NCBI GenBank assembly: GCA_903875215.1
Contig: CAIQVH010000031.1
Span: 372,001-436,000, forward strand
DNA: 64,000 nucleotides
Reading direction: 5' to 3'
Source: an uncultured Anaerolineae bacterium
GTDB taxonomy: Bacteria > Chloroflexota > Anaerolineae > Anaerolineales > Villigracilaceae
The notes under the pieces were generated by a model. The model saw nothing but the letters and a program-made list of their open reading frames with translations, was not told the DNA's origin and did no database searches. The position numbers were made by a program, and so were the translations under genes. This document shows positions 1-64,000 of this stretch, one piece after another (positions within the stretch are counted from its first letter, which is position 1; each line of letters opens with the position of its first letter).

Positions 1-209
1 TCAGCACCTGGGTTACGGATGCAGGCGGCAGCGTGGATAAGCTGGATGTTTGGGGCCGTCGTCGCATGGCCTACACGATCAACAAGCAGCGTGAAGGTCA
101 GTATGCGGTGCTGAGCATCAGCATGGCCCCCGCCGCTACCGCAGAACTGGAGCGCAACATTCGCTTCCAGGAGTCGATTCTGCGCTCGATGCTCACTGTG
201 GTTGAGTAA
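1..209 (+). CDS. rpsF: 30S ribosomal protein S6 (5'-truncated by window)
   Basis: The first bases read in frame as the C-terminal 68 residues of ribosomal protein S6, a small-subunit protein that binds 16S rRNA with S18. The visible part contains the family core GRRRMAYTINK and ends ELERNIRFQESILRSMLTVVE. The start lies upstream of the window. It heads the conserved S6-SSB-S18 gene order, which supports the identification; the three genes are probably co-transcribed. Confidence 0.93.
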   Translation, partial: STWVTDAGGSVDKLDVWGRRRMAYTINKQREGQYAVLSISMAPAATAELERNIRFQESILRSMLTVVE

Positions 210-254
210 GTCTATAAATCCTTTCGGTAGAATTGGTTGATAAGGAGTATGGAG

Positions 255-677
255 ATGAGCCGAGGTTTGAATAAAGTGATGATCATTGGCCACCTGGGAC
301 GCGAGCCTGAAATGCGTTACACACCTTCAGGGCGCCCGGTGACAACCTTCAGTGTAGCGACCAGTCGCTCCTGGAACACCGTGGATGGCGAACGCCACCA
401 GGAAACTGAGTGGTTCAATATCGTTGCCTGGGGCAACCTGGCCGAAATCTGCAAGCAGTATCTGACCAAGGGTCAACAGGTCTACATTGAAGGCCGCCTG
501 CAAACCCGCAAATGGGAAGATAAGGAAGGCAACAAGCACAGCAGCGTCGAAATCGTGGCGAACGAGATGATGATGCTGGGCGAACGCCGCGAAGCAGGTT
601 CAACGAATCATGCCACCCCAGACGAAGCCGAATCTTCTGAAATGACCTCTACCGACGAGGATGAATTCCCCTTCTAG
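255..677 (+). CDS. ssb: Single-stranded DNA-binding protein
   Basis: Encodes an SSB that coats single-stranded DNA in replication and repair. The N-terminal ~105 residues form the OB fold (NKVMIIGHLGREPEMRY, then EWFNIVAWGNLAE and YIEGRLQTRKW); the tail is acidic and ends DEDEFPF, the conserved tip that recruits partner proteins. I chose ATG 255 because the purine-rich AAGGAG ends 7 nt before it; an in-frame ATG at 249 lies too close. It sits between rpsF and rpsR, the usual bacterial arrangement. About 140 residues, normal for the family. Confidence 0.95.
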   Translation: MSRGLNKVMIIGHLGREPEMRYTPSGRPVTTFSVATSRSWNTVDGERHQETEWFNIVAWGNLAEICKQYLTKGQQVYIEGRLQTRKWEDKEGNKHSSVEIVANEMMMLGERREAGSTNHATPDEAESSEMTSTDEDEFPF

Positions 678-719
678 CACTGTGCGGCCGCTTCAACGCC
701 GCAGATGGAGTAATGTACT

Positions 720-1001
720 ATGGATGACTATCGCGATCGCGAACGGGAAGAAGGCGGGCAGTCTGGTGAGCGCCGCTACTTCTCTCGCCCCAAAATTTGC
801 CAGTTTTGTGCTGACAAAAACCTGAAAATGGATTACAAAAACCTCGACCTGCTCAAGCGCTTTGTGACCGAAGAAGGCAAGATCCGCCCGCGCCGCCAGA
901 CCGGTTCCTGCGCCAAGCACCAGCGCGAAATCTCCGGGACGGTCAAGCGCGCCCGACACATCGCCCTGCTGCCCTATGTCAGCGGTGGACGCGAAGATTA
1001 G
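720..1001 (+). CDS. rpsR: 30S ribosomal protein S18
   Basis: Encodes S18, the small-subunit partner of S6 at the platform. The 93-residue protein has the core [17 protein letters not shown] and [14 protein letters not shown], and ends with the basic [11 protein letters not shown] segment. It keeps a CxxC pair (CQFC) plus C and H in CAKH, so it is the zinc-binding type of S18. It follows ssb by 42 nt and is followed by an intrinsic terminator, so the S6-SSB-S18 operon ends here. The gene rplI, often next, is absent. Confidence 0.95.
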
Positions 1002-1009
1002 TGTACACA

Positions 1010-1043
1010 GGGGCATGGGTTCAACCCCATGCCCCTGATTTTT
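1010..1043 (+). terminator. Intrinsic terminator after rpsR
   Basis: Arms GGGGCATGGG (1010-1019) and CCCATGCCCC (1026-1035) form a 10-bp stem followed by a T-rich stretch. It closes the ribosomal operon. Confidence 0.85.
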
Positions 1044-1066
1044 GTACGTCAAGCAAGTGAGACACC

Positions 1067-2359
1067 ATGTCAAAAGATAAAATTCAAAATAAACGACACA
1101 CTGCCCACCTGGAAGTCGTCCGCCGCCAGGAACGCGCCGTGCTGATCAGCGCCATTGTCATCGCCGTGGCAGTGATCGTCATCGTGGCGTATGGTCTGCT
1201 GAGCGGCACGGTTTTCCTGCAGTACCGGGCGGTTGCCAAAGTAAACGGCGACACGATCCGCGTAGGCGAATTTCAAAAAATGGCCAAAATGCAGCGTCTG
1301 CAACTGATCAGCCGCTTCAGCCAATATTACCAGTTCGCACAGATGTTTGGCTCAAGCGACCCACTCAACGACCCGAACTTCGGGGCAGCGCTTTCGCAGA
1401 TTCAACAACAGCTTAACTCACCAGCCACCCTTGGCCAACAGGTGATTGACAGTCTGATCGAGGATCGGTTGATCCGCCAGGAATCCAAACGCCGCGGCAT
1501 TACCGTAAGCGCCGAAGAAATTGACAAGGGCATGCAGGAAGGCCTGGGTTACTACGCCAACGGAACGCCAACCCCGGCCCCGACGGCCACTGAATTCAGC
1601 CTCCCGGCTGCAAACCCGACCTCACTGGCGATCGTAACCATCACCCCGACCGCCACCGCCATCGTCCCCACTGCAACCGCCACACTGGATCCGAACATCA
1701 CGCCAACGGCCACCGCCACTCTCGAGCCAACCGCCACCGCCGGGCCGACCGCGCTGCCCCAACCCAGCCCCACGCCCTACACACTGGAAGGCTACACGGC
1801 CGCATTTGACAAGAGCTTCGAGAATATTGCCAAACAAACCGGCATGACATTGGACGATTACCGCCTTCTGTACGAAAGCATCCTGCTGCGTGAAAAACTG
1901 CTCGCGGAAATCACCAAGGATCTGCAGCCCGCCGAAGAACAGGTCTGGGCGCGGCACATCCTGGTAGCCGATGCCACACTGGCCAAGTCCATTTCGGACA
2001 AGCTGAAAGCCGGGGAAGACTTTGCCAAACTAGCCGCCGAGTTCTCGCTCGACACCAGCAACAAAGACAAAGGCGGCGACTTGGGCTGGTTTAGCAAGGG
2101 TATGATGGTTGCGCCTTTTGAAACAGCGGCCTTCGCGCTTCAACCCGGCCAGATCAGCGAGCCAGTGCAAACAGATTTCGGCTGGCACATCATCCAGGTC
2201 ATCGGCCACGAAGACCGCCCGCTGACTGCCGACGCCTTCACGCAATACAAGCAGAAGGAATTTTCTGCCTTCCTGAAAAAACTGCGCGAAGAAGGTCAGG
2301 TAACCACCTACGACGATGTCTGGAATTCGCTCGTGCCAACTACGCCGGCACTGAAATAA
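1067..2359 (+). CDS. Membrane-anchored PpiC-type peptidyl-prolyl isomerase / foldase
   Basis: Predicted extracytoplasmic foldase of the SurA/PrsA type that isomerises proline bonds in exported proteins. One hydrophobic segment (residues ~24-46) acts as signal anchor. A SurA-N-like chaperone region starts at ~56 (AVAKVNGDTIRVGEF), is interrupted by a ~70-residue Thr/Ala/Pro-rich spacer (~165-238), and resumes before a parvulin domain at ~291-382 (WARHILV, GGDLGWFSKG, FGWHIIQV). The spacer inside the chaperone half is unusual. It stands alone between two terminators. Confidence 0.88.
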   Translation: MSKDKIQNKRHTAHLEVVRRQERAVLISAIVIAVAVIVIVAYGLLSGTVFLQYRAVAKVNGDTIRVGEFQKMAKMQRLQLISRFSQYYQFAQMFGSSDPLNDPNFGAALSQIQQQLNSPATLGQQVIDSLIEDRLIRQESKRRGITVSAEEIDKGMQEGLGYYANGTPTPAPTATEFSLPAANPTSLAIVTITPTATAIVPTATATLDPNITPTATATLEPTATAGPTALPQPSPTPYTLEGYTAAFDKSFENIAKQTGMTLDDYRLLYESILLREKLLAEITKDLQPAEEQVWARHILVADATLAKSISDKLKAGEDFAKLAAEFSLDTSNKDKGGDLGWFSKGMMVAPFETAAFALQPGQISEPVQTDFGWHIIQVIGHEDRPLTADAFTQYKQKEFSAFLKKLREEGQVTTYDDVWNSLVPTTPALK

Positions 2360-2381
2360 CCAAACGGCAACGCAAGAATAC

Positions 2382-2415
2382 AAAACTCCGGGTTCCGCAA
2401 GAGCCCGGAGTTTTT
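2382..2415. terminator. Bidirectional terminator between convergent genes
   Basis: Stem AAAACTCCGGG / CCCGGAGTTTT (2382-2392, 2404-2414) with runs of A and T on either side, so it can stop transcription both from the PpiC gene and from the minus-strand epimerase. Confidence 0.8.
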
Positions 2416-2474
2416 GTTGGCAATCTGGGGAAGGAAGAGACAAATCCCGGGGGTTTTCTCGGGCAGAGCTGCCG

Positions 2475-3488
2475 CTACCCGGCCGGATACACTCTTTCGT
2501 AGGAATGAATAATCTGGTTCCATAACCGGTTTGCTTCGTGATCAATGCTCTGGCGAGCTGGTTCCGCTTCAAACCAGGCAATAGCGCGGCGCACGCCTTC
2601 GGCCCAGCTCACCCGGCACTGAAAACCGGGCACAAACCGCTTGATCTTGCTGTTGTCAAAGACGACGCTATTGGCCTTATCCCCAATCAGGCTGCCGGTG
2701 GCACGTTCAGAGTACAGGGCAATCAGGTCGGAGGGAATATGCAGAATGTTCGGTACGCTGCCCAGAGCCCGACCAAGCTCGAGCACGATCTGGTTCCAGG
2801 TCAATACTTCGTCCGAGGTGATGTGAAACGCCTCGCCCACCGTTCCGACGCGACCCAGCAAGCCAATCAGGCCGGCGGCAAAATCCGCGTTCCAGGTCAG
2901 AGTCCAGAGCGAAGTGCCGTCACCAGGGACGATGACCTTTTCTCCGCGCCGAATACGGTCGGCGTACGTCCAGGGACGCTGCCAGCTGGCGTTAATGATC
3001 GGGATCTGGGACGGGCCATAGGTCAGCGAGGGACGGACGATGGTGGCCGGGAAGGCGCGCTCCCGATAGGCAGTCATCAGCAGGTCTTCACAGGCAATCT
3101 TATCGCGCGAATACTGCCAGAATGGATTTTCCAGCGGGGTATCTTCGGTAACGAGATAATGAGCGGGTGGTTTTTGGTAGGCGCTGGCAGAGCTGATAAA
3201 AACAAATTGCCCGGTTTTTCCGGCAAAGAGAGCCAGGTCACGCTGGATATCGGCCGGGGTATAGGCGATGAAGTCAATCACCGCATCAAAAGTTTCACGG
3301 CTGAGAAGAGCGGACAGGCGCGCCGGGTCAGCGCTAATGTCGGCGGTCAGCAGGCGCGCGCCCGCTGGCAGTTGATACTTTGTCGAAGCGGCGCGATTTA
3401 GCAGGGTGACGGAATAACCGGTTTTAACAGCCAGATCGGCACAGGCTGAACTGATCAGCCCAGTGCCGCCAATCATCAGGATTTTCAT
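2475..3488 (-). CDS. NAD(P)-dependent epimerase/dehydratase (extended SDR)
   Basis: Soluble oxidoreductase of the extended short-chain dehydrogenase family, probably acting on a nucleotide sugar or related compound; the substrate cannot be read from sequence. The N-terminus (MKILMIGGTGLIS) is a Rossmann dinucleotide-binding loop, and YSRDK supplies the catalytic Tyr-x3-Lys. The 337-residue length is normal. Its overall form recalls the CSP41-like branch. It ends a minus-strand run with the RarD-type permease and the GT4 glycosyltransferase: the permease stop and this ATG are adjacent only by transcription order, with no clear shared function. Confidence 0.82.
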   Translation of the reverse strand: MKILMIGGTGLISSACADLAVKTGYSVTLLNRAASTKYQLPAGARLLTADISADPARLSALLSRETFDAVIDFIAYTPADIQRDLALFAGKTGQFVFISSASAYQKPPAHYLVTEDTPLENPFWQYSRDKIACEDLLMTAYRERAFPATIVRPSLTYGPSQIPIINASWQRPWTYADRIRRGEKVIVPGDGTSLWTLTWNADFAAGLIGLLGRVGTVGEAFHITSDEVLTWNQIVLELGRALGSVPNILHIPSDLIALYSERATGSLIGDKANSVVFDNSKIKRFVPGFQCRVSWAEGVRRAIAWFEAEPARQSIDHEANRLWNQIIHSYERVYPAG

Positions 3489-4394
3489 TTACCCTTCCCC
3501 CATTTCCGGCTGCGGCTCCGGTAGCGTTGCCGCCCGCCGCGCAAACCAGCCATCCACCCAGAACAGAATCAGGCCAGCCCAGACAATGCCAAAGCCGATG
3601 GCCTGGATGGTGTTGAAATTTTCTTTGAAGATGAACAACCCGATCAGAAACTGGATGGATGGGGTAATGTATTGCAGCACTCCAATTGTGGAAAGCGGAA
3701 TGCGCTGGGCAGCCGACCCAAACAGAATGAGCGGAACAGTGGTGACCAGCCCGGCGCCAACCATCAGCAGGTTAAGCAGGGCTGAACTGTGCCCAAAGGC
3801 TCCCACGCCGAGCCATTCCTGGTAGCCGAGAAACAATAAAGCCGGAATAAACAGCAAGCCGGTTTCGAGGGCCACGCCATACAGGCCGCTTAGCGGTGCA
3901 TTTTTTTTGACCAGGCCATAGAAGGCGAAGGACACTGCCAGCCCGAGGGCGATCCACGGTGGGCGGCCGTATTCAACGGTCAGATAGACCACCCCCAATG
4001 CGGCCAGGCCAAGCGCAACCCACTGAAACTGACGTAGGCGCTCACGGAAGAAGAATACGCCCAGCAGGACGCTCAGCAGGGGATTAATGAAATAGCCCAG
4101 GCTGGTTTCCAGGATGAAGCCGGCATTAACAGCCCAAACGTAGATGTACCAGTTCGTGCCAACCAGCAGGGCGGCCAGAAAATAGGTGCGCAGAGTCCGG
4201 GCTGAGCGGGAAACCTGACGAAAATCGGCCCAGCGGCGGGTGGCGATCAGCACCAGGGTCAGCAGGATAAACGACCAGAGAATGCGGTGGCCGATCAGCT
4301 GGGTGGCGGGCACGGTTTTGAGCAGCTTCCAATAAATGGGGAACAGGCCCCAGATCAGATAGGCGCTCAAGGCGTACAACAAACCTTCATCCAT
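3489..4394 (-). CDS. rarD: RarD-type EamA-family permease
   Basis: Inner-membrane transporter of the drug/metabolite superfamily, RarD branch; the substrate is unknown. About ten hydrophobic segments fill the 301 residues, starting LLYALSAYLIWGLFPIYWKLL, which is characteristic of RarD, and the second EamA half contains QYITPSIQFLIGLFIFKE. I set the start at ATG 4394 because the longer reading frame has an unrelated N-terminus that overlaps the glycosyltransferase. ATG 4394 overlaps the upstream stop (ATGGATGA), consistent with translational coupling. Confidence 0.88.
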   Translation of the reverse strand: MDEGLLYALSAYLIWGLFPIYWKLLKTVPATQLIGHRILWSFILLTLVLIATRRWADFRQVSRSARTLRTYFLAALLVGTNWYIYVWAVNAGFILETSLGYFINPLLSVLLGVFFFRERLRQFQWVALGLAALGVVYLTVEYGRPPWIALGLAVSFAFYGLVKKNAPLSGLYGVALETGLLFIPALLFLGYQEWLGVGAFGHSSALLNLLMVGAGLVTTVPLILFGSAAQRIPLSTIGVLQYITPSIQFLIGLFIFKENFNTIQAIGFGIVWAGLILFWVDGWFARRAATLPEPQPEMGEG

Positions 4395-5661
4395 TCGATT
4401 TCTCCTCGGTGAGTAAAGTTTTCTGGCCGCGCAGTAAATCTTGATAAACGGCGATGATTTTGCCGGCAACGGTTTCCCAGGCGTACTGGCGGGCATAGAG
4501 ATGTGCGTTCTCGGCCAGCTGCTGGCGCAAGTGATGATCCCCGAGCAGGCGGGTGAGTTTATCACACAGGGCGTCATGATCGCCATCGGGCACATGAAAA
4601 CCGGTCAGGCCATCCTGAACAAGAAAGGCCAGCCCGCCGACCTGCGAGGCGATGACCGGCGTGCCACAGGCCATGGCTTCCAGGGCGACCATGCCAAAAG
4701 ATTCGTAGAGTGAGGGCATAACCAGCAGTTCGGCGGCGGAATAGTAATACGGCAGGGTATCCTGGCCGCGTTTGCCTAAGAAAACAACCGTGCGTTCCAT
4801 GCTTAAATCACGGCACAACTGCTGCAAACGGCTCATTTCGGCGCTCATCTCGGCGGGGCTGGCTTGCGGATCGCCGCCGATTACGGCCAGGTAGGCTGGC
4901 CGGTCCGGTTCACGCACGCGCAGGCAGGCCATGGCGCGGATGAGCGTATCCAACCCTTTGAGCGGCTCAATGCGCCCAACAAAGAGCAGCATGCGATCCT
5001 TGCTGGGGATACCGATAAACTCGCGGGCTTCGTCGGGCGGGATTGGGTAGAAATGTCCCAGGTCAACACCTGGCGGGATGATGGTGATTTTTCGCGCGTC
5101 GGCCTTGTAGAGCCATTGGAGTTGGGCCTGCTCGGCCAGCGTGGCGGCGATGATACGATCGGCGCGGGCCAGCACGCGCCGCTCCCCTTCCAGCCGCTGG
5201 GGGCCTTCCTTCTCGGCGGCGCTGGTGGCGATTCGGTTCTTCATCTCGCCCAGGGTGTGGAACATATGTACGACCGGTACCTGCCAGTGCCCGGCCAGGC
5301 TTTCAGCCGCCAGCCCCGATTGCCAGTAGTGGCTATGGATCAGATCGTAGCGCAACCCTTTCTCGGCGGCGAAGGCCTCGATGCCCTGCACAAATTCTGG
5401 CAGATGGTGAGACATTTCCAGCTTGGAAAGCGGACTCTCCGGCCCGGCCGGCACATGCACCACGCGATTGCCGTAGCCAAGATCATGCAGAACATGCGGA
5501 ACATGCTCATCCTGCGAACGGGTGAACACATCCACATGCACGCCCTGCCGCCCCAGCTCGCGCGTCAGGTCACGGACGTAGACGTTCATTCCGCCCGTGT
5601 CTTTGCCTCCCAGGGTGGCCAGCGGACAGGTATGGTAAGAGAGCATGGCAACTCGTAACAT
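4387..5661 (-). CDS. GT4-family glycosyltransferase (MshA/sucrose-synthase-like)
   Basis: Retaining GT-B glycosyltransferase that moves a sugar from a nucleotide donor to an acceptor that cannot be named from sequence. The N-terminal half has the GGMNVYVRDL acceptor-side motif and HSHYWQSGL; the C-terminal half has VGRIEPLKG and the E-x7-E motif in ESFGMVALEAMACGTPVIA. It most resembles the MshA / sucrose-phosphate synthase group. 424 residues is typical. The ATG lies 14 nt from the left copy of the 122-bp tRNA repeat, so the mobile element inserted just upstream of this gene. It is coupled to rarD. Confidence 0.88.
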   Translation of the reverse strand: MLRVAMLSYHTCPLATLGGKDTGGMNVYVRDLTRELGRQGVHVDVFTRSQDEHVPHVLHDLGYGNRVVHVPAGPESPLSKLEMSHHLPEFVQGIEAFAAEKGLRYDLIHSHYWQSGLAAESLAGHWQVPVVHMFHTLGEMKNRIATSAAEKEGPQRLEGERRVLARADRIIAATLAEQAQLQWLYKADARKITIIPPGVDLGHFYPIPPDEAREFIGIPSKDRMLLFVGRIEPLKGLDTLIRAMACLRVREPDRPAYLAVIGGDPQASPAEMSAEMSRLQQLCRDLSMERTVVFLGKRGQDTLPYYYSAAELLVMPSLYESFGMVALEAMACGTPVIASQVGGLAFLVQDGLTGFHVPDGDHDALCDKLTRLLGDHHLRQQLAENAHLYARQYAWETVAGKIIAVYQDLLRGQKTLLTEEKSNG

Positions 5662-5690
5662 GGCTCCTATTGTACGCCACTTCCCAAATA

Positions 5691-5719
5691 TTGCGGTTTT
5701 CCGTGGAATCCTGTATAAT
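5691..5719 (+). promoter_or_regulatory. Promoter copy in attL driving the half tRNA
   Basis: -35 TTGCGG (5691-5696), 17-nt spacer, -10 TATAAT (5714-5719). It is identical to the promoter of the intact tRNA-Thr and should still be active, giving a transcript of the truncated tRNA. Confidence 0.8.
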
Positions 5720-5757
5720 CTCGCGCGCTACGATGCCCCCGAAATACTTGGGGACAG

Positions 5758-5796
5758 GCCACCGTAGCACAGTTGGCAGTGCAGCCGATTCGTAAT
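5758..5796 (+). pseudogene. tRNA-Thr 5' half (truncated remnant)
   Basis: Matches the acceptor 5' strand, D arm and anticodon arm up to the loop of the intact tRNA-Thr at 14210. The T arm and acceptor 3' strand are missing, so it cannot make a tRNA. Created by site-specific integration. Confidence 0.9.
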
Positions 5797-5810
5797 AACT
5801 CGCAAATAAA

Positions 5811-5847
5811 AAGCCCCGCCCCCGCATATCTGGGGCGGGTTTGTTTT
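5811..5847 (+). terminator. Terminator directly behind the half tRNA
   Basis: Stem CCCGCCCC (5815-5822) / GGGGCGGG (5832-5839) followed by TTTGTTTT. It lies in element DNA and would end transcription from the attL promoter before it runs antisense into the integrase. Confidence 0.82.
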
Positions 5848-5866
5848 CCGGGGCGCATATCTGGGG
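5823..5866 (+). repeat. 13-bp direct repeat pair next to attL
   Basis: CGCATATCTGGGG occurs at 5823-5835 and 5854-5866. Position beside the crossover region suggests possible integrase arm sites, but the first copy also overlaps the terminator stem, so the role is uncertain. Confidence 0.5.
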
Positions 5867-5925
5867 GTAAAAAGGGGGCCATTGATTAGGCAATTTGTAG
5901 AGTCATTTGGTTGTTTTCCCGGCCA

Positions 5926-6849
5926 CTAATCGCCAGCCAGGGACAGCCCCAACCGGTCACACGGGGCATCGGTCAGGTCTTGCGTCATGCCTAGATAGCG
6001 TTCGGTCGTCTTGATTGACGCATGGCCTAAACTTAATTGAATTTGCTCCAAACTGCTGCCCCCCTTGCGGGCTAGTTTGGCGTAGGTTCTGCGCAGGTCG
6101 TGAGGGGCCGCGTTGATACCCAATTCAGCGAGCCAGGCGCGGGCGGTATCGTGTACCGCCTGGGGCGTGATGGTTTCGCCGCCAATAAATCCGCCTTTGT
6201 GGATGGGGCGAAACACCCGCCCCGCGCGCAGGTCGGCTGATTCTGCCCATGCGTCTACAGCCGCCTTTGTCCAGGATGGGATAGGGACCGAGCGCACCCG
6301 GTTTCCCTTTCCAATCAGGTCCACAATTACCCACCGCCCGTCACGCTGCTGGATGTGTTCGAAGGCCAGGACTGCCACTTCCGAGCGCCGAAGGCCAGCC
6401 CCGAGCATTACAGCCAGCATCGCTCTATCGCGTAAACCTTTCAGCGTGGTGATGTCTGGCAGGTTGAGAAGTTCTTGCGCCTGGGATTTCGTCAGCCAGT
6501 TTCCAGAGCGCACCCCCTGGGATTTGACGCCTTTCACGCGTTCGATAGCTCCCGCCGTGGCCGGGTCAAGATAACCGTTATCCGCTGCTTCCAGGGCCAG
6601 CCGCCGGATAGCCGATAAAGTCAGGTTTACAGTCGCCGGAGCGAGCCGGTCTTGAATTTCGGTTTTGTATCGCTGGACTGTGGCTTTATTCAGCGACGGG
6701 CGTTCGTTGCGTTCCCACCAATTCAGGAAACCCGTCAGCGCCTTTGCATAGTTTCGTTTTGAATTAACGGATGTTAAGCCATCTGTAACCAATTGCACGA
6801 CAGCAGCCAGGCCGCCGCCATCATACCGGGTCAATTCGTTCGGGGTCAT
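5926..6849 (-). CDS. Tyrosine recombinase/integrase 1 (left end of element)
   Basis: Site-specific recombinase of the tyrosine (XerC/D-like) family that would integrate or excise the element. The N-terminal ~100 residues form the SAM-like core-binding domain; the catalytic domain shows R154 (AGLRRSE), K181, H250 and R253 (HDLRR), H276 (LGHAS) and the nucleophile Y285 (TERYLG), so all active residues are present. 307 residues is full length. Its 3' end lies 130 bp from attL. It is at the end of the minus-strand gene run of the element, unlike integrase 2, which starts next to attR. Confidence 0.93.
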   Translation of the reverse strand: MTPNELTRYDGGGLAAVVQLVTDGLTSVNSKRNYAKALTGFLNWWERNERPSLNKATVQRYKTEIQDRLAPATVNLTLSAIRRLALEAADNGYLDPATAGAIERVKGVKSQGVRSGNWLTKSQAQELLNLPDITTLKGLRDRAMLAVMLGAGLRRSEVAVLAFEHIQQRDGRWVIVDLIGKGNRVRSVPIPSWTKAAVDAWAESADLRAGRVFRPIHKGGFIGGETITPQAVHDTARAWLAELGINAAPHDLRRTYAKLARKGGSSLEQIQLSLGHASIKTTERYLGMTQDLTDAPCDRLGLSLAGD

Positions 6850-6940
6850 TTCAAACCGTCCTTTCTAGCCTTTCCTATGGCTTTCTACAAGGGTGATTGT
6901 CATAAGTCATTCAGACTATTTTCAAGGGCAAAAAACGCCC

Positions 6941-7300
6941 CTACCAGGGGAAATAACGGTCAAATTCATCCCAGGTCATCCATTCCTGGACCTGGGGTTT
7001 TTCCGCTGCCCGCCGCGCCCGTTCGGTTACACCGGGATCCCGGTCCACCTGGCGCACATCCAACCCGAGCCGATCAGCCAGTTCCGCCGCGCGTAATTCC
7101 TGCCCGTTGCGTTCCTGCCCGGCCAGCCAGCGCGCCGCCATGCGCTTTGTCCATTCCGCATTAATCGCGCGCGCCTGGGCCTGCTGTTTGAGTTCGCTCA
7201 TGCCAGGCCGCCGCCATGCCTTGATCCTGGGCAGTTCCAGCGCCGAGCGGACTTCATCCCGGCCAGGCTTTTCACCAGTGGAAAAAATACCGTCAGTCAT
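6941..7300 (-). CDS. Hypothetical element protein (119 aa)
   Basis: Soluble, charged protein of unknown function with no motif that I recognise. I set the start at ATG 7300 (MTDGIFSTGEK) because it overlaps the stop of the upstream membrane protein in an ATGA arrangement; longer reading upstream would run through that gene. The middle is rich in Arg/Ala/Glu and probably helical (AELADRLGLDVRQVD could be part of a helix-turn-helix, but is too short to claim). It precedes integrase 1 in the same run. Confidence 0.6.
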   Translation of the reverse strand: MTDGIFSTGEKPGRDEVRSALELPRIKAWRRPGMSELKQQAQARAINAEWTKRMAARWLAGQERNGQELRAAELADRLGLDVRQVDRDPGVTERARRAAEKPQVQEWMTWDEFDRYFPW

Positions 7301-7467
7301 TTCGTCACCTTCCGCAAAGACAATCCAACCGCCGCCAGCGCCGCGCACGTCCAGAGCGTAACCAGCCCCACCGCAGCCCACAGCCCGCCAACAATCCACG
7401 CCAGGCTGCCCATCACCAGTCCGGGGCCACCCGCAGCGCAGGCCAGAAAAAACAGGTTTGCGGTCAT
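7297..7467 (-). CDS. Small two-helix membrane protein (56 aa)
   Basis: Unknown function. Almost the whole protein is two hydrophobic segments (NLFFLACAAGGPGLVMGSLA and VGLVTLWTCAALAAVGLSL) ending in a basic LRKVTK tail, so both ends are probably near the membrane face. ATG 7467 overlaps the stop of the zinc-ribbon ORF (ATGA), and its own stop overlaps the next start in the same way. This chain of overlaps supports translation as one coupled unit and supports this short start over a longer one in the same frame. Confidence 0.6.
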   Translation of the reverse strand: MTANLFFLACAAGGPGLVMGSLAWIVGGLWAAVGLVTLWTCAALAAVGLSLRKVTK

Positions 7468-7589
7468 ATCGCCATCTTGCGTCTTTCCTTGCGTTCCCGG
7501 TAGGCTGCCTGTTTGCAAGCCGGGGAGTGATACCGGCTGTGCAAAGCGCCCATATACTTCACACCACAGCGCGCGCATATTCGCTCTAT
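7464..7589 (-). CDS. Small zinc-ribbon protein with apparent ATA start (41 aa)
   Basis: A short frame reads ERICARCGVKYM, then HSRYHSPACKQAAYRERKERRKM (given here in two parts). CARC plus H and C in YHSPAC form a C2HC zinc site, and RYxSPAC-QAAYRERK is the typical tail of small bacterial zinc-finger proteins. No ATG, GTG or TTG lies in frame upstream; the only near-start is ATA at 7589-7587, which overlaps the TAG stop of the previous gene as ATAG, parallel to the ATGA overlaps downstream. Translation by re-initiation is inferred. An alternative is a frameshift from the upstream gene. Confidence 0.5.
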   Translation of the reverse strand: MERICARCGVKYMGALHSRYHSPACKQAAYRERKERRKMAI

Positions 7590-8371
7590 TCCTGGGGAGT
7601 GTTCGCCGGGTGATGTCCGTTCCCGTTCCCGTTGCCCCGGCTGACTTCCACCGCCTCGGGTTTGTATCCGTTCTGCCCGTTCGTTCTGGTAAGCAGCCCC
7701 GGAAAAAAAGACGGCTGATGCTGCCCCACCCCCTTCGAGAAAGCCACCGGAAGCGCAGGCACTTCCCGCGCCGTTGCGTCAATCGTGGGAATTTTCCCGG
7801 TCCCAATGTTCGCCAGGTAACGCGCGCGCGCGTTCTCCATCCAGTCAGTCGCCAGCATGGGAGCCACTTGCGCCGCCAATTGTTCAGCGTTACTGGATAT
7901 TTGTTTCAGGGTTGCAGATTCAACCAGGCTAAATGCCTCTTCTTCAGCCTGTTCCCGCAGCTTGTCCGGGTCGGTCAGGTGATGGGCCACCGTCGCCGCA
8001 ATATTCAGCGCGATTATTCCCGAGAGAGCCAACACGGTCATCTGGATAGTGTCGGCACTCATAACGGCTGTCAGGCCGTTTTTGCCCGTCTGAAAGAGCG
8101 TATCCGCTGTGAACATCGCCACCGCCCCCACCAGGTCTACCAAAATCATCAGGATAGAGATAGCCCGCTGCCAGCCACCCCGCGAGCCGTACAGGTAAGC
8201 CAGCAGCCAGGCAATCAGCCCGCCATCCAGCGCCGCCAGGCCGAAGTAAGCCAGAATAGCACGGTCAGCCGGAAGGGTCAGACTGATAAAATCCAGCGAG
8301 CGCGAAGCCGAATACACCAGCAGCAGCCCACCGAGCAAAGTCACCAAAAAAGCACCGATTTTCTTGAACAT
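7586..8371 (-). CDS. Four-helix membrane protein of the element (261 aa)
   Basis: Unknown function. Four hydrophobic segments lie in the first ~140 residues (IGAFLVTLLGGLLLVYSA; AYFGLAALDGGLIAWLLAYL; ILMILVDLVGAVAMF; VLALSGIIALNIAATVA), followed by a charged cytoplasmic-type tail with a Gly/Asn run near the end (NGNGNGHHP). AAAGGA sits 9 nt before ATG 8371. It follows the SH3 protein and overlaps the zinc-ribbon ORF. Membrane proteins of this type are common on small integrative elements but I cannot name a family. Confidence 0.7.
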   Translation of the reverse strand: MFKKIGAFLVTLLGGLLLVYSASRSLDFISLTLPADRAILAYFGLAALDGGLIAWLLAYLYGSRGGWQRAISILMILVDLVGAVAMFTADTLFQTGKNGLTAVMSADTIQMTVLALSGIIALNIAATVAHHLTDPDKLREQAEEEAFSLVESATLKQISSNAEQLAAQVAPMLATDWMENARARYLANIGTGKIPTIDATAREVPALPVAFSKGVGQHQPSFFPGLLTRTNGQNGYKPEAVEVSRGNGNGNGHHPANTPQE

Positions 8372-8388
8372 GAGTTTTTATCCTTTCA

Positions 8389-8751
8389 TCACTTGCAAAA
8401 AGTAGAATTGACGTACCCGGTCACACCTTCACCGGTCTGAACATTCAGCCAGTCACCCGCCGCCAGCACCACCACCCGCTGCCCCTCGTCCAGGATGCCC
8501 ACCACCGCGCAGCCCACCGAGCCACACGCCCGCAGGTTAACGGTTCCCCCGGCCAGGCCGGTTGATATAGCGCAAGCCCAGGGCGTACCCGTAACCACCA
8601 CGCCCGGATCCGTTGCCGCCACCGGCGCAACACGCCCCACCAACCGCAGGCCAGCCAGCGCCGAGCCGCCCCCACCGGCCAGCCGCCCCGCAAACGCATA
8701 CAGCCCCACAAAACAGGCCAGCGCCAGCACCAAAACGAACACCTTTTTCAT
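8389..8751 (-). CDS. Secreted SH3b-domain protein (120 aa)
   Basis: Exported small protein with a signal peptide or N-terminal anchor (KKVFVLVLALACFVGLYAFA) and a C-terminal bacterial SH3 domain (VNLRACGSVGCAVVGIL, GDWLNVQTGEGVTGYVNSTFC), a fold that often binds cell-wall peptides. Start ATG 8751 follows GAGAGGAAG at a suitable distance; the longer frame has no such signal. Four cysteines in the domain could form disulfides. It may help the element at the cell surface, for example in transfer or exclusion, but this is only a guess. Confidence 0.72.
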   Translation of the reverse strand: MKKVFVLVLALACFVGLYAFAGRLAGGGGSALAGLRLVGRVAPVAATDPGVVVTGTPWACAISTGLAGGTVNLRACGSVGCAVVGILDEGQRVVVLAAGDWLNVQTGEGVTGYVNSTFCK

Positions 8752-8771
8752 CGGGTTCTTCCTCTCGGGTT

Positions 8772-8810
8772 CCGTGAAACAATTCCGTGAAACATTTTTC
8801 CCTGTTTCAC
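8772..8810. repeat. Three parS-half-like CCGTGAAACA repeats
   Basis: CCGTGAAACA occurs directly at 8772-8781 and 8785-8794 (13-bp spacing), and TGTTTCAC inverted at 8803-8810. GTGAAACA (8787-8794) and TGTTTCAC form an 8-bp inverted repeat. It lies in the leader of the SH3 gene. GTGAAACA is exactly half of the bacterial parS palindrome, though no full parS is present. Confidence 0.6.
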
Positions 8811-8983
8811 AACGGTTTTTGTCCGTTTTTGCCTTTCGCGCGCACAACATTCTGCGCCACCTGCCGCCCGCGCAAGATCAGCGCCGCGCACAGCACCACC
8901 AGCCCTTCCAGGCCCGAGAGCCGCCCCAGGGTTTCGCGCACCTCGGGAGTGTTCAGAGAATTGTCCTTCTGGTTCTTTTCCAT
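8807..8983 (-). CDS. Hypothetical small protein with one hydrophobic segment (58 aa)
   Basis: Unknown function. A polar N-terminus (MEKNQKDNSLNTPEVRET) is followed by a hydrophobic stretch GLEGLVVLCAALIL and a basic tail, so it could be a peripheral or single-pass membrane protein. ATG 8983 is preceded by a purine-rich AAAGGAC stretch; I prefer it to the longer frame. It is the first minus-strand gene left of the regulator, so the palindrome at 9067 probably controls it. Confidence 0.55.
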   Translation of the reverse strand: MEKNQKDNSLNTPEVRETLGRLSGLEGLVVLCAALILRGRQVAQNVVRAKGKNGQKPL

Positions 8984-9066
8984 GTCCTTTGTCCTTTCGA
9001 GATCAGGTTTCAGCCAGCGAGCCGCGCCCGCTTTCGGGCTGTTTTGGGGTAGTTTCACCTGCCTTA

Positions 9067-9094
9067 ATCATGTATCATAAGGCTGATACATGAT
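9067..9094. promoter_or_regulatory. Palindromic operator between divergent element genes
   Basis: ATCATGTATCA (9067-9077) and TGATACATGAT (9084-9094) are perfect 11-bp arms around a 6-bp spacer. The site lies between the minus-strand 58-aa gene and the XRE regulator, the usual place for an early/late control operator. Confidence 0.7.
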
Positions 9095-9128
9095 AGCACA
9101 AGTAAGATACTATGTAAATGTCATATGC

Positions 9129-9152
9129 TATAATTTATCAGACTAAAGTCTG
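9129..9152 (+). promoter_or_regulatory. -10 box and second palindrome before the regulator
   Basis: TATAAT at 9129-9134 is a good -10; no clear -35 is seen. The palindrome CAGACT-AA-AGTCTG (9139-9152) overlaps the likely transcription start and may be an additional repressor site. Confidence 0.5.
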
Positions 9153-9193
9153 TTTGTTTTATCTTTCAGATACAGAAGGGCAAGGGTAAAATT

Positions 9194-9445
9194 ATGCTCG
9201 AAATGACAATTTACAACCGCTTGAAAATTCTGATAGCCGAAAAAGAGTTTCGAGAAAAACGAAAACTCACCTACCGCACCATTTCGCAGGAAACGGGCAT
9301 ATCAACGGCTACGTTAACGCTGTACATGAAACAGGGAGTGAAAGCTTTTGACACCGGCACTCTAGAAACGCTGTGTAAGTATTTTGGAGTTTTACCGGGT
9401 CAAATTCTTACTTATTCGGAAGAGCCCCCCATCCCGGAGCCGTAA
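9194..9445 (+). CDS. XRE/Cro-type HTH regulator
   Basis: Small DNA-binding regulator of the Cro/CI (YozG-like) type, 83 residues. The helix-turn-helix lies in TYRTISQETGISTATLTLYM and is followed by TLETLCKYFGVLPGQIL, the usual hydrophobic tail of the fold. It is the only gene besides the next mini-ORF on the plus strand of the element, divergent from the small-protein genes and facing two perfect palindromes, so it probably represses both directions. AAGGG precedes ATG 9194 by a normal distance. Confidence 0.85.
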   Translation: MLEMTIYNRLKILIAEKEFREKRKLTYRTISQETGISTATLTLYMKQGVKAFDTGTLETLCKYFGVLPGQILTYSEEPPIPEP

Positions 9446-9465
9446 CCCCCACCCCACAGGCCAGC

Positions 9466-9588
9466 ATGAATCCAGCCCAGACACCAGGTGAACACGCCAG
9501 CGACAATGAGAAGGACGCCGCCTTCTTCATCGGCTTAATTCTCGGCGCGCTGATAATGTTTGCGCTTTATTATTTCGGTTTCATCTAG
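9466..9588 (+). CDS. Single-pass membrane mini-protein (40 aa)
   Basis: A 40-residue frame reads MNPAQTPGEHASDNEKDAAF (first 20) and continues into one hydrophobic helix, FIGLILGALIMFALYYFGFI. Polar N-terminus plus C-terminal membrane helix is typical of small regulatory or toxin-like membrane peptides. It starts 20 nt after the regulator stop and ends just before a strong terminator, so it is likely co-transcribed. No good ribosome-binding site is seen, which lowers confidence. Confidence 0.5.
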   Translation: MNPAQTPGEHASDNEKDAAFFIGLILGALIMFALYYFGFI

Positions 9589-9606
9589 CCCCCCTGCCCC
9601 AAAACG

Positions 9607-9640
9607 AAAAAGCCGCCCCCGCAAGGACGGCTTTTTTTTG
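9607..9640. terminator. Bidirectional terminator in the element
   Basis: Stem AAAAAGCCG / CGGCTTTTT with long A and T runs, between the plus-strand regulator pair and the minus-strand replication genes. It insulates the two modules. Confidence 0.82.
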
Positions 9641-9656
9641 TTTGACGGTCTACCAC

Positions 9657-10061
9657 CTATACAGCGTTCAACCGCTGCACAATTTCCCGCGCCAGATCAG
9701 CGCCCAGGCCGCCATAGGCAGCGCGACAGGTGGGGCAAATGTCGCCAGGCTTCAAACGAATCACCGGTTCATCACCACCCGCGCCATGAGCAATCCGCAG
9801 CAGCGTACCAATGGCACTCACCGCCCCGGTTTTCTGGCTTACAGCAATCTGGGCCAGGTTCTTCATCAGTTCCGGGGCCGGGTTATCGGGCGAGTATCCC
9901 AATTCATTCAAAATCGCCTGAAAGCCTTCCGCCGCTTTTTCCTCTTTCGTTCTACGGTTGGCCACCATGCGCCGCGCCTCATCCGGGCTGATATACAACT
10001 TCGTCACCCGGCCAGTTTTTGGATCCCGTTCTACAACGCGATCTGGATTATTCCCGCTCAT
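9657..10061 (-). CDS. Hypothetical element protein (134 aa)
   Basis: Unknown function. The N-terminus is charged (PDRVVERDPKTGRVTKLYIS), the middle probably helical, and a CPTC pair lies near the end (GDICPTCRAAYGGLG), which alone is not a full zinc site. Its ATG is 3 nt after the stop of the coiled-coil gene, so the two are surely co-transcribed. It closes the replication module before the terminator at 9607. Confidence 0.65.
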   Translation of the reverse strand: MSGNNPDRVVERDPKTGRVTKLYISPDEARRMVANRRTKEEKAAEGFQAILNELGYSPDNPAPELMKNLAQIAVSQKTGAVSAIGTLLRIAHGAGGDEPVIRLKPGDICPTCRAAYGGLGADLAREIVQRLNAV

Positions 10062-10064
10062 CTG

Positions 10065-10619
10065 TCACCAGCCCCGAGACCAACGCCGCTGCTTTGCCAT
10101 TCGCACGTCATTGTCAAGCGCCTGCCACTTACCCATCCAGGCCTGAAGCGCGCGCCGCCCGTCGGCATCCGGGGCCATCCGCGCAATTTCTTCCCGTTCC
10201 TGCAATAGCTCCTGGCGCTTTCGCTGCACATCCAGCGAAAACTCATCACGGTCAGCCGCATCCACTTCCCCGCGCGCCGCCATGATCCGCTTTTCCAGTT
10301 CTTTCACCTTCTCCACCGTTTTCTCGCTTTGCTGTAACCAGGCTGGGGTGCGTTTCAAACGGGTTAATTCCTCGTTCAACTCATCCAGCGAGCTGCGCGC
10401 CGCCTGCAAGCGATTCGGTTTGGCTGCTTCGGCTTCTTGCTCCATCTTCGCCCGAGCCGCCTGCAAGCCGCTTTCAAAGGCATCAGTTTCCCGAAATAAC
10501 TGACCTATCTGGTCATCGTCTTGAATTTCGCCGCTCTGCACGATATCCATAAAACGCTGCCGGGCTTCATCACTCCACCGCCGGTTCCCCTGCTGATCCT
10601 GCTGAAGTTCTGTACTCAT
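10065..10619 (-). CDS. Coiled-coil hypothetical protein (184 aa)
   Basis: Unknown function. Long Glu/Lys/Arg/Leu-rich heptad-like stretches (ARSSLDELNEELTRLKR; EKTVEKVKELEKRIMAARG; LDVQRKRQELLQEREEIAR) predict a mostly coiled-coil, cytoplasmic protein, perhaps a scaffold or accessory replication factor. It lies between the primase and the 134-aa protein. Start at ATG 10619 has AGGAG about 7 nt upstream. Confidence 0.68.
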   Translation of the reverse strand: MSTELQQDQQGNRRWSDEARQRFMDIVQSGEIQDDDQIGQLFRETDAFESGLQAARAKMEQEAEAAKPNRLQAARSSLDELNEELTRLKRTPAWLQQSEKTVEKVKELEKRIMAARGEVDAADRDEFSLDVQRKRQELLQEREEIARMAPDADGRRALQAWMGKWQALDNDVRMAKQRRWSRGW

Positions 10620-10631
10620 GTTATTTTCTCC

Positions 10632-10744
10632 TGTCTACAAAGGTTCCCAAAATTGGGTAAATTTTTCTCTCACGCCTAGCGACGGGAGAGACCAAACAAC
10701 ACACCAAACACCCCCACGTCCCAACCAATGAGACGAACGTCTCA
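10632..10744. other. Non-coding gap with two palindromes upstream of the coiled-coil gene
   Basis: The 174 bp between the coiled-coil gene and the primase hold CCCAA-AA-TTGGG (about 10647-10658) and TGAGACG-AA-CGTCTCA (10729-10744). They could be regulator sites or part of a replication origin; nothing more specific can be said. Confidence 0.35.
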
Positions 10745-10793
10745 CGGCTGCCCGCTTTTTCACCGCCGCGACCCAGCCCAACGCCCAGCCCGG

Positions 10794-12521
10794 TCACGAT
10801 TCCACCTCCCCGCCAGCCTGGGGTGTTACGCTCTCTATCGTCACCGCAGCGGCATCGCCTGGACCGTAGGTATTAGCAAGCTGCCTAACGCGGTACACCT
10901 GGCCGCCACCGCGCTGTGCTATCATGGCAAGCGCCTTTTTAAGTGGCGGGTATTTATTGCCGCGCTCATCTTCCAGCCATATGTGGCGCTTTCTCTTTTT
11001 CGGCAATATTTCAGGCAGATCATCTAATTCCTGGGGCGTCATTTCGTGCCTGCTGGTGTTCGGGGTAACCTTCAACCCTGCCAGCTTGTCATACTTTCGG
11101 CTTGTCTGGGCTGAAACTCCGATTCGATCAGCGAGCTTTTTTCGGGCATAAATTCCCGGTTTTCGTCTGGGATATGCTGCATAAACTTCTGCCCGATAAT
11201 CTGCCGCCCGCTTGATCTTCTCCGGGGGCATCACGTCAAAGTGCATCTGTATAACACCCAACTTGTCAGCAATATCATTCAAGGCAGGCAGTTTATAGAT
11301 GTTTTCAGGGCGACATGACTTTTTGCCCTTTTTTTCCCCCCTATTCTTCTTTACAGCAAGCGTTAAGGGGGTAAAAAAAGGGCAATAAGTAACAAGTTGT
11401 TCCGTTGCTGTTCGTATTGTTTTTGGTTTAAGCAGGTCTTTGGCAACCGTCAAAGCATCTTTGCGAGTAAACTCCCGCCCAGGTTGCCAGCCAGCCAGGG
11501 CAAAGACATCCAGCAAACGCGCCAGGCTTAAGTGGCCTTTGGAGATCAACTTTTCCCGTAATATCGTAGAAATTGCAAGGGAGTTCGCTCCCAGCCAGGC
11601 TTTTAGGCTGCCAACGCCAAGCTTAATCCCGGTTTCGTTCCATGTGTACCACCGCCCGCAAGCATGGCAGTATAGGCCTTTTTCATGGTGGAGGCTTGCG
11701 TCTGGGGTTTCATCATGGTGAAAGGGACAGTGAACATTTTTAGCCGTGAAGCCGTCCCCCTGGTATTCGGTTGCAAATAACCGATCAGCGACCAGGTCCT
11801 TATATTCCTGGGGAATTGACGCAGAATGATCGGCTTGCGCTTCGAGCCGGGCTGCGGGCTGGGGTTGCGGTAACGGTTCAGGGAAGAAACGGGGTAATCC
11901 GGTTAACCACCGCTCAAAAGACTGCGGTCTGTTATAGGCTTTCCAGGCTTTGCCAAGATCACCACGCGCGCCCAATTCCTCGGGCAGGTTGTGTGCTTCA
12001 AGTTCCAGCGGGCTATTTTGCAATGCCCGCGCGACCTTTTGCGCCCAGGTTGCCCCGGTTGGGTCCAGATCTGGAGCGATATAGACAAGGGACGCGCCGA
12101 GGCCGATCAGGTATTCCGCCAGGTTATCGGGGACTTTGCTTTCAGAGAAGCCGCTCATGACGTGACGAATACCGGCGCTATACATCGCCTGGACATCAGC
12201 TTCACCGGATACATACCAGCAAGCCCCGCCAGCCTGTTTAATCTCGGTTGCCAGGTCTTGAGCGTGGTAAAAAATCGCGCCTTCAGGCTTGCCATCCGGC
12301 CATTTATATTTAGGGTCCGAAGTGCTATCGGCATTTTTCCAGCGATACCCGCCACCTGGGACTGGATATTTCCATCCGTTCCCGCTTGGCTGAATGTCAA
12401 AGACAAGCATGGTGAGGGGAGAGATGCGCCGCTCATCCGCCAGCCGTTTCATGAGCGGATGGTCCAGAACAATTTCGCCGCCGCACTCAAGCGCAGAAAG
12501 GATCAAGGGACTGGCAATCAT
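10794..12521 (-). CDS. Primase-like protein: TOPRIM before zinc finger
   Basis: Probably makes primers for replication of the element. Order of parts: N-terminal region; TOPRIM-like domain at ~100-170 with glutamate in VSGEAD and DxD in PDLDPTG; CHC2-like zinc finger at ~265-290 (CPFH then CHAC, spaced as in DnaG); C-terminal helix-turn-helix near 455-485 (KLADRIGVSAQTSRKY). In DnaG the zinc finger comes first and TOPRIM later, so the order is reversed. No helicase Walker motif is seen. ATG 12521 overlaps the upstream stop (TGATG). Confidence 0.78.
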   Translation of the reverse strand: MIASPLILSALECGGEIVLDHPLMKRLADERRISPLTMLVFDIQPSGNGWKYPVPGGGYRWKNADSTSDPKYKWPDGKPEGAIFYHAQDLATEIKQAGGACWYVSGEADVQAMYSAGIRHVMSGFSESKVPDNLAEYLIGLGASLVYIAPDLDPTGATWAQKVARALQNSPLELEAHNLPEELGARGDLGKAWKAYNRPQSFERWLTGLPRFFPEPLPQPQPAARLEAQADHSASIPQEYKDLVADRLFATEYQGDGFTAKNVHCPFHHDETPDASLHHEKGLYCHACGRWYTWNETGIKLGVGSLKAWLGANSLAISTILREKLISKGHLSLARLLDVFALAGWQPGREFTRKDALTVAKDLLKPKTIRTATEQLVTYCPFFTPLTLAVKKNRGEKKGKKSCRPENIYKLPALNDIADKLGVIQMHFDVMPPEKIKRAADYRAEVYAAYPRRKPGIYARKKLADRIGVSAQTSRKYDKLAGLKVTPNTSRHEMTPQELDDLPEILPKKRKRHIWLEDERGNKYPPLKKALAMIAQRGGGQVYRVRQLANTYGPGDAAAVTIESVTPQAGGEVES

Positions 12522-12799
12522 CACCGCCCCCTTCCCATCTGCCTGGCATGAGAAGAACGCACCTTCTCAAGTTCTTCCAGCAGCAGCGTTATCTTCCCGC
12601 CAGATTGCACCGAGCGCCCAGGCAGATCAGCCACCGCCGAGCGCCATATCTCCCCGCTGACCAGTTTGGTCACCTGCACCGCGCCCACTCCCCGGAGTTC
12701 ATCCTCTAGGACGGTCACGGCCAGCCCGTTCCCCTTGATTGCGACGTATAGTGTATTTTTGAGCTTGCGAATTATTGGGTTTTCAGGTAATATTTTCAT
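12521..12799 (-). CDS. Hypothetical element protein (92 aa)
   Basis: Unknown function. Starts at ATG 12799 (MKILPENPIIRKLKN) after AAAAGGAG, the best ribosome site nearby. A beta-like segment (NTLYVAIKGNGLAVTVLED) is followed by a mixed region and a basic tail rich in Arg. Its stop overlaps the primase start as TGATG, so it is probably translated with the primase and may act with it. Confidence 0.62.
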   Translation of the reverse strand: MKILPENPIIRKLKNTLYVAIKGNGLAVTVLEDELRGVGAVQVTKLVSGEIWRSAVADLPGRSVQSGGKITLLLEELEKVRSSHARQMGRGR

Positions 12800-12814
12800 A
12801 ATACTCCTTTTCAG

Positions 12815-12850
12815 AAAACCCGCTGCCACCGCCAGGCTTTAGCGGGTTTT
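12815..12850 (-). terminator. Hairpin between RHH gene and primase operon
   Basis: Arms AAAACCCGCT (12815-12824) and AGCGGGTTTT (12841-12850). The T run lies inside the stem, so termination may be partial. Confidence 0.55.
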
Positions 12851-12858
12851 CCGCTTAA

Positions 12859-13050
12859 TTAGATGCTCACAGGCTCAAGCGCCGGGGAATTAGGTTTGGT
12901 TTCTTCGTTCTTCATGGCTTGCCACACTTCCCGCGCAATGACGCGCAAGGTGTCAGACTGGGAACGCCCAAGCCGCCGAGCAATGTCAACAATCATCAAA
13001 TGTTCCCGGGGACTTATTCGCATGCTAAAAACTTTGGTTTGATTCTTCAT
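12859..13050 (-). CDS. Ribbon-helix-helix DNA-binding protein (63 aa)
   Basis: Small CopG/Arc-type protein. The strand FSMRISPREHLMI followed by two helices (VDIARRLGRSQSDTLRVIAREV) is the RHH fold, which binds DNA as a dimer. On plasmids such proteins control copy number, partition or their own operon; here it stands at the head of the replication module next to the integrase 2 gene. ATG 13050 follows AAAGGA. No toxin partner lies beside it. Confidence 0.8.
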   Translation of the reverse strand: MKNQTKVFSMRISPREHLMIVDIARRLGRSQSDTLRVIAREVWQAMKNEETKPNSPALEPVSI

Positions 13051-13166
13051 GGCATCATCCTTTCATAAAATTTACAGCCGAATACTAGCAATTTTGTTCT
13101 ATGATTAAGGGTATCGTGGGTGTAAGAATTTGTCTATTGTCATTTTTTGCATAAAATAGCCCACTT

Positions 13167-14087
13167 TTACATGAGCCGATCCACCGGGGAGCCGCGAATG
13201 TGGGCGGTTTTACTGTCAGCATCCACCAGCTTCAGATATTTTTGCAAAGTTTGGATACTGCTATGCCCCATCAGTTTAGCCAGGCTGTAGACATCCACAT
13301 TAGCCCGCAGCATAGAGACAGCGAACAAACGTCGAAACCCGTGTATCTGTGGCGGGTGGATACCAGCCAGCGCCGCCCGTCGGCGGATGATTTGCCGAAG
13401 GCCGCTATAAGTCAACCTTTCGCCGTCAATCGTGACAAACAGGGCCGGAGCGTCATCCTTGCGGGTTTTGAGATATGCCCGCAGCGCCCGCCTCCCCACC
13501 TTGCCTAGAAACACCGTCCGGGATTTATTCCCCTTGCCCCGCCTGATGTGAATTTCACCCGCCATCTGATTAACATCCGCAAGGTTCAGCGCCACAAGTT
13601 CAGCCGCGCGCGCGCCGGTATCCAGGAGCGTGAGAAAAATAGATTTATCACGCGCGCCTGTGGAGCCATCTTTGCAAGTATCCACCAGCGCCAGAATATC
13701 ATCCAGGGCGGGCGGTTCTACAGGGTCGGGTGATAGCCTGGGAGCCTTTACCTTACTGATGGGATTCCTAAAATCGGGGCGGTCAAACTCTACCGCGTAC
13801 CAGTTCAGGAAAGCGCGCAGCGAACGAAAGAATACATGACGCCCGCCGTCACTGTGACCGGTATCCTTTAGATTTATCAGAAAAGAGCGCAGCACCGCCG
13901 GGGAAATGTCGTCAATCTGGGTGATGTCCTGCCTCTTTGCCCACAGAAGAAACGTGGTCAGGCTTTGACGATAAAACCTGATTGACATCGCAGACAATCC
14001 CGCTGCCCTTCGGTCATGCAAAAACGCATCCACCAGGCCGCGCAAGCTGCCAGCATTTTCAATAATCGTATGCTCTTTATTTTTCAT
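13167..14087 (-). CDS. Tyrosine recombinase/integrase 2 (right end of element)
   Basis: XerC/D-like recombinase, 306 residues, with core-binding domain (~15-105) and complete catalytic set: R150 (DTGAR), K175, H249 and R252 (HGFRR), H275 (MGHSS) and nucleophile Y284 (LQKYLKL). It differs clearly in sequence from integrase 1, so the two are not a recent duplication. Its ATG is only 39 bp from attR, the usual position of the element's own integrase. In the circular form the attachment site would lie between the end of integrase 1 and the start of integrase 2. Confidence 0.93.
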   Translation of the reverse strand: MKNKEHTIIENAGSLRGLVDAFLHDRRAAGLSAMSIRFYRQSLTTFLLWAKRQDITQIDDISPAVLRSFLINLKDTGHSDGGRHVFFRSLRAFLNWYAVEFDRPDFRNPISKVKAPRLSPDPVEPPALDDILALVDTCKDGSTGARDKSIFLTLLDTGARAAELVALNLADVNQMAGEIHIRRGKGNKSRTVFLGKVGRRALRAYLKTRKDDAPALFVTIDGERLTYSGLRQIIRRRAALAGIHPPQIHGFRRLFAVSMLRANVDVYSLAKLMGHSSIQTLQKYLKLVDADSKTAHIRGSPVDRLM

Positions 14088-14126
14088 GGGTTCCTTTCCC
14101 GACTAACCCTTTCGCGCAAAAACCCC

Positions 14127-14248
14127 CGCCACTTCCCAAATATTGCGGTTTTCCGTGGAATCCTGTATAATCTCGCGCGCTACGATGCCCCCGAAATACT
14201 TGGGGACAGGCCACCGTAGCACAGTTGGCAGTGCAGCCGATTCGTAAT
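14127..14248 (+). repeat. attR: 122-bp direct repeat restoring promoter and tRNA-Thr 5' half
   Basis: Identical to 5675-5796 without gaps. The upstream part, including the promoter, came in with the element; it joins the host's 3' half to give a complete tRNA gene. Confidence 0.95.
14143..14171 (+). promoter_or_regulatory. Promoter of tRNA-Thr
   Basis: -35 TTGCGG (14143-14148), 17-nt spacer, -10 TATAAT (14166-14171), about 40 nt upstream of the mature tRNA start. Confidence 0.82.
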
Positions 14249-14282
14249 CGGCAGGTCATGGGTTCAAATCCCATCGGTGGCT
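14210..14282 (+). tRNA. tRNA-Thr(CGU)
   Basis: A 73-nt cloverleaf: acceptor GCCACCG/CGGTGGC, D arm GCAC/GTGC, anticodon stem GCCGA/TCGGC with loop TTCGTAA giving anticodon CGT, and T arm ATGGG/CCCAT with loop TTCAAAT. The CCA end is not encoded. It is the integration site of the element and was rebuilt from element 5' DNA and host 3' DNA. Confidence 0.95.
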
Positions 14283-14286
14283 CAAC

Positions 14287-14313
14287 AAAACGCCCACAAG
14301 GGCGTTTTTTGTT
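14287..14313 (+). terminator. Terminator after tRNA-Thr
   Basis: Stem AAAACGCCC / GGGCGTTTT with loop ACAA and a run of T immediately behind the tRNA. Confidence 0.85.
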
Positions 14314-14402
14314 TCTAATTTGCATGGCTGCCGTCATTTCCAACAAGGAGGTGGATGCCCTTATAATTGCCGTTGCGCACCAATTGGATGAAAGGCTGGA
14401 TT

Positions 14403-16007
14403 ATGAAAAGTTTTGGCGAAAACCAAGCTCATGACAGAAAAACACCATCCACCCCGGCGCCCCGCCAGCGGCTGGCTGCGCTCGCGCCAGAGCAGAGCGC
14501 CCGGCTGATCCTGTTCGCGGCGCTGCTGCTGGGCGGCTGGCTGCGCTTTAGCCCCGGCGCGCTGGCCGGTTTTCCGCTCAACGATGGCGGGATGTTTGCC
14601 GCCGCAATAGAGTCCCTGCTCAAAAATCACCTGGCCCTGCCGGCGCGCCTGCCATACAACGGGCTGGAAATTCCGTTCGTTTACCCGCCCCTGCCCTTTT
14701 ACGCCGCCGCGCTGTTCCAGGCCGCCCTGCGCGTGCCGGTCACCAGCCTGCTGATCTGGCTGCCAGCGGCGCTGTCCACGCTGTGCATTCCCGCCGTATA
14801 CAGGCTCCTGCGCGCCCTGACGCCCAACCCACTGGTGGCGGCTGGCGCAGCCTTGCTCTACGCCTTTCTGCCCGCCGGCATGACCTGGCTGGTGATGGGC
14901 GGCGGCCTGACGCGCAGTTTTGGCCTGCTCTTCCTGCTGCTCACCACGCGCAGCGCCTACGGATTGTTCCAGCAGAACGAAAAAGGCTCCGGCTGGCAAA
15001 CAGCCTTGTGGGGCAGCCTGACCATTCTCAGCCACCCCGAAATGGCGCTGCACGCCGCCGGGCTGGCCGCCACGTTGCTGCTCTTTGCCCCGCGCCGCGA
15101 GAATTTCCTGCGCGCCCTGGGCGTGGGCGCCGCCATCCTGACATTTACCTCCCCCTGGTGGGCCACTGCCCTGCTGCGCTTTGGCCTGGAACCATTCCGG
15201 CAGGCGGCGGCCCTGGGCGGCCACGATTGGCTGTGGATCCTTCAACAGCTTGGCTTGCTCGAATTAAGCGGCGAAAAACTGACCGCCGCGCTGGGTCTGC
15301 TCGGGCTGGGCGTTTTGCTGGCGCGCCGGGAATTCCTGCCCGTGGCGTTGTTCTGTCTGCCTTACCTGGCCAACCCGCGCAACGCCGGCAGCGTCGCAAT
15401 CGTGTTTCTGGCCTACGCCGTCTCGGTCGCCTGTTTCGACCTGATCGCGCCAGGCCTGCAGAATCATGCACCGCACGGACGCGCCGCCCTGGCCGGGCTG
15501 GCCGTCTACGCTGCGCTGACCCTGCTGTTGGGCGCTACCCTGGAAACTGCGCAACAATCACGAATCATCATCACACCGCAAGACCGCCAGGCGTTGGGCT
15601 GGGTATCTGCCCACACCCCCACCGACAGCCGCTTCCTGGTGCTGACGGGCAGCAGCCACCCGTTTTATGACCCCGTGCCGGAATGGTTCCCGGTGCTGGC
15701 AGAACGCACCAGCCTGGGCACCCTGCAAGGCCGCGAATGGCAGTTTGGAGAACATTTTTCCATCGAAATGGGCCAGTTGCTGGCCCTGCAGCAGTGCTAT
15801 TATCTGACGGAGCCGTGCCTGGCCGAACGCGCCGCTGTCTACCCGCCGGCCGGGTATGTTTATGTGGAAAAGACCTGCGCCGGGCAGGCGGGCTGCGCCC
15901 TGCCTGCCGGCCAGCAGAGTCCACTGATTGCCAGCCTGCGGCAGGCCGGGGACTCTTATAAGGTGGTTTTTGAAAACGAGGGTGTGGTGATTTTTGCCCG
16001 GCGCTGA
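14403..16007 (+). CDS. Multi-pass membrane protein, GT-C/PMT-like
   Basis: Predicted integral membrane protein of 534 residues. About ten or more hydrophobic segments fill residues ~25-400, and a soluble, probably extracytoplasmic tail follows. An early loop with an acidic residue (FPLNDGGMFAAAIESLLKNH) and YPPLPFYAAALFQ resembles membrane glycosyltransferases of the GT-C (GT39/GT83-like) type that use lipid-linked sugars, but I cannot name the substrate. ATG 14403 follows GAAAGG by 7 nt. It lies directly beside the element but belongs to the chromosome. Confidence 0.7.
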   Translation: MKSFGENQAHDRKTPSTPAPRQRLAALAPEQSARLILFAALLLGGWLRFSPGALAGFPLNDGGMFAAAIESLLKNHLALPARLPYNGLEIPFVYPPLPFYAAALFQAALRVPVTSLLIWLPAALSTLCIPAVYRLLRALTPNPLVAAGAALLYAFLPAGMTWLVMGGGLTRSFGLLFLLLTTRSAYGLFQQNEKGSGWQTALWGSLTILSHPEMALHAAGLAATLLLFAPRRENFLRALGVGAAILTFTSPWWATALLRFGLEPFRQAAALGGHDWLWILQQLGLLELSGEKLTAALGLLGLGVLLARREFLPVALFCLPYLANPRNAGSVAIVFLAYAVSVACFDLIAPGLQNHAPHGRAALAGLAVYAALTLLLGATLETAQQSRIIITPQDRQALGWVSAHTPTDSRFLVLTGSSHPFYDPVPEWFPVLAERTSLGTLQGREWQFGEHFSIEMGQLLALQQCYYLTEPCLAERAAVYPPAGYVYVEKTCAGQAGCALPAGQQSPLIASLRQAGDSYKVVFENEGVVIFARR

Positions 16008-16010
16008 AGC

Positions 16011-17048
16011 TCAGACCGAAAAGCGGCGGGCGATGGCCCGGTCAACCTTGCCCATTGGGCAGGCGGCCAGGTCGTGGATGGGAATCCATTGAAGGGGAGA
16101 ATTTTCGGGGAGCTGGAGCAGGTCACAGCGCCAGGGGATTTCCGTCAGATGAAAATGGGTATAGGTGTGCCGGATTTCCGTCAGGCGCGCCAGCGGAAAG
16201 ATTTTCAGCTGGTAGGCGGCCTGCAGCGCGGCACTCATCGCTTCAGCTGAGTCCTGTTCCACTTCTGCGGCGGGGAATTCCCACAGGCCGCCGAGCAGGC
16301 CGCTGGCGGGGCGCAAATTCAAGAGCAGGGTTTCATCCAATAAAATAACCGCGGCGGCTTTCAGATGGTGCGGCAGGACGGGTTTGGGTTTAAGCACCGG
16401 GCGTTCGTCCTGCAGGCCGAGCGCGCGCGCCTGGCACAGATCGGACAGCGGACAGAGCTGGCAGAGCGGTTTGCGCGGCAGGCAGACGGTGGCGCCGAGA
16501 TCCATCAGGGCCTGGTTGTAATCTCCGGCGCGGCCAGGCGGCAGGTGCGCTTCGGCCAGCGTCCACAGGCTGTTTTCTCCGGCGGGGCTGTCGGCGGGCT
16601 GTGCGAGGTTAAAGACGCGCGCAAAGACGCGCTTCAGGTTGCCATCCAGGGTGGCCACATCCATCCCAAAAGCGATCGAGGCGATGGCGGCGGCAGTGTA
16701 GCGCCCAATGCCAGGCAGTTGGCGCAGACCTGCCAGGTCGCGGGGCAACTGCCCATTGTGCGCGTTCACGACCAGCCGGGCGGCTTTGTGCAGGTTGCGG
16801 GCGCGGCTGTAATAACCCAGACCTTCCCAGGCCGAGAGCACGGCCTGCTCGGGCGCGGCGGCCAGCGCGGCCACGCTGGGGAACTGATTCATCCAGCGCT
16901 CAAAATAAGGCCGCACGGTTTCGACGCGCGTCTGCTGGAGCATGATCTCGGACACCCAGACGGCATAGGAATCAGGATGCCCGCGCCAGGGCAGGACGCG
17001 GGCATGTTGATCGTACCAGATCAGGATGCGGTGTGAGAACTCGGACAT
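16011..17048 (-). CDS. mutY: A/G-specific adenine DNA glycosylase
   Basis: Removes adenine mispaired with 8-oxoguanine in base-excision repair. The N-terminal HhH-GPD domain shows the catalytic Glu region (SEIMLQQTRV), the hairpin LPGIGRYTAAAIASIAFG and the catalytic Asp in ATLDGNLKRV; four cysteines (C-x6-C-x2-C-x5-C) bind a 4Fe-4S cluster; the C-terminal NUDIX-like domain (GLLGGLWEFP, THFHLT) reads 8-oxoG. The start at 17048 overlaps the upstream stop (TGATG). 345 residues, normal length. Confidence 0.93.
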   Translation of the reverse strand: MSEFSHRILIWYDQHARVLPWRGHPDSYAVWVSEIMLQQTRVETVRPYFERWMNQFPSVAALAAAPEQAVLSAWEGLGYYSRARNLHKAARLVVNAHNGQLPRDLAGLRQLPGIGRYTAAAIASIAFGMDVATLDGNLKRVFARVFNLAQPADSPAGENSLWTLAEAHLPPGRAGDYNQALMDLGATVCLPRKPLCQLCPLSDLCQARALGLQDERPVLKPKPVLPHHLKAAAVILLDETLLLNLRPASGLLGGLWEFPAAEVEQDSAEAMSAALQAAYQLKIFPLARLTEIRHTYTHFHLTEIPWRCDLLQLPENSPLQWIPIHDLAACPMGKVDRAIARRFSV

Positions 17049-17350
17049 CAGAACTGGAAACCGCCCTTGTTGGGAACCAGTTTTACCGAATAGTTTTTTA
17101 CAAATCCAAACAGGCGTTCTTGCAGACTGCTCCACTCGACAGAGTTGATCACCCGTTGAGCGCCGGGCAGGTCGGGGGCGAGCATGGCAACCAGGATCTG
17201 GGGATAATCGCCATAGATGGTGGCCCAGGCTTCGATAGTTTCAAAACCCAGGTGCTGAATGCCGGGGATGAATTCGCCAATGACAAATTCAAAATATTCC
17301 TGCTCACGCTCAGGGGCAATGTCCCAGGTCATCAATAATTTAACTGGCAT
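17048..17350 (-). CDS. Conserved hypothetical, ferredoxin-like fold (100 aa)
   Basis: Small soluble protein of unknown role. The arrangement of strands and helices (MPVKLLMTWDI; EQEYFEFVIGEFIPGIQ; LGFETIEAWATIYGDYPQILVAML) suggests an alpha+beta barrel of the Dabb/ferredoxin-like class, but no catalytic motif is visible. A clear GGAGG stands 6 nt before ATG 17350. It is coupled to mutY by a TGATG overlap, so the pair is co-expressed. Confidence 0.7.
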   Translation of the reverse strand: MPVKLLMTWDIAPEREQEYFEFVIGEFIPGIQHLGFETIEAWATIYGDYPQILVAMLAPDLPGAQRVINSVEWSSLQERLFGFVKNYSVKLVPNKGGFQF

Positions 17351-17389
17351 AAAGCCTCCGGTAGGATCAAAAGAATCGGCCACGCGATT

Positions 17390-18043
17390 TCATTGCGGGC
17401 TGGCAGCCGGGCTGAGGACGATGACCTTGGTTTCTTCAGGCAGGCCGGAGCGCGTGATTTTCAGAGCCGGGACGGTTTCGTGGGCGGAAAGGCCCATTTC
17501 CTTGAGAAACTTGGAAAGCGGGTCAAGGTCCAGGGTGCAGGGCGCACCGCCAAAGTGCATCGGAATGACAATTTTTGGTTCGATCAGCGAGATGACCTCG
17601 GCGGCCTTGGCGGCGTTCAGACCATTGCCTCCGCCAACCGGCACAAGGGCGATGTGAACCGTGCCGAGGGCTTCGATCTCGGTCTGGGTTGGGGCCTGGC
17701 GTAAATCTCCCAGGTGGGCGACATTGAGTCCGTTAAAATCAAACAGATAGAGGGTGTTGCGCGGCTTGTCGGTGCTTTTCTTACCGTTGCCATCCGTCTG
17801 GACACCAGTGATAAAAACGCCGCCAATTTCAAATTCTCCAGGACCGGTGATGCGGTGCTGGGTGCCTTTGACAACGCTGATGAAATTGTGGCCCGGCGCC
17901 TGGTGACTGACCGTGACAATATCCGCCTTGAGTCTGACCGGTTCATAGCCGACCACCTCGCTATCGAATGGGTCGGTGACAACGCTGGCCATACCGCGCT
18001 CGGTGAAACGAAAACAGGAATGCCCGTACCAAGTAATTTCCAT
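17390..18043 (-). CDS. MBL-fold protein with altered metal site
   Basis: Metallo-beta-lactamase-fold protein of the UPF0173/Lactamase_B_3 type (MEITWYGHSCFRF start). In this family a HxHxDH motif binds two zinc ions; here the position reads SHQAPGH, so the second His and the Asp are Ala and Gly. Other features remain: GDLRQ, and IPMHFGG near the C-terminus. It may bind one metal, or have lost hydrolase activity. GGAGG lies upstream of ATG 18043. It is divergent from the EamA permease. Confidence 0.78.
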   Translation of the reverse strand: MEITWYGHSCFRFTERGMASVVTDPFDSEVVGYEPVRLKADIVTVSHQAPGHNFISVVKGTQHRITGPGEFEIGGVFITGVQTDGNGKKSTDKPRNTLYLFDFNGLNVAHLGDLRQAPTQTEIEALGTVHIALVPVGGGNGLNAAKAAEVISLIEPKIVIPMHFGGAPCTLDLDPLSKFLKEMGLSAHETVPALKITRSGLPEETKVIVLSPAASPQ

Positions 18044-18125
18044 TGAGTGACAACCTCCAAGGCAATTATACCCGTACCCATTGGAGAAAAGATATAATTC
18101 GCCAACTCTTACAAAGGATTTACAC

Positions 18126-19010
18126 ATGCGACTGACCAACAAGCTGGCCTACATCGAAGCCTTTTTCGCCGTCTTCATCTGGGGCTGCACCTTTGCCGTT
18201 ACCAAACTGGCTCTGCGGGATGCCTCGCCGGCCACCATCGTCTGGATTCGCTTCGGGATGGGTGTCCTGATTTTGGGCGCGACGGTGACGGCGCGCCGCC
18301 AGCTGGCTCTGCCTGCCGCTTCCGAGTGGGCCTATTTTGCCCTGGTCGGTTTCATTGGAGTCAGTTTTCACCAATGGCTGCAGGCCACCGGGCTGAAAAC
18401 CGCCGCGGCAACCACCACCGCCTGGATCGTGGCCACCATCCCTATTTTTACCGCCCTGCTCGGCTGGTTGTTCCTGAAAGAATCCCTGGGCCGGGTGCGT
18501 CTACTCGGCATCCTGCTGGCCAGCGTCGGAGTGCTCTTGATCGTGAGCAAAGGCAACCCCATCGCGCTGACCCAGGGAAAATTCGGCGCGCCGGGCGATT
18601 TTCTGATCCTGATCAGCGCGCTGAATTGGGCTGTCTTTTCGGTGCTGTCTCGCCGCGGACTCCGAACCCACCCGGCAGCGCGGATGATGTTCTATGTGAT
18701 GCTTTTCGGCTGGCTATTTCTCACCATCTGGCTGTTCGCCTTTGGCCCGGGCCTGAGCGAAATTCCGCACATCACCCGCTCTGGTTGGGCCAGCCTGCTG
18801 GTGCTGGGCATTTTCGGCTCTGGCATCGCCTATATCACCTGGTACGATGCCCTGCTGGTCATCCCCGCGGCACAGTTGGGCGCATTCATCTACGTCGAAC
18901 CGCTGGTGACCATGGTTGTGGCGGCGCTGATGCTCGGCGAAGCCATCACCCTCGTCTCAATTCTGGGCGGCGCCATCACCATTTATGGAGTTTATCTGGT
19001 TAATCGCTGA
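18126..19010 (+). CDS. EamA-family (DMT) permease
   Basis: Inner-membrane transporter of the drug/metabolite superfamily with two EamA repeats and about ten helices in 294 residues (FFAVFIWGCTFAVTKLALRD at the start; IYVEPLVTMVVAALMLGEAIT near the end). Substrate unknown; family members export amino acids or other metabolites. The start ATG 18126 follows AAAGG. It is divergent from the MBL gene with an 82-bp gap, and ends at a strong terminator. Confidence 0.88.
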   Translation: MRLTNKLAYIEAFFAVFIWGCTFAVTKLALRDASPATIVWIRFGMGVLILGATVTARRQLALPAASEWAYFALVGFIGVSFHQWLQATGLKTAAATTTAWIVATIPIFTALLGWLFLKESLGRVRLLGILLASVGVLLIVSKGNPIALTQGKFGAPGDFLILISALNWAVFSVLSRRGLRTHPAARMMFYVMLFGWLFLTIWLFAFGPGLSEIPHITRSGWASLLVLGIFGSGIAYITWYDALLVIPAAQLGAFIYVEPLVTMVVAALMLGEAITLVSILGGAITIYGVYLVNR

Positions 19011-19023
19011 TTTTCTCTCGAAA

Positions 19024-19064
19024 AACAACTGGCGGGGCGTCTGACAGACGCCCCGCCAGTTGTT
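19024..19064. terminator. Strong bidirectional terminator
   Basis: Arms AACAACTGGCGGGGCGTCT / AGACGCCCCGCCAGTTGTT form a perfect 19-bp stem with a 3-nt loop between convergent genes. Confidence 0.85.
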
Positions 19065-19067
19065 TCA

Positions 19068-21791
19068 TTAACGGGCTGGCCCTTCCGGCTCAACCATCCT
19101 GGCTTGAACAATAGTGCGCGAACGATAAGAATCGCTGCCGGCTTCGTAATCCTTGCATGTGATCAGAGTCAGCCAGGCCTCACTCTTGTGCGCCAAAGGA
19201 CGTGGATCGTCCGGCTGCACCGTGTACACCTCGCGCACGAGATAGGTATACGTGTGCCCAAATGCGTCAAGCTGGATTTGATCGCCCAGCTGCAGGCCAG
19301 CCAGGTTGTAGAACGGCCCCGGCAAACCCCGCGCGTCGATAACGTGCCCGGTCAGGACGCTGTTGCCCTGCCAGGAGGGAAAAGCCGTCCCGTTTAGATA
19401 GCCAACCGAATCACCCAGCCAGGAAACGTCCCAGCCGTCATCCGTCAAAGGCACGCCGAGCAGGTTGGTTTCGAGCCGCAAAGCCGGTATGCGCAACGTC
19501 AGGCCGGGCTGCAGGCTGTAGGCCAGGCTGGCGGGCTGCGGAGGCAGTTCACTCACCCGGCCGGGTGTAAATCCGGTCACCGGGATCAGCAAGCCGGATA
19601 AAGCCGCGAAAGGCAGCGCGTCTGCAGCCCCGCCAACATTCGCCCTGATGGGCAAGCGCGCGGGCTGGGGCGTACCCGGAGCTGTGCCGGGCGGCGGGGT
19701 GGGCGTGTCCGGCGGATTGGGAGGCAAGTCGCCGGACACCAGGCGCACGTCCTCACCGCTGCTGGAGGCTGGGTCATATTCCACGCCGCTGACCGCCGTT
19801 GCGAGTACCCGCTGAGGATCCAATTCCTGGGCACGGGCCGGGTTCTGATACAGTCCGAGCGGCACCTCGGCGCTCAGGGCGGCAATGAAAGTGATCGTCA
19901 CCGCTCCACCCGGGGGAATGTCGAACACACCCCAGGTCGGGACGGTCGTTCCCGGCGTCGGATCCAGGTTGGAGGTGCGCGTGATCCCGGCTCCAGCCAG
20001 GGAAATGTTGACCGTCGAGGCGTAAGTGATCGTACCGGGAAGGCCCGCCGGCAGCGGATCCGAGATTTCCACACCGGTGGCCCAACCGCTGCTGAGCGGA
20101 ACGGTCACCGTCAGGGTGTAAATGGCATTCGTCCCGGAGCCTGTCTGGCTGAGCAGGGGCGTGCCGGTCGTCTTGAAAATCTGCGGCGTAACCGGGCAGT
20201 TTGCCCCGGAAATGGAACTGGGCAGACTGGCCGGAAGGATGCCCGTGGAAAGCACACCACTCCCGCCGTTCGTTGCGCCGTAATTCTGCGGAGTGGGGAG
20301 TGGAGTTGCCCCGTAGGACAGACCCGCCACGCCGCCCGCCACCGAGGAGGCCGCATTCAGGGAGCCCGAGACCAGCACAAACCCACCGCCCCCGCCCCCG
20401 CCCGGGCCATGATGGGTGGCATCATTATTGACAACCGTCATGCCACCATTTCCACCGCGCGCATTCACCGTCAGATCACCCAGGCCGCCGCTCTGCGCCA
20501 CGACCAGCACACTACCACCCGCGCCGCCTCCGCCGCCGCCATCATTGTTGACGGTGCCATAACCCGAAGCGCCGCTGGCATTGATCGTTCCAGCGCCTGT
20601 CAAGGTCCCAGTGCGCAGCATCACCAGGCCGCCGCCCGCCGCGCCGCTGCTGGCAAACCCATTTCCAGGCGTGCCGGTACCGTTATTGGTCGTACCCGCG
20701 CCCCCGCCGCCGCCCAGCACCAGACGGGGCGCGGAACCCGGGAAGGGCGCTCCGCCAAATCCGCCAATGCGCAGCTCCGAAAACCACGAATCACCACCCA
20801 TACCGCCATAGCCACCATTGGCTCCGCCTCCGCCGCCGCTGTTATGCCGGTTGGTCGAAATTTCACCGTCCGTGCCGCCGCCGCCGGCATTGCCAGGCGC
20901 ACCGCGTCCATAACTGCCATCCGGATAACCTTCCAGCCCCAGATCCACCAGCAGGCCATTTTCATTCAAATAGCGCGGCGTCCCGGCCAGCCCCTCGCCC
21001 TTCGACCCATTGACCGGGTTGGTCGAGAGCGTGCGATAATCCGTATTCGCCCCGGCGCCGCCGGTCAGCTGGCGGCCTGCGCCACCTCGAAAGCCCATAC
21101 CAGCCACATCCAGAACCTGGCCGGCCCAATCCAATTGACCCGCCACATCCAGCGCCAGCACCCCGCCAGTCGCTCCATTCCAGCGCAGTGCCGTTACAGT
21201 ACCGCCCAAAACTGCGCTGGAATACTGTGGAACGCGAATCACCTGAAAACGGCGCTGTCCCTGCGTCCCAAAGTTTGACTGATAATAAGCATTCTCCAGC
21301 CCGGATGTCAGCGGCACCGCACCACCCGCCACCGGGCCAGCCGCCACGACATACTCATACACTCCCGCCGAAAAATTCCCCGGCAAGTTGCCGCCCGCAT
21401 ACAAACTCGCCGCCGAAAAATCAATGCTCACACCCAGCGTACCCGCCGTCCCAGCGCCATCGCCGTAACGCTCATCGTTGCTGCTGTCCAGATCTGCGCC
21501 CTGCATCTGAATCACCAGCAGCAAATCTCCGGCGGTAATCTCCGGGCCGCCTCCAGCCCGCGCCGCGCCAATCGGAATGGAAGTTTCCCCGGCTGTAACA
21601 CTCGCAGCGCCGGGATAATAGGTATTCACCACCCCGCTCAACGCCGCAAGCGGGCCATCCTTGCCTGGCGCTCCGCACACCGCGCCCTTATCCGCGGCGA
21701 CCTGGCCAACCTGGGCCGGCCCAAACAGTGAAAAGATCAGCGCAAATACAAGCGAAAAACACTGGCTCCATGCAATGATTCGTTGTTTCAT
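19068..21791 (-). CDS. Giant secreted Gly-rich/DUF11 protein with C-terminal sortase domain
   Basis: Extracellular protein of about 907 residues. A signal peptide (~1-35) leads to a long Gly/Ala-rich region (residues ~290-500, with GGGGGGA-type runs), a DUF11-like repeat (~550-660: YTLTVTVPLSSGW, EISDPLPAGLPGTITY), a Pro spacer (~690-710), and a class of sortase domain at the C-terminus with the His in LTGHVIDARG, Cys in TLITCKDY and Arg in YRSRTIV, so the catalytic triad is intact. Sortases are normally small separate enzymes. The ATG at 21791 fits AGAGGA; a GTG 15 nt upstream is the alternative. Confidence 0.82.
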   Translation of the reverse strand: MKQRIIAWSQCFSLVFALIFSLFGPAQVGQVAADKGAVCGAPGKDGPLAALSGVVNTYYPGAASVTAGETSIPIGAARAGGGPEITAGDLLLVIQMQGADLDSSNDERYGDGAGTAGTLGVSIDFSAASLYAGGNLPGNFSAGVYEYVVAAGPVAGGAVPLTSGLENAYYQSNFGTQGQRRFQVIRVPQYSSAVLGGTVTALRWNGATGGVLALDVAGQLDWAGQVLDVAGMGFRGGAGRQLTGGAGANTDYRTLSTNPVNGSKGEGLAGTPRYLNENGLLVDLGLEGYPDGSYGRGAPGNAGGGGTDGEISTNRHNSGGGGGANGGYGGMGGDSWFSELRIGGFGGAPFPGSAPRLVLGGGGGAGTTNNGTGTPGNGFASSGAAGGGLVMLRTGTLTGAGTINASGASGYGTVNNDGGGGGGAGGSVLVVAQSGGLGDLTVNARGGNGGMTVVNNDATHHGPGGGGGGGFVLVSGSLNAASSVAGGVAGLSYGATPLPTPQNYGATNGGSGVLSTGILPASLPSSISGANCPVTPQIFKTTGTPLLSQTGSGTNAIYTLTVTVPLSSGWATGVEISDPLPAGLPGTITYASTVNISLAGAGITRTSNLDPTPGTTVPTWGVFDIPPGGAVTITFIAALSAEVPLGLYQNPARAQELDPQRVLATAVSGVEYDPASSSGEDVRLVSGDLPPNPPDTPTPPPGTAPGTPQPARLPIRANVGGAADALPFAALSGLLIPVTGFTPGRVSELPPQPASLAYSLQPGLTLRIPALRLETNLLGVPLTDDGWDVSWLGDSVGYLNGTAFPSWQGNSVLTGHVIDARGLPGPFYNLAGLQLGDQIQLDAFGHTYTYLVREVYTVQPDDPRPLAHKSEAWLTLITCKDYEAGSDSYRSRTIVQARMVEPEGPAR

Positions 21792-21859
21792 AGATCCTCT
21801 TTTCACCTTGCAAATGTATAACAGGAAATCCTCACTCGCATAACACCCTTAAACCAAAA

Positions 21860-22026
21860 CGAAACCAGCCTGGGCCGGTTTCGCTCTTCGCTCGCTGCGT
21901 TCCTATGCCCCCGCAAGGGCAAAGCGACCAAATATGAGAACGCAGGTCAACGCTTCCACACAACTCACCCGAGGTTTCCACGGGCGGGTTGCTGTTATTA
22001 TAAGCGACCTTACAATTTCTTTACAA
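21860..22026 (-). ncRNA. Structured leader or small RNA before the sortase gene
   Basis: On the minus strand: -35 TTGTAA (22026-22021), 18-nt spacer, -10 TATAAT (22002-21997); then stem CTGCGTTC/GAACGCAG (21945-21938 with 21902-21895), which encloses a second hairpin TGCCC/GGGCA, and finally an intrinsic terminator CGAAACC/GGTTTCG plus TTTT (21883-21857), all before the coding start at 21791. This is the layout of a riboswitch/attenuator or an independent small RNA. I do not recognise a known class. Confidence 0.5.
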
Positions 22027-22102
22027 CTAGCAATTCAAACCTTGACAGGTATAAAAGTACCATTTTTTAGACAACGTACAGTTGCAGAGTAAAATAAAAT
22101 AT

Positions 22103-22855
22103 ATGCTCAAACCCCGCAACGGCAACACCCGCCCCACTCCCAATGGCTGGAGATTTCAAATCAGCGCCGGCCAGGCTGGACAATATCGCTTCGCGCAGCT
22201 GGATGACTACTCCACCCTGGCGCGCCGCCGTTTTCCATGGCAGGCTGGCACCGTGCTGAGATTACGCTGCCGAATAAGCCAGCCGGCCCTGCCAGGCACC
22301 TGGGGTTTCGGCCTGTGGAACGATCCATTTTCAGCCGCACTCGGCCTGGGGGGCATGGGCACGCGTTTACCGGTCCTGCCAAATTGCGCCTGGTTCTTCC
22401 ACGCCTCACCCGAGAATCACCTCTCCTTCCAGCGCGCCGGCCCCGTCTCCTCACCAGCCAGCGGATTCGTAGCCCAGACTTTTTCTGCGCCGCGCATTCC
22501 AGGCCTGGCCCTGGCGCCGGGGTTTCTGGCAGCGCCGCTGTTATTCTTCAAACCCACATCTCGGTGGTTACGCGATATTTTTGCCGCAAACATCATCCGC
22601 GAGGAAGCCCGGCTCCTGGAACTGGATGTCACTCAATGGCACGGTTACCAGCTCGAGTGGGGAGAGTCGCGGGTGAAATTCCTGGTCGATGGTGAACTCC
22701 AGTTTGAATCTGCAATCAGCCCACAGGGGCCGCTCGGACTGGTGATCTGGATCGATAACCAGTTTGCATCCTGGAAACCAGATGGCGGCCTGGGCATGGG
22801 GCTGCTCCCCAATCCCCCGGCGTGGATGGAAATTGAACAGTTGGAGATCGATTAA
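22103..22855 (+). CDS. Concanavalin-like-fold hypothetical protein (250 aa)
   Basis: Cytoplasmic-looking protein with no signal peptide. Beta-rich segments (GTVLRLRCRISQPAL, GTWGFGLWNDPFS, WHGYQLEWGESRVKFLVDGE, PLGLVIWIDNQFASW) resemble the jelly-roll fold of LamG/GH16-like proteins, but the GH16 catalytic ExDxxE motif is not seen, so enzyme activity is doubtful. The ATG at 22103 is my choice; a TTG at 22082 is possible. TTGACA at 22042 may be part of its promoter. A terminator follows. Confidence 0.65.
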   Translation: MLKPRNGNTRPTPNGWRFQISAGQAGQYRFAQLDDYSTLARRRFPWQAGTVLRLRCRISQPALPGTWGFGLWNDPFSAALGLGGMGTRLPVLPNCAWFFHASPENHLSFQRAGPVSSPASGFVAQTFSAPRIPGLALAPGFLAAPLLFFKPTSRWLRDIFAANIIREEARLLELDVTQWHGYQLEWGESRVKFLVDGELQFESAISPQGPLGLVIWIDNQFASWKPDGGLGMGLLPNPPAWMEIEQLEID

Positions 22856-22884
22856 AAAAGCCCCGGCCTGCACCGGGGCTTTTG
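22855..22884. terminator. Terminator after the jelly-roll gene
   Basis: AAAAGCCCCGG / CCGGGGCTTTT with loop CCTGCA; works on both strands between convergent genes. Confidence 0.82.
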
Positions 22885-22903
22885 ATGACTGGAAAAGGGC
22901 GGC

Positions 22904-24043
22904 TTACTTTTTGGCGCGGATTTTCTCTGCCGCAAAACGGTAGATGCCGATCAACACGCCAAGACCGAGGGCAATGGTCCCCATCCAGTTGGCCGATAAC
23001 GGCCACTGTACCGGCAAAACACGCACCAGGGTGTCGAGCGCGATGCCGAGGATGAACATTCCGCCAAACATGCGGTTGTGATAAAAAGCAAATCCGGAAA
23101 ACCAGGTCGGCCAGTAGGCTTCAAAACCGGCGGGCGGGCCGGCCGGCCGGGGCTTGGTCAGCACGGCCACGGCATAAAAGGCGCGCAGACCTGCAAACAA
23201 AATCAAAAGCATGAATGTGGAAAAATATCCGGTTACGACCAGGTAGATGACTACTGCGTAGGCGATCAGCAGCGCGGCGATGGTGGTATAGCGCGCAAAA
23301 CCCTGCCCAACGCGCACCGGAAAAGTGCCAACGCCCTTTTTCTTGTCGTCGTCCAGTTTGTCGGTGTGTTTGGCGATGTTGATGCTGGCCACGCTCAGGC
23401 CAAAGGGAATTCCTGCCAGCGCCACCTGCCACAGTTCAAGCGCGTTGGCGGGTTTGTTTGCTCCAAGCGCCAACACCAGGTACACACCCGTGATCATGAT
23501 TGGCCCCCAGATCAGGAAAATCGCCAGCTCGCCAAGGGCCCAGTATTTCATTGGCCAGGTGTAAAACAACAAGACCAGCGCGCCAAAGGCAAACAGGCCG
23601 ATGATGATCGGGTCGCCGCCGGTGTACCAGAGGGCATAGACCCCGGATAGGAAGGCGATCACACCGCTGGCCAGAAACCACTGGATCTGCTGTGATTTGG
23701 TCCAAAAACCCTGCACCAGCGGATGAACCCCGTATTGGGTGCGGAAGTAGTTGTCCTTATCAACCCCGCGGGAAAAATCGGTGTAATCATTGAGCAGGTT
23801 GTTGGTTCCATGGGCGATGAAAAGGCCCAGGGTGACGATAAGCCAGGGCAGGAAGTCAAAATGCCCGGCACGCCAGGCTAAAAAGCCGGCAATGATGGAA
23901 GAGTAAATGGTAACAGTTGTAACTGCCGAGCGGGTGGCAATCAGCCATTTCGAGATCGCATCGAGGGTATCCCACTCGCTGCGGTCTTCCATTTTGATCA
24001 ATTCCCAGCTGGCTTTGCGCCACATTCCAAAGTTGATTGGCAT
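22904..24043 (-). CDS. UbiA-family prenyltransferase, paralogue 1
   Basis: Integral membrane enzyme of the UbiA/MenA family that attaches a prenyl chain to an aromatic acceptor, in quinone or lipid synthesis. The first Asp-rich motif is NDYTDFSRGVD and the second lies in KHTDKLDDDKKKG; both are needed for Mg-prenyl-diphosphate binding. About nine helices in 379 residues. ATG 24043 follows AAAGGA; the longer frame has no such support. It is the paralogue of the next gene. Confidence 0.82.
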   Translation of the reverse strand: MPINFGMWRKASWELIKMEDRSEWDTLDAISKWLIATRSAVTTVTIYSSIIAGFLAWRAGHFDFLPWLIVTLGLFIAHGTNNLLNDYTDFSRGVDKDNYFRTQYGVHPLVQGFWTKSQQIQWFLASGVIAFLSGVYALWYTGGDPIIIGLFAFGALVLLFYTWPMKYWALGELAIFLIWGPIMITGVYLVLALGANKPANALELWQVALAGIPFGLSVASINIAKHTDKLDDDKKKGVGTFPVRVGQGFARYTTIAALLIAYAVVIYLVVTGYFSTFMLLILFAGLRAFYAVAVLTKPRPAGPPAGFEAYWPTWFSGFAFYHNRMFGGMFILGIALDTLVRVLPVQWPLSANWMGTIALGLGVLIGIYRFAAEKIRAKK

Positions 24044-24200
24044 AATTGATTCCTTTCTTAATAGAGAGGGAAAATTATACAACTCTCATGTGAAATTTTC
24101 CACTTGTAAGCGCCTTTCTGGCGGGTGAAATCCATATCACCCGAAACGCGTTTTATTTTCGGAATCGTCACCTGTTTTGAGTACTGAAGCCTACAGCCGG
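24044..24200. promoter_or_regulatory. Upstream region of UbiA paralogue 1 with inverted repeat
   Basis: The inverted repeat CGGGTGA (24122-24128) / TCACCCG (24137-24143), 8-nt spacer, lies about 80 bp before the ATG and could be a regulator site. No other gene lies in this gap. Confidence 0.4.
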
Positions 24201-24215
24201 GTTGCTGACTGGAGC

Positions 24216-24249
24216 AAAATAAAATCCGCGAGAACTGACTCTCGCGGAT
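24216..24249 (-). terminator. Terminator after UbiA paralogue 2
   Basis: Arms ATCCGCGAGA / TCTCGCGGAT, followed on the minus strand by TTTATTTT. Confidence 0.82.
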
Positions 24250-24295
24250 CCATGCTTCACTGAATTTGGCTGAAAGCTTCCAAATCGTTTGATTG

Positions 24296-25318
24296 TTACT
24301 TCCAGAACGCGGGCAGGTAAAGGCGCAACAGCACATCGACAAGCAGGCCAAGCATGAAGAGGCCGCCGAAAGCACGGTTGTTGCGGAAGGCCAGCGGAGC
24401 AAAAAACAACGGCCAGCCACCCTGTCCATCGGGGAACCAATCTGGCCGGGTGCTGGGACGGGGTTGGAGGAAGTATGGCAGGGTTTCTTTCAGGGTGGGA
24501 AGGGCCAGGAGGACGATCAACATGACCGGGGTGAAATATTTCAGGGCAATCATCCCCGCAACGAGCAGGTAGGGTGACAGAAGCATGGCAATCACGACCA
24601 GGCGGGAGGCTTTCTCGCCGATCAGAACCGGCAGGGTGTGGATGCCTTTTTCCCGGTCAACCTGGATTTTGTCGATGTGCTTGCCAAAGATAACGGTGGT
24701 CACCCCGAAGTAGTACGGGATGCTGGCCCAGATGACGTTCCAATCCCAGCTGCCGGCGAGGACGTAATAGCCGCCGCCAATCATTAGCGGCCCCCAGACG
24801 AGCAGCACCGCGACTTCGCCGAGAGCGATATATTTCAGCGGCCAGGTGTAGAAGAGCACGAAGAATGCGCCAAGCCCAAGCAAGATCCAGATGTAAGGAT
24901 CGTTCTTGGTGACGATCAGAAAAACGCCAAAGGCGGCGGCGATGGCGCCGGTGATGGCGGTGTAAATCAATAGCTGGGTGGTGGTCAGCAAGCCATTGGC
25001 CACCGGTTGCGGGCCGTACATGGTACGAAAATAGTTATCCTTGTCAACGCCTTTGACGAAGTCGGTGTAATCGTTGAACAGATTGTTGGTGGCGTGGGCC
25101 AGGATCAAGCCGAGAGTTAAGGCCATCCAGGGCACCAGCTGAAAATGGTGCTCGCGAAGCGCAAACAGGCCAGCCAGGGCTGCCGATATGAACGTCATCA
25201 CCAGCACCGCGGCGCGGGTGGAGATCAACCACTTCGAGACGAAATCCAGCCCGTCCCATTCTTCCTTGCTGACAGCCGGGATGACTTCCAGGGCTTTTTT
25301 CCACATGGCAAAATTCAT
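24296..25318 (-). CDS. UbiA-family prenyltransferase, paralogue 2
   Basis: Second UbiA-type membrane prenyltransferase, 340 residues. It keeps NDYTDFVKGVD as the first metal motif, but the second reads HIDKIQVDREKG, less acidic than in paralogue 1, so the acceptor may differ. The N-terminal part before the first helix and the C-terminal FRNNRAFGGLFMLGL closely match paralogue 1 (FYHNRMFGGMFILGI), which shows tandem duplication followed by divergence. Separated from its sister by its own terminator, so regulated apart. Confidence 0.8.
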   Translation of the reverse strand: MNFAMWKKALEVIPAVSKEEWDGLDFVSKWLISTRAAVLVMTFISAALAGLFALREHHFQLVPWMALTLGLILAHATNNLFNDYTDFVKGVDKDNYFRTMYGPQPVANGLLTTTQLLIYTAITGAIAAAFGVFLIVTKNDPYIWILLGLGAFFVLFYTWPLKYIALGEVAVLLVWGPLMIGGGYYVLAGSWDWNVIWASIPYYFGVTTVIFGKHIDKIQVDREKGIHTLPVLIGEKASRLVVIAMLLSPYLLVAGMIALKYFTPVMLIVLLALPTLKETLPYFLQPRPSTRPDWFPDGQGGWPLFFAPLAFRNNRAFGGLFMLGLLVDVLLRLYLPAFWK

Positions 25319-25375
25319 ATAATCCTACTCCTTTGGTCTTAATTTTGCCGATTATACTGCCAACCTGGGCAGAAT

Positions 25376-25409
25376 GAAAAAACAATCCCCGAATTGGGTC
25401 GGGGATTGT
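25376..25409 (-). terminator. Terminator after pfk
   Basis: Stem CAATCCCCGA / TCGGGGATTG with a T run on the minus strand. Confidence 0.82.
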
Positions 25410-25431
25410 GGATGCTTCGGGTAAGGCAGGG

Positions 25432-26634
25432 TTACAGTTCGCTGGTCATGATGAAGAGCGGCTTCATCTCGAAGTTTTCATACTTTGGCCGGTAGCGCTC
25501 GATGTCATAGAATTGGTCGACATTGACGAGCTTTTTCTTGGATGTGACCACGTCCAGCGGAACATTGTCATAGCGTCCGTTCTTGAGCACCACCAGGCGC
25601 CCGTGGATGCCCTTCAACACCAGGTCAAGCGCCAGGTTGCCAAAGGCCATCGGCACGATCGAATCAATCGCATCCGGGTCGCCGCCGCGCACCATGTAGC
25701 CGAGCTTCTGCTCAACCACATCGACAGTCTGGCCTTTGTTGAAGCGGGGAGAAATATCACGCATCGCCGCGCCAACCAGATCGCCGATGCCGCCCAACTT
25801 GGCATGTCCGTAGGCATCAGTTTCCATCTTCTCAAAAACCATTTGACCACCTTCAAACATGGCACCTTCCGAAACCAGCGCGATCGAGTATTTGCTTGGA
25901 TTGCGGTCGCGATCCTTGCTCATCAATTCGGTCAGATGCTCAATGTTGAAGGTAAATTCAGGGATGACACAGCGGTTGGCCGCGCCGGCCATGGTCGGGA
26001 GCATGGCGGTGAAACCGGCGTAGCGCCCAAACACTTCGAGGACGAGAAAACGTTCGTGCGAACCGGCGATCGTGCGCAGGTTATTGACCAGCGCAATCGT
26101 GCGGGTGACGCAGGTGCTGAAGCCAATGCAATAATCGGTGCCGGGCACGTCATTGTCCATTGTCTTGGGAATCGCAACAACCTTAACCCCCTCCTGGTAC
26201 ATGCGCACGCCGTACGAGAGTGTGTCGTCGCCCCCGATCGGAATCAGGTAGTCGACGCCAAGAAAATCAAGGTTTTTCAGAACTTCCTCTGTCAGGTCGT
26301 TGCGTTCTTCCTTGTACTTGTCCTTCAGATGATCCGGAACATCCTTGGCTTTCATCTTGCCCGGATTGGTGCGCGAGGAATGCAGGAAAGTGCCGCCCGT
26401 GCGCCCAGCCCGGTTGACGATTTCTTCGCTTAGAAACTGGTAATTGGCGCTGTTGTCGTAGCCTTTATCACGCACGATTTCCACCAGCCCTCCCCAGCCG
26501 CGCCGCAGACCAACGACCTGGTAGCCTTCCCGCAAGGCGCGAATGGTGACAGCACGAATGGCAGGATTCAGGCCCGGGACATCCCCGCCGCCGGTCAGAA
26601 TGCCGATTACTCCGGGTTTTTTCTTGATGACCAT
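25432..26634 (-). CDS. 6-phosphofructokinase, probably pyrophosphate-dependent
   Basis: Phosphorylates fructose 6-phosphate in glycolysis. The phosphate-donor site shows GGDDT (about 134-138) and PKTMDND (about 156-162). In ATP-dependent enzymes the second Asp is Gly and the Lys is Gly; Asp and Lys are the known marks of the pyrophosphate-using type, which makes the reaction reversible. The catalytic Asp of MDND is kept. 400 residues is long for bacterial PfkA but normal for PPi-type. I prefer ATG 26634 since AAGGAG lies 7 nt upstream. Confidence 0.85.
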   Translation of the reverse strand: MVIKKKPGVIGILTGGGDVPGLNPAIRAVTIRALREGYQVVGLRRGWGGLVEIVRDKGYDNSANYQFLSEEIVNRAGRTGGTFLHSSRTNPGKMKAKDVPDHLKDKYKEERNDLTEEVLKNLDFLGVDYLIPIGGDDTLSYGVRMYQEGVKVVAIPKTMDNDVPGTDYCIGFSTCVTRTIALVNNLRTIAGSHERFLVLEVFGRYAGFTAMLPTMAGAANRCVIPEFTFNIEHLTELMSKDRDRNPSKYSIALVSEGAMFEGGQMVFEKMETDAYGHAKLGGIGDLVGAAMRDISPRFNKGQTVDVVEQKLGYMVRGGDPDAIDSIVPMAFGNLALDLVLKGIHGRLVVLKNGRYDNVPLDVVTSKKKLVNVDQFYDIERYRPKYENFEMKPLFIMTSEL

Positions 26635-26756
26635 AATCATTCTCCTTGATGTTGGTAATTAAATTCACTAGATATTACTACCGTGTGATGCACTTTACAA
26701 TACTTTTCGCCAGCTTCTCAAGCGAGATTTTATCAGTCCATCTCCCCCACAAACCA

Positions 26757-26784
26757 AAAGGCCCCCGCCATGCGCGGAGGCCTC
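26757..26784 (-). terminator. Terminator after smc
   Basis: GGCCTCCGC / GCGGGGGCC hairpin followed by TTTT on the minus strand. Confidence 0.7.
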
Positions 26785-26812
26785 TCCATTTTCCAGATTG
26801 CCAACCCGGCAA

Positions 26813-29800
26813 TTAGCCATTCCTCCCCAGCATTTCATCGCTGACTTCATCCAGCTTCAGGCTGATCTGTTGGCTGGCAGAATCTCGGCCCATGGTAATT
26901 CCATAGATGACATCCGCTACCTGGACGGTGTTGCGGTTGTGAGTGACGACGATAAACTGGGTATGTTGGCTGAGTTCATCAAGCAGATCCCGAAAGCGAC
27001 CGACATTGGCCTCATCCAGCATCGCATCCACTTCATCCATCACGCAAACCGGTGTCGGCGAAACCTTGAGCAGCGCAAAGACCAGTGAGATGGCGGTCAA
27101 CGAGCGTTCGCCACCCGAAAGCAGCGAAAGCCCCTGCTCACGCCGTCCCGGCAGCCGGGCCTCGATGTCAATGCCGGTCTCGGTCAAATTATCCGGGTCG
27201 GTCAGGATCAACCGCGCCGAGCCGCCCCCAAACAAGCGGGTAAAAATCCCCTTGAACTCGGAGGCAACCGCATCGAAGGTCTTGATAAATTCTTTTTTGG
27301 TTACTTCATCCAGTTCGGCAATCACCTGGCGCAAGTCCGATTCGGCCTGCTTCAAGTCTTCCACCTGCGAAGTCATGAATTCAAAGCGTTCCCGAACCGA
27401 TTCGTACTCCTGCTGGGCCTCCATGTTGACCGCGCCCATGCGCCGAATCTGGGCGCGTTTTTGTGTCAGGGCCTCCTCCAATTCAGGCGAGAGAGTCGTC
27501 ACCAACGGCAGAGTCTCCACCATACCGTCCAGCGGCAACGGCACCGAACCGGTCATCGTCGCCTCGTACTCAAACTGCACCAGGCCGAAGTCCTCCTCAA
27601 TACGGCGTTTCAGGCTGTCCAGGGCCTCCTGTTTGCGGCCCAGATCAAGCTGGGCCTGGGCATTGTAGCGCTCCACGTTGGCCAGTGCGCGCTGAGCGGC
27701 GGCTTCCTGCTCCTGCAGAGTGACCTCCTGCCGTTCCGCTTCTTCGAGTTGCGCTTCCGCGGGCTCGATCAACACCCGCAACGCCTCGATTTGTTCGTGC
27801 AAGTCCTTTTCCTGGCCCTGCAAGCGCGCCTTATCGCCATCCAACTGCCCAAACGAAGCGTCGATCTCACCTGCCCGCCGGCGGGCGTTTTCAATCTGGC
27901 TGCCGACCCGCTCGAGCACCTGCTGACGGTCATGCTGACGCGCGCGCGCATCATTGACCGTCCGCTCAGAAACGGAAACCCGTGCGCTCCAATAGTTAAC
28001 CTGCGCCAGCGATTCATCCAACGCCAGGCCGGCCAGCTCGCCGTTCAATTTACGCAGCGCATCCTGCGCACCGCTTAACTTCTCCTCCACATCTTCCAAC
28101 AGCAATCCGGTTTCGGTCTGGTCACGCTCCGACTCGCGGATTTCCTTTTGCAGAGTTTCTTTTTGTCCCGCCTGAAAATCACGCTGCCGGCGCGCCGATT
28201 CAGACGACAGCGCAGCCTGCTGTTCGGCGCTGGTGGCTTCGTTTAGAACCTTGCGAGAAACGCGAACCGCCTCCTCGCGCGCCGTCAGCTCCTTCTGGGC
28301 CGAAACAATCTCCACGCCAAGCTTGCTCAACGTCTCAATCAGGTCGTTTAATCCAGCCACCGCTTTTGCAAGCCGTTCGCTCATTTCACGTTTCTCGCGT
28401 GGTCGGCTTAGGGCCGCGGCGCGCGCCTCGCGGCCTGCGGCGATCAACCCATCCGGGCGAAAAACTTCCCCTTTAAGGGTCACAATGCGCACAGCCGGGA
28501 ACTGCGTTCGCAGCTGACGAGCAGCGCTGCGGTTTTCAACGATAACCACATTCCCCAGCAGGGCTTCCACCGCGGGTCTGAGTTCATCTTTGACCTTGAC
28601 CAGCTCCGACGCCACGCCAAGCACATTTTTGGAAATGTCTCCCCGCAGATTTTCCCGTTCAAAGTTCATCATTGGACGTTGAACGCCTTCCGCTTCGAGT
28701 GACAGGAAAACCGCCCGCCCGCTAGCCTGCTCCAGCAATTCGAGCGCCTGATCCACACCCCGGCCAGATTCGACCACCACCACGTCAAACGCGTCGCCCA
28801 ACGCAGCGGCAACGGCAATTTCATAAGCGGCAGGAACATCCAGCGCGGCGGAGAGCGCGCCTCTGGCACCATTCAATTTCGACTGGCGGGCAGCCTCCAG
28901 CAAGAATTTTGCCCCTTCGGCATAACCCGAAAGCGATTTTTCAGCCTGCTCGAGCACATCCAACTGAGCCTGAAGCCTGGTCTGCTCGCCCGCCCGGACA
29001 TTCCGCTCGTCCTGACGCAGCCGGCGCGTTGATTCAAGTTCACTCAACTTCTGGCGACTGGCCGTTAAATCAGCTTCAGCCTGATGGAAGGCTTTTTCAG
29101 CGGTCTCACGCGCCACCCTGGCGGCACCGTGTTTTTTCTCCGCCGCCGAAAAAGTCTCCTGTGCCGTCGCAATGACCACATCCGCGTCACGCAGTTTTTG
29201 GCGCTGGGCGTCGAGACGGTTCTTGAGCTCGTTCAGGTGCGCCTGGTGACTGGCGCGACGCGAGTTGAGCGTATTCAAATTATTGCGGGCCGCGTTCAGC
29301 TTTTGTTCCACCCCGGCGCGCTCGAACTGGCGGGCGCTAAGGGCGGCTTTGGCAGAGGCTTCCTGGGTTTTGGCATCCACTGCCTCAGCCTGGATGCGCT
29401 CCAATTCGAGACGGGCTTCGTCCAATCTCTCGGCGGCCAGGCTGCGCTCATCGGCCAGGCGTTCCTGCTCGGCAGCGGCGTTGGCGCGGCTTTCCGTCTG
29501 CGCGCGGCGGCGCTCTTCGAGCACGGCCAATTCGCGGCTGATGGATTCGCTCTGGTTGTGCAAACCGGCTGACTGCCGGTGCCATTCATTCAGACGGGCG
29601 CGCAAGTCAAAAAGCCGCGCGCGGGTACTGGAAAAGCCCTCTGTCAGACCCTGGTAATGCTTGCGGGCTTCGTGGAGTTTCTGCTCCTGTTGGCGCGCAA
29701 TCGACTGGACTTCAGTCAATTCCTTTTGGGAGTGATGCCAGTGGTAGCCGTACCATTCGCGCAAAATCAATTTCAGGTCGGCCTGAATTTGCAGGTATTC

Positions 29801-30445
29801 CTGAGCGCGTTTGGACTGGCGCTCCAGCCCGCGCAGGCGCGGCTCCAGTTCAGCCAGGATGTCGAGCACGCGCTCCAGGTTGCGCTGGGTATTTTCCATG
29901 CGCCGCAGGGCTTCCTCACGGCGGGAACGGTACAGACCTATCCCAGCCGCTTCCTCGAACAATCGGCGGCGCTCGTCAGCCTTGAGAGCAAGCGAAGCAT
30001 CCACCATGCCCTGGCCAAGGATGGTGTAAGTGCGTTCCGACAACCCGGATTGGGCCAGCAGTTCGTTAATATCGCGCAGGCGTACAGTTTGCCCGTTGAG
30101 CAGGTACTCATTATGCCCGTCGCGGTAAGCGCGGCGGGTAACGGCGACTTCGGAGAAATCGACAGGCAGCCAGGCAGCGGTATTATCGAAGGTGATGGTC
30201 ACGGAGGCCATGCCCGAGCGTGGGCGATGTTCGGAGCCCGAAAAAATCATATCCTCGGTCTTTTTGGCGCGCAACAGGCTGGCAGATTGTTCTCCCAGCA
30301 CCCAGCGCAACGAATCCGCAAAATTGGACTTGCCGGATCCGTTTGGCCCAACAATGGCAGTGATACCTTCGGCAAACTCAAACAAGGTTTTGGATGCGAA
30401 GGTTTTATAACCGTGCAGTTCGAGAGATTTTAGGCGTAAGGGCAT
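26813..30445 (-). CDS. smc: Chromosome segregation protein SMC
   Basis: Large coiled-coil ATPase that organises and segregates the chromosome with ScpA and ScpB. Full length at 1210 residues: N-terminal head with Walker A GPNGSGKSN (33-41), long coiled coil, hinge near 520-660 (GALSAALDVPAAYE and RGDISKNVLG), second coiled coil, and C-terminal head with signature LLSGGERSLTAISLVFALL and Walker B VCVMDEVDAMLDEANV. It follows rnc on the same strand, the classic rnc-smc arrangement; ftsY is not next. Confidence 0.97.
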   Translation of the reverse strand: MPLRLKSLELHGYKTFASKTLFEFAEGITAIVGPNGSGKSNFADSLRWVLGEQSASLLRAKKTEDMIFSGSEHRPRSGMASVTITFDNTAAWLPVDFSEVAVTRRAYRDGHNEYLLNGQTVRLRDINELLAQSGLSERTYTILGQGMVDASLALKADERRRLFEEAAGIGLYRSRREEALRRMENTQRNLERVLDILAELEPRLRGLERQSKRAQEYLQIQADLKLILREWYGYHWHHSQKELTEVQSIARQQEQKLHEARKHYQGLTEGFSSTRARLFDLRARLNEWHRQSAGLHNQSESISRELAVLEERRRAQTESRANAAAEQERLADERSLAAERLDEARLELERIQAEAVDAKTQEASAKAALSARQFERAGVEQKLNAARNNLNTLNSRRASHQAHLNELKNRLDAQRQKLRDADVVIATAQETFSAAEKKHGAARVARETAEKAFHQAEADLTASRQKLSELESTRRLRQDERNVRAGEQTRLQAQLDVLEQAEKSLSGYAEGAKFLLEAARQSKLNGARGALSAALDVPAAYEIAVAAALGDAFDVVVVESGRGVDQALELLEQASGRAVFLSLEAEGVQRPMMNFERENLRGDISKNVLGVASELVKVKDELRPAVEALLGNVVIVENRSAARQLRTQFPAVRIVTLKGEVFRPDGLIAAGREARAAALSRPREKREMSERLAKAVAGLNDLIETLSKLGVEIVSAQKELTAREEAVRVSRKVLNEATSAEQQAALSSESARRQRDFQAGQKETLQKEIRESERDQTETGLLLEDVEEKLSGAQDALRKLNGELAGLALDESLAQVNYWSARVSVSERTVNDARARQHDRQQVLERVGSQIENARRRAGEIDASFGQLDGDKARLQGQEKDLHEQIEALRVLIEPAEAQLEEAERQEVTLQEQEAAAQRALANVERYNAQAQLDLGRKQEALDSLKRRIEEDFGLVQFEYEATMTGSVPLPLDGMVETLPLVTTLSPELEEALTQKRAQIRRMGAVNMEAQQEYESVRERFEFMTSQVEDLKQAESDLRQVIAELDEVTKKEFIKTFDAVASEFKGIFTRLFGGGSARLILTDPDNLTETGIDIEARLPGRREQGLSLLSGGERSLTAISLVFALLKVSPTPVCVMDEVDAMLDEANVGRFRDLLDELSQHTQFIVVTHNRNTVQVADVIYGITMGRDSASQQISLKLDEVSDEMLGRNG

Positions 30446-30484
30446 TTTTGATCGGTGGTATACGAATTTTGATTTTTAAGGAAT

Positions 30485-30555
30485 TAACCACAAGAAACAC
30501 CAATGGGCTCGAAAGAAAAATCTGAGCGCTGAACTTTTGCGTAACTTCGTGGTTA
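30485..30555. repeat. Inverted repeat between rnc and smc
   Basis: TAACCAC (30485-30491) and GTGGTTA (30549-30555) flank a 57-bp AT-rich gap; the extended ends read TAACCACAAG and CTTCGTGGTTA. It resembles dispersed intergenic repeat remnants seen in many environmental bacteria. No gene is seen in the 141-bp gap. Confidence 0.45.
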
Positions 30556-30586
30556 TAGTTTATGGATGTTTTGAGAGGCGGGCTGA

Positions 30587-31327
30587 TTAATTCTCGCCAC
30601 CATTCAAATCAATTTCTTCGAGCGCATTTTGTGCGGCGGTTTGTTGGGCAACATGCTTGGAGGGGCCTGCGCCACTGCCCAGGTGTTTCCCGCCAATGTG
30701 AACTTCGATTTCAAAGATGCGGGCATGGTCGGGGCCGCTCGAATGGCGGGTGATGTACTGGGGAGTGCCCAGTTTATGGGCCTGCGACCACTCCTGCAAG
30801 CGGGATTTTGGGTCGATGGTGTGCATCTGCACGAAAATCCGTTCAGCCGCCGGTTCGAGCAGGGGCATGACGAAATTTCGGGCCGCATCGAGACCCTTAT
30901 ACTGGTATAGCGCTCCAACAATCGCTTCAAAAGTGGCGCACAACAGTGCATCCCGATCGCGTCCGCCGCCGTGCAATTCTCCACGCCCGAGGCGCATGGC
31001 CTTGCCCAGGTCGAGCCGGCGTGAAAAATCAGCCAGCGCCTCGGTGCGTACCAGCGCCGACCGCATGCGCGTCAGTTCACCTTCAGGCATTTCAGGGTAA
31101 GTGTTATAGACCCAAGCGCCGACAAGGAAATCCAACACGGCATCGCCCAGGAATTCCAGCCGTTCGTTATCGGCGGGGACATCCTGGTGCTCGTTGACAT
31201 ACGACCGGTGAGTGAGGGCGCGGGTCAGCAAACGCAGATCGTCAAACGGCAATCCGAGACGCTGCGCCAATTGGGCCGGGGTCTCGGAGCCAGCCCGTTC
31301 TGTTAAGGGTTCATCAATATCCATCAT
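30587..31327 (-). CDS. rnc: Ribonuclease III
   Basis: Cuts double-stranded RNA in rRNA processing and mRNA turnover. The catalytic domain has the signature ERLEFLGDAVLDFL and the second acidic site ATFEAIVGALY; a dsRNA-binding domain follows from ~165 (DPKSRLQEWSQ, KHVAQQTAAQNALEEI). 246 residues, normal length. I set the start at ATG 31327: AGGGAG is 6 nt upstream, and this Shine-Dalgarno lies within the 3' arm of a hairpin (31334-31352), suggesting control of translation. The much longer reading frame has an unrelated N-terminus. Confidence 0.93.
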   Translation of the reverse strand: MMDIDEPLTERAGSETPAQLAQRLGLPFDDLRLLTRALTHRSYVNEHQDVPADNERLEFLGDAVLDFLVGAWVYNTYPEMPEGELTRMRSALVRTEALADFSRRLDLGKAMRLGRGELHGGGRDRDALLCATFEAIVGALYQYKGLDAARNFVMPLLEPAAERIFVQMHTIDPKSRLQEWSQAHKLGTPQYITRHSSGPDHARIFEIEVHIGGKHLGSGAGPSKHVAQQTAAQNALEEIDLNGGEN

Positions 31328-31333
31328 GGGAAA

Positions 31334-31352
31334 CTCCCTGGAACTCAGGGAG
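31334..31352 (-). promoter_or_regulatory. Hairpin covering the rnc ribosome-binding site
   Basis: In the mRNA CTCCCTG-AGTTC-CAGGGAG folds as a perfect 7-bp stem; the 3' arm contains the ribosome-binding AGGGAG just before the start codon. RNase III is known in other bacteria to control its own message through a leader hairpin. Confidence 0.55.
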
Positions 31353-31637
31353 CGCCAGCCTCCCCCCGCTTGATCGGGCACCTTTTCTCCCAGCCACTGC
31401 CATCCCATCAGATTCGCATCCCGCTCGAAAATGGAAGATGAAAAAGGTGAAATGGGGGAGGGGGTTCGCGGCCACTCAGTTCCACTAGAAAACAGTGCGA
31501 GTGATTTTACACGGGTTTTGGTTTTTGGGGGCTTAAAATTAAAAAAACCCACCCGAAGGCTTTTCCCGGCACGAACCGGCCTTGCGACCGAATCCTGGCT
31601 CAGAAGACCAGTTCGGCTTGCCACGAGAATTCGTACC
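31353..31637. other. Non-coding stretch upstream of rnc
   Basis: No supported gene. It holds an A/T-rich segment with GGGTTTT ... AAAAACCC arms (about 31513-31550) that could end transcription of the membrane-protein gene on the minus strand, and presumably the rnc promoter. Confidence 0.4.
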
Positions 31638-32330
31638 TCACTGAGTTTTTTTCGGCCACAGCCCGTAATAGGCGATAAATTGGATGGCCACATACATGAT
31701 TGTTTTTGGAATCATCAACATTCCCAGGAGTGGCAGCTGACGGGCGAAGAAAATGACTGGCGTATAAAACAGGTATGAGAAAAAGATACAAACCGCCACC
31801 CAGCGATAGAGCCTGTCATGCTGCTTCAACGCGTCGCGCAGCAACAGATACATCACGCCCAGCCCCAGGATGATCAGAAACAGGTTACGAAATGGCCCCC
31901 AAAAAGGAGGCGGCTCGACGCTGGCCCACTGGTTTTGTGGAAAAGTCATCAAAACCAGGCGCAGCGGAACCATGGCAAACAGCAATTTCTCAAACCAACC
32001 ATAGCCACCCTGAAATCGCTCGCGCCAGATGACCAGCAGCATGGCGTAAAAAAAGGTGACGGTGATGGCCGTCGCCAGCGCACCAACCCCCACCAGCCAG
32101 GGATTCTGCGCCAGCCCGCCCAACGCGTACGCGATGACGCGAAACCCAACGTGCCCGGTGTCTCCCAGCGCCAGCAGGAAGAAGGCCCAACGGAACAAAT
32201 TGGCCTCCCGGAATCGCTCAGCCCGCACCTCACGCAGGCGTAGCGACATCAGCAGGGTCATGCCCCAGACAACCAGCAGATAAAGCACATTAAATCCAAC
32301 TTCTACATACATGCGCATTTGTTCAGACAT
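31638..32330 (-). CDS. Multi-pass membrane protein of unknown function (230 aa)
   Basis: About six or seven hydrophobic segments (VLYLLVVWGMTLLMSL; WAFFLLALGDTGHVGFRVIAYAL; ATAITVTFFYAMLLVI; LFLIILGLGVMYLLL; WVAVCIFFSYLFYTPVIFF). The GDTGHVGFR loop with a His in a helix is distinctive, but no known family can be named. ATG 32330 follows GAGG by 6 nt. It is divergent from the aldo/keto reductase. Confidence 0.68.
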   Translation of the reverse strand: MSEQMRMYVEVGFNVLYLLVVWGMTLLMSLRLREVRAERFREANLFRWAFFLLALGDTGHVGFRVIAYALGGLAQNPWLVGVGALATAITVTFFYAMLLVIWRERFQGGYGWFEKLLFAMVPLRLVLMTFPQNQWASVEPPPFWGPFRNLFLIILGLGVMYLLLRDALKQHDRLYRWVAVCIFFSYLFYTPVIFFARQLPLLGMLMIPKTIMYVAIQFIAYYGLWPKKTQ

Positions 32331-32493
32331 ATATTGCCTCAACTTGATCAGGGAAGTGAGATACAATCTGGTTATACACCCGGTTAATCCATTTTCAAAG
32401 GGACGGTCGTCACTTTTTCCGTAGGAGCAATCCTGGCGACTCTAATCAAACTGGATGGTGATAAAATTCGCCCGGTTAAAGGAACCAGACAAC

Positions 32494-33426
32494 ATGGCAG
32501 ACATTCCCGCTTCAATTCAATTCCTGCACACTACAGAAATCGGCCTGGGAGCCTGGGCCTGGGGCGACCGGCTGGTTTGGGATTACGGGAACAGTCACAC
32601 CGACGAAGACCTTCAGCTTGGCTTTCAAACCTCCCTCGAACATGGCATACGCCTGGTTGATACCGCCGAAATCTACGGTAACGGCCGCTCCGAACGCTTG
32701 CTGGGGCAGTTTATCAAAAACACATCCACACCGGTCATCGTTGCCACCAAATTTTTTCCCTTACCCTGGAGAATCCGGCCCAGCGCGGTGTTGCGCGCGC
32801 TGCATAACAGCCTCGAACGCCTCGGCCTGGAAAGTCTGGACCTGTACCAGATCCACTGGCCCAGCCCGCTCATCCCAATTGAACGCTACGTCGAAGGACT
32901 GGCTGCCGCCCATCACCAGGGACTGACCAAAGCGGTCGGCGTCTCCAACTACGATAAAAACCAGATGCAGCGCGCCATCACCACCCTCGCCCGGCACGAC
33001 ATTCCACTCGCCTCCAACCAGGTCGAATATCACCTGCTCAATCGCAGCGTGGAAAAGAATGGGCTGCTGGCTCGCTGCCAGGAACTTGGCGTGCGCCTGA
33101 TCGCCTACTCCCCGCTCGCCATGGGCCTGCTTACCGGCAAATACACCCCCGAAAACCCACCCCCCGGCATGCGCGGCGGGAAATATGGCAGCGTCCTCAA
33201 AGACCTGCCACAACTCATCCGATTGCTCACCCGCATCGGGCAGGATCAGGGCGGAAAAACCCCTGCCCAGGTTGCCATCAACTGGTGCATCTGCAAAGGC
33301 AGCCTGCCGATTCCCGGCGCAAAAAACGTTCACCAGGCCCAGGAGAACGCCGGGGCCGTTGGCTGGCGACTGACCGAACAGCAAGTCAACGCCCTGGACG
33401 AGGCCAGCGACCGCTTCAGCAAATAA
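32494..33426 (+). CDS. Aldo/keto reductase
   Basis: NADPH-dependent oxidoreductase with a TIM barrel. The catalytic tetrad is present: Asp and Tyr in LVDTAEIYGNGRSE, Lys in VATKFF and His in YQIHWP; the nucleotide site is formed by VGVSNY, IAYSPLAMGLL and IPGAKN. 310 residues. Substrate cannot be read. ATG 32494 follows AAAGGA by 9 nt. A hairpin of AAACGCGGATAC / GTATCCGCGTTT (33446-33475) follows and probably ends the transcript. Confidence 0.9.
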   Translation: MADIPASIQFLHTTEIGLGAWAWGDRLVWDYGNSHTDEDLQLGFQTSLEHGIRLVDTAEIYGNGRSERLLGQFIKNTSTPVIVATKFFPLPWRIRPSAVLRALHNSLERLGLESLDLYQIHWPSPLIPIERYVEGLAAAHHQGLTKAVGVSNYDKNQMQRAITTLARHDIPLASNQVEYHLLNRSVEKNGLLARCQELGVRLIAYSPLAMGLLTGKYTPENPPPGMRGGKYGSVLKDLPQLIRLLTRIGQDQGGKTPAQVAINWCICKGSLPIPGAKNVHQAQENAGAVGWRLTEQQVNALDEASDRFSK

Positions 33427-33445
33427 TTTATCCCAAACAGCCTCC

Positions 33446-33475
33446 AAACGCGGATACAATTGCGTATCCGCGTTT
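33446..33475 (+). terminator. Hairpin after aldo/keto reductase
   Basis: Perfect 12-bp arms around a 6-nt loop; the T run behind it is weak. Confidence 0.6.
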
Positions 33476-33530
33476 CGTTATTCAAACCTGAAACCTTACC
33501 CGTACACGCCACCCAACCCGAGGTCACCAC

Positions 33531-34952
33531 ATGCGTCCACTCGAAATCATCCTTCCCGTCCTTTGCGCCATCAGCCTGCTCTGGCAGCTCTTCACCCCCA
33601 ACCGGCCACCCCTCCTCAAACTCCTGCCTGGCCTGGCAATCCTGCTGACCGCCCTCCACATCAGCCTCGAAAAACCGCGCTGGCAGATGTTCCCCCTCTA
33701 CGCGCTGATCCTGCTCATATTCCTGCTGACCCTGCCAGATTTATGGAAATCGCGCACCCGGCTGGAAACCCGGCCCGGCGGCTGGTCCCGCGCGGGACTC
33801 ATCCTGGGCCTGATCCTGCTGGCCGTTTCCGCCAGCCTGCCCGCCCTTTTGCCCATTCCCGCCGTTCCCGCCCCGCACGGCCCCTACCCCGTCGGCACCC
33901 TGACCGCCGAATTAACCGACCTCAGCCGCAAAGAGCTATACTCCGGCAGAGATGAACCGCGCCGCTTTCTCATCCAGATCTGGTACCCGGCCCAACCTCC
34001 ACCCGCCGGCGCCCAACCCGCCGCCTGGATGCCCGAAGCCCGCCTCGTCGCCCCGGCCATTGCCGACTACCTCGAACTCCCCCACTTCTTCCTCGACCAC
34101 CTCGCGCTGGCCAAAACCTCCGCTTACGAAAACCTGCCCGCCAACCTCTCCGGCGCGCCCTACCCCTTATTGATTTTCTCGCACGGCTGGAACGGCTTCC
34201 GCCAGCAAAGCACCTTCCTGATGCAGGAACTGGCCAGCCAGGGCTATGTCGTCGTCGCGCTCGAACATCCCTACGGCGCCCGCCTGACCGTCTTCCCCGA
34301 TGGAACCCAGGCGCCGAACAACCCCCAGGCCCTGCCGCCCAGCAGCAGCCTGCCTCAGGACGAATACGAAGCCACCGGCCGCATCCTCGTCAACCAATGG
34401 GTCGGAGATATGCGCTACGCCCTCGACCAGTTGGAGGCGTGGAATCAACAGGATCCGCACCAGCGTTTGACCGGCCTGCTCGCGCTGGACAGGCTCGGGG
34501 TCTTCGGTCACTCCACCGGCGGAGGTGCCGCCATCCAATTCTGCGAAAGCGATATCCGCTGCCAGGCCGGCCTGACCCTCGACGCCTTCATGCGCCCGGT
34601 CAGCCTCGCAGTGCTTCAACAAGGCACCCGGCAGCCATTCTTCTACCTGTTCAGCGAACTCTGGCCCTTTGAACGCAACACCGAGTTATTCAACACTTAT
34701 CTGGCACACTCCAACCCTGAGAGCCATATCGTCACCCTGCTCGGCGCCGATCACTACGACTTTAGCGACCTGCCCGCGCTGACTCCCCTGGCTTCTCAAA
34801 TGGGATTAAAAGGCCCCATCAATGGGCCGCGCGTACAGCGTATCATTCAAGAATACGTTGTCGCGTATTTCAACCAGGCTCTCAAAGGCCAGCCTTCACC
34901 GCTGCTCGACGGCCCATCAGTAAACTACCCCGAAGTCCGCTTCGACCGTTGA
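33531..34952 (+). CDS. Membrane-anchored alpha/beta hydrolase, PAF-acetylhydrolase-like
   Basis: Probable lipase/esterase. Three to four N-terminal hydrophobic helices (~1-115) anchor it; the rest is an alpha/beta-hydrolase fold of the PAF-AH type with oxyanion region FSHGWNGFRQQS, nucleophile Ser in GHSTGGG, and a likely His in GADHYDFSD. The family removes short acyl groups from oxidised phospholipids, but the real substrate here is unknown. 473 residues, long because of the membrane part. It stands between a hairpin and the Nramp gene. Confidence 0.82.
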   Translation: MRPLEIILPVLCAISLLWQLFTPNRPPLLKLLPGLAILLTALHISLEKPRWQMFPLYALILLIFLLTLPDLWKSRTRLETRPGGWSRAGLILGLILLAVSASLPALLPIPAVPAPHGPYPVGTLTAELTDLSRKELYSGRDEPRRFLIQIWYPAQPPPAGAQPAAWMPEARLVAPAIADYLELPHFFLDHLALAKTSAYENLPANLSGAPYPLLIFSHGWNGFRQQSTFLMQELASQGYVVVALEHPYGARLTVFPDGTQAPNNPQALPPSSSLPQDEYEATGRILVNQWVGDMRYALDQLEAWNQQDPHQRLTGLLALDRLGVFGHSTGGGAAIQFCESDIRCQAGLTLDAFMRPVSLAVLQQGTRQPFFYLFSELWPFERNTELFNTYLAHSNPESHIVTLLGADHYDFSDLPALTPLASQMGLKGPINGPRVQRIIQEYVVAYFNQALKGQPSPLLDGPSVNYPEVRFDR

Positions 34953-35003
34953 AAGCTACATAAAAAACTCAACTACAGCGCACCAATCTATATAGAGGTG
35001 GAA

Positions 35004-36314
35004 GTGCCTGAAATCGAAGAAAAAACTCCCCCAACCAATCCGCCCGAAGAGCGCACAGTGCGGCAGGCCAAGGCCGTGCTTTCGGGAAAAACCAACCAGG
35101 GCTGGCTGGCGCGCATCATGCCCTTTATGGGCCCGGCCTTCATCGCCAGCGTGGCCTACATGGATCCAGGAAATTTTGCCACCAACATCCAGGGCGGCGC
35201 CAAGTTTGGCTACGAACTCCTGTGGGTCATCGTGGCCTCCAACCTGATGGCCATGCTCCTGCAGACGCTTTCCGCCAAGCTGGGCATCGCCACCGGCAAG
35301 AACCTGGCCGAACACTGCCGCAACCAGTTTCCCGGCTGGATGGTCTGGGGCATGTGGGCCATCGCCGAACTGGTGGCCATCGCCACCGATCTGGCCGAAT
35401 TTTTAGGCGCGGCCCTGGCCTTGAACCTGCTGTTCGGCATGCCGCTGCTCTGGGCCGGAATCCTGACCGCCATCATCACCTTCCTGATCCTCGGGCTGGA
35501 ACGATACGGATTCCGCCCGCTGGAAGCCGTCATCACCGCCATGATCGGTGTTGTCGCCGTCAGCTATTTGGCAGAAACCTTCCTGGTCAAACCAGATTTC
35601 CGCCAGGTTCTGTATCATGCCTTCGTGCCTCATTTTTCCAGCACCGAGAGTGTGCTGGTTGCCACTGGCATCCTCGGAGCAACCGTCATGCCGCACGCCA
35701 TCTTCCTGCACTCAGCGCTGACCCAGGACCGGATTGTCGTCAAGAGCGAAAAAATGCAGAAGCGCCTGTTCCAATTCGAAATCATTGATGTCGTCGTGGC
35801 AATGGGCGCCGCCAGCCTGATCAACATGGCCATGCTCATCATGGCCGCCACCACATTTCACCAACAAGGCCTGACCCAGGTCGGCACCATAGAACAAGCC
35901 CACCTGACCCTCAAACCCCTGCTCGGCAATGCCGCCCAGCTATTCTTTGGCATCTCCCTGCTCGCCAGCGGTCTCTCCTCCTCGTCTGTCGGAACCATGG
36001 CCGGGCAGGTCATCATGCAAGGCTTTTTGCATCGCCACATCGCCCCGTGGCTGCGGCGGTTGGTAACCATCGTGCCCTCGCTGTTGGTCATCGCCAGCGG
36101 ACTCGAACCCACACAGACGCTGGTCATCAGCCAGGTCGTCCTCAGCTTTGGTCTGCCCTTCGCCGTCATCCCGCTGATTCTGTTCACCCGCCGAAAAGAC
36201 CTGATGGGCCACCTGGTCAACCACCCGCTGACCACCTTCCTGGCCAGCCTGGCCGCAGTTTTAATCCTGACCCTGAATTTCTTCCTGCTCTATCAACTCA
36301 CCCTGGGAGGCTGA
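35004..36314 (+). CDS. mntH: Nramp-family divalent metal transporter
   Basis: Inner-membrane proton-coupled importer of Mn2+ or Fe2+. It shows the metal-binding DPGN of helix 1 (YMDPGNFATN) and the helix 6 motif ATVMPHAIFLHSAL, with about eleven helices in some 436 residues. GAGG stands 5 nt before GTG 35004; a GTG at 34998 is also possible. It is followed after 2 nt by a universal-stress gene, so the pair is co-translated. Confidence 0.9.
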   Translation: MPEIEEKTPPTNPPEERTVRQAKAVLSGKTNQGWLARIMPFMGPAFIASVAYMDPGNFATNIQGGAKFGYELLWVIVASNLMAMLLQTLSAKLGIATGKNLAEHCRNQFPGWMVWGMWAIAELVAIATDLAEFLGAALALNLLFGMPLLWAGILTAIITFLILGLERYGFRPLEAVITAMIGVVAVSYLAETFLVKPDFRQVLYHAFVPHFSSTESVLVATGILGATVMPHAIFLHSALTQDRIVVKSEKMQKRLFQFEIIDVVVAMGAASLINMAMLIMAATTFHQQGLTQVGTIEQAHLTLKPLLGNAAQLFFGISLLASGLSSSSVGTMAGQVIMQGFLHRHIAPWLRRLVTIVPSLLVIASGLEPTQTLVISQVVLSFGLPFAVIPLILFTRRKDLMGHLVNHPLTTFLASLAAVLILTLNFFLLYQLTLGG

Positions 36315-36316
36315 CC

Positions 36317-37222
36317 GTGTTCAAGCATATCCTCGTCCCCCTCGACGGTTCCAGGCTGGCCGAAACTGCCCTTGTTCCAGCCGCATCAATGTCTAAAACC
36401 CTGAGTGCACCTGTCACCCTGCTGCACATTATTGAAAAAGACGCCCCTCAGGCCATTCACCACGACCACCACCTGACCCGCGCCGATGAAGCCAGTGCCT
36501 ATCTGAATGAAACTGCCTCCCGTGCCTTTCCCGCCGGAACCCAGGTGGAAGCCCACGTCCATGCAGCCGCTGTACAGGATGTCGCCGCCAGCATCATCCA
36601 GCACGCCAGCGAAGAATATAACCCCGACCTGATCGTGATGTGCGCGCACGGCCAGGGCGGTTTCCGCGATTTTGTTTTTGGCAATATTGCTCAACAGGTC
36701 CTTTCTGGCGGGGAAACACCCCTCCTCCTGCTCCAGCCACACGGGATCAAGCCCCACCCCTTTTCCCTGCGCCGCATCCTGGTTCCGCTGGATAACGAAT
36801 CTCTGCACGACGAAAGTCTGGAATACGCCCGTGAACTGGCCCGCGCCTATACAGCCGAACTGTACCTGCTGACCGTCGTCCCGACCTACTCCACCCTGAC
36901 CGGCCAGGAAGCTGCCGTGGGCAATCTGCTCCCCGCCACCGCTGCCGCCTACCTGGAGATTCAGGAAGAGACCGCCCGTGAACACCTGCAGGAACACCTG
37001 AACGAATGCCTGGCCAGCGGCCTGGAAACCAGCGCCGAAATCGGGCGCGGCGATCCTGCCGATGTGATCGTATCCACCGCCGCGCGCCTGCATGCCGACC
37101 TGATCCTGCTTGGCACCCACCGCAAGGCAGGCATGAGCGCCTTCTGGGCGCGCTCCGTTGCGCCCAACGTGGTAAAAAGAGCACCCTCCCCCCTGCTGCT
37201 GATTCCCTTGCGGAAAAAGTAA
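36317..37222 (+). CDS. Tandem universal-stress (UspA) protein
   Basis: Cytoplasmic stress protein built of two Usp domains (about 1-142 and 150-301), each beginning with an ILVPLD strand. The ATP-binding pattern G-x2-G-x9-G-[ST] is visible in the second half (LGTHRKAGMSAFWARSVA) and partly in the first (AHGQGGFRDFVFGNIA). GTG 36317 is preceded by GGGAGG at 6 nt and lies just after the mntH stop, which suggests a link to metal stress. A strong terminator follows. Confidence 0.88.
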   Translation: MFKHILVPLDGSRLAETALVPAASMSKTLSAPVTLLHIIEKDAPQAIHHDHHLTRADEASAYLNETASRAFPAGTQVEAHVHAAAVQDVAASIIQHASEEYNPDLIVMCAHGQGGFRDFVFGNIAQQVLSGGETPLLLLQPHGIKPHPFSLRRILVPLDNESLHDESLEYARELARAYTAELYLLTVVPTYSTLTGQEAAVGNLLPATAAAYLEIQEETAREHLQEHLNECLASGLETSAEIGRGDPADVIVSTAARLHADLILLGTHRKAGMSAFWARSVAPNVVKRAPSPLLLIPLRKK

Positions 37223-37234
37223 CCTGACCCATAC

Positions 37235-37269
37235 AAAAAACAGGCCCGGGAAATCCCGGGCCTGTTTTT
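37235..37269. terminator. Terminator between Usp gene and secreted Met/Gly-rich gene
   Basis: AAACAGGCCCGGG / CCCGGGCCTGTTT with loop AAAT and T/A runs on both sides; serves the convergent pair. Confidence 0.88.
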
Positions 37270-37283
37270 ATTGCAGCATTCGC

Positions 37284-37817
37284 TTACGGATTGGTCTGCG
37301 GAGCGAATTGCCAGTGCCCGCCACCCATCATCCCGCCGCGACCAGCACCAAAACCGGTACCATCCTGCGGGCGGACGCCGTCATTCGGGCAGTCGGTGCC
37401 GAAACCGCGCGTCTGCATCTGAGCGAACATCGCATCTGCCTGAGTCTGGGTCATTACACCAGCCGCAACAGCCTTGTCGAAAGCGGTCTTGTGTACACCT
37501 TCCAGCAGGGCCGCAACGTTCGCTTCAGCGGTGCCAGCATCCAGAGCGATCTGGGCCATGGTCTTTCCAGCGGCCAGTTGTGTTTCGATCTTGTCCTCGG
37601 TCTGGCCAAGTTTTTCAGCCAACGCCTGTTCAACATAGTCGTGCATGGGGCCATAACCGCCGCGGCCATGCATACCACCACCCATTCCCATACCCATCCT
37701 GCCGGTAAAATCGGCGCCCTGGGCAGAAGCGGTTCCATACTGGGCAAAGACCACACCAGCTCCAAAAATCACGGCGGCGAGAGCGACCACGGTTACTACG
37801 AGTAATGCTTTTTTCAT
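37284..37817 (-). CDS. Secreted Met/Gly/His-rich helical protein (177 aa)
   Basis: Exported protein with a signal peptide ending near ASAQG. A short MGMGMGGGMHGRGG stretch is followed by a helical region (EQALAEKLGQTEDKIETQLA, and AGVMTQTQADAMFAQMQTRG) like the DUF2680 group, then another Gly/Met/His tail (GRGGMMGGGHW). Met and His clusters could bind copper or another soft metal; this is inference. ATG 37817 has AGGAG upstream. Confidence 0.72.
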   Translation of the reverse strand: MKKALLVVTVVALAAVIFGAGVVFAQYGTASAQGADFTGRMGMGMGGGMHGRGGYGPMHDYVEQALAEKLGQTEDKIETQLAAGKTMAQIALDAGTAEANVAALLEGVHKTAFDKAVAAGVMTQTQADAMFAQMQTRGFGTDCPNDGVRPQDGTGFGAGRGGMMGGGHWQFAPQTNP

Positions 37818-38123
37818 TTTGAACTCCTGTCAATTGTTAGTTTGGTTTTTTGGTTTGATCACCTTTCTTGGTGACCGTGCTTATAGGATACCGCCCGAAT
37901 GTAAAGACTTTATGAAGAACACACAAATTTTCACAAAAGAAATGCCCAATCAGAGGTAGCTTGTCCACCGGCCAGACGGATGGCAACAGGAATACGACGC
38001 AGCCAACGGTGACTGATTGAATTAAGGCTTCTCAAGTTGTATAATTTATAATAATCAAATAGCATAAGCGCCAGTAATAATCAGGCGCACGCCACGACCA
38101 AATTACCTTTTAAGGAGGATCGT
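37818..38123. promoter_or_regulatory. Divergent promoter region, 306 bp
   Basis: No gene. For the rightward gene: -35 TTGAAT (38017-38022), 17-nt spacer, -10 TATAAT (38040-38045), then a long leader and AAGGAGG at 38112-38118. On the left, inverted repeat GATCACC/GGTGACC-like (near 37857-37877) could regulate the secreted protein. Confidence 0.6.
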
Positions 38124-38702
38124 ATGGTAAGACCAGCCTGTGTATATCTTTCAATCGCCGCGCTGTTGTTGCTCGTGACCGGTTTGTTTTTGCCAGCCGG
38201 GCGCGCCTTGTGGGTCATGGAATTTGCCAACGGCCAGGTCTCTGGTCTGGGAAATCTGCCAGCCGAAGAAATGGGCTGCACACAAATCCCGGTTCAGGGA
38301 ACACAGGGCACCAACCTGGTCTTTTTTACCGAAATCCGATCATTCTTCACCGGTGGTGAAGCTGGCGACTGCGGGAAAAGCCCGCTCTCGATGCTGCTGA
38401 CCGGCAAATATTTATACGCCAACCTGGCACTGATTTTACCGGTCCTGCTGAGTGGTGCTGCGCTGACTCATCTCTTACTTCGCCCGTATTCGCGGAATGC
38501 TAACCGGCGCGTCCTGCTCACCGCCGGGTTGCTGTCCCTCAGTTTTCTGCTGGCCTGGTGGATGGTGTGGGTCAAATTTCGCGCCATCCCGGCGATTGGG
38601 TTCTGGTTGAGCCTGCTCGGGGCGGTCTTACTGTTGACAGCCGGAACTTTGCAAAGGCGGGTGGACCCATTCCGGGAACGGAATCACCCTCACCCGGCGT
38701 AA
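38124..38702 (+). CDS. Four-helix membrane protein of unknown function (192 aa)
   Basis: Four hydrophobic segments (SIAALLLLVTGLFL; ANLALILPVLLSGAALTHLL; VLLTAGLLSLSFLLAWWMVW; IGFWLSLLGAVLLLTAGTL) with an outside loop between the first two that contains two Cys (MGCTQIP and GDCGKS), possibly a disulfide. It does not match a family I know. It has its own promoter and a strong AAGGAGG, and a terminator after it. Confidence 0.68.
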   Translation: MVRPACVYLSIAALLLLVTGLFLPAGRALWVMEFANGQVSGLGNLPAEEMGCTQIPVQGTQGTNLVFFTEIRSFFTGGEAGDCGKSPLSMLLTGKYLYANLALILPVLLSGAALTHLLLRPYSRNANRRVLLTAGLLSLSFLLAWWMVWVKFRAIPAIGFWLSLLGAVLLLTAGTLQRRVDPFRERNHPHPA

Positions 38703-38716
38703 AATCTTGATTGGCA

Positions 38717-38767
38717 GGAAAACTGCCCACCCGGCCCAGAAAGGCGCCGGGTGGGCAGTTTTTTTTC
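38717..38767 (+). terminator. Terminator after 192-aa membrane protein
   Basis: AAAACTGCCCACCCGGC / GCCGGGTGGGCAGTTTT, then a run of T. Confidence 0.88.
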
Positions 38768-38860
38768 CGCGCAGCTGATCAAGCTGACCGGGGGTTTTAA
38801 TCTCATTCCAAGCTTTCCCAGCTATACTCAAGCTAATTTTGATTGAAAAGGATGGCTCCC

Positions 38861-39037
38861 ATGGAACTCGGAATTCCTGAACTCTTGATAATTTTGGTGA
38901 TCGTGATTGTCCTGTTTGGCCCGGGCCGGCTCGCAAAGGTGATGGGCGAACTGGGCAACGGGCTAAAATCCTTCAAAGATGGTCTGGCCCCGGCAGCAGA
39001 TGAGCCCGAACAGGATGCCCGGACAAATGCGCAGTAA
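38861..39037 (+). CDS. tatA: Sec-independent translocase subunit TatA
   Basis: Small pore-forming part of the twin-arginine export system for folded proteins. One N-terminal helix (PELLIILVIVIVLFGPGRL), the FGPGRL hinge, and an amphipathic helix (AKVMGELGNGLKSFKDGL) identify the TatA/E group. 58 residues. The ATG at 38861 has AAAGGA about 9 nt upstream. tatC is not nearby. Confidence 0.9.
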   Translation: MELGIPELLIILVIVIVLFGPGRLAKVMGELGNGLKSFKDGLAPAADEPEQDARTNAQ

Positions 39038-39039
39038 AC

Positions 39040-39076
39040 AAAGGATGCCTCCGCCAGCCAGCGGAGGCATCCTTTG
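39040..39076. terminator. Bidirectional terminator between tatA and uvrB
   Basis: Perfect AAAGGATGCCTCCGC / GCGGAGGCATCCTTT stem with a 6-nt loop. Confidence 0.87.
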
Positions 39077-39077
39077 T

Positions 39078-41141
39078 TTATGTTCCATCCCCGGAAAGTA
39101 GTTTGATCCGTTCCCAGGGTTTAAGCTTTTCATCCTCCGCCAAGAGTGCTTTCAGTTCATACATCTCGTCGCGGATGGCCGCGGCCTTTTCAAACTCCAG
39201 GTTCTTGGCTGCTTCTTTCATCTGCTTTTCCATTTCGCTGACCAGGCGCTTTAATTCGCCCTGTGAAGCGGTATCGGCAGCCTTGCCAGCCTTGTATTTA
39301 CCACGCTCCTCGCCCAGCGCCATGGCCTTTTCGCGGCCCGCCACGGAAAGCGAGTCGGTGATGTCGCGAATGGCTTTGTGGATGCTGATCGGCACGATGC
39401 CATGCTCCTGGTTGAATTTGACCTGCTTGGCACGGCGGCGGTTGGTTTCGTTAAGGGCAGCGCTCATCGAATCTGTGATCCGATCGGCATACATGATGAC
39501 GCGGCCATGCACATGCCGGGCAGCGCGTCCGATGGTTTGAATCAATGCGGTGCTGGAGCGTAGGAAGCCTTCCTTGTCAGCGTCCAGGATGGCAACGAGC
39601 GAAACTTCTGGTAAATCGAGCCCTTCGCGCAGCAGATTGATGCCGACGATGACATCGAATACGCCCAAACGAAGGTCGCGCAGAATGCCGACGCGCTCCA
39701 ACGTTTCCACTTCCGAGTGCAGGTAGTGAACCTTGATGCCCAGCTCCAGCAGGTATTCGGATAAATCTTCAGCCATGCGCTTGGTGAGCGTGGTCACCAG
39801 CACCCTTTCCCCTTTTTCAACACGCTGACGGATTTCACCGAGCAGGTTATCGACCTGCCCCTGGGTGGGGCGCACTTCCACTTCGGGGTCTACCAGGCCG
39901 GTGGGGCGGATAATTTGCTCAGCAACGCGCTCAGCGCGTTCCATTTCATAGGGGCCGGGCGTGGCCGAGGTGTAAATGGTGTAGCCCATGCGCTGCTCAA
40001 ATTCGGCAAATTTGAGCGGGCGGTTGTCCATGGCAGAGGGCAAACGGAAGCCATATTCGACCAGCGTTTCCTTGCGGGCCCGGTCGCCGTTGTACATGCC
40101 GCGAATCTGCGGGACGGTCATGTGACTCTCGTCGAGGATCAGCAGGTATTCGGAGGGTAGGAAATCGATCAGGGTCCAGGGAGCCGTTCCAGGGGGACGC
40201 CGGTCGAGGTGGCGGGAATAGTTTTCGATGCCGGAACAATATCCCGCTTCCTTGAGCATTTCCAGGTCGTAACGGGCGCGCTGTTCGATGCGCTGCGCTT
40301 CGAGCAGTTTGCCCTGCCCGTTGAAAAGTTTGACACGTTCAGCCAGTTCCGTTTCGATGTCGATGATGGCATCTTTTAGTTTTTCTTCAGCGGTGATGTA
40401 ATGCTTGGCCGGGTAAATGTCCACCGTTTCGAGTTCGGAGTGGATTTCGCCGGTCAGCGGAGTAAAGTCGAGGATGCGTTCAATCTCGTCGCCGAAGAAG
40501 GTGATGCGGTAGCCGCGTTTTTCTGAGTAGGCGGGAATCAGCTCGAGAGTATCGCCGCGGACGCGAAAAGTGCCAGGACGCAGATCCAGGTCGTTGCGCT
40601 GGTACTGCCCGTCGATCAGCTGGCGAATGAGGGCATTGCGCCGGTAGATTTCACCGACCTTAAGATTGACTGAGCCGCGCAGGAATTCGTCGGGCGAGCC
40701 GAGGCCATAGATGCAAGAGACGGATGCGACAATGATGACATCTTTGCGAGAGACAAGCGAGGTGGTGGCAGCCAGCCGCAGGCGCTCGATCTCTTCGTTG
40801 ATTTGGGTTTCTTTCTCAATGTACAGATCGTGCCTGGGAACGTAGGCTTCAGGCTGGTAATAGTCGTAATAGGAAACAAAGTATTCCACGGCATTTTCGG
40901 GAAAAAAGTCCTTGAATTCGGCATATAACTGAGCGGCAAGGGTCTTGTTGTGAGCCATGATCAGGGCGGGCATCTGCAATTCCTGGATCAATGAGGCCAT
41001 GGTGAAGGTCTTGCCAGTGCCGGTTGCACCGAGCAGCACCTGGTTTTTCAAGCCCTGGCGCACACCGCCAACCAGCGCGGCTATTGCTTCCGGCTGGTCG
41101 CCGGTGGGTTTGAAGGGTGCGGTCAAATTAAAGAGAGGCAT
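39078..41141 (-). CDS. uvrB: Excinuclease ABC subunit B
   Basis: Damage-verifying helicase-like subunit of nucleotide excision repair. It has Walker [10 protein letters not shown] (~39-47), the beta-hairpin region [23 protein letters not shown] ([10 protein letters not shown]), the motif VI region [10 protein letters not shown], and a UvrC/UvrA-contact UVR helix pair at the C-terminus ([20 protein letters not shown] region). 687 residues, full length. Start ATG 41141. The uvrA and uvrC genes are not in the window. Confidence 0.97.
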
Positions 41142-41403
41142 AGCGTTGGTCCAATTGGTAAATAACCATGAACATTGGAATTCATAAGGACAAGGGAATG
41201 AAAAATCTTACCGCCGCATTCAAACACATCACTTTTCTAGCCTGGTCCAAATTGAGAAACAAATAAAAGCCTGGGATCGAGCCCAGAAAATATTAGGCTG
41301 CAAAATTCAATGAACGGACTGCGTAGAGATCAGGATGGCCAACCAGCGATCCTGAGCGATGGGGGGCTGCCCGGTTGCTGGCAGCCCCCCATTTTTAGCC
41401 ATC
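41142..41403. other. Intergenic region upstream of uvrB
   Basis: 262 bp without a supported gene. It should hold the uvrB promoter. A stem GGGGGGCTGCC / GGCAGCCCCCC with TTTTT on the plus strand lies at about 41364-41397, and a weak inverted repeat ATGAA / TTCAT at 41168-41185. Confidence 0.4.
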
Positions 41404-42279
41404 CTATGGCATCGGCGGGAAGGTGCCTTCAGGGGCGTAGAAATCTCCTGGCACGATGTTTTGCACCAGGTTGTTGGCGATGATATTGACTTCCAGCAAG
41501 GTATGATCGGTGCAATTGACCGACAGGCCGCACGCCACAGCAGCGGTGTAGCCTCCGGCCACGCCGCCGGTAAATCCGTTGCCTTCAATGGAATAAGCGA
41601 CGATGAAATACCGCCCAGCGGGCAGGTTATCCAGCTGGTATGTGCTCTGACCGGCAACCGTCTCCACCGTGTAGGTTTCGGCAGTTTCGATGTTAAAAGC
41701 AGCGATCTTCATGGCCGGCAGGGCGTCGGCGGGGTACATGAGCTGCCCGGCCACAGCGCCAACTCCGGCTGAAACCGGCGGGGCGCCCTGGGCGGCGCTG
41801 CCCGGCTGGGGCGGGAAGTCGGGCTGGTTCCAGTCAAAGAGATTGATTTCGGCGGTGGTTTCTCCGCCCAGGACGATGACATCGGCCAGTGAATGGTCGG
41901 TACAGGTTTCGGTCTGGCCGCACAAAACAGCCTGAGTATAGCCTCCAGCAGCTTCAGCAGAATACGCTACCAGGTGATATTTTCCTTCCGGCAAGTTGTC
42001 AAGCTGGTAGGTCATCTGTCCGGCAGTGGTTTCGACAACGTAAAATTGGTCGGTGCCGGTCAGGATGGCATAAATCTTTAGTGCGGGCATCGCGCCCAGC
42101 GGATAATTTAATTGCCCCGAAATGCTGCCCTGGCCACCTGCCGGTTGGCCCGTCTGGGCAACCGCGGTCAGCGTAGCGCTGACAATTTGAGCAACTTGCT
42201 GATCGGACGAAGCAGGGACGCCAATGGCGCAGAACGTTAATAACAGTGTCAAGGGGATGAGAAGCAGAATTTTTCGCAT
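41404..42279 (-). CDS. Lipoprotein with two carboxypeptidase-regulatory-like repeats
   Basis: Exported lipoprotein: hydrophobic signal and lipobox LTFC near residue 17. Two copies of a ~100-residue beta-sandwich repeat follow, each with the pattern G-x-L-x-YP...A-P-A-x-KI, then TYQLDNLP-x-G-x-Y, YT-x-AV-x-CG, and CTDH. The two copies have the same paired cysteines (CGQTETC and CGLSVNC), so each likely has a disulfide. The repeats show internal duplication. The fold resembles CnaB/transthyretin-like domains used in surface binding. Function unknown. Confidence 0.78.
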   Translation of the reverse strand: MRKILLLIPLTLLLTFCAIGVPASSDQQVAQIVSATLTAVAQTGQPAGGQGSISGQLNYPLGAMPALKIYAILTGTDQFYVVETTAGQMTYQLDNLPEGKYHLVAYSAEAAGGYTQAVLCGQTETCTDHSLADVIVLGGETTAEINLFDWNQPDFPPQPGSAAQGAPPVSAGVGAVAGQLMYPADALPAMKIAAFNIETAETYTVETVAGQSTYQLDNLPAGRYFIVAYSIEGNGFTGGVAGGYTAAVACGLSVNCTDHTLLEVNIIANNLVQNIVPGDFYAPEGTFPPMP

Positions 42280-42372
42280 ATTGCCTCCAAAATAATATTT
42301 ATTCCGAGTGTATCAGGCTAATCGAAGCAAGAAAAGCCCCAGTTATTCCCATTCTGCTGCATGACGAAGGGA

Positions 42373-45300
42373 TTATCCGGGCAGCTGCCGGCTGCCAAAG
42401 ACATCCACCACGCGCCGGTTCAGGCGGTCGAGCGCCTCCAGCAGGCGCTCCTGCCAGTCTTCCTCTTTCAGGAAGTTGCACCAGTAGGCGTTTTTCCCGC
42501 CCCGGATGCCGGTGCCCAAATCGGAGAGCATACGCTGAGACATATTTTCCGTCAGGGCCGGGTAACGCAGCACGATCTGACCATTTTCCACGCTGACGGC
42601 GAGCAGTCCAGCCGAATCTGCGCGCAATTTAACGCGCATCTGGTAGAACAGATTCTGGAACATTTCGGGCAGGGGGCCAAAACGGTCAGCAAACTCGGAT
42701 ATCAGCGGTTCCAGCTCAAATTCGTCGCGCAGGCTGGCTATCCTGCGGTAGAGACGCAGGCGCAGTTCCTGGTTGTGAATATAGGAGGCGGGAATGCCAA
42801 TCGCGAGCGGCAAATCCACGGTCACCGGTTCTTTGAGTTCCTGCTCAAAAGCGGATAACTGAGAGGCGAACGAGCTTTCTTCGACTCCGGCCGGCAGCAG
42901 GTTCAGGGCGGTTCCAGCCGCTTTCAGCCGCCTGACTTCAGCGGCCAGCATGCGCGTGTACAGATGGAAACCGACGGCCTCGATCTGTCCGCTCTGGCGA
43001 TGACCGAGCAATTCGCCTGCGCCACGAATTTCAAGATCGCGCATGGCGATCGAATAGCCTGCGCCAAGCTGGGTGTTTTCGGCAATAACTTCCAGCCGCT
43101 CCTGGCCTTCCAGCGTAGGCGGTTTCTTGCGGTGCCGGAAAAAGTAGGCATAGGCGCGCGCTGCGCCGCGACCCACGCGCCCGCGCAGCTGATATAACTG
43201 CGCCAGGCCAAATGTGTCAGCCCGGTCAACGATCAGGGTGTTGGCATTTGGAATATCGAGCCCGCTTTCGATGATCGTCGTCGAAAGCAGGATATCGATC
43301 TTTCCATCGGTGAAATCGTGCATGATGCGCGACAGTTGATGTTCGTCCATTTGCCCATGCCCAATGCCGATGCGGGCCTCGGGGACCAGTTTTTGCAGGT
43401 GCATCTTCATGGCGTGGATGGTCTGAACGCGATTGTGGACGAAAAATATCTGCCCGCCGCGCTCCATTTCGCGCAGAATGGCTTGCCGCACCAGGCGCGG
43501 CGAATAGGGCCCAACATGCGTGATAACCGGCAGACGCTCCTCGGGCGGCGTATTCAGGTTCGAGATGTCACGTACACCGGTCAGGGCCATATAGAGCGTG
43601 CGGGGAATGGGAGTCGCGGTCAGCGTCAGCACATCCACTTCGGTGCGTAATTTTTTCAGGTGCTCCTTGTGAGTCACGCCAAAACGCTGCTCTTCATCAA
43701 TGATCACCAGCCCTAATTCCTTAAACTCCACATCCTGCGAGATCAAGCGGTGCGTCCCGATCAGGATATCCACCTTGCCCAGCAACAGATTGCGGAGAAT
43801 TTCACCCTGCTCGCGCGGCGAACGGAAGCGCGAGAGCATTTCCACCGTCACCGGAAAAGCCGCCAACCGCTGCTGAAATGTCTCAAAATGCTGCTGCGCC
43901 AGCACCGTAGTCGGCACCAGCACTGCCACCTGTTTGCCATCCTGCACGGCCTTAAACGCCGCCCGCAGCGCAACCTCGGTCTTGCCATAGCCCACATCGC
44001 CGCACAAAAGGCGATCCATCGGCCTGGCGCGCTCCATATCGCGCTTGATGGCCGCAATCGCCGCCACCTGGTCGGGAGTCTCCATATACGGAAAGCTGTC
44101 CTCCAACTCCTGCTGCCACAACGTATCCGGGCCAAAGGCATACCCCGAAACCGTCTGACGCCGGGCATAGAGCTCCAGCAGCTCCTCGGCCACCTTCTGA
44201 ACCGCTTCCTTCACACTGGCCTTGGCATTCGACCATTCCTGCGTCCCCAAGCGCGTCACATTGGGCGCGCCTTCCCCGCCGATATAACGCGTCAACCGGT
44301 CAGCCTGAAAAACCGGCACAAAGACCTGCGCCCCGCCCTCATACTCCACCGCCAAAAATTCACGCTCATGACCTTCCAGGACGCGCCGCACCAGCCCGAC
44401 AAATTTGCCAATGCCATAATCGACATGCACCACAAAATCGCCCGCGCGCAGGTCGCCAAAAGCGGCCTCAGGCGCTTCGGCAGCCTGTTTCTGCCGGCTG
44501 CGCGCCACCGGGCGCTCCCAGCCAAAAATTTCAGAATCAGAAATCAGGTGAACGGCAAACGGTTGGCCCGGCACCTCGCGCGGCTCCCCAAATTCGGGGG
44601 GATTTATTTTTAAGAAAAACCCTTCAGAGAGATGTCCCTCCACGAAAAGCGGATTCCGTTTAAGCGCCGCTTCCCCTTCCCCGCTCGAGCCGGCCTCCCG
44701 TTTCGAAGCAGCTTGCTCGCTCCACAACTCCTCCAGGCGCTGGCTCTGGCGCGAAACCACCACCACCGGATCCCGCGCCGTCACCAGCCCGGTCAGAACC
44801 TCCATAAAAGGCTTTAACCGCCCTCCAAACCGCTGCCCCGGCGAGAAAATCTCCCGCAGACCAACAGCCCCCGGGTCTGATTGCGTCTCAGAATCGCCTC
44901 CCTGTCCCAGTTCCAACCAGGCCCGGGCGTGGATCGCGTCCAACAGTTCAACCCAGGTCTGGTATGGGACGGGAAAATCAGGCGCCAGAGTGCCCTCCGC
45001 CAGCGATTCCTGGCGCAATTTAACCGCCTGTTCCTCCACATCCACCACCATAGCCTCAGCCAAGGAAAGGTCGTCCACCAGCACCAGTCCGCGCGACGGC
45101 AGATAATCCAAAATCGAAGCCGGGAAGGGATGATAGACCGGAATGAGAAACTCGGACGGTTCAAGCGCCGTATCTCCGGCCAAATTGACCTCGCTTGCTT
45201 CCCTGACCAAGAATTCCCGCGCCGGGGTGACCAGCAAACTTTCCATCTGAGCCACCGTGCGCTGGGAGCCGGGGTCAAAGCGCCGCAGGGTGTCAATTTC

Positions 45301-45921
45301 GTCGCCAAAAAAATCCAGCCGGGCAGGGTATGGCTCGGAAGGCACCCAGATATCGAGAATCCCGCCCCGCCGGGAAAACTGCCCCGGCTCGATGACAATT
45401 TCCACCGCCTGGTAACCGCTCGCCGCCCATTGATGGATCAGCGCATCCGGCTGAATCTCCTGCCCGACGGCGAGTCGTTTGCTGGCCTTAAGAAAGTCGC
45501 GGCGCGGCAAAGTGCGCGTCATCACCGCCCGCGCCGAGGCGACGATGACCGGCGCCAGGGCCGGTTTTTCGGCAAACGGCAGGTGATAGGCAGCCAGCGC
45601 CGTCAGGGCCTGCAGACGGTCGCGGCGCGTGGTATTGCCCCAGGCTGCATCTTCATAAAATAACGGGTTCGGCTCCGAAAACAGGTAACGCGCCGCCGAG
45701 GGCAGCCAGAAGGCCAACTCGTCGTAAAGTGCCAGGGCATGATCAGCCCGATCGGTCAGATAAATCAACGGACGATTCAAATCGCCATGCAGCGCTGCCA
45801 GCAGCGCCAGGCGCGCCGCGCGCGGCAAACTGAGAGCAGCCAGCGGGTGATTCTCCTGAACCTGCTTCAGCAGGGACTGGTATTCAGGGGTCGAGCGCAG
45901 GGAGGCAAGCAGGAAATCCAT
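42373..45921 (-). CDS. mfd: Transcription-repair coupling factor
   Basis: Removes stalled RNA polymerase from damage and recruits UvrA. It has the UvrB-like N-terminal module (LIYLTDRADHALALYDELAF, FSRRGGILDIWVPSE), the RNA-polymerase-binding domain (~500-570: GDFVVHVDYGIGKFVGL), RecG-like helicase motifs (CGDVGYGKTEVALRAAFKAV, DEEQRFG for Walker B, QLRGRVGRG for motif VI), and a C-terminal TRCF domain. About 1182 residues from ATG 45921, normal length. No good ribosome site is visible. Confidence 0.95.
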   Translation of the reverse strand: MDFLLASLRSTPEYQSLLKQVQENHPLAALSLPRAARLALLAALHGDLNRPLIYLTDRADHALALYDELAFWLPSAARYLFSEPNPLFYEDAAWGNTTRRDRLQALTALAAYHLPFAEKPALAPVIVASARAVMTRTLPRRDFLKASKRLAVGQEIQPDALIHQWAASGYQAVEIVIEPGQFSRRGGILDIWVPSEPYPARLDFFGDEIDTLRRFDPGSQRTVAQMESLLVTPAREFLVREASEVNLAGDTALEPSEFLIPVYHPFPASILDYLPSRGLVLVDDLSLAEAMVVDVEEQAVKLRQESLAEGTLAPDFPVPYQTWVELLDAIHARAWLELGQGGDSETQSDPGAVGLREIFSPGQRFGGRLKPFMEVLTGLVTARDPVVVVSRQSQRLEELWSEQAASKREAGSSGEGEAALKRNPLFVEGHLSEGFFLKINPPEFGEPREVPGQPFAVHLISDSEIFGWERPVARSRQKQAAEAPEAAFGDLRAGDFVVHVDYGIGKFVGLVRRVLEGHEREFLAVEYEGGAQVFVPVFQADRLTRYIGGEGAPNVTRLGTQEWSNAKASVKEAVQKVAEELLELYARRQTVSGYAFGPDTLWQQELEDSFPYMETPDQVAAIAAIKRDMERARPMDRLLCGDVGYGKTEVALRAAFKAVQDGKQVAVLVPTTVLAQQHFETFQQRLAAFPVTVEMLSRFRSPREQGEILRNLLLGKVDILIGTHRLISQDVEFKELGLVIIDEEQRFGVTHKEHLKKLRTEVDVLTLTATPIPRTLYMALTGVRDISNLNTPPEERLPVITHVGPYSPRLVRQAILREMERGGQIFFVHNRVQTIHAMKMHLQKLVPEARIGIGHGQMDEHQLSRIMHDFTDGKIDILLSTTIIESGLDIPNANTLIVDRADTFGLAQLYQLRGRVGRGAARAYAYFFRHRKKPPTLEGQERLEVIAENTQLGAGYSIAMRDLEIRGAGELLGHRQSGQIEAVGFHLYTRMLAAEVRRLKAAGTALNLLPAGVEESSFASQLSAFEQELKEPVTVDLPLAIGIPASYIHNQELRLRLYRRIASLRDEFELEPLISEFADRFGPLPEMFQNLFYQMRVKLRADSAGLLAVSVENGQIVLRYPALTENMSQRMLSDLGTGIRGGKNAYWCNFLKEEDWQERLLEALDRLNRRVVDVFGSRQLPG

Positions 45922-46092
45922 GGGAGGCCGGGGTTTGGGTGAAAAGGTAATCTGCAAGTATACAGCAAAAATGGTCTACCGTAAAAAAATACAGTCCTCG
46001 TCTCTCCACGCAAAGGGCTGTTTGCTCATCAAATCCCCACATTTTTGCACTGGTCACATCTGTGGTCTATTTCCGATCCAACATCAACGGCT

Positions 46093-46716
46093 TTATGCAG
46101 TACCGGTGCCATTAAACTTATTCATCGCCGCGTTCAGGTCTTCGGTCACCCAGGTCAGGGCGGCGTCGGCGGCTTTGTCGAGGGTCTCGGAAACGGTCAG
46201 TAGTTCTTTTTGGGTGAAGGCTTGCAGAACGTAATCGGCGGCTTGCATGCGGCCGGGCGGGCGGTCAATGCCAAGGCGCAGGCGGGCAAAATCGGGCGTA
46301 CCCAATTGCTCGATGGTGGATTTAATGCCCTTCTGTCCGCCCGCGCCGCCGCCGGGGCGCATGCGGATGGCGCAAAAGGGTAAGTCCAGGTCATCATGCG
46401 CCACCAAAATATGATCGAGCGGCACCTTGTAAAAATTTGACAGGCCCTGCACCGACTGGCCGGAAAGGTTCATGTAGGTCTGCGGCTTGGCGAGGATAAG
46501 CTTGTGCCCTTCGTACTGGGTGGTGATGACGATGGCTTTGGCCTGCACCTTCATACCGCGCGCGTTGAGGCGCGCAACCAGGGTATCGATGAGCATAAAG
46601 CCCATGTTGTGGCGCGTCTGGGCATATTCGCGGCCCGGGTTGCCCAGGCCGACGATCAGGTGGGGAAGAGTTTCGGTCATAACAGGTGATTTGAAGAGAG
46701 AAAGGAAAAAATTCAT
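46093..46716 (-). CDS. pth: Peptidyl-tRNA hydrolase
   Basis: Releases peptides from peptidyl-tRNA that dropped off the ribosome. Motifs LIVGLGNPGREYAQTRHNMGF (with catalytic Asn and His), PQTYMNLSG, VAHDDLDLP (catalytic Asp) and RPGGGAGGQKGIKS are all present. The reading frame starts at ATG 46716, whose codon overlaps the upstream stop (TGATG); this adds 12 residues before the usual N-terminus, and ATG 46680 is an alternative. It is translationally coupled to the secreted-protein gene upstream. Confidence 0.94.
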   Translation of the reverse strand: MNFFLSLFKSPVMTETLPHLIVGLGNPGREYAQTRHNMGFMLIDTLVARLNARGMKVQAKAIVITTQYEGHKLILAKPQTYMNLSGQSVQGLSNFYKVPLDHILVAHDDLDLPFCAIRMRPGGGAGGQKGIKSTIEQLGTPDFARLRLGIDRPPGRMQAADYVLQAFTQKELLTVSETLDKAADAALTWVTEDLNAAMNKFNGTGTA

Positions 46717-47393
46717 CAGGCGCGAAGTTTTCTGCTGAGGCTGAGCAGCAGCCCGAAAATGGCAAACAGGGCTGTTACGATGGCAGCGCCTTTGCCAAAA
46801 TTGACTGCGATCTCCTGCGGCGGCAGGATGACCGGGTTGGGCGGCAAGGGTGTGGGAGTGGCGGTGGGCAACTCGGTGGCGGAAGGAGCCGGGGTGAATG
46901 TGAGCGGTTGAAAAGGTGTCGGGCTGAGGAGTGTGGGGGTAACGGTCGGGGTATCCGTCGGCGGCTGGTCGTTGCGGATTTGGAAATTGACGTAATATTC
47001 TTGCGATCCTTCCTGGGTGCTGATGCGCAGCCGCAGGCGGTACTCCCCATCGCTGACCTGGGAGGTGTCCCAGTTGGAGAGCAGGTCACCGGTGATGGGC
47101 TGAAAGGAGCTGGCGAGCGGAAAGTAGGTTCCGCTGGTGTCGTCTGGATAGGCGAATGCCAGATCCCAAGCGCCGGAGGCGGTTCCACTGAGATTGACCA
47201 GGCCGCTGAGCACTTCTCCCTGCACCGGTCTGGTCAATCCATCCACTGCCGGAAGCGGGCTGACGGGGGGGACTGTCGGAGCGGGCGTGGGCTGCAAGGC
47301 TTCAGGCGTGGGAGAGGCTTCCTGCGCGGTGACAGGCCGGGGAACGGACATTAAAAGCAAAAGCAGAAGCAGCGCGGGCAGGCTTTTTTTCAT
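46716..47393 (-). CDS. Extracytoplasmic Pro/Thr-linker protein with C-terminal membrane helix
   Basis: Exported protein of 225 residues. A signal peptide (KKSLPALLLLLLLMSVPRPVTA) is followed by a Pro/Thr/Ala stretch, an Ig-like beta domain (~40-145: GEVLSGLVNLSGTASG, YRLRLRISTQEGSQEYYVNF), a long Pro/Thr-rich stalk, and a C-terminal helix (AAIVTALFAIFGLLLSL), so it is held on the outer face of the membrane. ATG 47393 overlaps the upstream stop (TGATG). Function unknown; a surface-adhesion or sensing role is only inferred. Confidence 0.75.
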   Translation of the reverse strand: MKKSLPALLLLLLLMSVPRPVTAQEASPTPEALQPTPAPTVPPVSPLPAVDGLTRPVQGEVLSGLVNLSGTASGAWDLAFAYPDDTSGTYFPLASSFQPITGDLLSNWDTSQVSDGEYRLRLRISTQEGSQEYYVNFQIRNDQPPTDTPTVTPTLLSPTPFQPLTFTPAPSATELPTATPTPLPPNPVILPPQEIAVNFGKGAAIVTALFAIFGLLLSLSRKLRA

Positions 47394-47593
47394 CAATAGC
47401 TGAATTTGAACCATTGGGTTCCAAGCAATACAGAGAGAGTGAGCAGGCAGGCGAATATGGCCAGCAGCAAGCCGCAGCCACAGCCGCAACAACCTCCGCG
47501 CCCATAGCCGAATTTTTTCTGCAGCCAGTCGAAGACTGCATCAATCAGGAAAAGTTTGAGCAAACCAGAGAGGCATCCGGGACGATCGTTCAT
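47393..47593 (-). CDS. Small Cys-rich membrane protein (66 aa)
   Basis: Unknown function. A cytoplasmic amphipathic helix (GLLKLFLIDAVFDWLQKKFG) leads to a Gly/Cys cluster (GRGGCCGCGCG) and then one membrane helix (LLLAIFACLLTLSVLLG). The cysteines at the membrane face could bind metal or be acylated; neither can be shown. GGAG lies 7 nt before ATG 47593. It heads a coupled three-gene unit with the stalked protein and pth. Confidence 0.66.
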   Translation of the reverse strand: MNDRPGCLSGLLKLFLIDAVFDWLQKKFGYGRGGCCGCGCGLLLAIFACLLTLSVLLGTQWFKFSY

Positions 47594-47759
47594 GAGGGGT
47601 CTCCTTTGCAGGACAATTGTTAAGTTTAACATGAATTACGCTTTTTTTTGAATTCGGTTGCCACTGGCGAGGATCGAATCATGAGTCCGGGAGGAAAGAG
47701 GGCGGCAGGCGGGTAATTTTATGGTAAACTCTGCCAGACCTTATCGACGGAGAGACTTT

Positions 47760-48134
47760 ATGACCAAAAACCGCAGCCAACTTATGGTTGAACGCTTGCG
47801 CGCGATGCAGGCTTCCACATCTGATATTGAAGCCTCCGCAGTGGTATCGGTGGACGGCCTGATTATGGCGTCAGCTCTGCAGCAGGGCGCCGAGGAAGAC
47901 CGCGTTTCGGCCATGTCGGCGGCCATGCTTTCGCTTGGTGAACGGATTGCGCAGGAGTTGGGGCGCGGGACGCTTGAGCAGGTTTACATCAAGGGTGATC
48001 GTGGCTTCATCGTTCTGATTTCGGTTGGTGACGAAGCGGTACTGACGGCCCTGGCGCGCCAGGAAGGCAAGCTGGGCCTGGTTTTCCTCGAAATGCGGCG
48101 TGCCGCCGAGGATTTGAGAAAACTGGTCGGATGA
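47760..48134 (+). CDS. Roadblock/LC7-domain protein (MglB-like)
   Basis: Soluble 124-residue Roadblock protein, the fold that in MglB acts on small Ras-like GTPases. Visible core: EASAVVSVDGLIMASALQQGAEEDRVSAMSAAMLSLGERIAQEL in parts, and YIKGDRGFIVLISVGDEAVLTALARQEGKLGLV. No GTPase partner gene (mglA-like) lies in the window. GGAGA stands 6 nt before ATG 47760; I reject the longer start at 47721. Its role could be in polarity or other signalling. Confidence 0.82.
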   Translation: MTKNRSQLMVERLRAMQASTSDIEASAVVSVDGLIMASALQQGAEEDRVSAMSAAMLSLGERIAQELGRGTLEQVYIKGDRGFIVLISVGDEAVLTALARQEGKLGLVFLEMRRAAEDLRKLVG

Positions 48135-48177
48135 AATTGATCCTGCTGCACCCGAAAGATTTTTTTTCGTCAACCCA

Positions 48178-48214
48178 TGTGGGGAGGACGCCGGTCAACG
48201 GCCCTCCCCACTGC
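48178..48214 (+). terminator. Hairpin between Roadblock gene and pyrG
   Basis: GTGGGGAGG / CCTCCCCAC stem with no T run after it. It could be a weak terminator or part of the pyrG leader. Confidence 0.4.
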
Positions 48215-48259
48215 CTTTGTAACCGGCAGGAATCAGCTTGCTGCGATTGGTGCAAATAG

Positions 48260-49930
<1,671 letters not shown>

Positions 49931-49951
49931 ACGAAAAATGGCAATAACTGG

Positions 49952-50040
49952 ACACGGATTACACGGAAAAAGCACGGATTTAAGAGCTTAAAAACAGGTT
50001 TTGTCCGTGCGCCCGAAGGGCAGTCCGTTAAATCCGTGTA
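49952..50040. repeat. CACGGATT-type imperfect inverted repeat
   Basis: ACACGGATT (49952-49960) and AATCCGTGT (50031-50039) form the outer arms; GCACGGATTTAA (49972) and TTAAATCCGTG (50028-50038) are a second related pair. Such CACGGATT/AATCCGTG motifs are found in many intergenic regions of environmental genomes; here it lies between pyrG and plsC. Confidence 0.5.
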
Positions 50041-50085
50041 CAAAGACTTTTTGCCTTGGTTGAATTCAAAATTAAATTAATGAAT

Positions 50086-50121
50086 GGAAACGCCCGGGGA
50101 GTTTTGTCCCGGGCGTTTATC
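50086..50121. terminator. Terminator between pyrG region and plsC
   Basis: AAACGCCCGGG / CCCGGGCGTTT stem with an 8-nt loop. Confidence 0.82.
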
Positions 50122-50163
50122 TTCTAAACTACTCACGACTATCCCTGCCCTTTTCCCGCGCCC

Positions 50164-50850
50164 CTATCCAAATCCTGCCGGCACCTCGGCGTAGACTCCG
50201 CGCAGATCGGCGGGCAGGTTGGCGGCCATAGTGAACATCATCTGGTCAGTCACTGCAAGCGGGCTGGCATCCAGGTCGGGGAAAATCGGCGGGGCGATGA
50301 TGACGTTGACCACGGTGCGGCGCGGAAAGGTCGTAAATAGATTCTGAATCCCATCCACCGAGACGACCACCAGCGGACAGCCGCTTTCAATGGCCAGTTT
50401 GGCTGCGCCCGGTTTGGCCAGCGCCAGACCCTTGCCGCGCGAGCGTGTTCCTTCGGGAAACATCGCCACCACCTGGCCGGTAGCCAGGATTTGACGGGCA
50501 TGATCCATCGCCCAGACATCGCGCTCGCCACGATAGACCGGGAAAGCGCCCAGGTTGCGGAACAGCCAATGGATGAACGATATTTGAAACAATTCAGCTT
50601 TGCCCATGTAATAGATCATGCGCGGCAGGGCCAACTGAAGCGGAAAAACATCAAAATTAACGAGATGATTGCAGGTGACCACCGCCGCTCCGGCAGCTGG
50701 CAGGTGCTCCACGCCAAAGACGCGCAAATCCATGAAAAAGCCCAGCACAAAACCGAGCAGCCTGACCACGAACTTGTGCAGGCGCGTCTCGTAGAGTGGG
50801 TAATTTAACCGGGGTCGCAGATCGTTTTCAGGCAGTTCAAGACGGGGCAT
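50164..50850 (-). CDS. 1-acyl-glycerol-3-phosphate acyltransferase (PlsC type)
   Basis: Membrane-associated enzyme that puts the second acyl chain on lysophosphatidic acid in phospholipid synthesis. It shows the H-x4-D catalytic motif (NHLVNFD) and the acceptor motif FPEGTRSRG. A hydrophobic segment lies near residues 38-55. 229 residues from ATG 50850; an upstream TTG at 50871 lacks a ribosome site. PlsC-type enzymes vary in substrate, so the exact acceptor is not proven. Confidence 0.88.
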   Translation of the reverse strand: MPRLELPENDLRPRLNYPLYETRLHKFVVRLLGFVLGFFMDLRVFGVEHLPAAGAAVVTCNHLVNFDVFPLQLALPRMIYYMGKAELFQISFIHWLFRNLGAFPVYRGERDVWAMDHARQILATGQVVAMFPEGTRSRGKGLALAKPGAAKLAIESGCPLVVVSVDGIQNLFTTFPRRTVVNVIIAPPIFPDLDASPLAVTDQMMFTMAANLPADLRGVYAEVPAGFG

Positions 50851-51031
50851 GGTCAGGTGGTGGAACAACAAACAAACGGAGGCAGGATGCGGCGGGAAAA
50901 TCCGGTTTCCAATCGAAAAAGTGGATTATACTTGGCCGGAAGTGAAATTCGACGCAATATCCCAAGCAGTGTTTCTTAAAAAGAACACTTTGCACGCTAC
51001 TTCGTTCTTATCACAATTTCAAGGAGTTTAA

Positions 51032-52333
<1,302 letters not shown>

Positions 52334-52348
52334 AAATTCAAAGTAAGC

Positions 52349-52387
52349 AGGACTCCCCGCAGGTTGTAATCTGCGGGGAGTTTTTTT
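52349..52387 (+). terminator. Terminator after eno
   Basis: ACTCCCCGCAG / CTGCGGGGAGT stem followed by seven T. Confidence 0.9.
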
Positions 52388-52501
52388 ACAGGCAGCCGCA
52401 TCCATGATCAGAAAACGACCATCAACAACCAGCAAGCCTCTCCACAATAAAAATCTGTTTGGCAATGCAAAGAATATATATTTAAAATATTGTTAGATTT
52501 C

Positions 52502-52529
52502 TTGACAAACAGATAGTTAATGTTATCAT
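52502..52529 (+). promoter_or_regulatory. Promoter of the ROK regulator gene
   Basis: -35 TTGACA (52502-52507), 16-nt spacer, -10 TATCAT (52524-52529). Confidence 0.75.
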
Positions 52530-52538
52530 AAAGGGGCA

Positions 52539-52556
52539 GTTATTCCACAAAATAAC
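52539..52556. promoter_or_regulatory. Probable ROK operator (autoregulation)
   Basis: GTTATT (52539-52544), 6-nt spacer, AATAAC (52551-52556) is a perfect inverted repeat between the promoter and the start codon. TTATT/AATAA half-sites are typical for ROK regulators such as Mlc and NagC. Confidence 0.6.
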
Positions 52557-52559
52557 GTC

Positions 52560-53807
52560 ATGTTACCGCTCATGAGCTATTTCAACTGGGCATCACCGCA
52601 TCAGATTGTAAAGAACCTTAACAAACACACTGTCGTAGACTTAATTCGGTTTACCCCAGGCGGGATTTCGCGCGTGGAACTGGCGGAACGCATGGATCTG
52701 AGCCGTGCCGCCATGACCACTATTGTTAACGACCTCATTGATGGAAAAGTCATTCGCGAAGCTGAATCGCGCAACAGCCAGACCGGTCGCCCACCGATCA
52801 ACCTGGAGATAAATCCATCACGGGGCTTTGTGGCCGGTATCGATATGGGCGCATCGCATCTCTCGCTGCTGCTGGCTAATTTTGGCGCACAGGTGATCGA
52901 CGAAGTGGAAATCCCCTTTACCGTGGCAGACGGGCCGGAAACCGGCATAGCGCAGGCCAACAAGCTTCTGGTTGAACTGCTGAAAAAAAATTCGTTGGAT
53001 CCTGGACAAATGAGCGCCATCGGAATCGGAGTTCCGGGGCCGATTGAAAGCGAGGCTGGCGTAGTTTTTGCCCCTCCCATTATGCCAGGCTGGAATAACT
53101 ATCCCATCCAGGCCAGCCTTGAAACGACATGGAATATGCCTGTTTCTCTGAACAATGACTCGGAGTTGGGCGCGATTGGAGAATGGGCCTACGGCGCGGG
53201 GCGTGGCGAAAATTTTCTGGCATACATCAAGGTTGGGACGGGAATTGGGTCCGGCCTGCTGCTGAATGGACAGATCTACCGCGGTGCCACAGGCTCGGCG
53301 GGCGAAATTGGACACCTGACCATTGAAGAAAATGGCCCACTCTGTGAATGCGGAAATGCCGGCTGCCTCGAGGCCCTGGCAGGCGGTAGGGCAATTGCCC
53401 GACAGGCACAGGATGCGATCCGCAAGGGACAACGCACACTCCTCTCCAGCCTTGGCCCGATCGAGGAAATCACTGCCCGGGATGTGGCCTCCGCTGCCCG
53501 CCGCGGGGATCTCGTTTCACAACAAATTATCAGCCGGGCCGGCAATTACCTGGGAATTGCGCTGGCAGGCTTGGTCAACCTCTTCAACCCGCGAACCATT
53601 GTCATCGGTGGCGGCGTAGCCCAGGTAGGCGACCTGTTCCTCCAGCCAATTCGCGACGCGGTTGCGCGGCGCAGCTTGCAAGCTTCGGCGCGGACAGTTA
53701 AAATAAACACAGCCATCCTGCGAAGGCGGTCATCTGCCATGGGCGCAGTAGTCCAGGCATTATCGATCGCGCTTCACCAAATTGCAGAAAGAAAGGAGGT
53801 GAGATAA
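52560..53807 (+). CDS. ROK-family transcriptional repressor
   Basis: Sugar-responsive regulator. A winged helix-turn-helix (ISRVELAERMDLSRAAMTTIVNDL, ~36-60) is joined to a ROK sugar-kinase-like domain with GIDMGASHL, VKVGTGIGSGLLLNGQ, the zinc motif CECGNAGCLE, and IVIGGGVAQ. It probably releases DNA on binding a sugar or sugar phosphate. It is followed at 106 nt by the ABC binding-protein gene, and a perfect ROK-type palindrome lies in its own promoter, so it likely controls itself and the maltodextrin genes. Confidence 0.9.
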   Translation: MLPLMSYFNWASPHQIVKNLNKHTVVDLIRFTPGGISRVELAERMDLSRAAMTTIVNDLIDGKVIREAESRNSQTGRPPINLEINPSRGFVAGIDMGASHLSLLLANFGAQVIDEVEIPFTVADGPETGIAQANKLLVELLKKNSLDPGQMSAIGIGVPGPIESEAGVVFAPPIMPGWNNYPIQASLETTWNMPVSLNNDSELGAIGEWAYGAGRGENFLAYIKVGTGIGSGLLLNGQIYRGATGSAGEIGHLTIEENGPLCECGNAGCLEALAGGRAIARQAQDAIRKGQRTLLSSLGPIEEITARDVASAARRGDLVSQQIISRAGNYLGIALAGLVNLFNPRTIVIGGGVAQVGDLFLQPIRDAVARRSLQASARTVKINTAILRRRSSAMGAVVQALSIALHQIAERKEVR

Positions 53808-53913
53808 CTTTCTACCATTGCACCATTCTTTTCACCTTTTTTCCATCCACCTTGTGTAAAGAAGCGTCTTGCTTCCCACCCAATTTCATCACTTTCTAAA
53901 AGGAGAAAGAGAA

Positions 53914-55083
53914 ATGAAAAAGTCTTTGCTGGCTCTCGTCAGCGTCCTGATGATCGCTTCCTTCCTGCTGGTCGCCTGTGGAGGCGCTGCCGCCCCGACC
54001 AAGGTAACCGAAGTGACCTTCTGGCACGCCTATGGCACCGGTTCCGCCGAAGAAGTTGCCCTGGCCAAGGTTTTGGAACAGGCCGCGAAGGATATGCCGC
54101 AGTACAAGATCAACGTCCTGCAGGTCCCCTTCAATGACATCTTCAACAAATATCGCACCGACGTCGCTGCTGGCGGCGGCCCAGACATGTTTGTCGCCCC
54201 GAACGACTCGCTCGGCGATGATGCCCGCGCCGGCCTGATTGCCGACATCACCACACTTGCCGATGGCAAGCTGGCTGACTACTCCAAGCTCTCCGTCGAA
54301 GGCATGAGCGTGGAAGGCAAACTCTATGGCATTCCCGAATCCCTCAAGGCCGTGGCCTTCTGGTACAACAAGGACCTGCTCCCGACTCCTCCCGCCACCA
54401 CCGATGAACTCAAAGCCCTCATGGCTGGCGGCACCGAAATCTCGATCAGCTACGGCTGCTACCACCACTTCGGTTTCTTTGGCGGCTTCGGCGGCCAGGT
54501 CTTCGACAGCAGCTGGAAAGTCGTTGCCGACCAGAACAGCGGCGTCAGCGATGCCATGGCTTATCTCAATGACCTGTACCAGATTTCCAAGACCAACGGC
54601 TGGCCGAAGAACGATGGCGATGGCCTGGCTCCCTTCTCCGAAGGCAAAGCTGCCGCGATCACCAACGGCAACTGGGCGATGGGCGACTACAAAAAGGCCC
54701 TCGGCGATAAACTCGCTGTAGCCCCACTGCCCGCTGGCCCCGCCGGCCCCGCCACTCCCTTCCTCGGCGTGGATGGCTACTACATCAACCCGAACAGCAA
54801 GAACCAGGCTGCCGCGCTCGATGTGGCCCTGTACCTGACCGGCAAAGCCGCCTCCACCACCATGATGACGGACGCCGGCCACGTGCCCGCCCGCACCGAT
54901 GTGGAAGTCACTGATCCGCTGATCAAGGGCCTGCTCGAAGGCTTCAAGAGTGGCTACGTTCGCCCGCAGGTTCCACAGCTCGGCCTGTATTGGTCCAACT
55001 TCTGCGGTACCGACGAAGTATTCGAAAAGGGCACTCCCGCGGCTGACTGGGTCAAGACCGCCACTGCCAACGCCAACAAGTAA
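53914..55083 (+). CDS. Sugar ABC transporter substrate-binding lipoprotein (MalE-like)
   Basis: Lipoprotein that captures oligosaccharides outside the cell and passes them to the permeases. Signal peptide with lipobox LVACGG near residue 23; the mature part fits family 1 binding proteins (EVTFWHAYGTGSAEE, RTDVAAGGGPDMFV, YGIPESLKAVAFWYN, FSEGKAAAITNGNWAM). Neighbouring GH13 enzymes suggest maltose or maltodextrin as ligand (inference). 389 residues. AAAAGGAG lies before ATG 53914. The first gene of the transport set. Confidence 0.9.
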   Translation: MKKSLLALVSVLMIASFLLVACGGAAAPTKVTEVTFWHAYGTGSAEEVALAKVLEQAAKDMPQYKINVLQVPFNDIFNKYRTDVAAGGGPDMFVAPNDSLGDDARAGLIADITTLADGKLADYSKLSVEGMSVEGKLYGIPESLKAVAFWYNKDLLPTPPATTDELKALMAGGTEISISYGCYHHFGFFGGFGGQVFDSSWKVVADQNSGVSDAMAYLNDLYQISKTNGWPKNDGDGLAPFSEGKAAAITNGNWAMGDYKKALGDKLAVAPLPAGPAGPATPFLGVDGYYINPNSKNQAAALDVALYLTGKAASTTMMTDAGHVPARTDVEVTDPLIKGLLEGFKSGYVRPQVPQLGLYWSNFCGTDEVFEKGTPAADWVKTATANANK

Positions 55084-55098
55084 TTCGCACTACCTGAT

Positions 55099-55134
55099 CA
55101 AGGCGAACAGGGGCCTCCCCTGTTCGCCTTTCCA
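55099..55134 (+). terminator. Intercistronic hairpin after binding-protein gene
   Basis: AAGGCGAACAGGGG / CCCCTGTTCGCCTT stem followed by TTT. Typical of binding-protein operons, where it raises binding-protein mRNA above the permeases. Confidence 0.78.
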
Positions 55135-55232
55135 TTTTCTACACAGACGACATTCACCCTTCCTGCGCAACTCAGCCGCGGACTTGAGTGCCCCCGCCGT
55201 CTGACGACCAGATAACATTCAGGAGTTCTCTC

Positions 55233-56252
55233 ATGGCCTCGATGGAAATCGCTGGAACAGTCTCTCGCGGAGCCAAATTCCGCCGGGCAGCTTTACCTTA
55301 TCTTTACCTTGTCCCGGCCTTTGCCGTGATGACAGTCATCACCTTTTACCCCCTCTTTTACCAGGTGATCGTCTCTTTTACGGATTTTCAAACCAAAGAT
55401 CTGCGTTTTGGCCTGAGCTCGCCCGCCCTTAACTTCATCGGATTTAAAAATTACATCGACATCCTGACCGCCGGCCTGCCGGTACAGAACTTCGATTTTT
55501 TCCGCATCCTGATTTACAACTTCTGGTGGGCCCTCACCAACGTCATGGTGCATGTCCCCGCCGGCATCCTGATCGCCGTACTGCTCAACGTCCAGGGATT
55601 GTGGCTTAAGCGCATCTACCGCGCCGTCTACATTCTCCCAGTCGTCGTCCCGCCCCTGGTGGTAGCCACCGTTTGGCGCAATATTTTTGACGAACAATAC
55701 GGCGCCATGAACCAATTTCTGACCAACGCTGCCATCTTCTTCGGCCAGACCAACCCTGTTCATATCCGCTGGCTGACCGAATACACCCCGCCAATCGCCT
55801 GGCTGCTGCCCACCGGCCCGCTGCCCCTCGCCTACTACGCCATGATGATCGCCAACTTCTGGCTGGGATGGCCCTTCATGACCGTCGTTGCCACCGGCGC
55901 TCTGCAAAGTATCCCCAAGGACCTGTATGAAGCCGCCTCAATAGACGGCGCTTCCGACACACAACAATTCTGGAACATCACCGTGCCCCTGCTACGCCCG
56001 GCCATGATCCCAGCCTCCGTATATGGCTTTACCACATCCTTCAATCTGTTCAGTTTCGTCTATTTCATGACCGGTGGAGGCCCGGCCCGCTCCACTGAAA
56101 TCCTGGTCACCTTTGCCTATGACCTGGTGCGCAACCTGCGCCTGTTCGGCGCCGCAGCCGCCTTCTCCGTTTTTATCTTCTTCGTCTCCCTGAGCGTCTT
56201 CCTGATCACCAACCGCATCACCCGCGCCACAGAAACCTACACGGAGGCCTGA
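55233..56252 (+). CDS. Sugar ABC transporter permease (MalF-like)
   Basis: Inner-membrane channel half of the ABC importer. About six helices, first at ~23-45 (LVPAFAVMTVITFYPLF), and the cytoplasmic EAA loop EAASIDGASDTQQFWNITVP, which contacts the ATPase. 339 residues, without the large periplasmic loop of enteric MalF. AGGAG stands 8 nt before ATG 55233. It lies directly before the second permease, with 3 nt between. Confidence 0.92.
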   Translation: MASMEIAGTVSRGAKFRRAALPYLYLVPAFAVMTVITFYPLFYQVIVSFTDFQTKDLRFGLSSPALNFIGFKNYIDILTAGLPVQNFDFFRILIYNFWWALTNVMVHVPAGILIAVLLNVQGLWLKRIYRAVYILPVVVPPLVVATVWRNIFDEQYGAMNQFLTNAAIFFGQTNPVHIRWLTEYTPPIAWLLPTGPLPLAYYAMMIANFWLGWPFMTVVATGALQSIPKDLYEAASIDGASDTQQFWNITVPLLRPAMIPASVYGFTTSFNLFSFVYFMTGGGPARSTEILVTFAYDLVRNLRLFGAAAAFSVFIFFVSLSVFLITNRITRATETYTEA

Positions 56253-56255
56253 TCC

Positions 56256-57257
56256 ATGACAACCACGCCTGAAACCCCGCAGAACCCACTTGTCCGCCTC
56301 CTCAACATGAACACTTCCAACGAAGTGGGTGGCCGCAACCTGCCGCTCTGGCGACAGATCATGCTGCAAATCCTGACCCTGATCATCACCCTCGAAGTGA
56401 TGTTCCCAATCATGTACGTCGTTACACTCTCATTCAGCTCAAAAACCACGCGCCCATCCACCCTTCAGATCATCCCCAAAGAATTCTCCCTGATCGCCTA
56501 CCAGCAAGTCCTCGACCGTCCCACCGCCAATCCCGTCACCTTCCTCGAACTTCTGCGCAACAGCTTTCTGCTCTCTTTCGGTGTTGGCGCTGTCGCACTG
56601 CTCATCGCCGTCACCGCCGCCTACGCCTTTTCACGCTTCCACTTCAAAATGCGCCAGGTTCTGATGGTCATGGTATTCATTCCACTGCTTATGCCCGCCG
56701 TCGGCCTCTCCACACCGCTCTACCTGCTCATGAACGGCTTCCGGATTTTTGACTGCGGCGGCAGTATCGCCTTCGAGCCATTCTTCTCTTGCAGCTCCAG
56801 TGGCAGCCTGATCTTCAACCTGCGCGACTCTCTGCTCGGCGTGGGGACCGCCATGATCGCTGGCGCACTCCCCTTCGCCGTCTGGAACCTGAAAGGCTAC
56901 CTCGACACCATTCCGCACGAACTGGAAGAAGCCGCCGCCATCGATGGCGCCAGCCCCAACCAGATCTTCTTCCTGATCGTCCTGCCGCTCGCCATCCCCC
57001 AACTCGCCGTCACCTTCTTCCTCGGATTCATGGGACACTGGCAGGAATTCGCCCTGCCCTGGCTCTTCCTCACCAAACCCGGCGATTACACCCTCTCCAT
57101 GACCCTCTACAACATGACCGGCCAATACGCCAATGCCATCCCCTGGAACCGCTTCGCCGCCATGGCCGTCATCGTCGCCCTGCCCGTCGCAATCACCTAC
57201 ATCGCCTTGCAAAAATACATCACCGGCGGTCTGACCACCGGCGCAGTCAAAGGCTAA
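56256..57257 (+). CDS. Sugar ABC transporter permease (MalG-like)
   Basis: Second channel half, six helices in 333 residues, EAA loop EEAAAIDGASPNQIFFLIVL. The loop between helices 3 and 4 is longer than usual and has two Cys (FDCGGSIAFEPFFSCSSSGS), which may make a disulfide outside. Starts 3 nt after the MalF-like stop. No ATPase gene follows, so a shared MsmK/MalK-type protein elsewhere must power the importer. A terminator follows. Confidence 0.92.
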   Translation: MTTTPETPQNPLVRLLNMNTSNEVGGRNLPLWRQIMLQILTLIITLEVMFPIMYVVTLSFSSKTTRPSTLQIIPKEFSLIAYQQVLDRPTANPVTFLELLRNSFLLSFGVGAVALLIAVTAAYAFSRFHFKMRQVLMVMVFIPLLMPAVGLSTPLYLLMNGFRIFDCGGSIAFEPFFSCSSSGSLIFNLRDSLLGVGTAMIAGALPFAVWNLKGYLDTIPHELEEAAAIDGASPNQIFFLIVLPLAIPQLAVTFFLGFMGHWQEFALPWLFLTKPGDYTLSMTLYNMTGQYANAIPWNRFAAMAVIVALPVAITYIALQKYITGGLTTGAVKG

Positions 57258-57263
57258 ACCAAT

Positions 57264-57298
57264 GGCGCGGGAGCAAAAATCCCGCGCCACTTTTTTTT
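57264..57298 (+). terminator. Terminator after MalG-like permease
   Basis: GGCGCGGGA / TCCCGCGCC stem with loop GCAAAAA and a long run of T. It may reduce, not block, reading into the amylase gene 10 nt on. Confidence 0.83.
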
Positions 57299-57307
57299 GG
57301 AAAAACC

Positions 57308-58900
57308 ATGCCGCGCTTCCTCACCCTGATCCTGATTCTGTCCCTGCTCACCTCCTGCGCACCAGCCAGTTCCGGCAGCGGACTCCCCTTCAGCCTGCCT
57401 GCCATTATCGGAGCCGGCGCCACCCTGCCTTGGTGGCGCGATGCCGTCTTTTACGAAATCTTCGTCCGCTCCTTCAACGACACCAACGGCGATGGAATCG
57501 GCGACTTTAACGGCATCACCCAAAAACTGGATTATCTGCAATCGCTCGGCGTAACCGCCCTGTGGCTGATGCCCATCCACCCATCCCCCTCCTATCACGG
57601 CTACGACGTGCTCAATTATTACGCCGTCAACCCACAATACGGCACGCTGGATGACTTTAAACGGTTACTCAGCGAGGCGCACAGTCGCGGCATGAAGGTC
57701 ATCATTGACCTGGTGCTGAACCACACCTCCAGCCAACATCCCTGGTTCATCGACGCAAACTCCTCGCCCCAATCCCCCTATCGCGATTGGTACCTCTGGA
57801 GCAGCGAATATCCGGGCAATCACTGGTACGCAGGGAAAAGCGGCTACTACTATGGCTTTTTTTGGAGTGAAATGCCCGACCTGAACTACAACAACCCGGC
57901 CGTCACCGCTCAGATGGAAAAAGTGAGCGCATTCTGGCTCAACGAGGTTGGAGTAGACGGGTTTCGCATCGACGCCGCAAAACACCTTGTGGAAGAAGGC
58001 CTGCAACTGGAAAACACCGCGTCGAATCATGCCTGGTTGTCGGGCTATTACGCGGCTGTAAAAAAATATCAACCGGAAGCATACACCCTGGGAGAAATAT
58101 ATGGCGCCGGAGCCCTGGTAACAAAAATTTACAAAAATGAGCTGGATCACATCTTCAACTTTGAAATTTCCAGTGGCGCAATCAACAGCGCATTGGGCGA
58201 ATCCAATTCTGGCATGAATAGCGCCCTGAAATTTGCCGTAAAAGACAACCCCACCGGCGATTTCGCCACATTCCTGAGTAATCATGATCAGAACCGCGTG
58301 ATGAGCGTGCTAAATGGCGACGTGAATAAAGCCAAAGTGGCCGCCGCCCTGTTGCTGACCGGTCCCGGCACCCCCTTCCTGTATTACGGAGAAGAAATCG
58401 GCATGCGCGGCAAAAAACCCGACGAAGACATCCGTCGGCCGATGCAATGGAACGCAGACTCATCCGCCGGATTCTCGAGCGGCGTGCCGTGGCAACCTCT
58501 CCAGGACGATTACGCGAAACTCAACGTCGCATCGCAGGAGAAGGATCCGAATTCATTGCTCAACCATTACCGCACCCTTTTGGCTTTGAGAAAACAACAT
58601 CCGGCCCTGCGCTCCGGCAGTTTTTCCGTACTAGAAACCGATAATCCGTCAGTTTATGCCATTTTACGTAAACACACCAGCGAAACCCTGCTGGTGCTTA
58701 TTAATCTCAGCCACGAACCAGTCACCCACTATGCACTGGGACTCACCACTGACAAACTGCCCAACGGGACCTACCAGCCCGAGACGCTTTTCGGAGCTTC
58801 CAGCGCCGGCACATTACAAGTTACCGGAAAAAGTTTCCAAGGCTACATCCCATTTGCAGAATTGCCCCCTTCGATGATCTATATTTTCCGATTAAAATAA
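57308..58900 (+). CDS. Lipoprotein alpha-amylase-family (GH13) glycosidase
   Basis: Cell-surface enzyme that cuts starch-type glucans. Lipobox LTSC at residue ~16-17. GH13 regions: DLVLNHT (I), GFRIDAAKH (II, nucleophile Asp), LGEIYG (III, acid Glu), FLSNHDQNR (IV), plus a Ca-type loop DTNGDGIGDF. A beta-sandwich domain C ends it. 530 residues. Outside the cell it would release maltodextrins for the ABC importer upstream. The exact subfamily (alpha-amylase or alpha-glucosidase) is not settled. Confidence 0.9.
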   Translation: MPRFLTLILILSLLTSCAPASSGSGLPFSLPAIIGAGATLPWWRDAVFYEIFVRSFNDTNGDGIGDFNGITQKLDYLQSLGVTALWLMPIHPSPSYHGYDVLNYYAVNPQYGTLDDFKRLLSEAHSRGMKVIIDLVLNHTSSQHPWFIDANSSPQSPYRDWYLWSSEYPGNHWYAGKSGYYYGFFWSEMPDLNYNNPAVTAQMEKVSAFWLNEVGVDGFRIDAAKHLVEEGLQLENTASNHAWLSGYYAAVKKYQPEAYTLGEIYGAGALVTKIYKNELDHIFNFEISSGAINSALGESNSGMNSALKFAVKDNPTGDFATFLSNHDQNRVMSVLNGDVNKAKVAAALLLTGPGTPFLYYGEEIGMRGKKPDEDIRRPMQWNADSSAGFSSGVPWQPLQDDYAKLNVASQEKDPNSLLNHYRTLLALRKQHPALRSGSFSVLETDNPSVYAILRKHTSETLLVLINLSHEPVTHYALGLTTDKLPNGTYQPETLFGASSAGTLQVTGKSFQGYIPFAELPPSMIYIFRLK

Positions 58901-58997
58901 GCCTGCAACCCTCCAATTTCAATTCCGGCCCCGCACTTCTGACCAGAAGGCAGGGTTATACTGTAAAATTCAGCCACTACAACGAGGTTAGTCCTGC

Positions 58998-60392
58998 ATG
59001 CCAACACCCTACTGGCTCCAAGATGCCATCTTCTACCAAATTTTCCCGGATCGCTTTGCAAATGGCAATCCTGCCAATGATCCTCCCAATGTCCACAAAT
59101 GGGGTTCAGCGCCCTCCTTTCACGGCTTCCAGGGCGGCGACCTGCGAGGCATCATTCGCCGCTTCGACTATTTACTCGAATTAGGTATCAACGCCCTTTA
59201 CTTAAATCCAATTTTTGAATCGCCAGCCAATCACGGCTATCACACCACCGATTATTACAAGATCAGCGAAAAGCTGGGCGACATGCAAGACTTTCGAGCC
59301 CTGCTGGATGTGGCCCATCGCAATCATGTCCGTGTGGTCATCGACGGCGTATTCAACCACACCGGGCGCGGTTTCTTCGCCTTCACCGATATCCTCGAAA
59401 ACGGGGAGCATTCACCCTACAAAGACTGGTACCACATCCGCAATTTTCCGGTGGATGCCTACTCCCCGGGTGAATCGCAGCATTACAATGCCTGGTGGAA
59501 TATCAAAGGGGTACCCAAACTCAACACCCGGAACCCGGCTGTCCGCAAGTACATCATGAATGTGGCGCGATACTGGTTGGAGCAAGGCATCGACGGCTGG
59601 CGACTCGACGTGCCCAATGAAATCGACGATGACGGCTTCTGGGCTGAATTCCGCCAGGTGGTCAAAAGCGCCAACCGCGACGCCTGCATCATCGGCGAGA
59701 TATGGGACGTCAACCCGCGCTGGGTCGGAGATGGGCATTGCGACGGGCTGATGCATTACCCTTTCCGCACTGCCATCCTGGAAGGACTGACCGGGCGGTC
59801 AAACGCCTCGGAATTTGCGCGCCGACTCGAAGACCTGCTACGGGTTTACCCGCGAGAAAATGTCTATTCAATGTATGTGCCGCTCGGTTCGCATGATACC
59901 GAACGGCTGATCACCCTGCTCTCCGGCGACCTGGACCGGGTTAAACTGGCTTTCCTGCTGCAATTCGCCTATCCCGGCGCGCCCGCCATTTATTACGGAG
60001 ACGAAGTCGGACTGGATGGCGGCAAAGATCCCGACAACCGGCGCGCCTTCCCCTGGGATCCAGCCAACTGGAAAGGTGACCTGCAGCTCTGGACTCAGGC
60101 CTTGATCGCCATGCGCCGCGACCGGGCATCCCTGCGCCGAGGGGAGTACATCCATCTCGCTGCAGATGCAGCCCACGGGTGGTATGCTTTTGCGCGCACT
60201 CTCGGCGCAGAGAAAACGCTCATCCTGGTCAACCTGACGGACCAGCCCGTGGAAGCCAGCGTCCCGGTCATAAAATTGTGGAACGACAATCGCGCAGTTC
60301 GCAGCCTGCTCGACAACCGGCCTTTCCAGCTGCAGGAAGGCAAGTTGACCGTCAGCCTGCCCGCATGGGGCGGGATGTGGTTCGGCGGCTGA
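58998..60392 (+). CDS. Cytoplasmic GH13 enzyme, neopullulanase/cyclomaltodextrinase-like
   Basis: No signal peptide, so it acts inside the cell on imported maltodextrins. It begins directly in the catalytic barrel (YWLQDAIFYQIFPDRFANG), the signature of the neopullulanase/cyclodextrinase group, with regions I DGVFNHTG, II GWRLDVPNEI, III IGEIWD and IV GSHDTER. The N-terminal domain used for dimer formation in typical members is missing (464 against about 580 residues), an unusual short form. GAGG precedes ATG 58998 by 10 nt. Confidence 0.88.
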   Translation: MPTPYWLQDAIFYQIFPDRFANGNPANDPPNVHKWGSAPSFHGFQGGDLRGIIRRFDYLLELGINALYLNPIFESPANHGYHTTDYYKISEKLGDMQDFRALLDVAHRNHVRVVIDGVFNHTGRGFFAFTDILENGEHSPYKDWYHIRNFPVDAYSPGESQHYNAWWNIKGVPKLNTRNPAVRKYIMNVARYWLEQGIDGWRLDVPNEIDDDGFWAEFRQVVKSANRDACIIGEIWDVNPRWVGDGHCDGLMHYPFRTAILEGLTGRSNASEFARRLEDLLRVYPRENVYSMYVPLGSHDTERLITLLSGDLDRVKLAFLLQFAYPGAPAIYYGDEVGLDGGKDPDNRRAFPWDPANWKGDLQLWTQALIAMRRDRASLRRGEYIHLAADAAHGWYAFARTLGAEKTLILVNLTDQPVEASVPVIKLWNDNRAVRSLLDNRPFQLQEGKLTVSLPAWGGMWFGG

Positions 60393-60427
60393 AAAACTAT
60401 CAGCCAAGATAATTTTTCTGGAGCCCT

Positions 60428-60853
60428 ATGACTCTGATCGAAATTCCTCCGCAAGCATACGCCTTTCTCGCCCGGCCGTTACTCGGCCGCCTGGCCACCG
60501 CCTCGCCCGAAGGCCAACCGCACGTTGTACCGGTCTGGTTCCTGCATGAAGCCGGCACGCTCTGGATCAGCTCCTTCAAATCCACGCGCAAAGTCATTGA
60601 CCTGGAGCGCAATCCCAAATGCGCACTCGTAGTGGACATTGAACAAGGCCTCGAGCCGTTATCCGCCATCACCATTGAAGGCCTGGCCGAATTGATCCGC
60701 GAACCCACCGAAGAGATCCGCAAGCGCACCACGCGCATTTATACCAAGTACCTGGGTACAGAAGGCGTGCTCGCTGCTGAACCCCAAAGCTGGATCAATT
60801 CGCCGGAAAACCTGCTGATCAAAATGACCCCAACCCGCTTCAAAACCTGGTAA
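60428..60853 (+). CDS. Pyridoxamine-phosphate-oxidase-like FMN/F420 protein (141 aa)
   Basis: Split-barrel flavin-binding protein. The start (PLLGRLATASPEGQPHVVPVWFLHEAGTLWI in parts) and VIDLERNPKCALVVD are typical of the PPOX class that holds FMN or F420 and reduces unknown substrates. 141 residues, a single domain. It starts 36 nt after the GH13 gene but has no obvious link to sugar use. Whether it uses FMN or F420 cannot be decided here. Confidence 0.8.
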   Translation: MTLIEIPPQAYAFLARPLLGRLATASPEGQPHVVPVWFLHEAGTLWISSFKSTRKVIDLERNPKCALVVDIEQGLEPLSAITIEGLAELIREPTEEIRKRTTRIYTKYLGTEGVLAAEPQSWINSPENLLIKMTPTRFKTW

Positions 60854-60873
60854 CACCCCTGACCAAAGCGCTT

Positions 60874-61509
60874 ATGGGAAAACTGATTGCCATCGTCGGA
60901 AACACCGGGGCCGGGAAAACCACCCTGGCGCGCGCCCTGCGGGCCGCCCAGCCATTTAACACCGGGATGGAACAGCACAGCGAACGCCCCTTCCAGGCCT
61001 TATTCAAAACCGATGCGCGTTACGCTCTCGCCAATCAAATCGACTACCTGCTGCTGCGCGCTGAACAGGAACGCGAACTGCGCGCAGCCCCCGCTACCGG
61101 CTTGCTGGACGGCGGCCTCGACCTGGACTTCCACGCCTTCACCCGCCTCTTCCTCATCCGCGGCTACCTGGACCAAACAGAATTTGATCTGTGCCGGCGC
61201 TTATACACCATCCTGCGCGCCAGCCAACCCCTGCCAGAGCTGATCATTGCACTCAAAGTCAGGCCGGAGGTTTTACTTCGGAGACTGGAAAAGCGCGACC
61301 GGGTCAACATTGCCAGGCCGGAAGATACCAGCCTGCTGGAGACCTGCCTGGGCACCTGGCTGGCTGCGCTGCCACCCGACCGAATCCTGCACCTGGATGT
61401 TTCTGACGCCTCGCCCGGTTACGAGGAAGTCGTCCCCGGCCTGCTCAGCCAGATTCGCGCCCGCCTCGGGCTGGATGCCGGCAGCTACGAGACAGGCTAC
61501 ATCCCCTGA
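60874..61509 (+). CDS. Deoxynucleoside-kinase-like P-loop protein (211 aa)
   Basis: Probably phosphorylates a deoxynucleoside in salvage. P-loop GNTGAGKTT (9-17); a conserved-type EQHSERPF stretch near 33 for the base/sugar site; LDGGLDLDFHAFTRLF where the family has the DRS motif (here the Arg is not clear); and a lid region LLRRLEKRDR with several Arg. It follows the PPOX gene by 20 nt. The altered DRS motif leaves room for another nucleotide substrate. Confidence 0.75.
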   Translation: MGKLIAIVGNTGAGKTTLARALRAAQPFNTGMEQHSERPFQALFKTDARYALANQIDYLLLRAEQERELRAAPATGLLDGGLDLDFHAFTRLFLIRGYLDQTEFDLCRRLYTILRASQPLPELIIALKVRPEVLLRRLEKRDRVNIARPEDTSLLETCLGTWLAALPPDRILHLDVSDASPGYEEVVPGLLSQIRARLGLDAGSYETGYIP

Positions 61510-61610
61510 ATCCCCATTTTGACGCGCCTCACATTGACTGCTAAAATCAGAGCTACTCTGTCTAATTTAACTAACCCTGCAGAGATTCATTTCGCGAGGA
61601 GATAGCCGCT

Positions 61611-62477
61611 ATGACCAAAATCCGTACAATCCGCCAGATCATCGAGCCGCAGTTTGTCATGGAAGGCGCTGGCGTGCGTCTGCGCCGCTCGATCGCCCCC
61701 CGGCGTGAAAACTCCTTCGACCCCTTCCTGCTGTTTGATCACTTCGCCTTCAACGACCCGGCCGAGGGGCCGCTGCGCGGCTTCCCCACCCACCCGCACC
61801 GTGGCATCGAAACGGTCACTTATATGCTGGAAGGTGTAGTCCGCCATCGCGACAGCCTGGGAAATATGGGCGAAATCGGCCCGGGCGATATTCAATGGAT
61901 GACCTCCGGGCGCGGGATTTTACACGAGGAAATGCCGCGACGCGGCCCGGGCGGTGCAATTTATGGCTTCCAGTTGTGGGTAAATTTGCCGGCGCGGCTG
62001 AAAATGTCTGCGCCGAAATATCAGGAATTTAACGCCAGCGCCATCCCTGAGGTGGAACGCAATGGTGTGAAAGTGCGCGTGGTAGCGGGTGAATTCTTCG
62101 GGGTACGCGGACCAGTGACAGAAATCGCTGCCGAACCGTTGTATGCCGAGGTGTTGATCCAGCCGGGGGTGGAGTTCTGCCAGGCCGTGCCACAAGACCA
62201 CACCGTAGTGGCGTATGTGTTCGAGGGCCGCGGACTTTTCGCAAACAGTGGAACCGATTCGGCGGTGGGCGTGGAAGCAGTTTCAATGGTAGATTTCGGC
62301 CCGGGGGACGAGATCCGCATCCAGGCAGGGTCTGATCAGCCCCTGCGCATGATGTTAATGGCCGGCGCGCCGTTCAACGAACCGATTGTCCCTTATGGGC
62401 CGTTTGTGATGAACACGGTGGAGGAAATTCAGCAGGCGCTGGTGGAGTTGCGAAATGGTACTTTTGTGCGTGACTAA
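61611..62477 (+). CDS. Pirin-family cupin protein
   Basis: Double-cupin protein that binds iron or another metal; some members break down flavonoids such as quercetin, others regulate. Metal site: HPHRGIETVTY (two His), and HEEMP (His, Glu) in GRGILHEEMP. The two barrels extend to residue ~245. 288 residues, normal. GAGGAG lies before ATG 61611. Real activity of this member is unknown. Confidence 0.9.
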   Translation: MTKIRTIRQIIEPQFVMEGAGVRLRRSIAPRRENSFDPFLLFDHFAFNDPAEGPLRGFPTHPHRGIETVTYMLEGVVRHRDSLGNMGEIGPGDIQWMTSGRGILHEEMPRRGPGGAIYGFQLWVNLPARLKMSAPKYQEFNASAIPEVERNGVKVRVVAGEFFGVRGPVTEIAAEPLYAEVLIQPGVEFCQAVPQDHTVVAYVFEGRGLFANSGTDSAVGVEAVSMVDFGPGDEIRIQAGSDQPLRMMLMAGAPFNEPIVPYGPFVMNTVEEIQQALVELRNGTFVRD

Positions 62478-62575
62478 GCACAGATGATTTCACCGGCGCT
62501 GCCCGCCCGGCAAACCAGAGAAGGTGAATTATGGTATGATAATCGCAGAGATTACATACATTAAGGAAGATACTC

Positions 62576-63673
62576 ATGGTAGACATTAATACTCCAGATG
62601 GTCATTTACGCTCTGAGTTTGAAGAAAAACAGGCTCTGTTTACCGCACAGCCGGCCATTGTGCAACGTTTTCTCGAAGCGCAGGCACGCATCCTGGCCAC
62701 GGCACTGATTGAACATCAGCACCTGGTGAAATTTTCCCTGCCCGACCGGATTGTTGCTGAACTGCCGCAGATTGACCAGCCTGCACCGATCACGGTGGCT
62801 GCCACCTTGCGGGAACAAACCGTGGGCGGAATTCGTAACCGGTTGACTCATAAGGATATCCACGAAGAACTACGTCACCGCTTAAACGAGCTGGAGCAAT
62901 CTCCCGATCATTCGATTTCCACCAGCGCCGGGCTGCTGCGCTTTGCCGCTGCTCAGCACCTGGTCTATAACATGTTGCCATCCGGCCGCTCAGTGGAATA
63001 CCGGGCAGACGAAGGCGAGGATACACCCAGCATCCCAGTGGCAGATTTGGAGCCGGAATCTGCCATCACTCAGGCCAGCGATGCCATCGCGGAGGAAGAT
63101 AAAGGCGAGGCAGGCCGCGGCAACTTGCAGGTACCGTTCGTCCCCGCGGCGCGGCGTTTTTATCTGCCACAATGGGTGGCTTTTGATGAAAACGACAAGC
63201 TCTTGATCGGCAGCATGCGCGAGGCCGAGGCGCATGTGACCTCCATGCAGCGCTACATCAATATTTTGCATGCGGCCTCTTCGATCGCGCCGTACATCAC
63301 TGCGGACGAGGAATATCAGAAAAAACGCTACGGCATGCTTGGGCAGCTGATCAACCAGGGCCGGGCGCTGGCGCGCGCCAAGGCGCAGGAAATCATCCAG
63401 ACCATCCGCGAAAGGTCGGCAGCGGGCAGTCTGAACCGCGGTTTGAGCCTGAGCCTGCCCTACTTTGATGACCAGTACCTGCGCATGGAGTTTGCCAATT
63501 TTGAAGTCATCCCCGCCGGACGCATTATGTTTGTGCCAGCCTTTGTCGTTCGGGCAGCCCGCGAGGAAGCCGCCAAGCGCATCCAGGATACGCGGTTCAA
63601 CAGCTCCACGCGCAAACACCTGATCGGGATCTTGAAAACGCTCGAAAAAGCCTTCGAAAACCCCGTAAAATGA
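62576..63673 (+). CDS. Conserved-looking hypothetical protein (365 aa)
   Basis: Soluble, no signal peptide or membrane helix. The N-terminal half is mostly helical (RFLEAQARILATALIEHQHL; RLTHKDIHEELRHRLNELE), followed by an acidic linker (~140-180) and a second region with RRFYLPQWVAFDENDKLLIGS, a helical part (MLGQLINQGRALARAKAQEI) and GLSLSLPYFDDQYLRMEFANFEVI. I do not recognise a family or any catalytic motif. AAGGAAG precedes ATG 62576. No neighbour suggests a role. Confidence 0.7.
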   Translation: MVDINTPDGHLRSEFEEKQALFTAQPAIVQRFLEAQARILATALIEHQHLVKFSLPDRIVAELPQIDQPAPITVAATLREQTVGGIRNRLTHKDIHEELRHRLNELEQSPDHSISTSAGLLRFAAAQHLVYNMLPSGRSVEYRADEGEDTPSIPVADLEPESAITQASDAIAEEDKGEAGRGNLQVPFVPAARRFYLPQWVAFDENDKLLIGSMREAEAHVTSMQRYINILHAASSIAPYITADEEYQKKRYGMLGQLINQGRALARAKAQEIIQTIRERSAAGSLNRGLSLSLPYFDDQYLRMEFANFEVIPAGRIMFVPAFVVRAAREEAAKRIQDTRFNSSTRKHLIGILKTLEKAFENPVK

Positions 63674-63808
63674 ACTGATTCCACAAGGCGGGCGCCAAGC
63701 CCTCATTGTACAACCCACTCCTGGCGCGCATTCCGCATCCCGGCATTTGTTTCGCCTTGATTAAGCAGGTTGTAGTGGCCCAAACCCGCAGCCTGCTTTT
63801 GATTTATT

Positions 63809-64000
63809 ATGAGTTCGAAACCAATTTACAGTCTCCGCATCACGGAAGTCTACCAGTCGCTTGAAACCAGCGCCGAGGGCCTGACAACGGTCGAGGCTGG
63901 CTTGCGGCGTTCGCTGTATGGTGACAACCTGCTGAACGAACCGCAACACCTGACACTTTTCGAAAAAATCACCCCTCACATCATCCACCTGCAGGCTGGC
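63809..64000 (+). CDS. P-type cation-transporting ATPase (N-terminus; cut by window end)
   Basis: The first 64 residues are visible, open at the window edge. The sequence IYSLRITEVYQSLETSAEGL, then LRRSLYGDNLLNEPQHLTLFEKI, matches the N-terminal cation-ATPase domain of P-type pumps such as Ca2+ ATPases. ATG 63809 has no strong ribosome site. The ion cannot be told from this part. Confidence 0.75.
   Translation, partial: MSSKPIYSLRITEVYQSLETSAEGLTTVEAGLRRSLYGDNLLNEPQHLTLFEKITPHIIHLQAG

Follow-up and report, generated by a model that had tools for sequence, protein, structure and literature searches.

The window, by which we mean the whole stretch of 64,000 nucleotides analysed, contains on its minus strand an open reading frame (ORF) at 10794-12521 for a protein of 575 amino acids. 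It starts with ATG at 12521, with GTG at 12524 as the alternative; residue numbers of the 575-aa protein count this GTG as residue 1 and are lower by one for the ATG start. Three parts can be predicted. Residues 23-212 approximately (11889-12458, minus strand) correspond to a DnaG-type RNA polymerase domain with TOPRIM, recognised by Pfam, a nine-row profile and hhalign. The acidic residues of this core are E108 (codon 12201-12203), D152 (12069-12071), D154 (12063-12065) and D189 (11958-11960). It is followed by a putative CHC2-type zinc ribbon at residues 236-306 approximately (11607-11819) with the ligands C266, H269, C286 and C289. The C-terminal domain (CTD; residues 315-560, 10845-11582) is by sequence homology common to Prim-Pol proteins. 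The ORF and the positions of the motifs GEAD (107-110), DLD (152-154) and CPFH...CHAC (266-289) agree with the original prediction. The HTH-like C-terminus described there was recovered as a stretch within the CTD (residues 459-484 approximately, 11073-11150), read from the sequence; Pfam HTH matches were below cut-off. By eye, no zinc motif was seen ahead of the TOPRIM core of the 575-aa protein.

The start of the primase gene (ATG 12521) overlaps the TGA of a 92-aa ORF (12521-12799, minus strand) as TGATG. A coupled upstream protein had been proposed as part of the same system. The coupling was confirmed; the membership was not, since no relative of the 92-aa protein was detected among 15 other small-gene proteins compared, including six upstream ORFs of other elements.

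Both genes belong to an 8.45-kb integrative element of an Anaerolineales-type bacterium (Chloroflexota), bounded by perfect 122-bp direct repeats (att) at 5675-5796 and 14127-14248 (spacing 8452). The integration target is a tRNA-Thr (CGT) gene at 14210-14283 on the plus strand. The repeat spans upstream DNA and part of this gene, and its right copy includes 39 of the 74 tRNA bases. Tyrosine integrases are encoded on the minus strand at the tRNA end (13167-14087; Phage_integrase, E=7.5e-33) and at the other end (5926-6849; E=1.5e-21). Further minus-strand genes encode a 63-aa ribbon-helix-helix-like (Arc-like) protein (12859-13050; weak PHROG Arc-like match, E=0.084), a coiled-coil-like protein of 184 aa (10065-10619; no Pfam match over cut-off, weak PHROG and PADLOC matches) and a protein of 134 aa (9657-10061; no Pfam match over cut-off, best PHROG E=0.27), the latter two of unknown function. 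A bacterial SH3 domain protein (8389-8850; SH3_3, E=1.7e-6) and a membrane protein with hydrophobic segments seen by eye (7586-8371) are also encoded on this strand and are kept in sister elements. A Cro/C1-type HTH regulator (9194-9445; HTH_26, E=3.1e-12) is located on the plus strand. Weak matches to LmuB, a defence protein, were observed for the 184-aa protein.

In the eleven element ORFs scanned, no relaxase, T4SS, helicase, polymerase or virion family exceeded the Pfam cut-off. No origin or iterons were recognised in the element, the repeat listings consisting of chance-like two-copy repeats, and the tRNA was the sole match of the Rfam scan. Of ten further genomes from the same genus, seven contain the left flank of the element. 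Four of these (G449, G453, G455 and G458) have an empty site, with an intact tRNA-Thr (CGT) at or within about 130 bp of the left flank and the element absent. From the remaining three, two have no tRNA there and one was outside the tRNA scan. None of the ten genomes encodes the primase protein, as examined by profile search. Elsewhere in its genome the host encodes a DnaG (G000:C18) of ordinary domain order. Thus, the permuted protein is not the housekeeping primase.

In bacterial DnaG the order of zinc ribbon, catalytic core and helicase-binding tail is fixed (PMC6163395, PMC10359460). The reversed order of TOPRIM and zinc ribbon was the central claim for the 575-aa protein (P0001). With this single sequence Pfam detected Toprim_2 at 107-182 (E=0.039; 14.8 bits against a curated cut-off of 22.1) and Zn_ribbon_DnaG at 256-291 (E=9e-4), also below the curated cut-off. 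PHROG primase matches were located at residues 103-210 and 260-290. Positions 36-63 of TIGR01391 dnaG matched residues 265-291, below the curated cut-off, and positions 240-337 matched the relative P0002 at 83-183. The TIGR01391 score of 20.8 bits, compared with a family cut-off of 283.6 bits, is not over the DnaG threshold. Toprim_2 was barely over its cut-off in P0002 (22.5 against 22.1 bits) and clearly over it in the distant member L058 (37.8 bits). Pfam gave no zinc ribbon match for P0002 at E up to 1 or for L058 at E up to 0.1, and neither part was matched in L056 at E up to 0.1. Separate profile matches in the predicted order were obtained; the Pfam and NCBIfam matches of P0001 as a single sequence are weak and below curated cut-offs.

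A profile of nine aligned family members (A7) was compared with PDB sequences, and the five best matches were all DNA primases. For Aquifex aeolicus DnaG (2au3) the whole-sequence value was E=6.8e-6. Profile positions 76-188 align with chain positions 212-323 (E=0.016 for that stretch alone) and positions 262-294 with 29-62 (E=4.8 for that stretch alone). The solved zinc domain 1d0q was matched with E=0.0051. Comparable results were obtained by hhalign against 18 DnaGs of the host clade. Family positions 22-160 were placed on DnaG 181-362 with a probability of 95 and a score of 69.1, compared with 25.4 for the best of 100 column shuffles. The zinc part, 259-285 on DnaG 80-109, had a probability of 19 and a score of 35.4; aligned alone it scored 34.5 and 31.4, and the best of 100 shuffles 28.7. 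As the scores exceed all shuffled controls, the permuted DnaG match is beyond chance. The putative zinc ribbon gives the weaker of the two DnaG matches, yet it lies above every shuffle and on invariant ligands. With single sequences, its match was weak in all tests. The match also reaches the N-terminal lobe of the polymerase domain of DnaG, in which R61 and K72 are invariant.

A profile of the host-clade DnaGs only gave marginal or zero scores with single family members, the best being 9.7 bits for TOPRIM (L058) and 4.0 bits for zinc (P0007). It detected no TOPRIM in P0005, P0006, L059 and L060 and no zinc ribbon in L056, and its zinc placement in P0006 was spurious. L062 and L106, which have the ordinary order, scored 12.0 and 21.0 bits for zinc. 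The low single-sequence scores of the family argue against an easy detection of its predicted zinc ribbon. AlphaFold2 models of the full-length protein and of the N-terminal 305 aa, with three input sequences each, were unusable (mean pLDDT 41.7 and 43.8). Their order of secondary structures was compatible with TOPRIM and zinc ribbon and was given no weight with models of this quality. A Foldseek search of the N-terminal model against PDB was discarded; nothing reached E=0.001 or lower, the highest-ranking structures were unrelated and a DnaG domain appeared only at rank 19 (E=0.045).

Relatives were searched in phylum samples, in viral, phage and plasmid collections and in one narrow two-sequence scan of genome_contigs. 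In the phylum sample 14 of 400 genomes matched; one full-length relative was identified (G269, 59% identity), and eleven partial and weak matches (E 1.5e-4 to 0.008) were not counted as members. A two-sequence profile matched six of 152 genomes of the host's family, two of these being query rows, and led to the new full-length members G526, G519 and G494. In G439, also new, the gene is divided between two frames next to a tandem duplication of 29 bp. With the N-terminal profile, matches were found in seven of 396 class genomes (two query rows included), among them the new distant members L056 (G614), L057 (G678) and L058 (G851), fragments in G863 and a zinc-only match in G745. A sample of 301 genomes of the order gave six matches, five already known as query rows. 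The sixth, G1064 (L106), was rejected as a member because its zinc motif comes first. The genome_contigs scan yielded the two nearest relatives, both titled Anaerolineales. Four scans of viral_contigs revealed no member; the sole locus, L062, encodes an ordinary Zn-TOPRIM primase with a helicase-like part. Matches in the phage collection covered 10-19% of the query, mostly in genes annotated as DNA primase, which may have either domain order.

The nine rows of A7 are 21-59% identical to P0001. They share 20 invariant columns, including E108, D110, D152, D154, G157, D189, R61, K72, C266, H269 and C286. Position 289 is C in seven rows and E in two, and the ligand spacing in L056-L058 differs from that of the other rows. 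For the two pairs with dS under 1, dN/dS was about 0.19 (G526-G269) and 0.15 (G494-G519), which indicates purifying selection on the protein. Together, the comparison of A7 with solved DnaG, the hhalign comparison with host-clade DnaGs and the invariant residues show that the reversed order is real and conserved. The profile searches could also have found no TOPRIM at the N-terminus or a catalytic core elsewhere; they left the core in its predicted place.

Two G240 proteins with an N-terminal Prim-Pol domain (PF09250; E=6e-18 and 1e-17) have a C-terminal part homologous to the CTD of the 575-aa protein. This homology was detected with E=3e-11 over 131 aa for P0001 and with E=2e-15 over 259 aa for P0002. 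A CTD profile identified 22 places in 19 of 396 class genomes, four of them query rows (G000, G269 and two in G240). A Prim-Pol (AEP) head was over the cut-off at 17 of the 22 places, or at 15 of 18 without the query rows, and a TOPRIM head was present at two (G000 and G269). The head scan covered all places but L049, cut by the contig end, and L050. Class Prim-Pol proteins such as P0004 and L035 have a homologous CTD and an AEP head instead of TOPRIM. No Prim-Pol match was found for P0001 with Pfam at E up to 1. Both kinds of head occur in three genomes (G614, G851 and G863), on different contigs. The CTD is only weakly common to L056 and L058, and L057 showed no match to it at a domain E under 1.

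The part between head and CTD varies as well. PriCT-1 precedes the CTD over the cut-off in L044 and just below it in L035, approximately where the TOPRIM proteins carry the ribbon; Pfam detected no PriCT-1 in P0001. The family zinc profile matched none of ten Prim-Pol proteins scanned. One place, L053/L060 (G745), shows no TOPRIM match and combines another head with the same zinc ribbon and CTD. The ribbon of L060 was matched by PF01807 (E=1.9e-4) and by the family zinc profile (E=1e-10). Its head matched best a PHROG of unknown function (E=1.9e-22), and other matches were helicase/primase. By eye, this head appears AEP-like. These arrangements suggest that primase heads are swapped on plasmid-type replication proteins.

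For the CTD itself no significant match to a solved structure was obtained; the best was the DNA-binding protein RacA (E=0.12), over the HTH-like stretch. In the CTD of L040, HTH_24 was just below the cut-off (20.4 against 21.9 bits). hhalign of the CTD against host-clade DnaG gave a probability of 0.2, using a 19-row alignment with one row in the wrong frame, and hence no match to a helicase-binding domain.

Homologues on other elements, which the original prediction had named as part of a supporting result, were found. The sister element of G494 is located at tRNA-Arg between 68-bp repeats (spacing 9691) and that of G439 at tRNA-Leu between 117-bp repeats (spacing 10822). The element of G269 has a broken repeat with a spacing of 8833 and, by eye, a serine recombinase. 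The set of integrase, primase, SH3 protein and membrane protein is present in five of the six loci (window, L024, L025, L026 and L027); for L023 profile search gave no SH3 or membrane protein match. Since the SH3 and membrane profiles were built with rows from each of these five loci except L025, only the match in L025 is independent. The membrane protein of the window is 72% identical to its counterpart in L026 and 33% to that in L027, and L025 was matched by profile. The small genes vary: the 16 compared include two related groups, one an upstream pair (G494-G439, 46%) and the other a downstream trio (G526, G269 and G439, 56-79%), neither with a member in the window. The ORF before the primase gene in L019 resembled topoisomerase VI A by eye; this was rejected, as no Pfam match was obtained.

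ParA-family ATPase genes (AAA_31) accompany the TOPRIM-zinc gene in L085, at a distance of about 1.5 kb (E=1.7e-40), and in L083, at about 7.6 kb (E=7.2e-45). L083 also has two TrwB/TraD-like ATPases. Directly after the TOPRIM-zinc gene, L084 and L085 encode a multi-HTH protein that is ParB-like by eye. Among the best 25 of 28 matches, similarity to plasmid-partitioning proteins amounted at most to a RepB match in L085, below the cut-off (20.4 against 30 bits). In the contig with L060 (G745:C8), 4,400 bp near one end (63-4462) are repeated exactly near the other (14198-18597). This suggests a circle of 14,135 bp as assembled; an assembly artefact or a real duplication are the alternatives. For the element of the window itself, no circle was seen.

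As judged from sequence, the protein consists of a DnaG-type core with intact acidic residues, then a zinc ribbon, then an HTH-like CTD. The integrases, the att repeats, the tail shared with Prim-Pol proteins, the ParA-family genes near two distant members and the absence from ten congeners point to mobile-element replication. We therefore regard the 575-aa protein, with a probability of roughly two in three, as the replication protein of a small integrative plasmid-like element. It would be a plasmid-type initiator-primase working like ColE2 Rep or RepS, its head being TOPRIM and followed by the ribbon. ColE2 Rep binds to its own origin and synthesises an RNA primer for use by Pol I (PMC4538821). 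RepE, RepS and PrimHYQ proteins are composed of primase, PriCT-1 and HTH without a helicase (PMC5862659). The 575-aa protein shares with this group a primase head and, as far as an HTH-like stretch indicates, the type of tail, and no helicase was detected in the protein or the scanned element ORFs. It differs in having a DnaG/TOPRIM head and a zinc ribbon, where the others have an AEP head and PriCT-1 (PMC5862659).

In such a mechanism, the element integrase or integrases would excise a circle of about 8.45 kb. The CTD would bind an origin on this circle, where the TOPRIM core would make a short RNA primer. The zinc ribbon may read the start site and hold the 5' end of the primer. A host polymerase would extend the primer and the host replisome would complete replication, as described for ColE2 Rep. 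A downstream position of the ribbon would be tolerated if, as in primases generally, the ribbon is a module on a flexible tether, for which the location along the chain may be unimportant. Primase subunits can reportedly act in trans, as the title of a cited study puts it. In T4 gp61, where a flexible loop joins ribbon and core, template reading and the holding of the primer 5' end are both tasks of the ribbon (PMC10359460). Both points make a moved ribbon plausible. Stand-alone primase zinc ribbons are noted in jumbo phages (PMC7824862).

An accessory function seems unlikely. The protein would then prime a single strand arriving by mobilisation or transformation, comparable to TraC of RP4 and Sog, and replication would be started by something else. 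Toprim_2/3/4 domains represent DnaG-like primases found on mobile elements, enzymes that prime the strands being transferred (PMC5512222). Furthermore, the 63-aa neighbour has a weak NikA-like match (E=0.14), and the TrwB/TraD-like ATPases are situated near the distant member L083. However, no relaxase, T4SS part or other candidate initiator was over the Pfam cut-off in the eleven element ORFs, and the CTD is common to Prim-Pol proteins in which Pfam showed no helicase.

Still less probable is a capsid-less satellite or small provirus with a phage-type replication primase instead of a plasmid initiator. The small size, the Cro/C1-type regulator, the tRNA integration and the small proteins of unknown function would fit. 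The same is true for weak matches to DUF5681 (L026) and DUF5763 (L027) and of coiled-coil-like proteins to PHROG tail-fibre/scaffold families (best E=0.0021, in L026). In contrast, eleven ORFs of the window element, five of L026 and one of L027 contained no capsid, portal, terminase or tail family over the Pfam cut-off. The single viral_contigs locus with its ordinary primase and the phage records matching just 10-19% of the query also speak against it. That the TOPRIM core belongs to a nuclease, regulator or defence enzyme is very improbable: TOPRIM occurs also in topoisomerases, OLD nucleases and RecR (a title cited in PMC5512222), and P0001 weakly matches a PADLOC model of an RT-associated DnaG-like protein (E=6.5e-4), but this match is itself to a DnaG-like part, and the similarity extends into the DnaG N-terminal lobe with R61 and K72 and is followed by a primase-type ribbon.

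Returning to the initiator-primase, a distinct class of replication-initiation proteins had been proposed. The context of mobile-element replication agrees with that proposal. The wording has to be changed, and the protein is, by its predicted domains, more aptly described as a DnaG-type primase of permuted order, lacking a helicase and fused to a tail that is found elsewhere with an AEP head. With DnaG (TIGR01391; PF01807; PDB 2au3, 1d0q, 1dd9) it shares the TOPRIM RNA polymerase domain with E and DxD and the CHC2-type ribbon. It differs in the position of the ribbon after the core (266-289) and in a CTD without DnaG match. T7 gp4-like primase-helicases, represented here by L062, also combine zinc ribbon and TOPRIM, with zinc first and, by eye, a helicase-like part behind. 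There is an even chance, in our view, of an undescribed class of initiator-primases in mobile elements of Chloroflexota, with TOPRIM and AEP heads interchanged on one DNA-binding tail and the zinc ribbon as a separate module between them.

The zinc finger of herpes UL52 and human PrimPol is of a type different from the CHC2-type ribbon. These AEP primases likewise carry a C-terminal zinc finger after the catalytic head, and differ in the head itself (PMC4538821). TOPRIM and Prim-Pol both occur across polyvalent proteins, the latter often with a zinc cluster and PriCT (PMC5512222). For AEPs, then, both the exchange of modules and a zinc finger downstream of the head are familiar; what seems new is a TOPRIM head followed by the ribbon. 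No description of the order TOPRIM-then-CHC2 was found in titles and abstract starts of the open-access papers searched.

If such a class with interchanged heads and a mobile zinc module exists, DnaG-type priming does not depend on where the zinc ribbon is placed, and sequence-specific initiation is within the reach of TOPRIM primases. A family that conserves the core-then-ribbon arrangement is a natural test of how ribbon place influences the choice of start sites and the length of primers. Because the tail is common to Prim-Pol proteins, it appears to be a clear example of an exchange between two unrelated primase folds on a single replication protein. It also offers a handle on plasmid-like elements of Chloroflexota, for which the plasmid collection searched contained no relative.

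Among mobile-element TOPRIM primases, the family resembles the Toprim_2/3/4 type known from conjugative elements (TraC of RP4, polyvalent proteins; PMC5512222). The permuted ribbon and the window element, in which no transfer genes were found, set it apart. For mobile Toprim_2/3/4 primases a D-a-N-acidic motif before strand 4 is described in the same source. At this motif, GDANDLL in L057, GDVNDLL in L058 and GDLGKAW in P0001 were seen by eye.

The primase gene of the window lies in an apparently complete integrative element of 8.45 kb (window 5675-14248), which carries two tyrosine integrases. This element enters tRNA-Thr from the 5' side and resupplies the upstream region and the 5' half of the gene. 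Within the bacterial family of the host, related elements occupy several tRNA genes. An SH3-domain protein (window 8389-8850) adjoins a membrane protein (window 7586-8371), and this pair was found adjacent in five of the six compared family loci, the window included.

The primase gene of G439 is interrupted: next to a tandem duplication of 29 bp (L027 10026-10158) it falls into two frames, with one ORF for the TOPRIM-zinc part and another for the tail. In G519 a 296-aa ORF on the minus strand (L019 3240-4130) overlaps the start of the primase gene. By eye it looks like a TOPRIM protein of the topoisomerase VI A/Spo11 type; the Pfam search with this ORF gave no match.

The contig L087 (1-18597) contains an exact repeat of 4,400 bp near both ends and, judged from the sequence, may represent a circular element of 14.1 kb. 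It encodes an integrase, a membrane protein (recognized by eye) and a predicted zinc-CTD replication protein bearing another head.

Between two convergent ORF ends lies a probable terminator, an inverted repeat whose 21-nt arms pair perfectly around a loop of 1 nt (window 19023-19065). In the G269 element, inspection by eye suggests that a serine-recombinase-like gene has its 3' end present a second time at the element's far end (L024 1361-1834 and 8934-10613).
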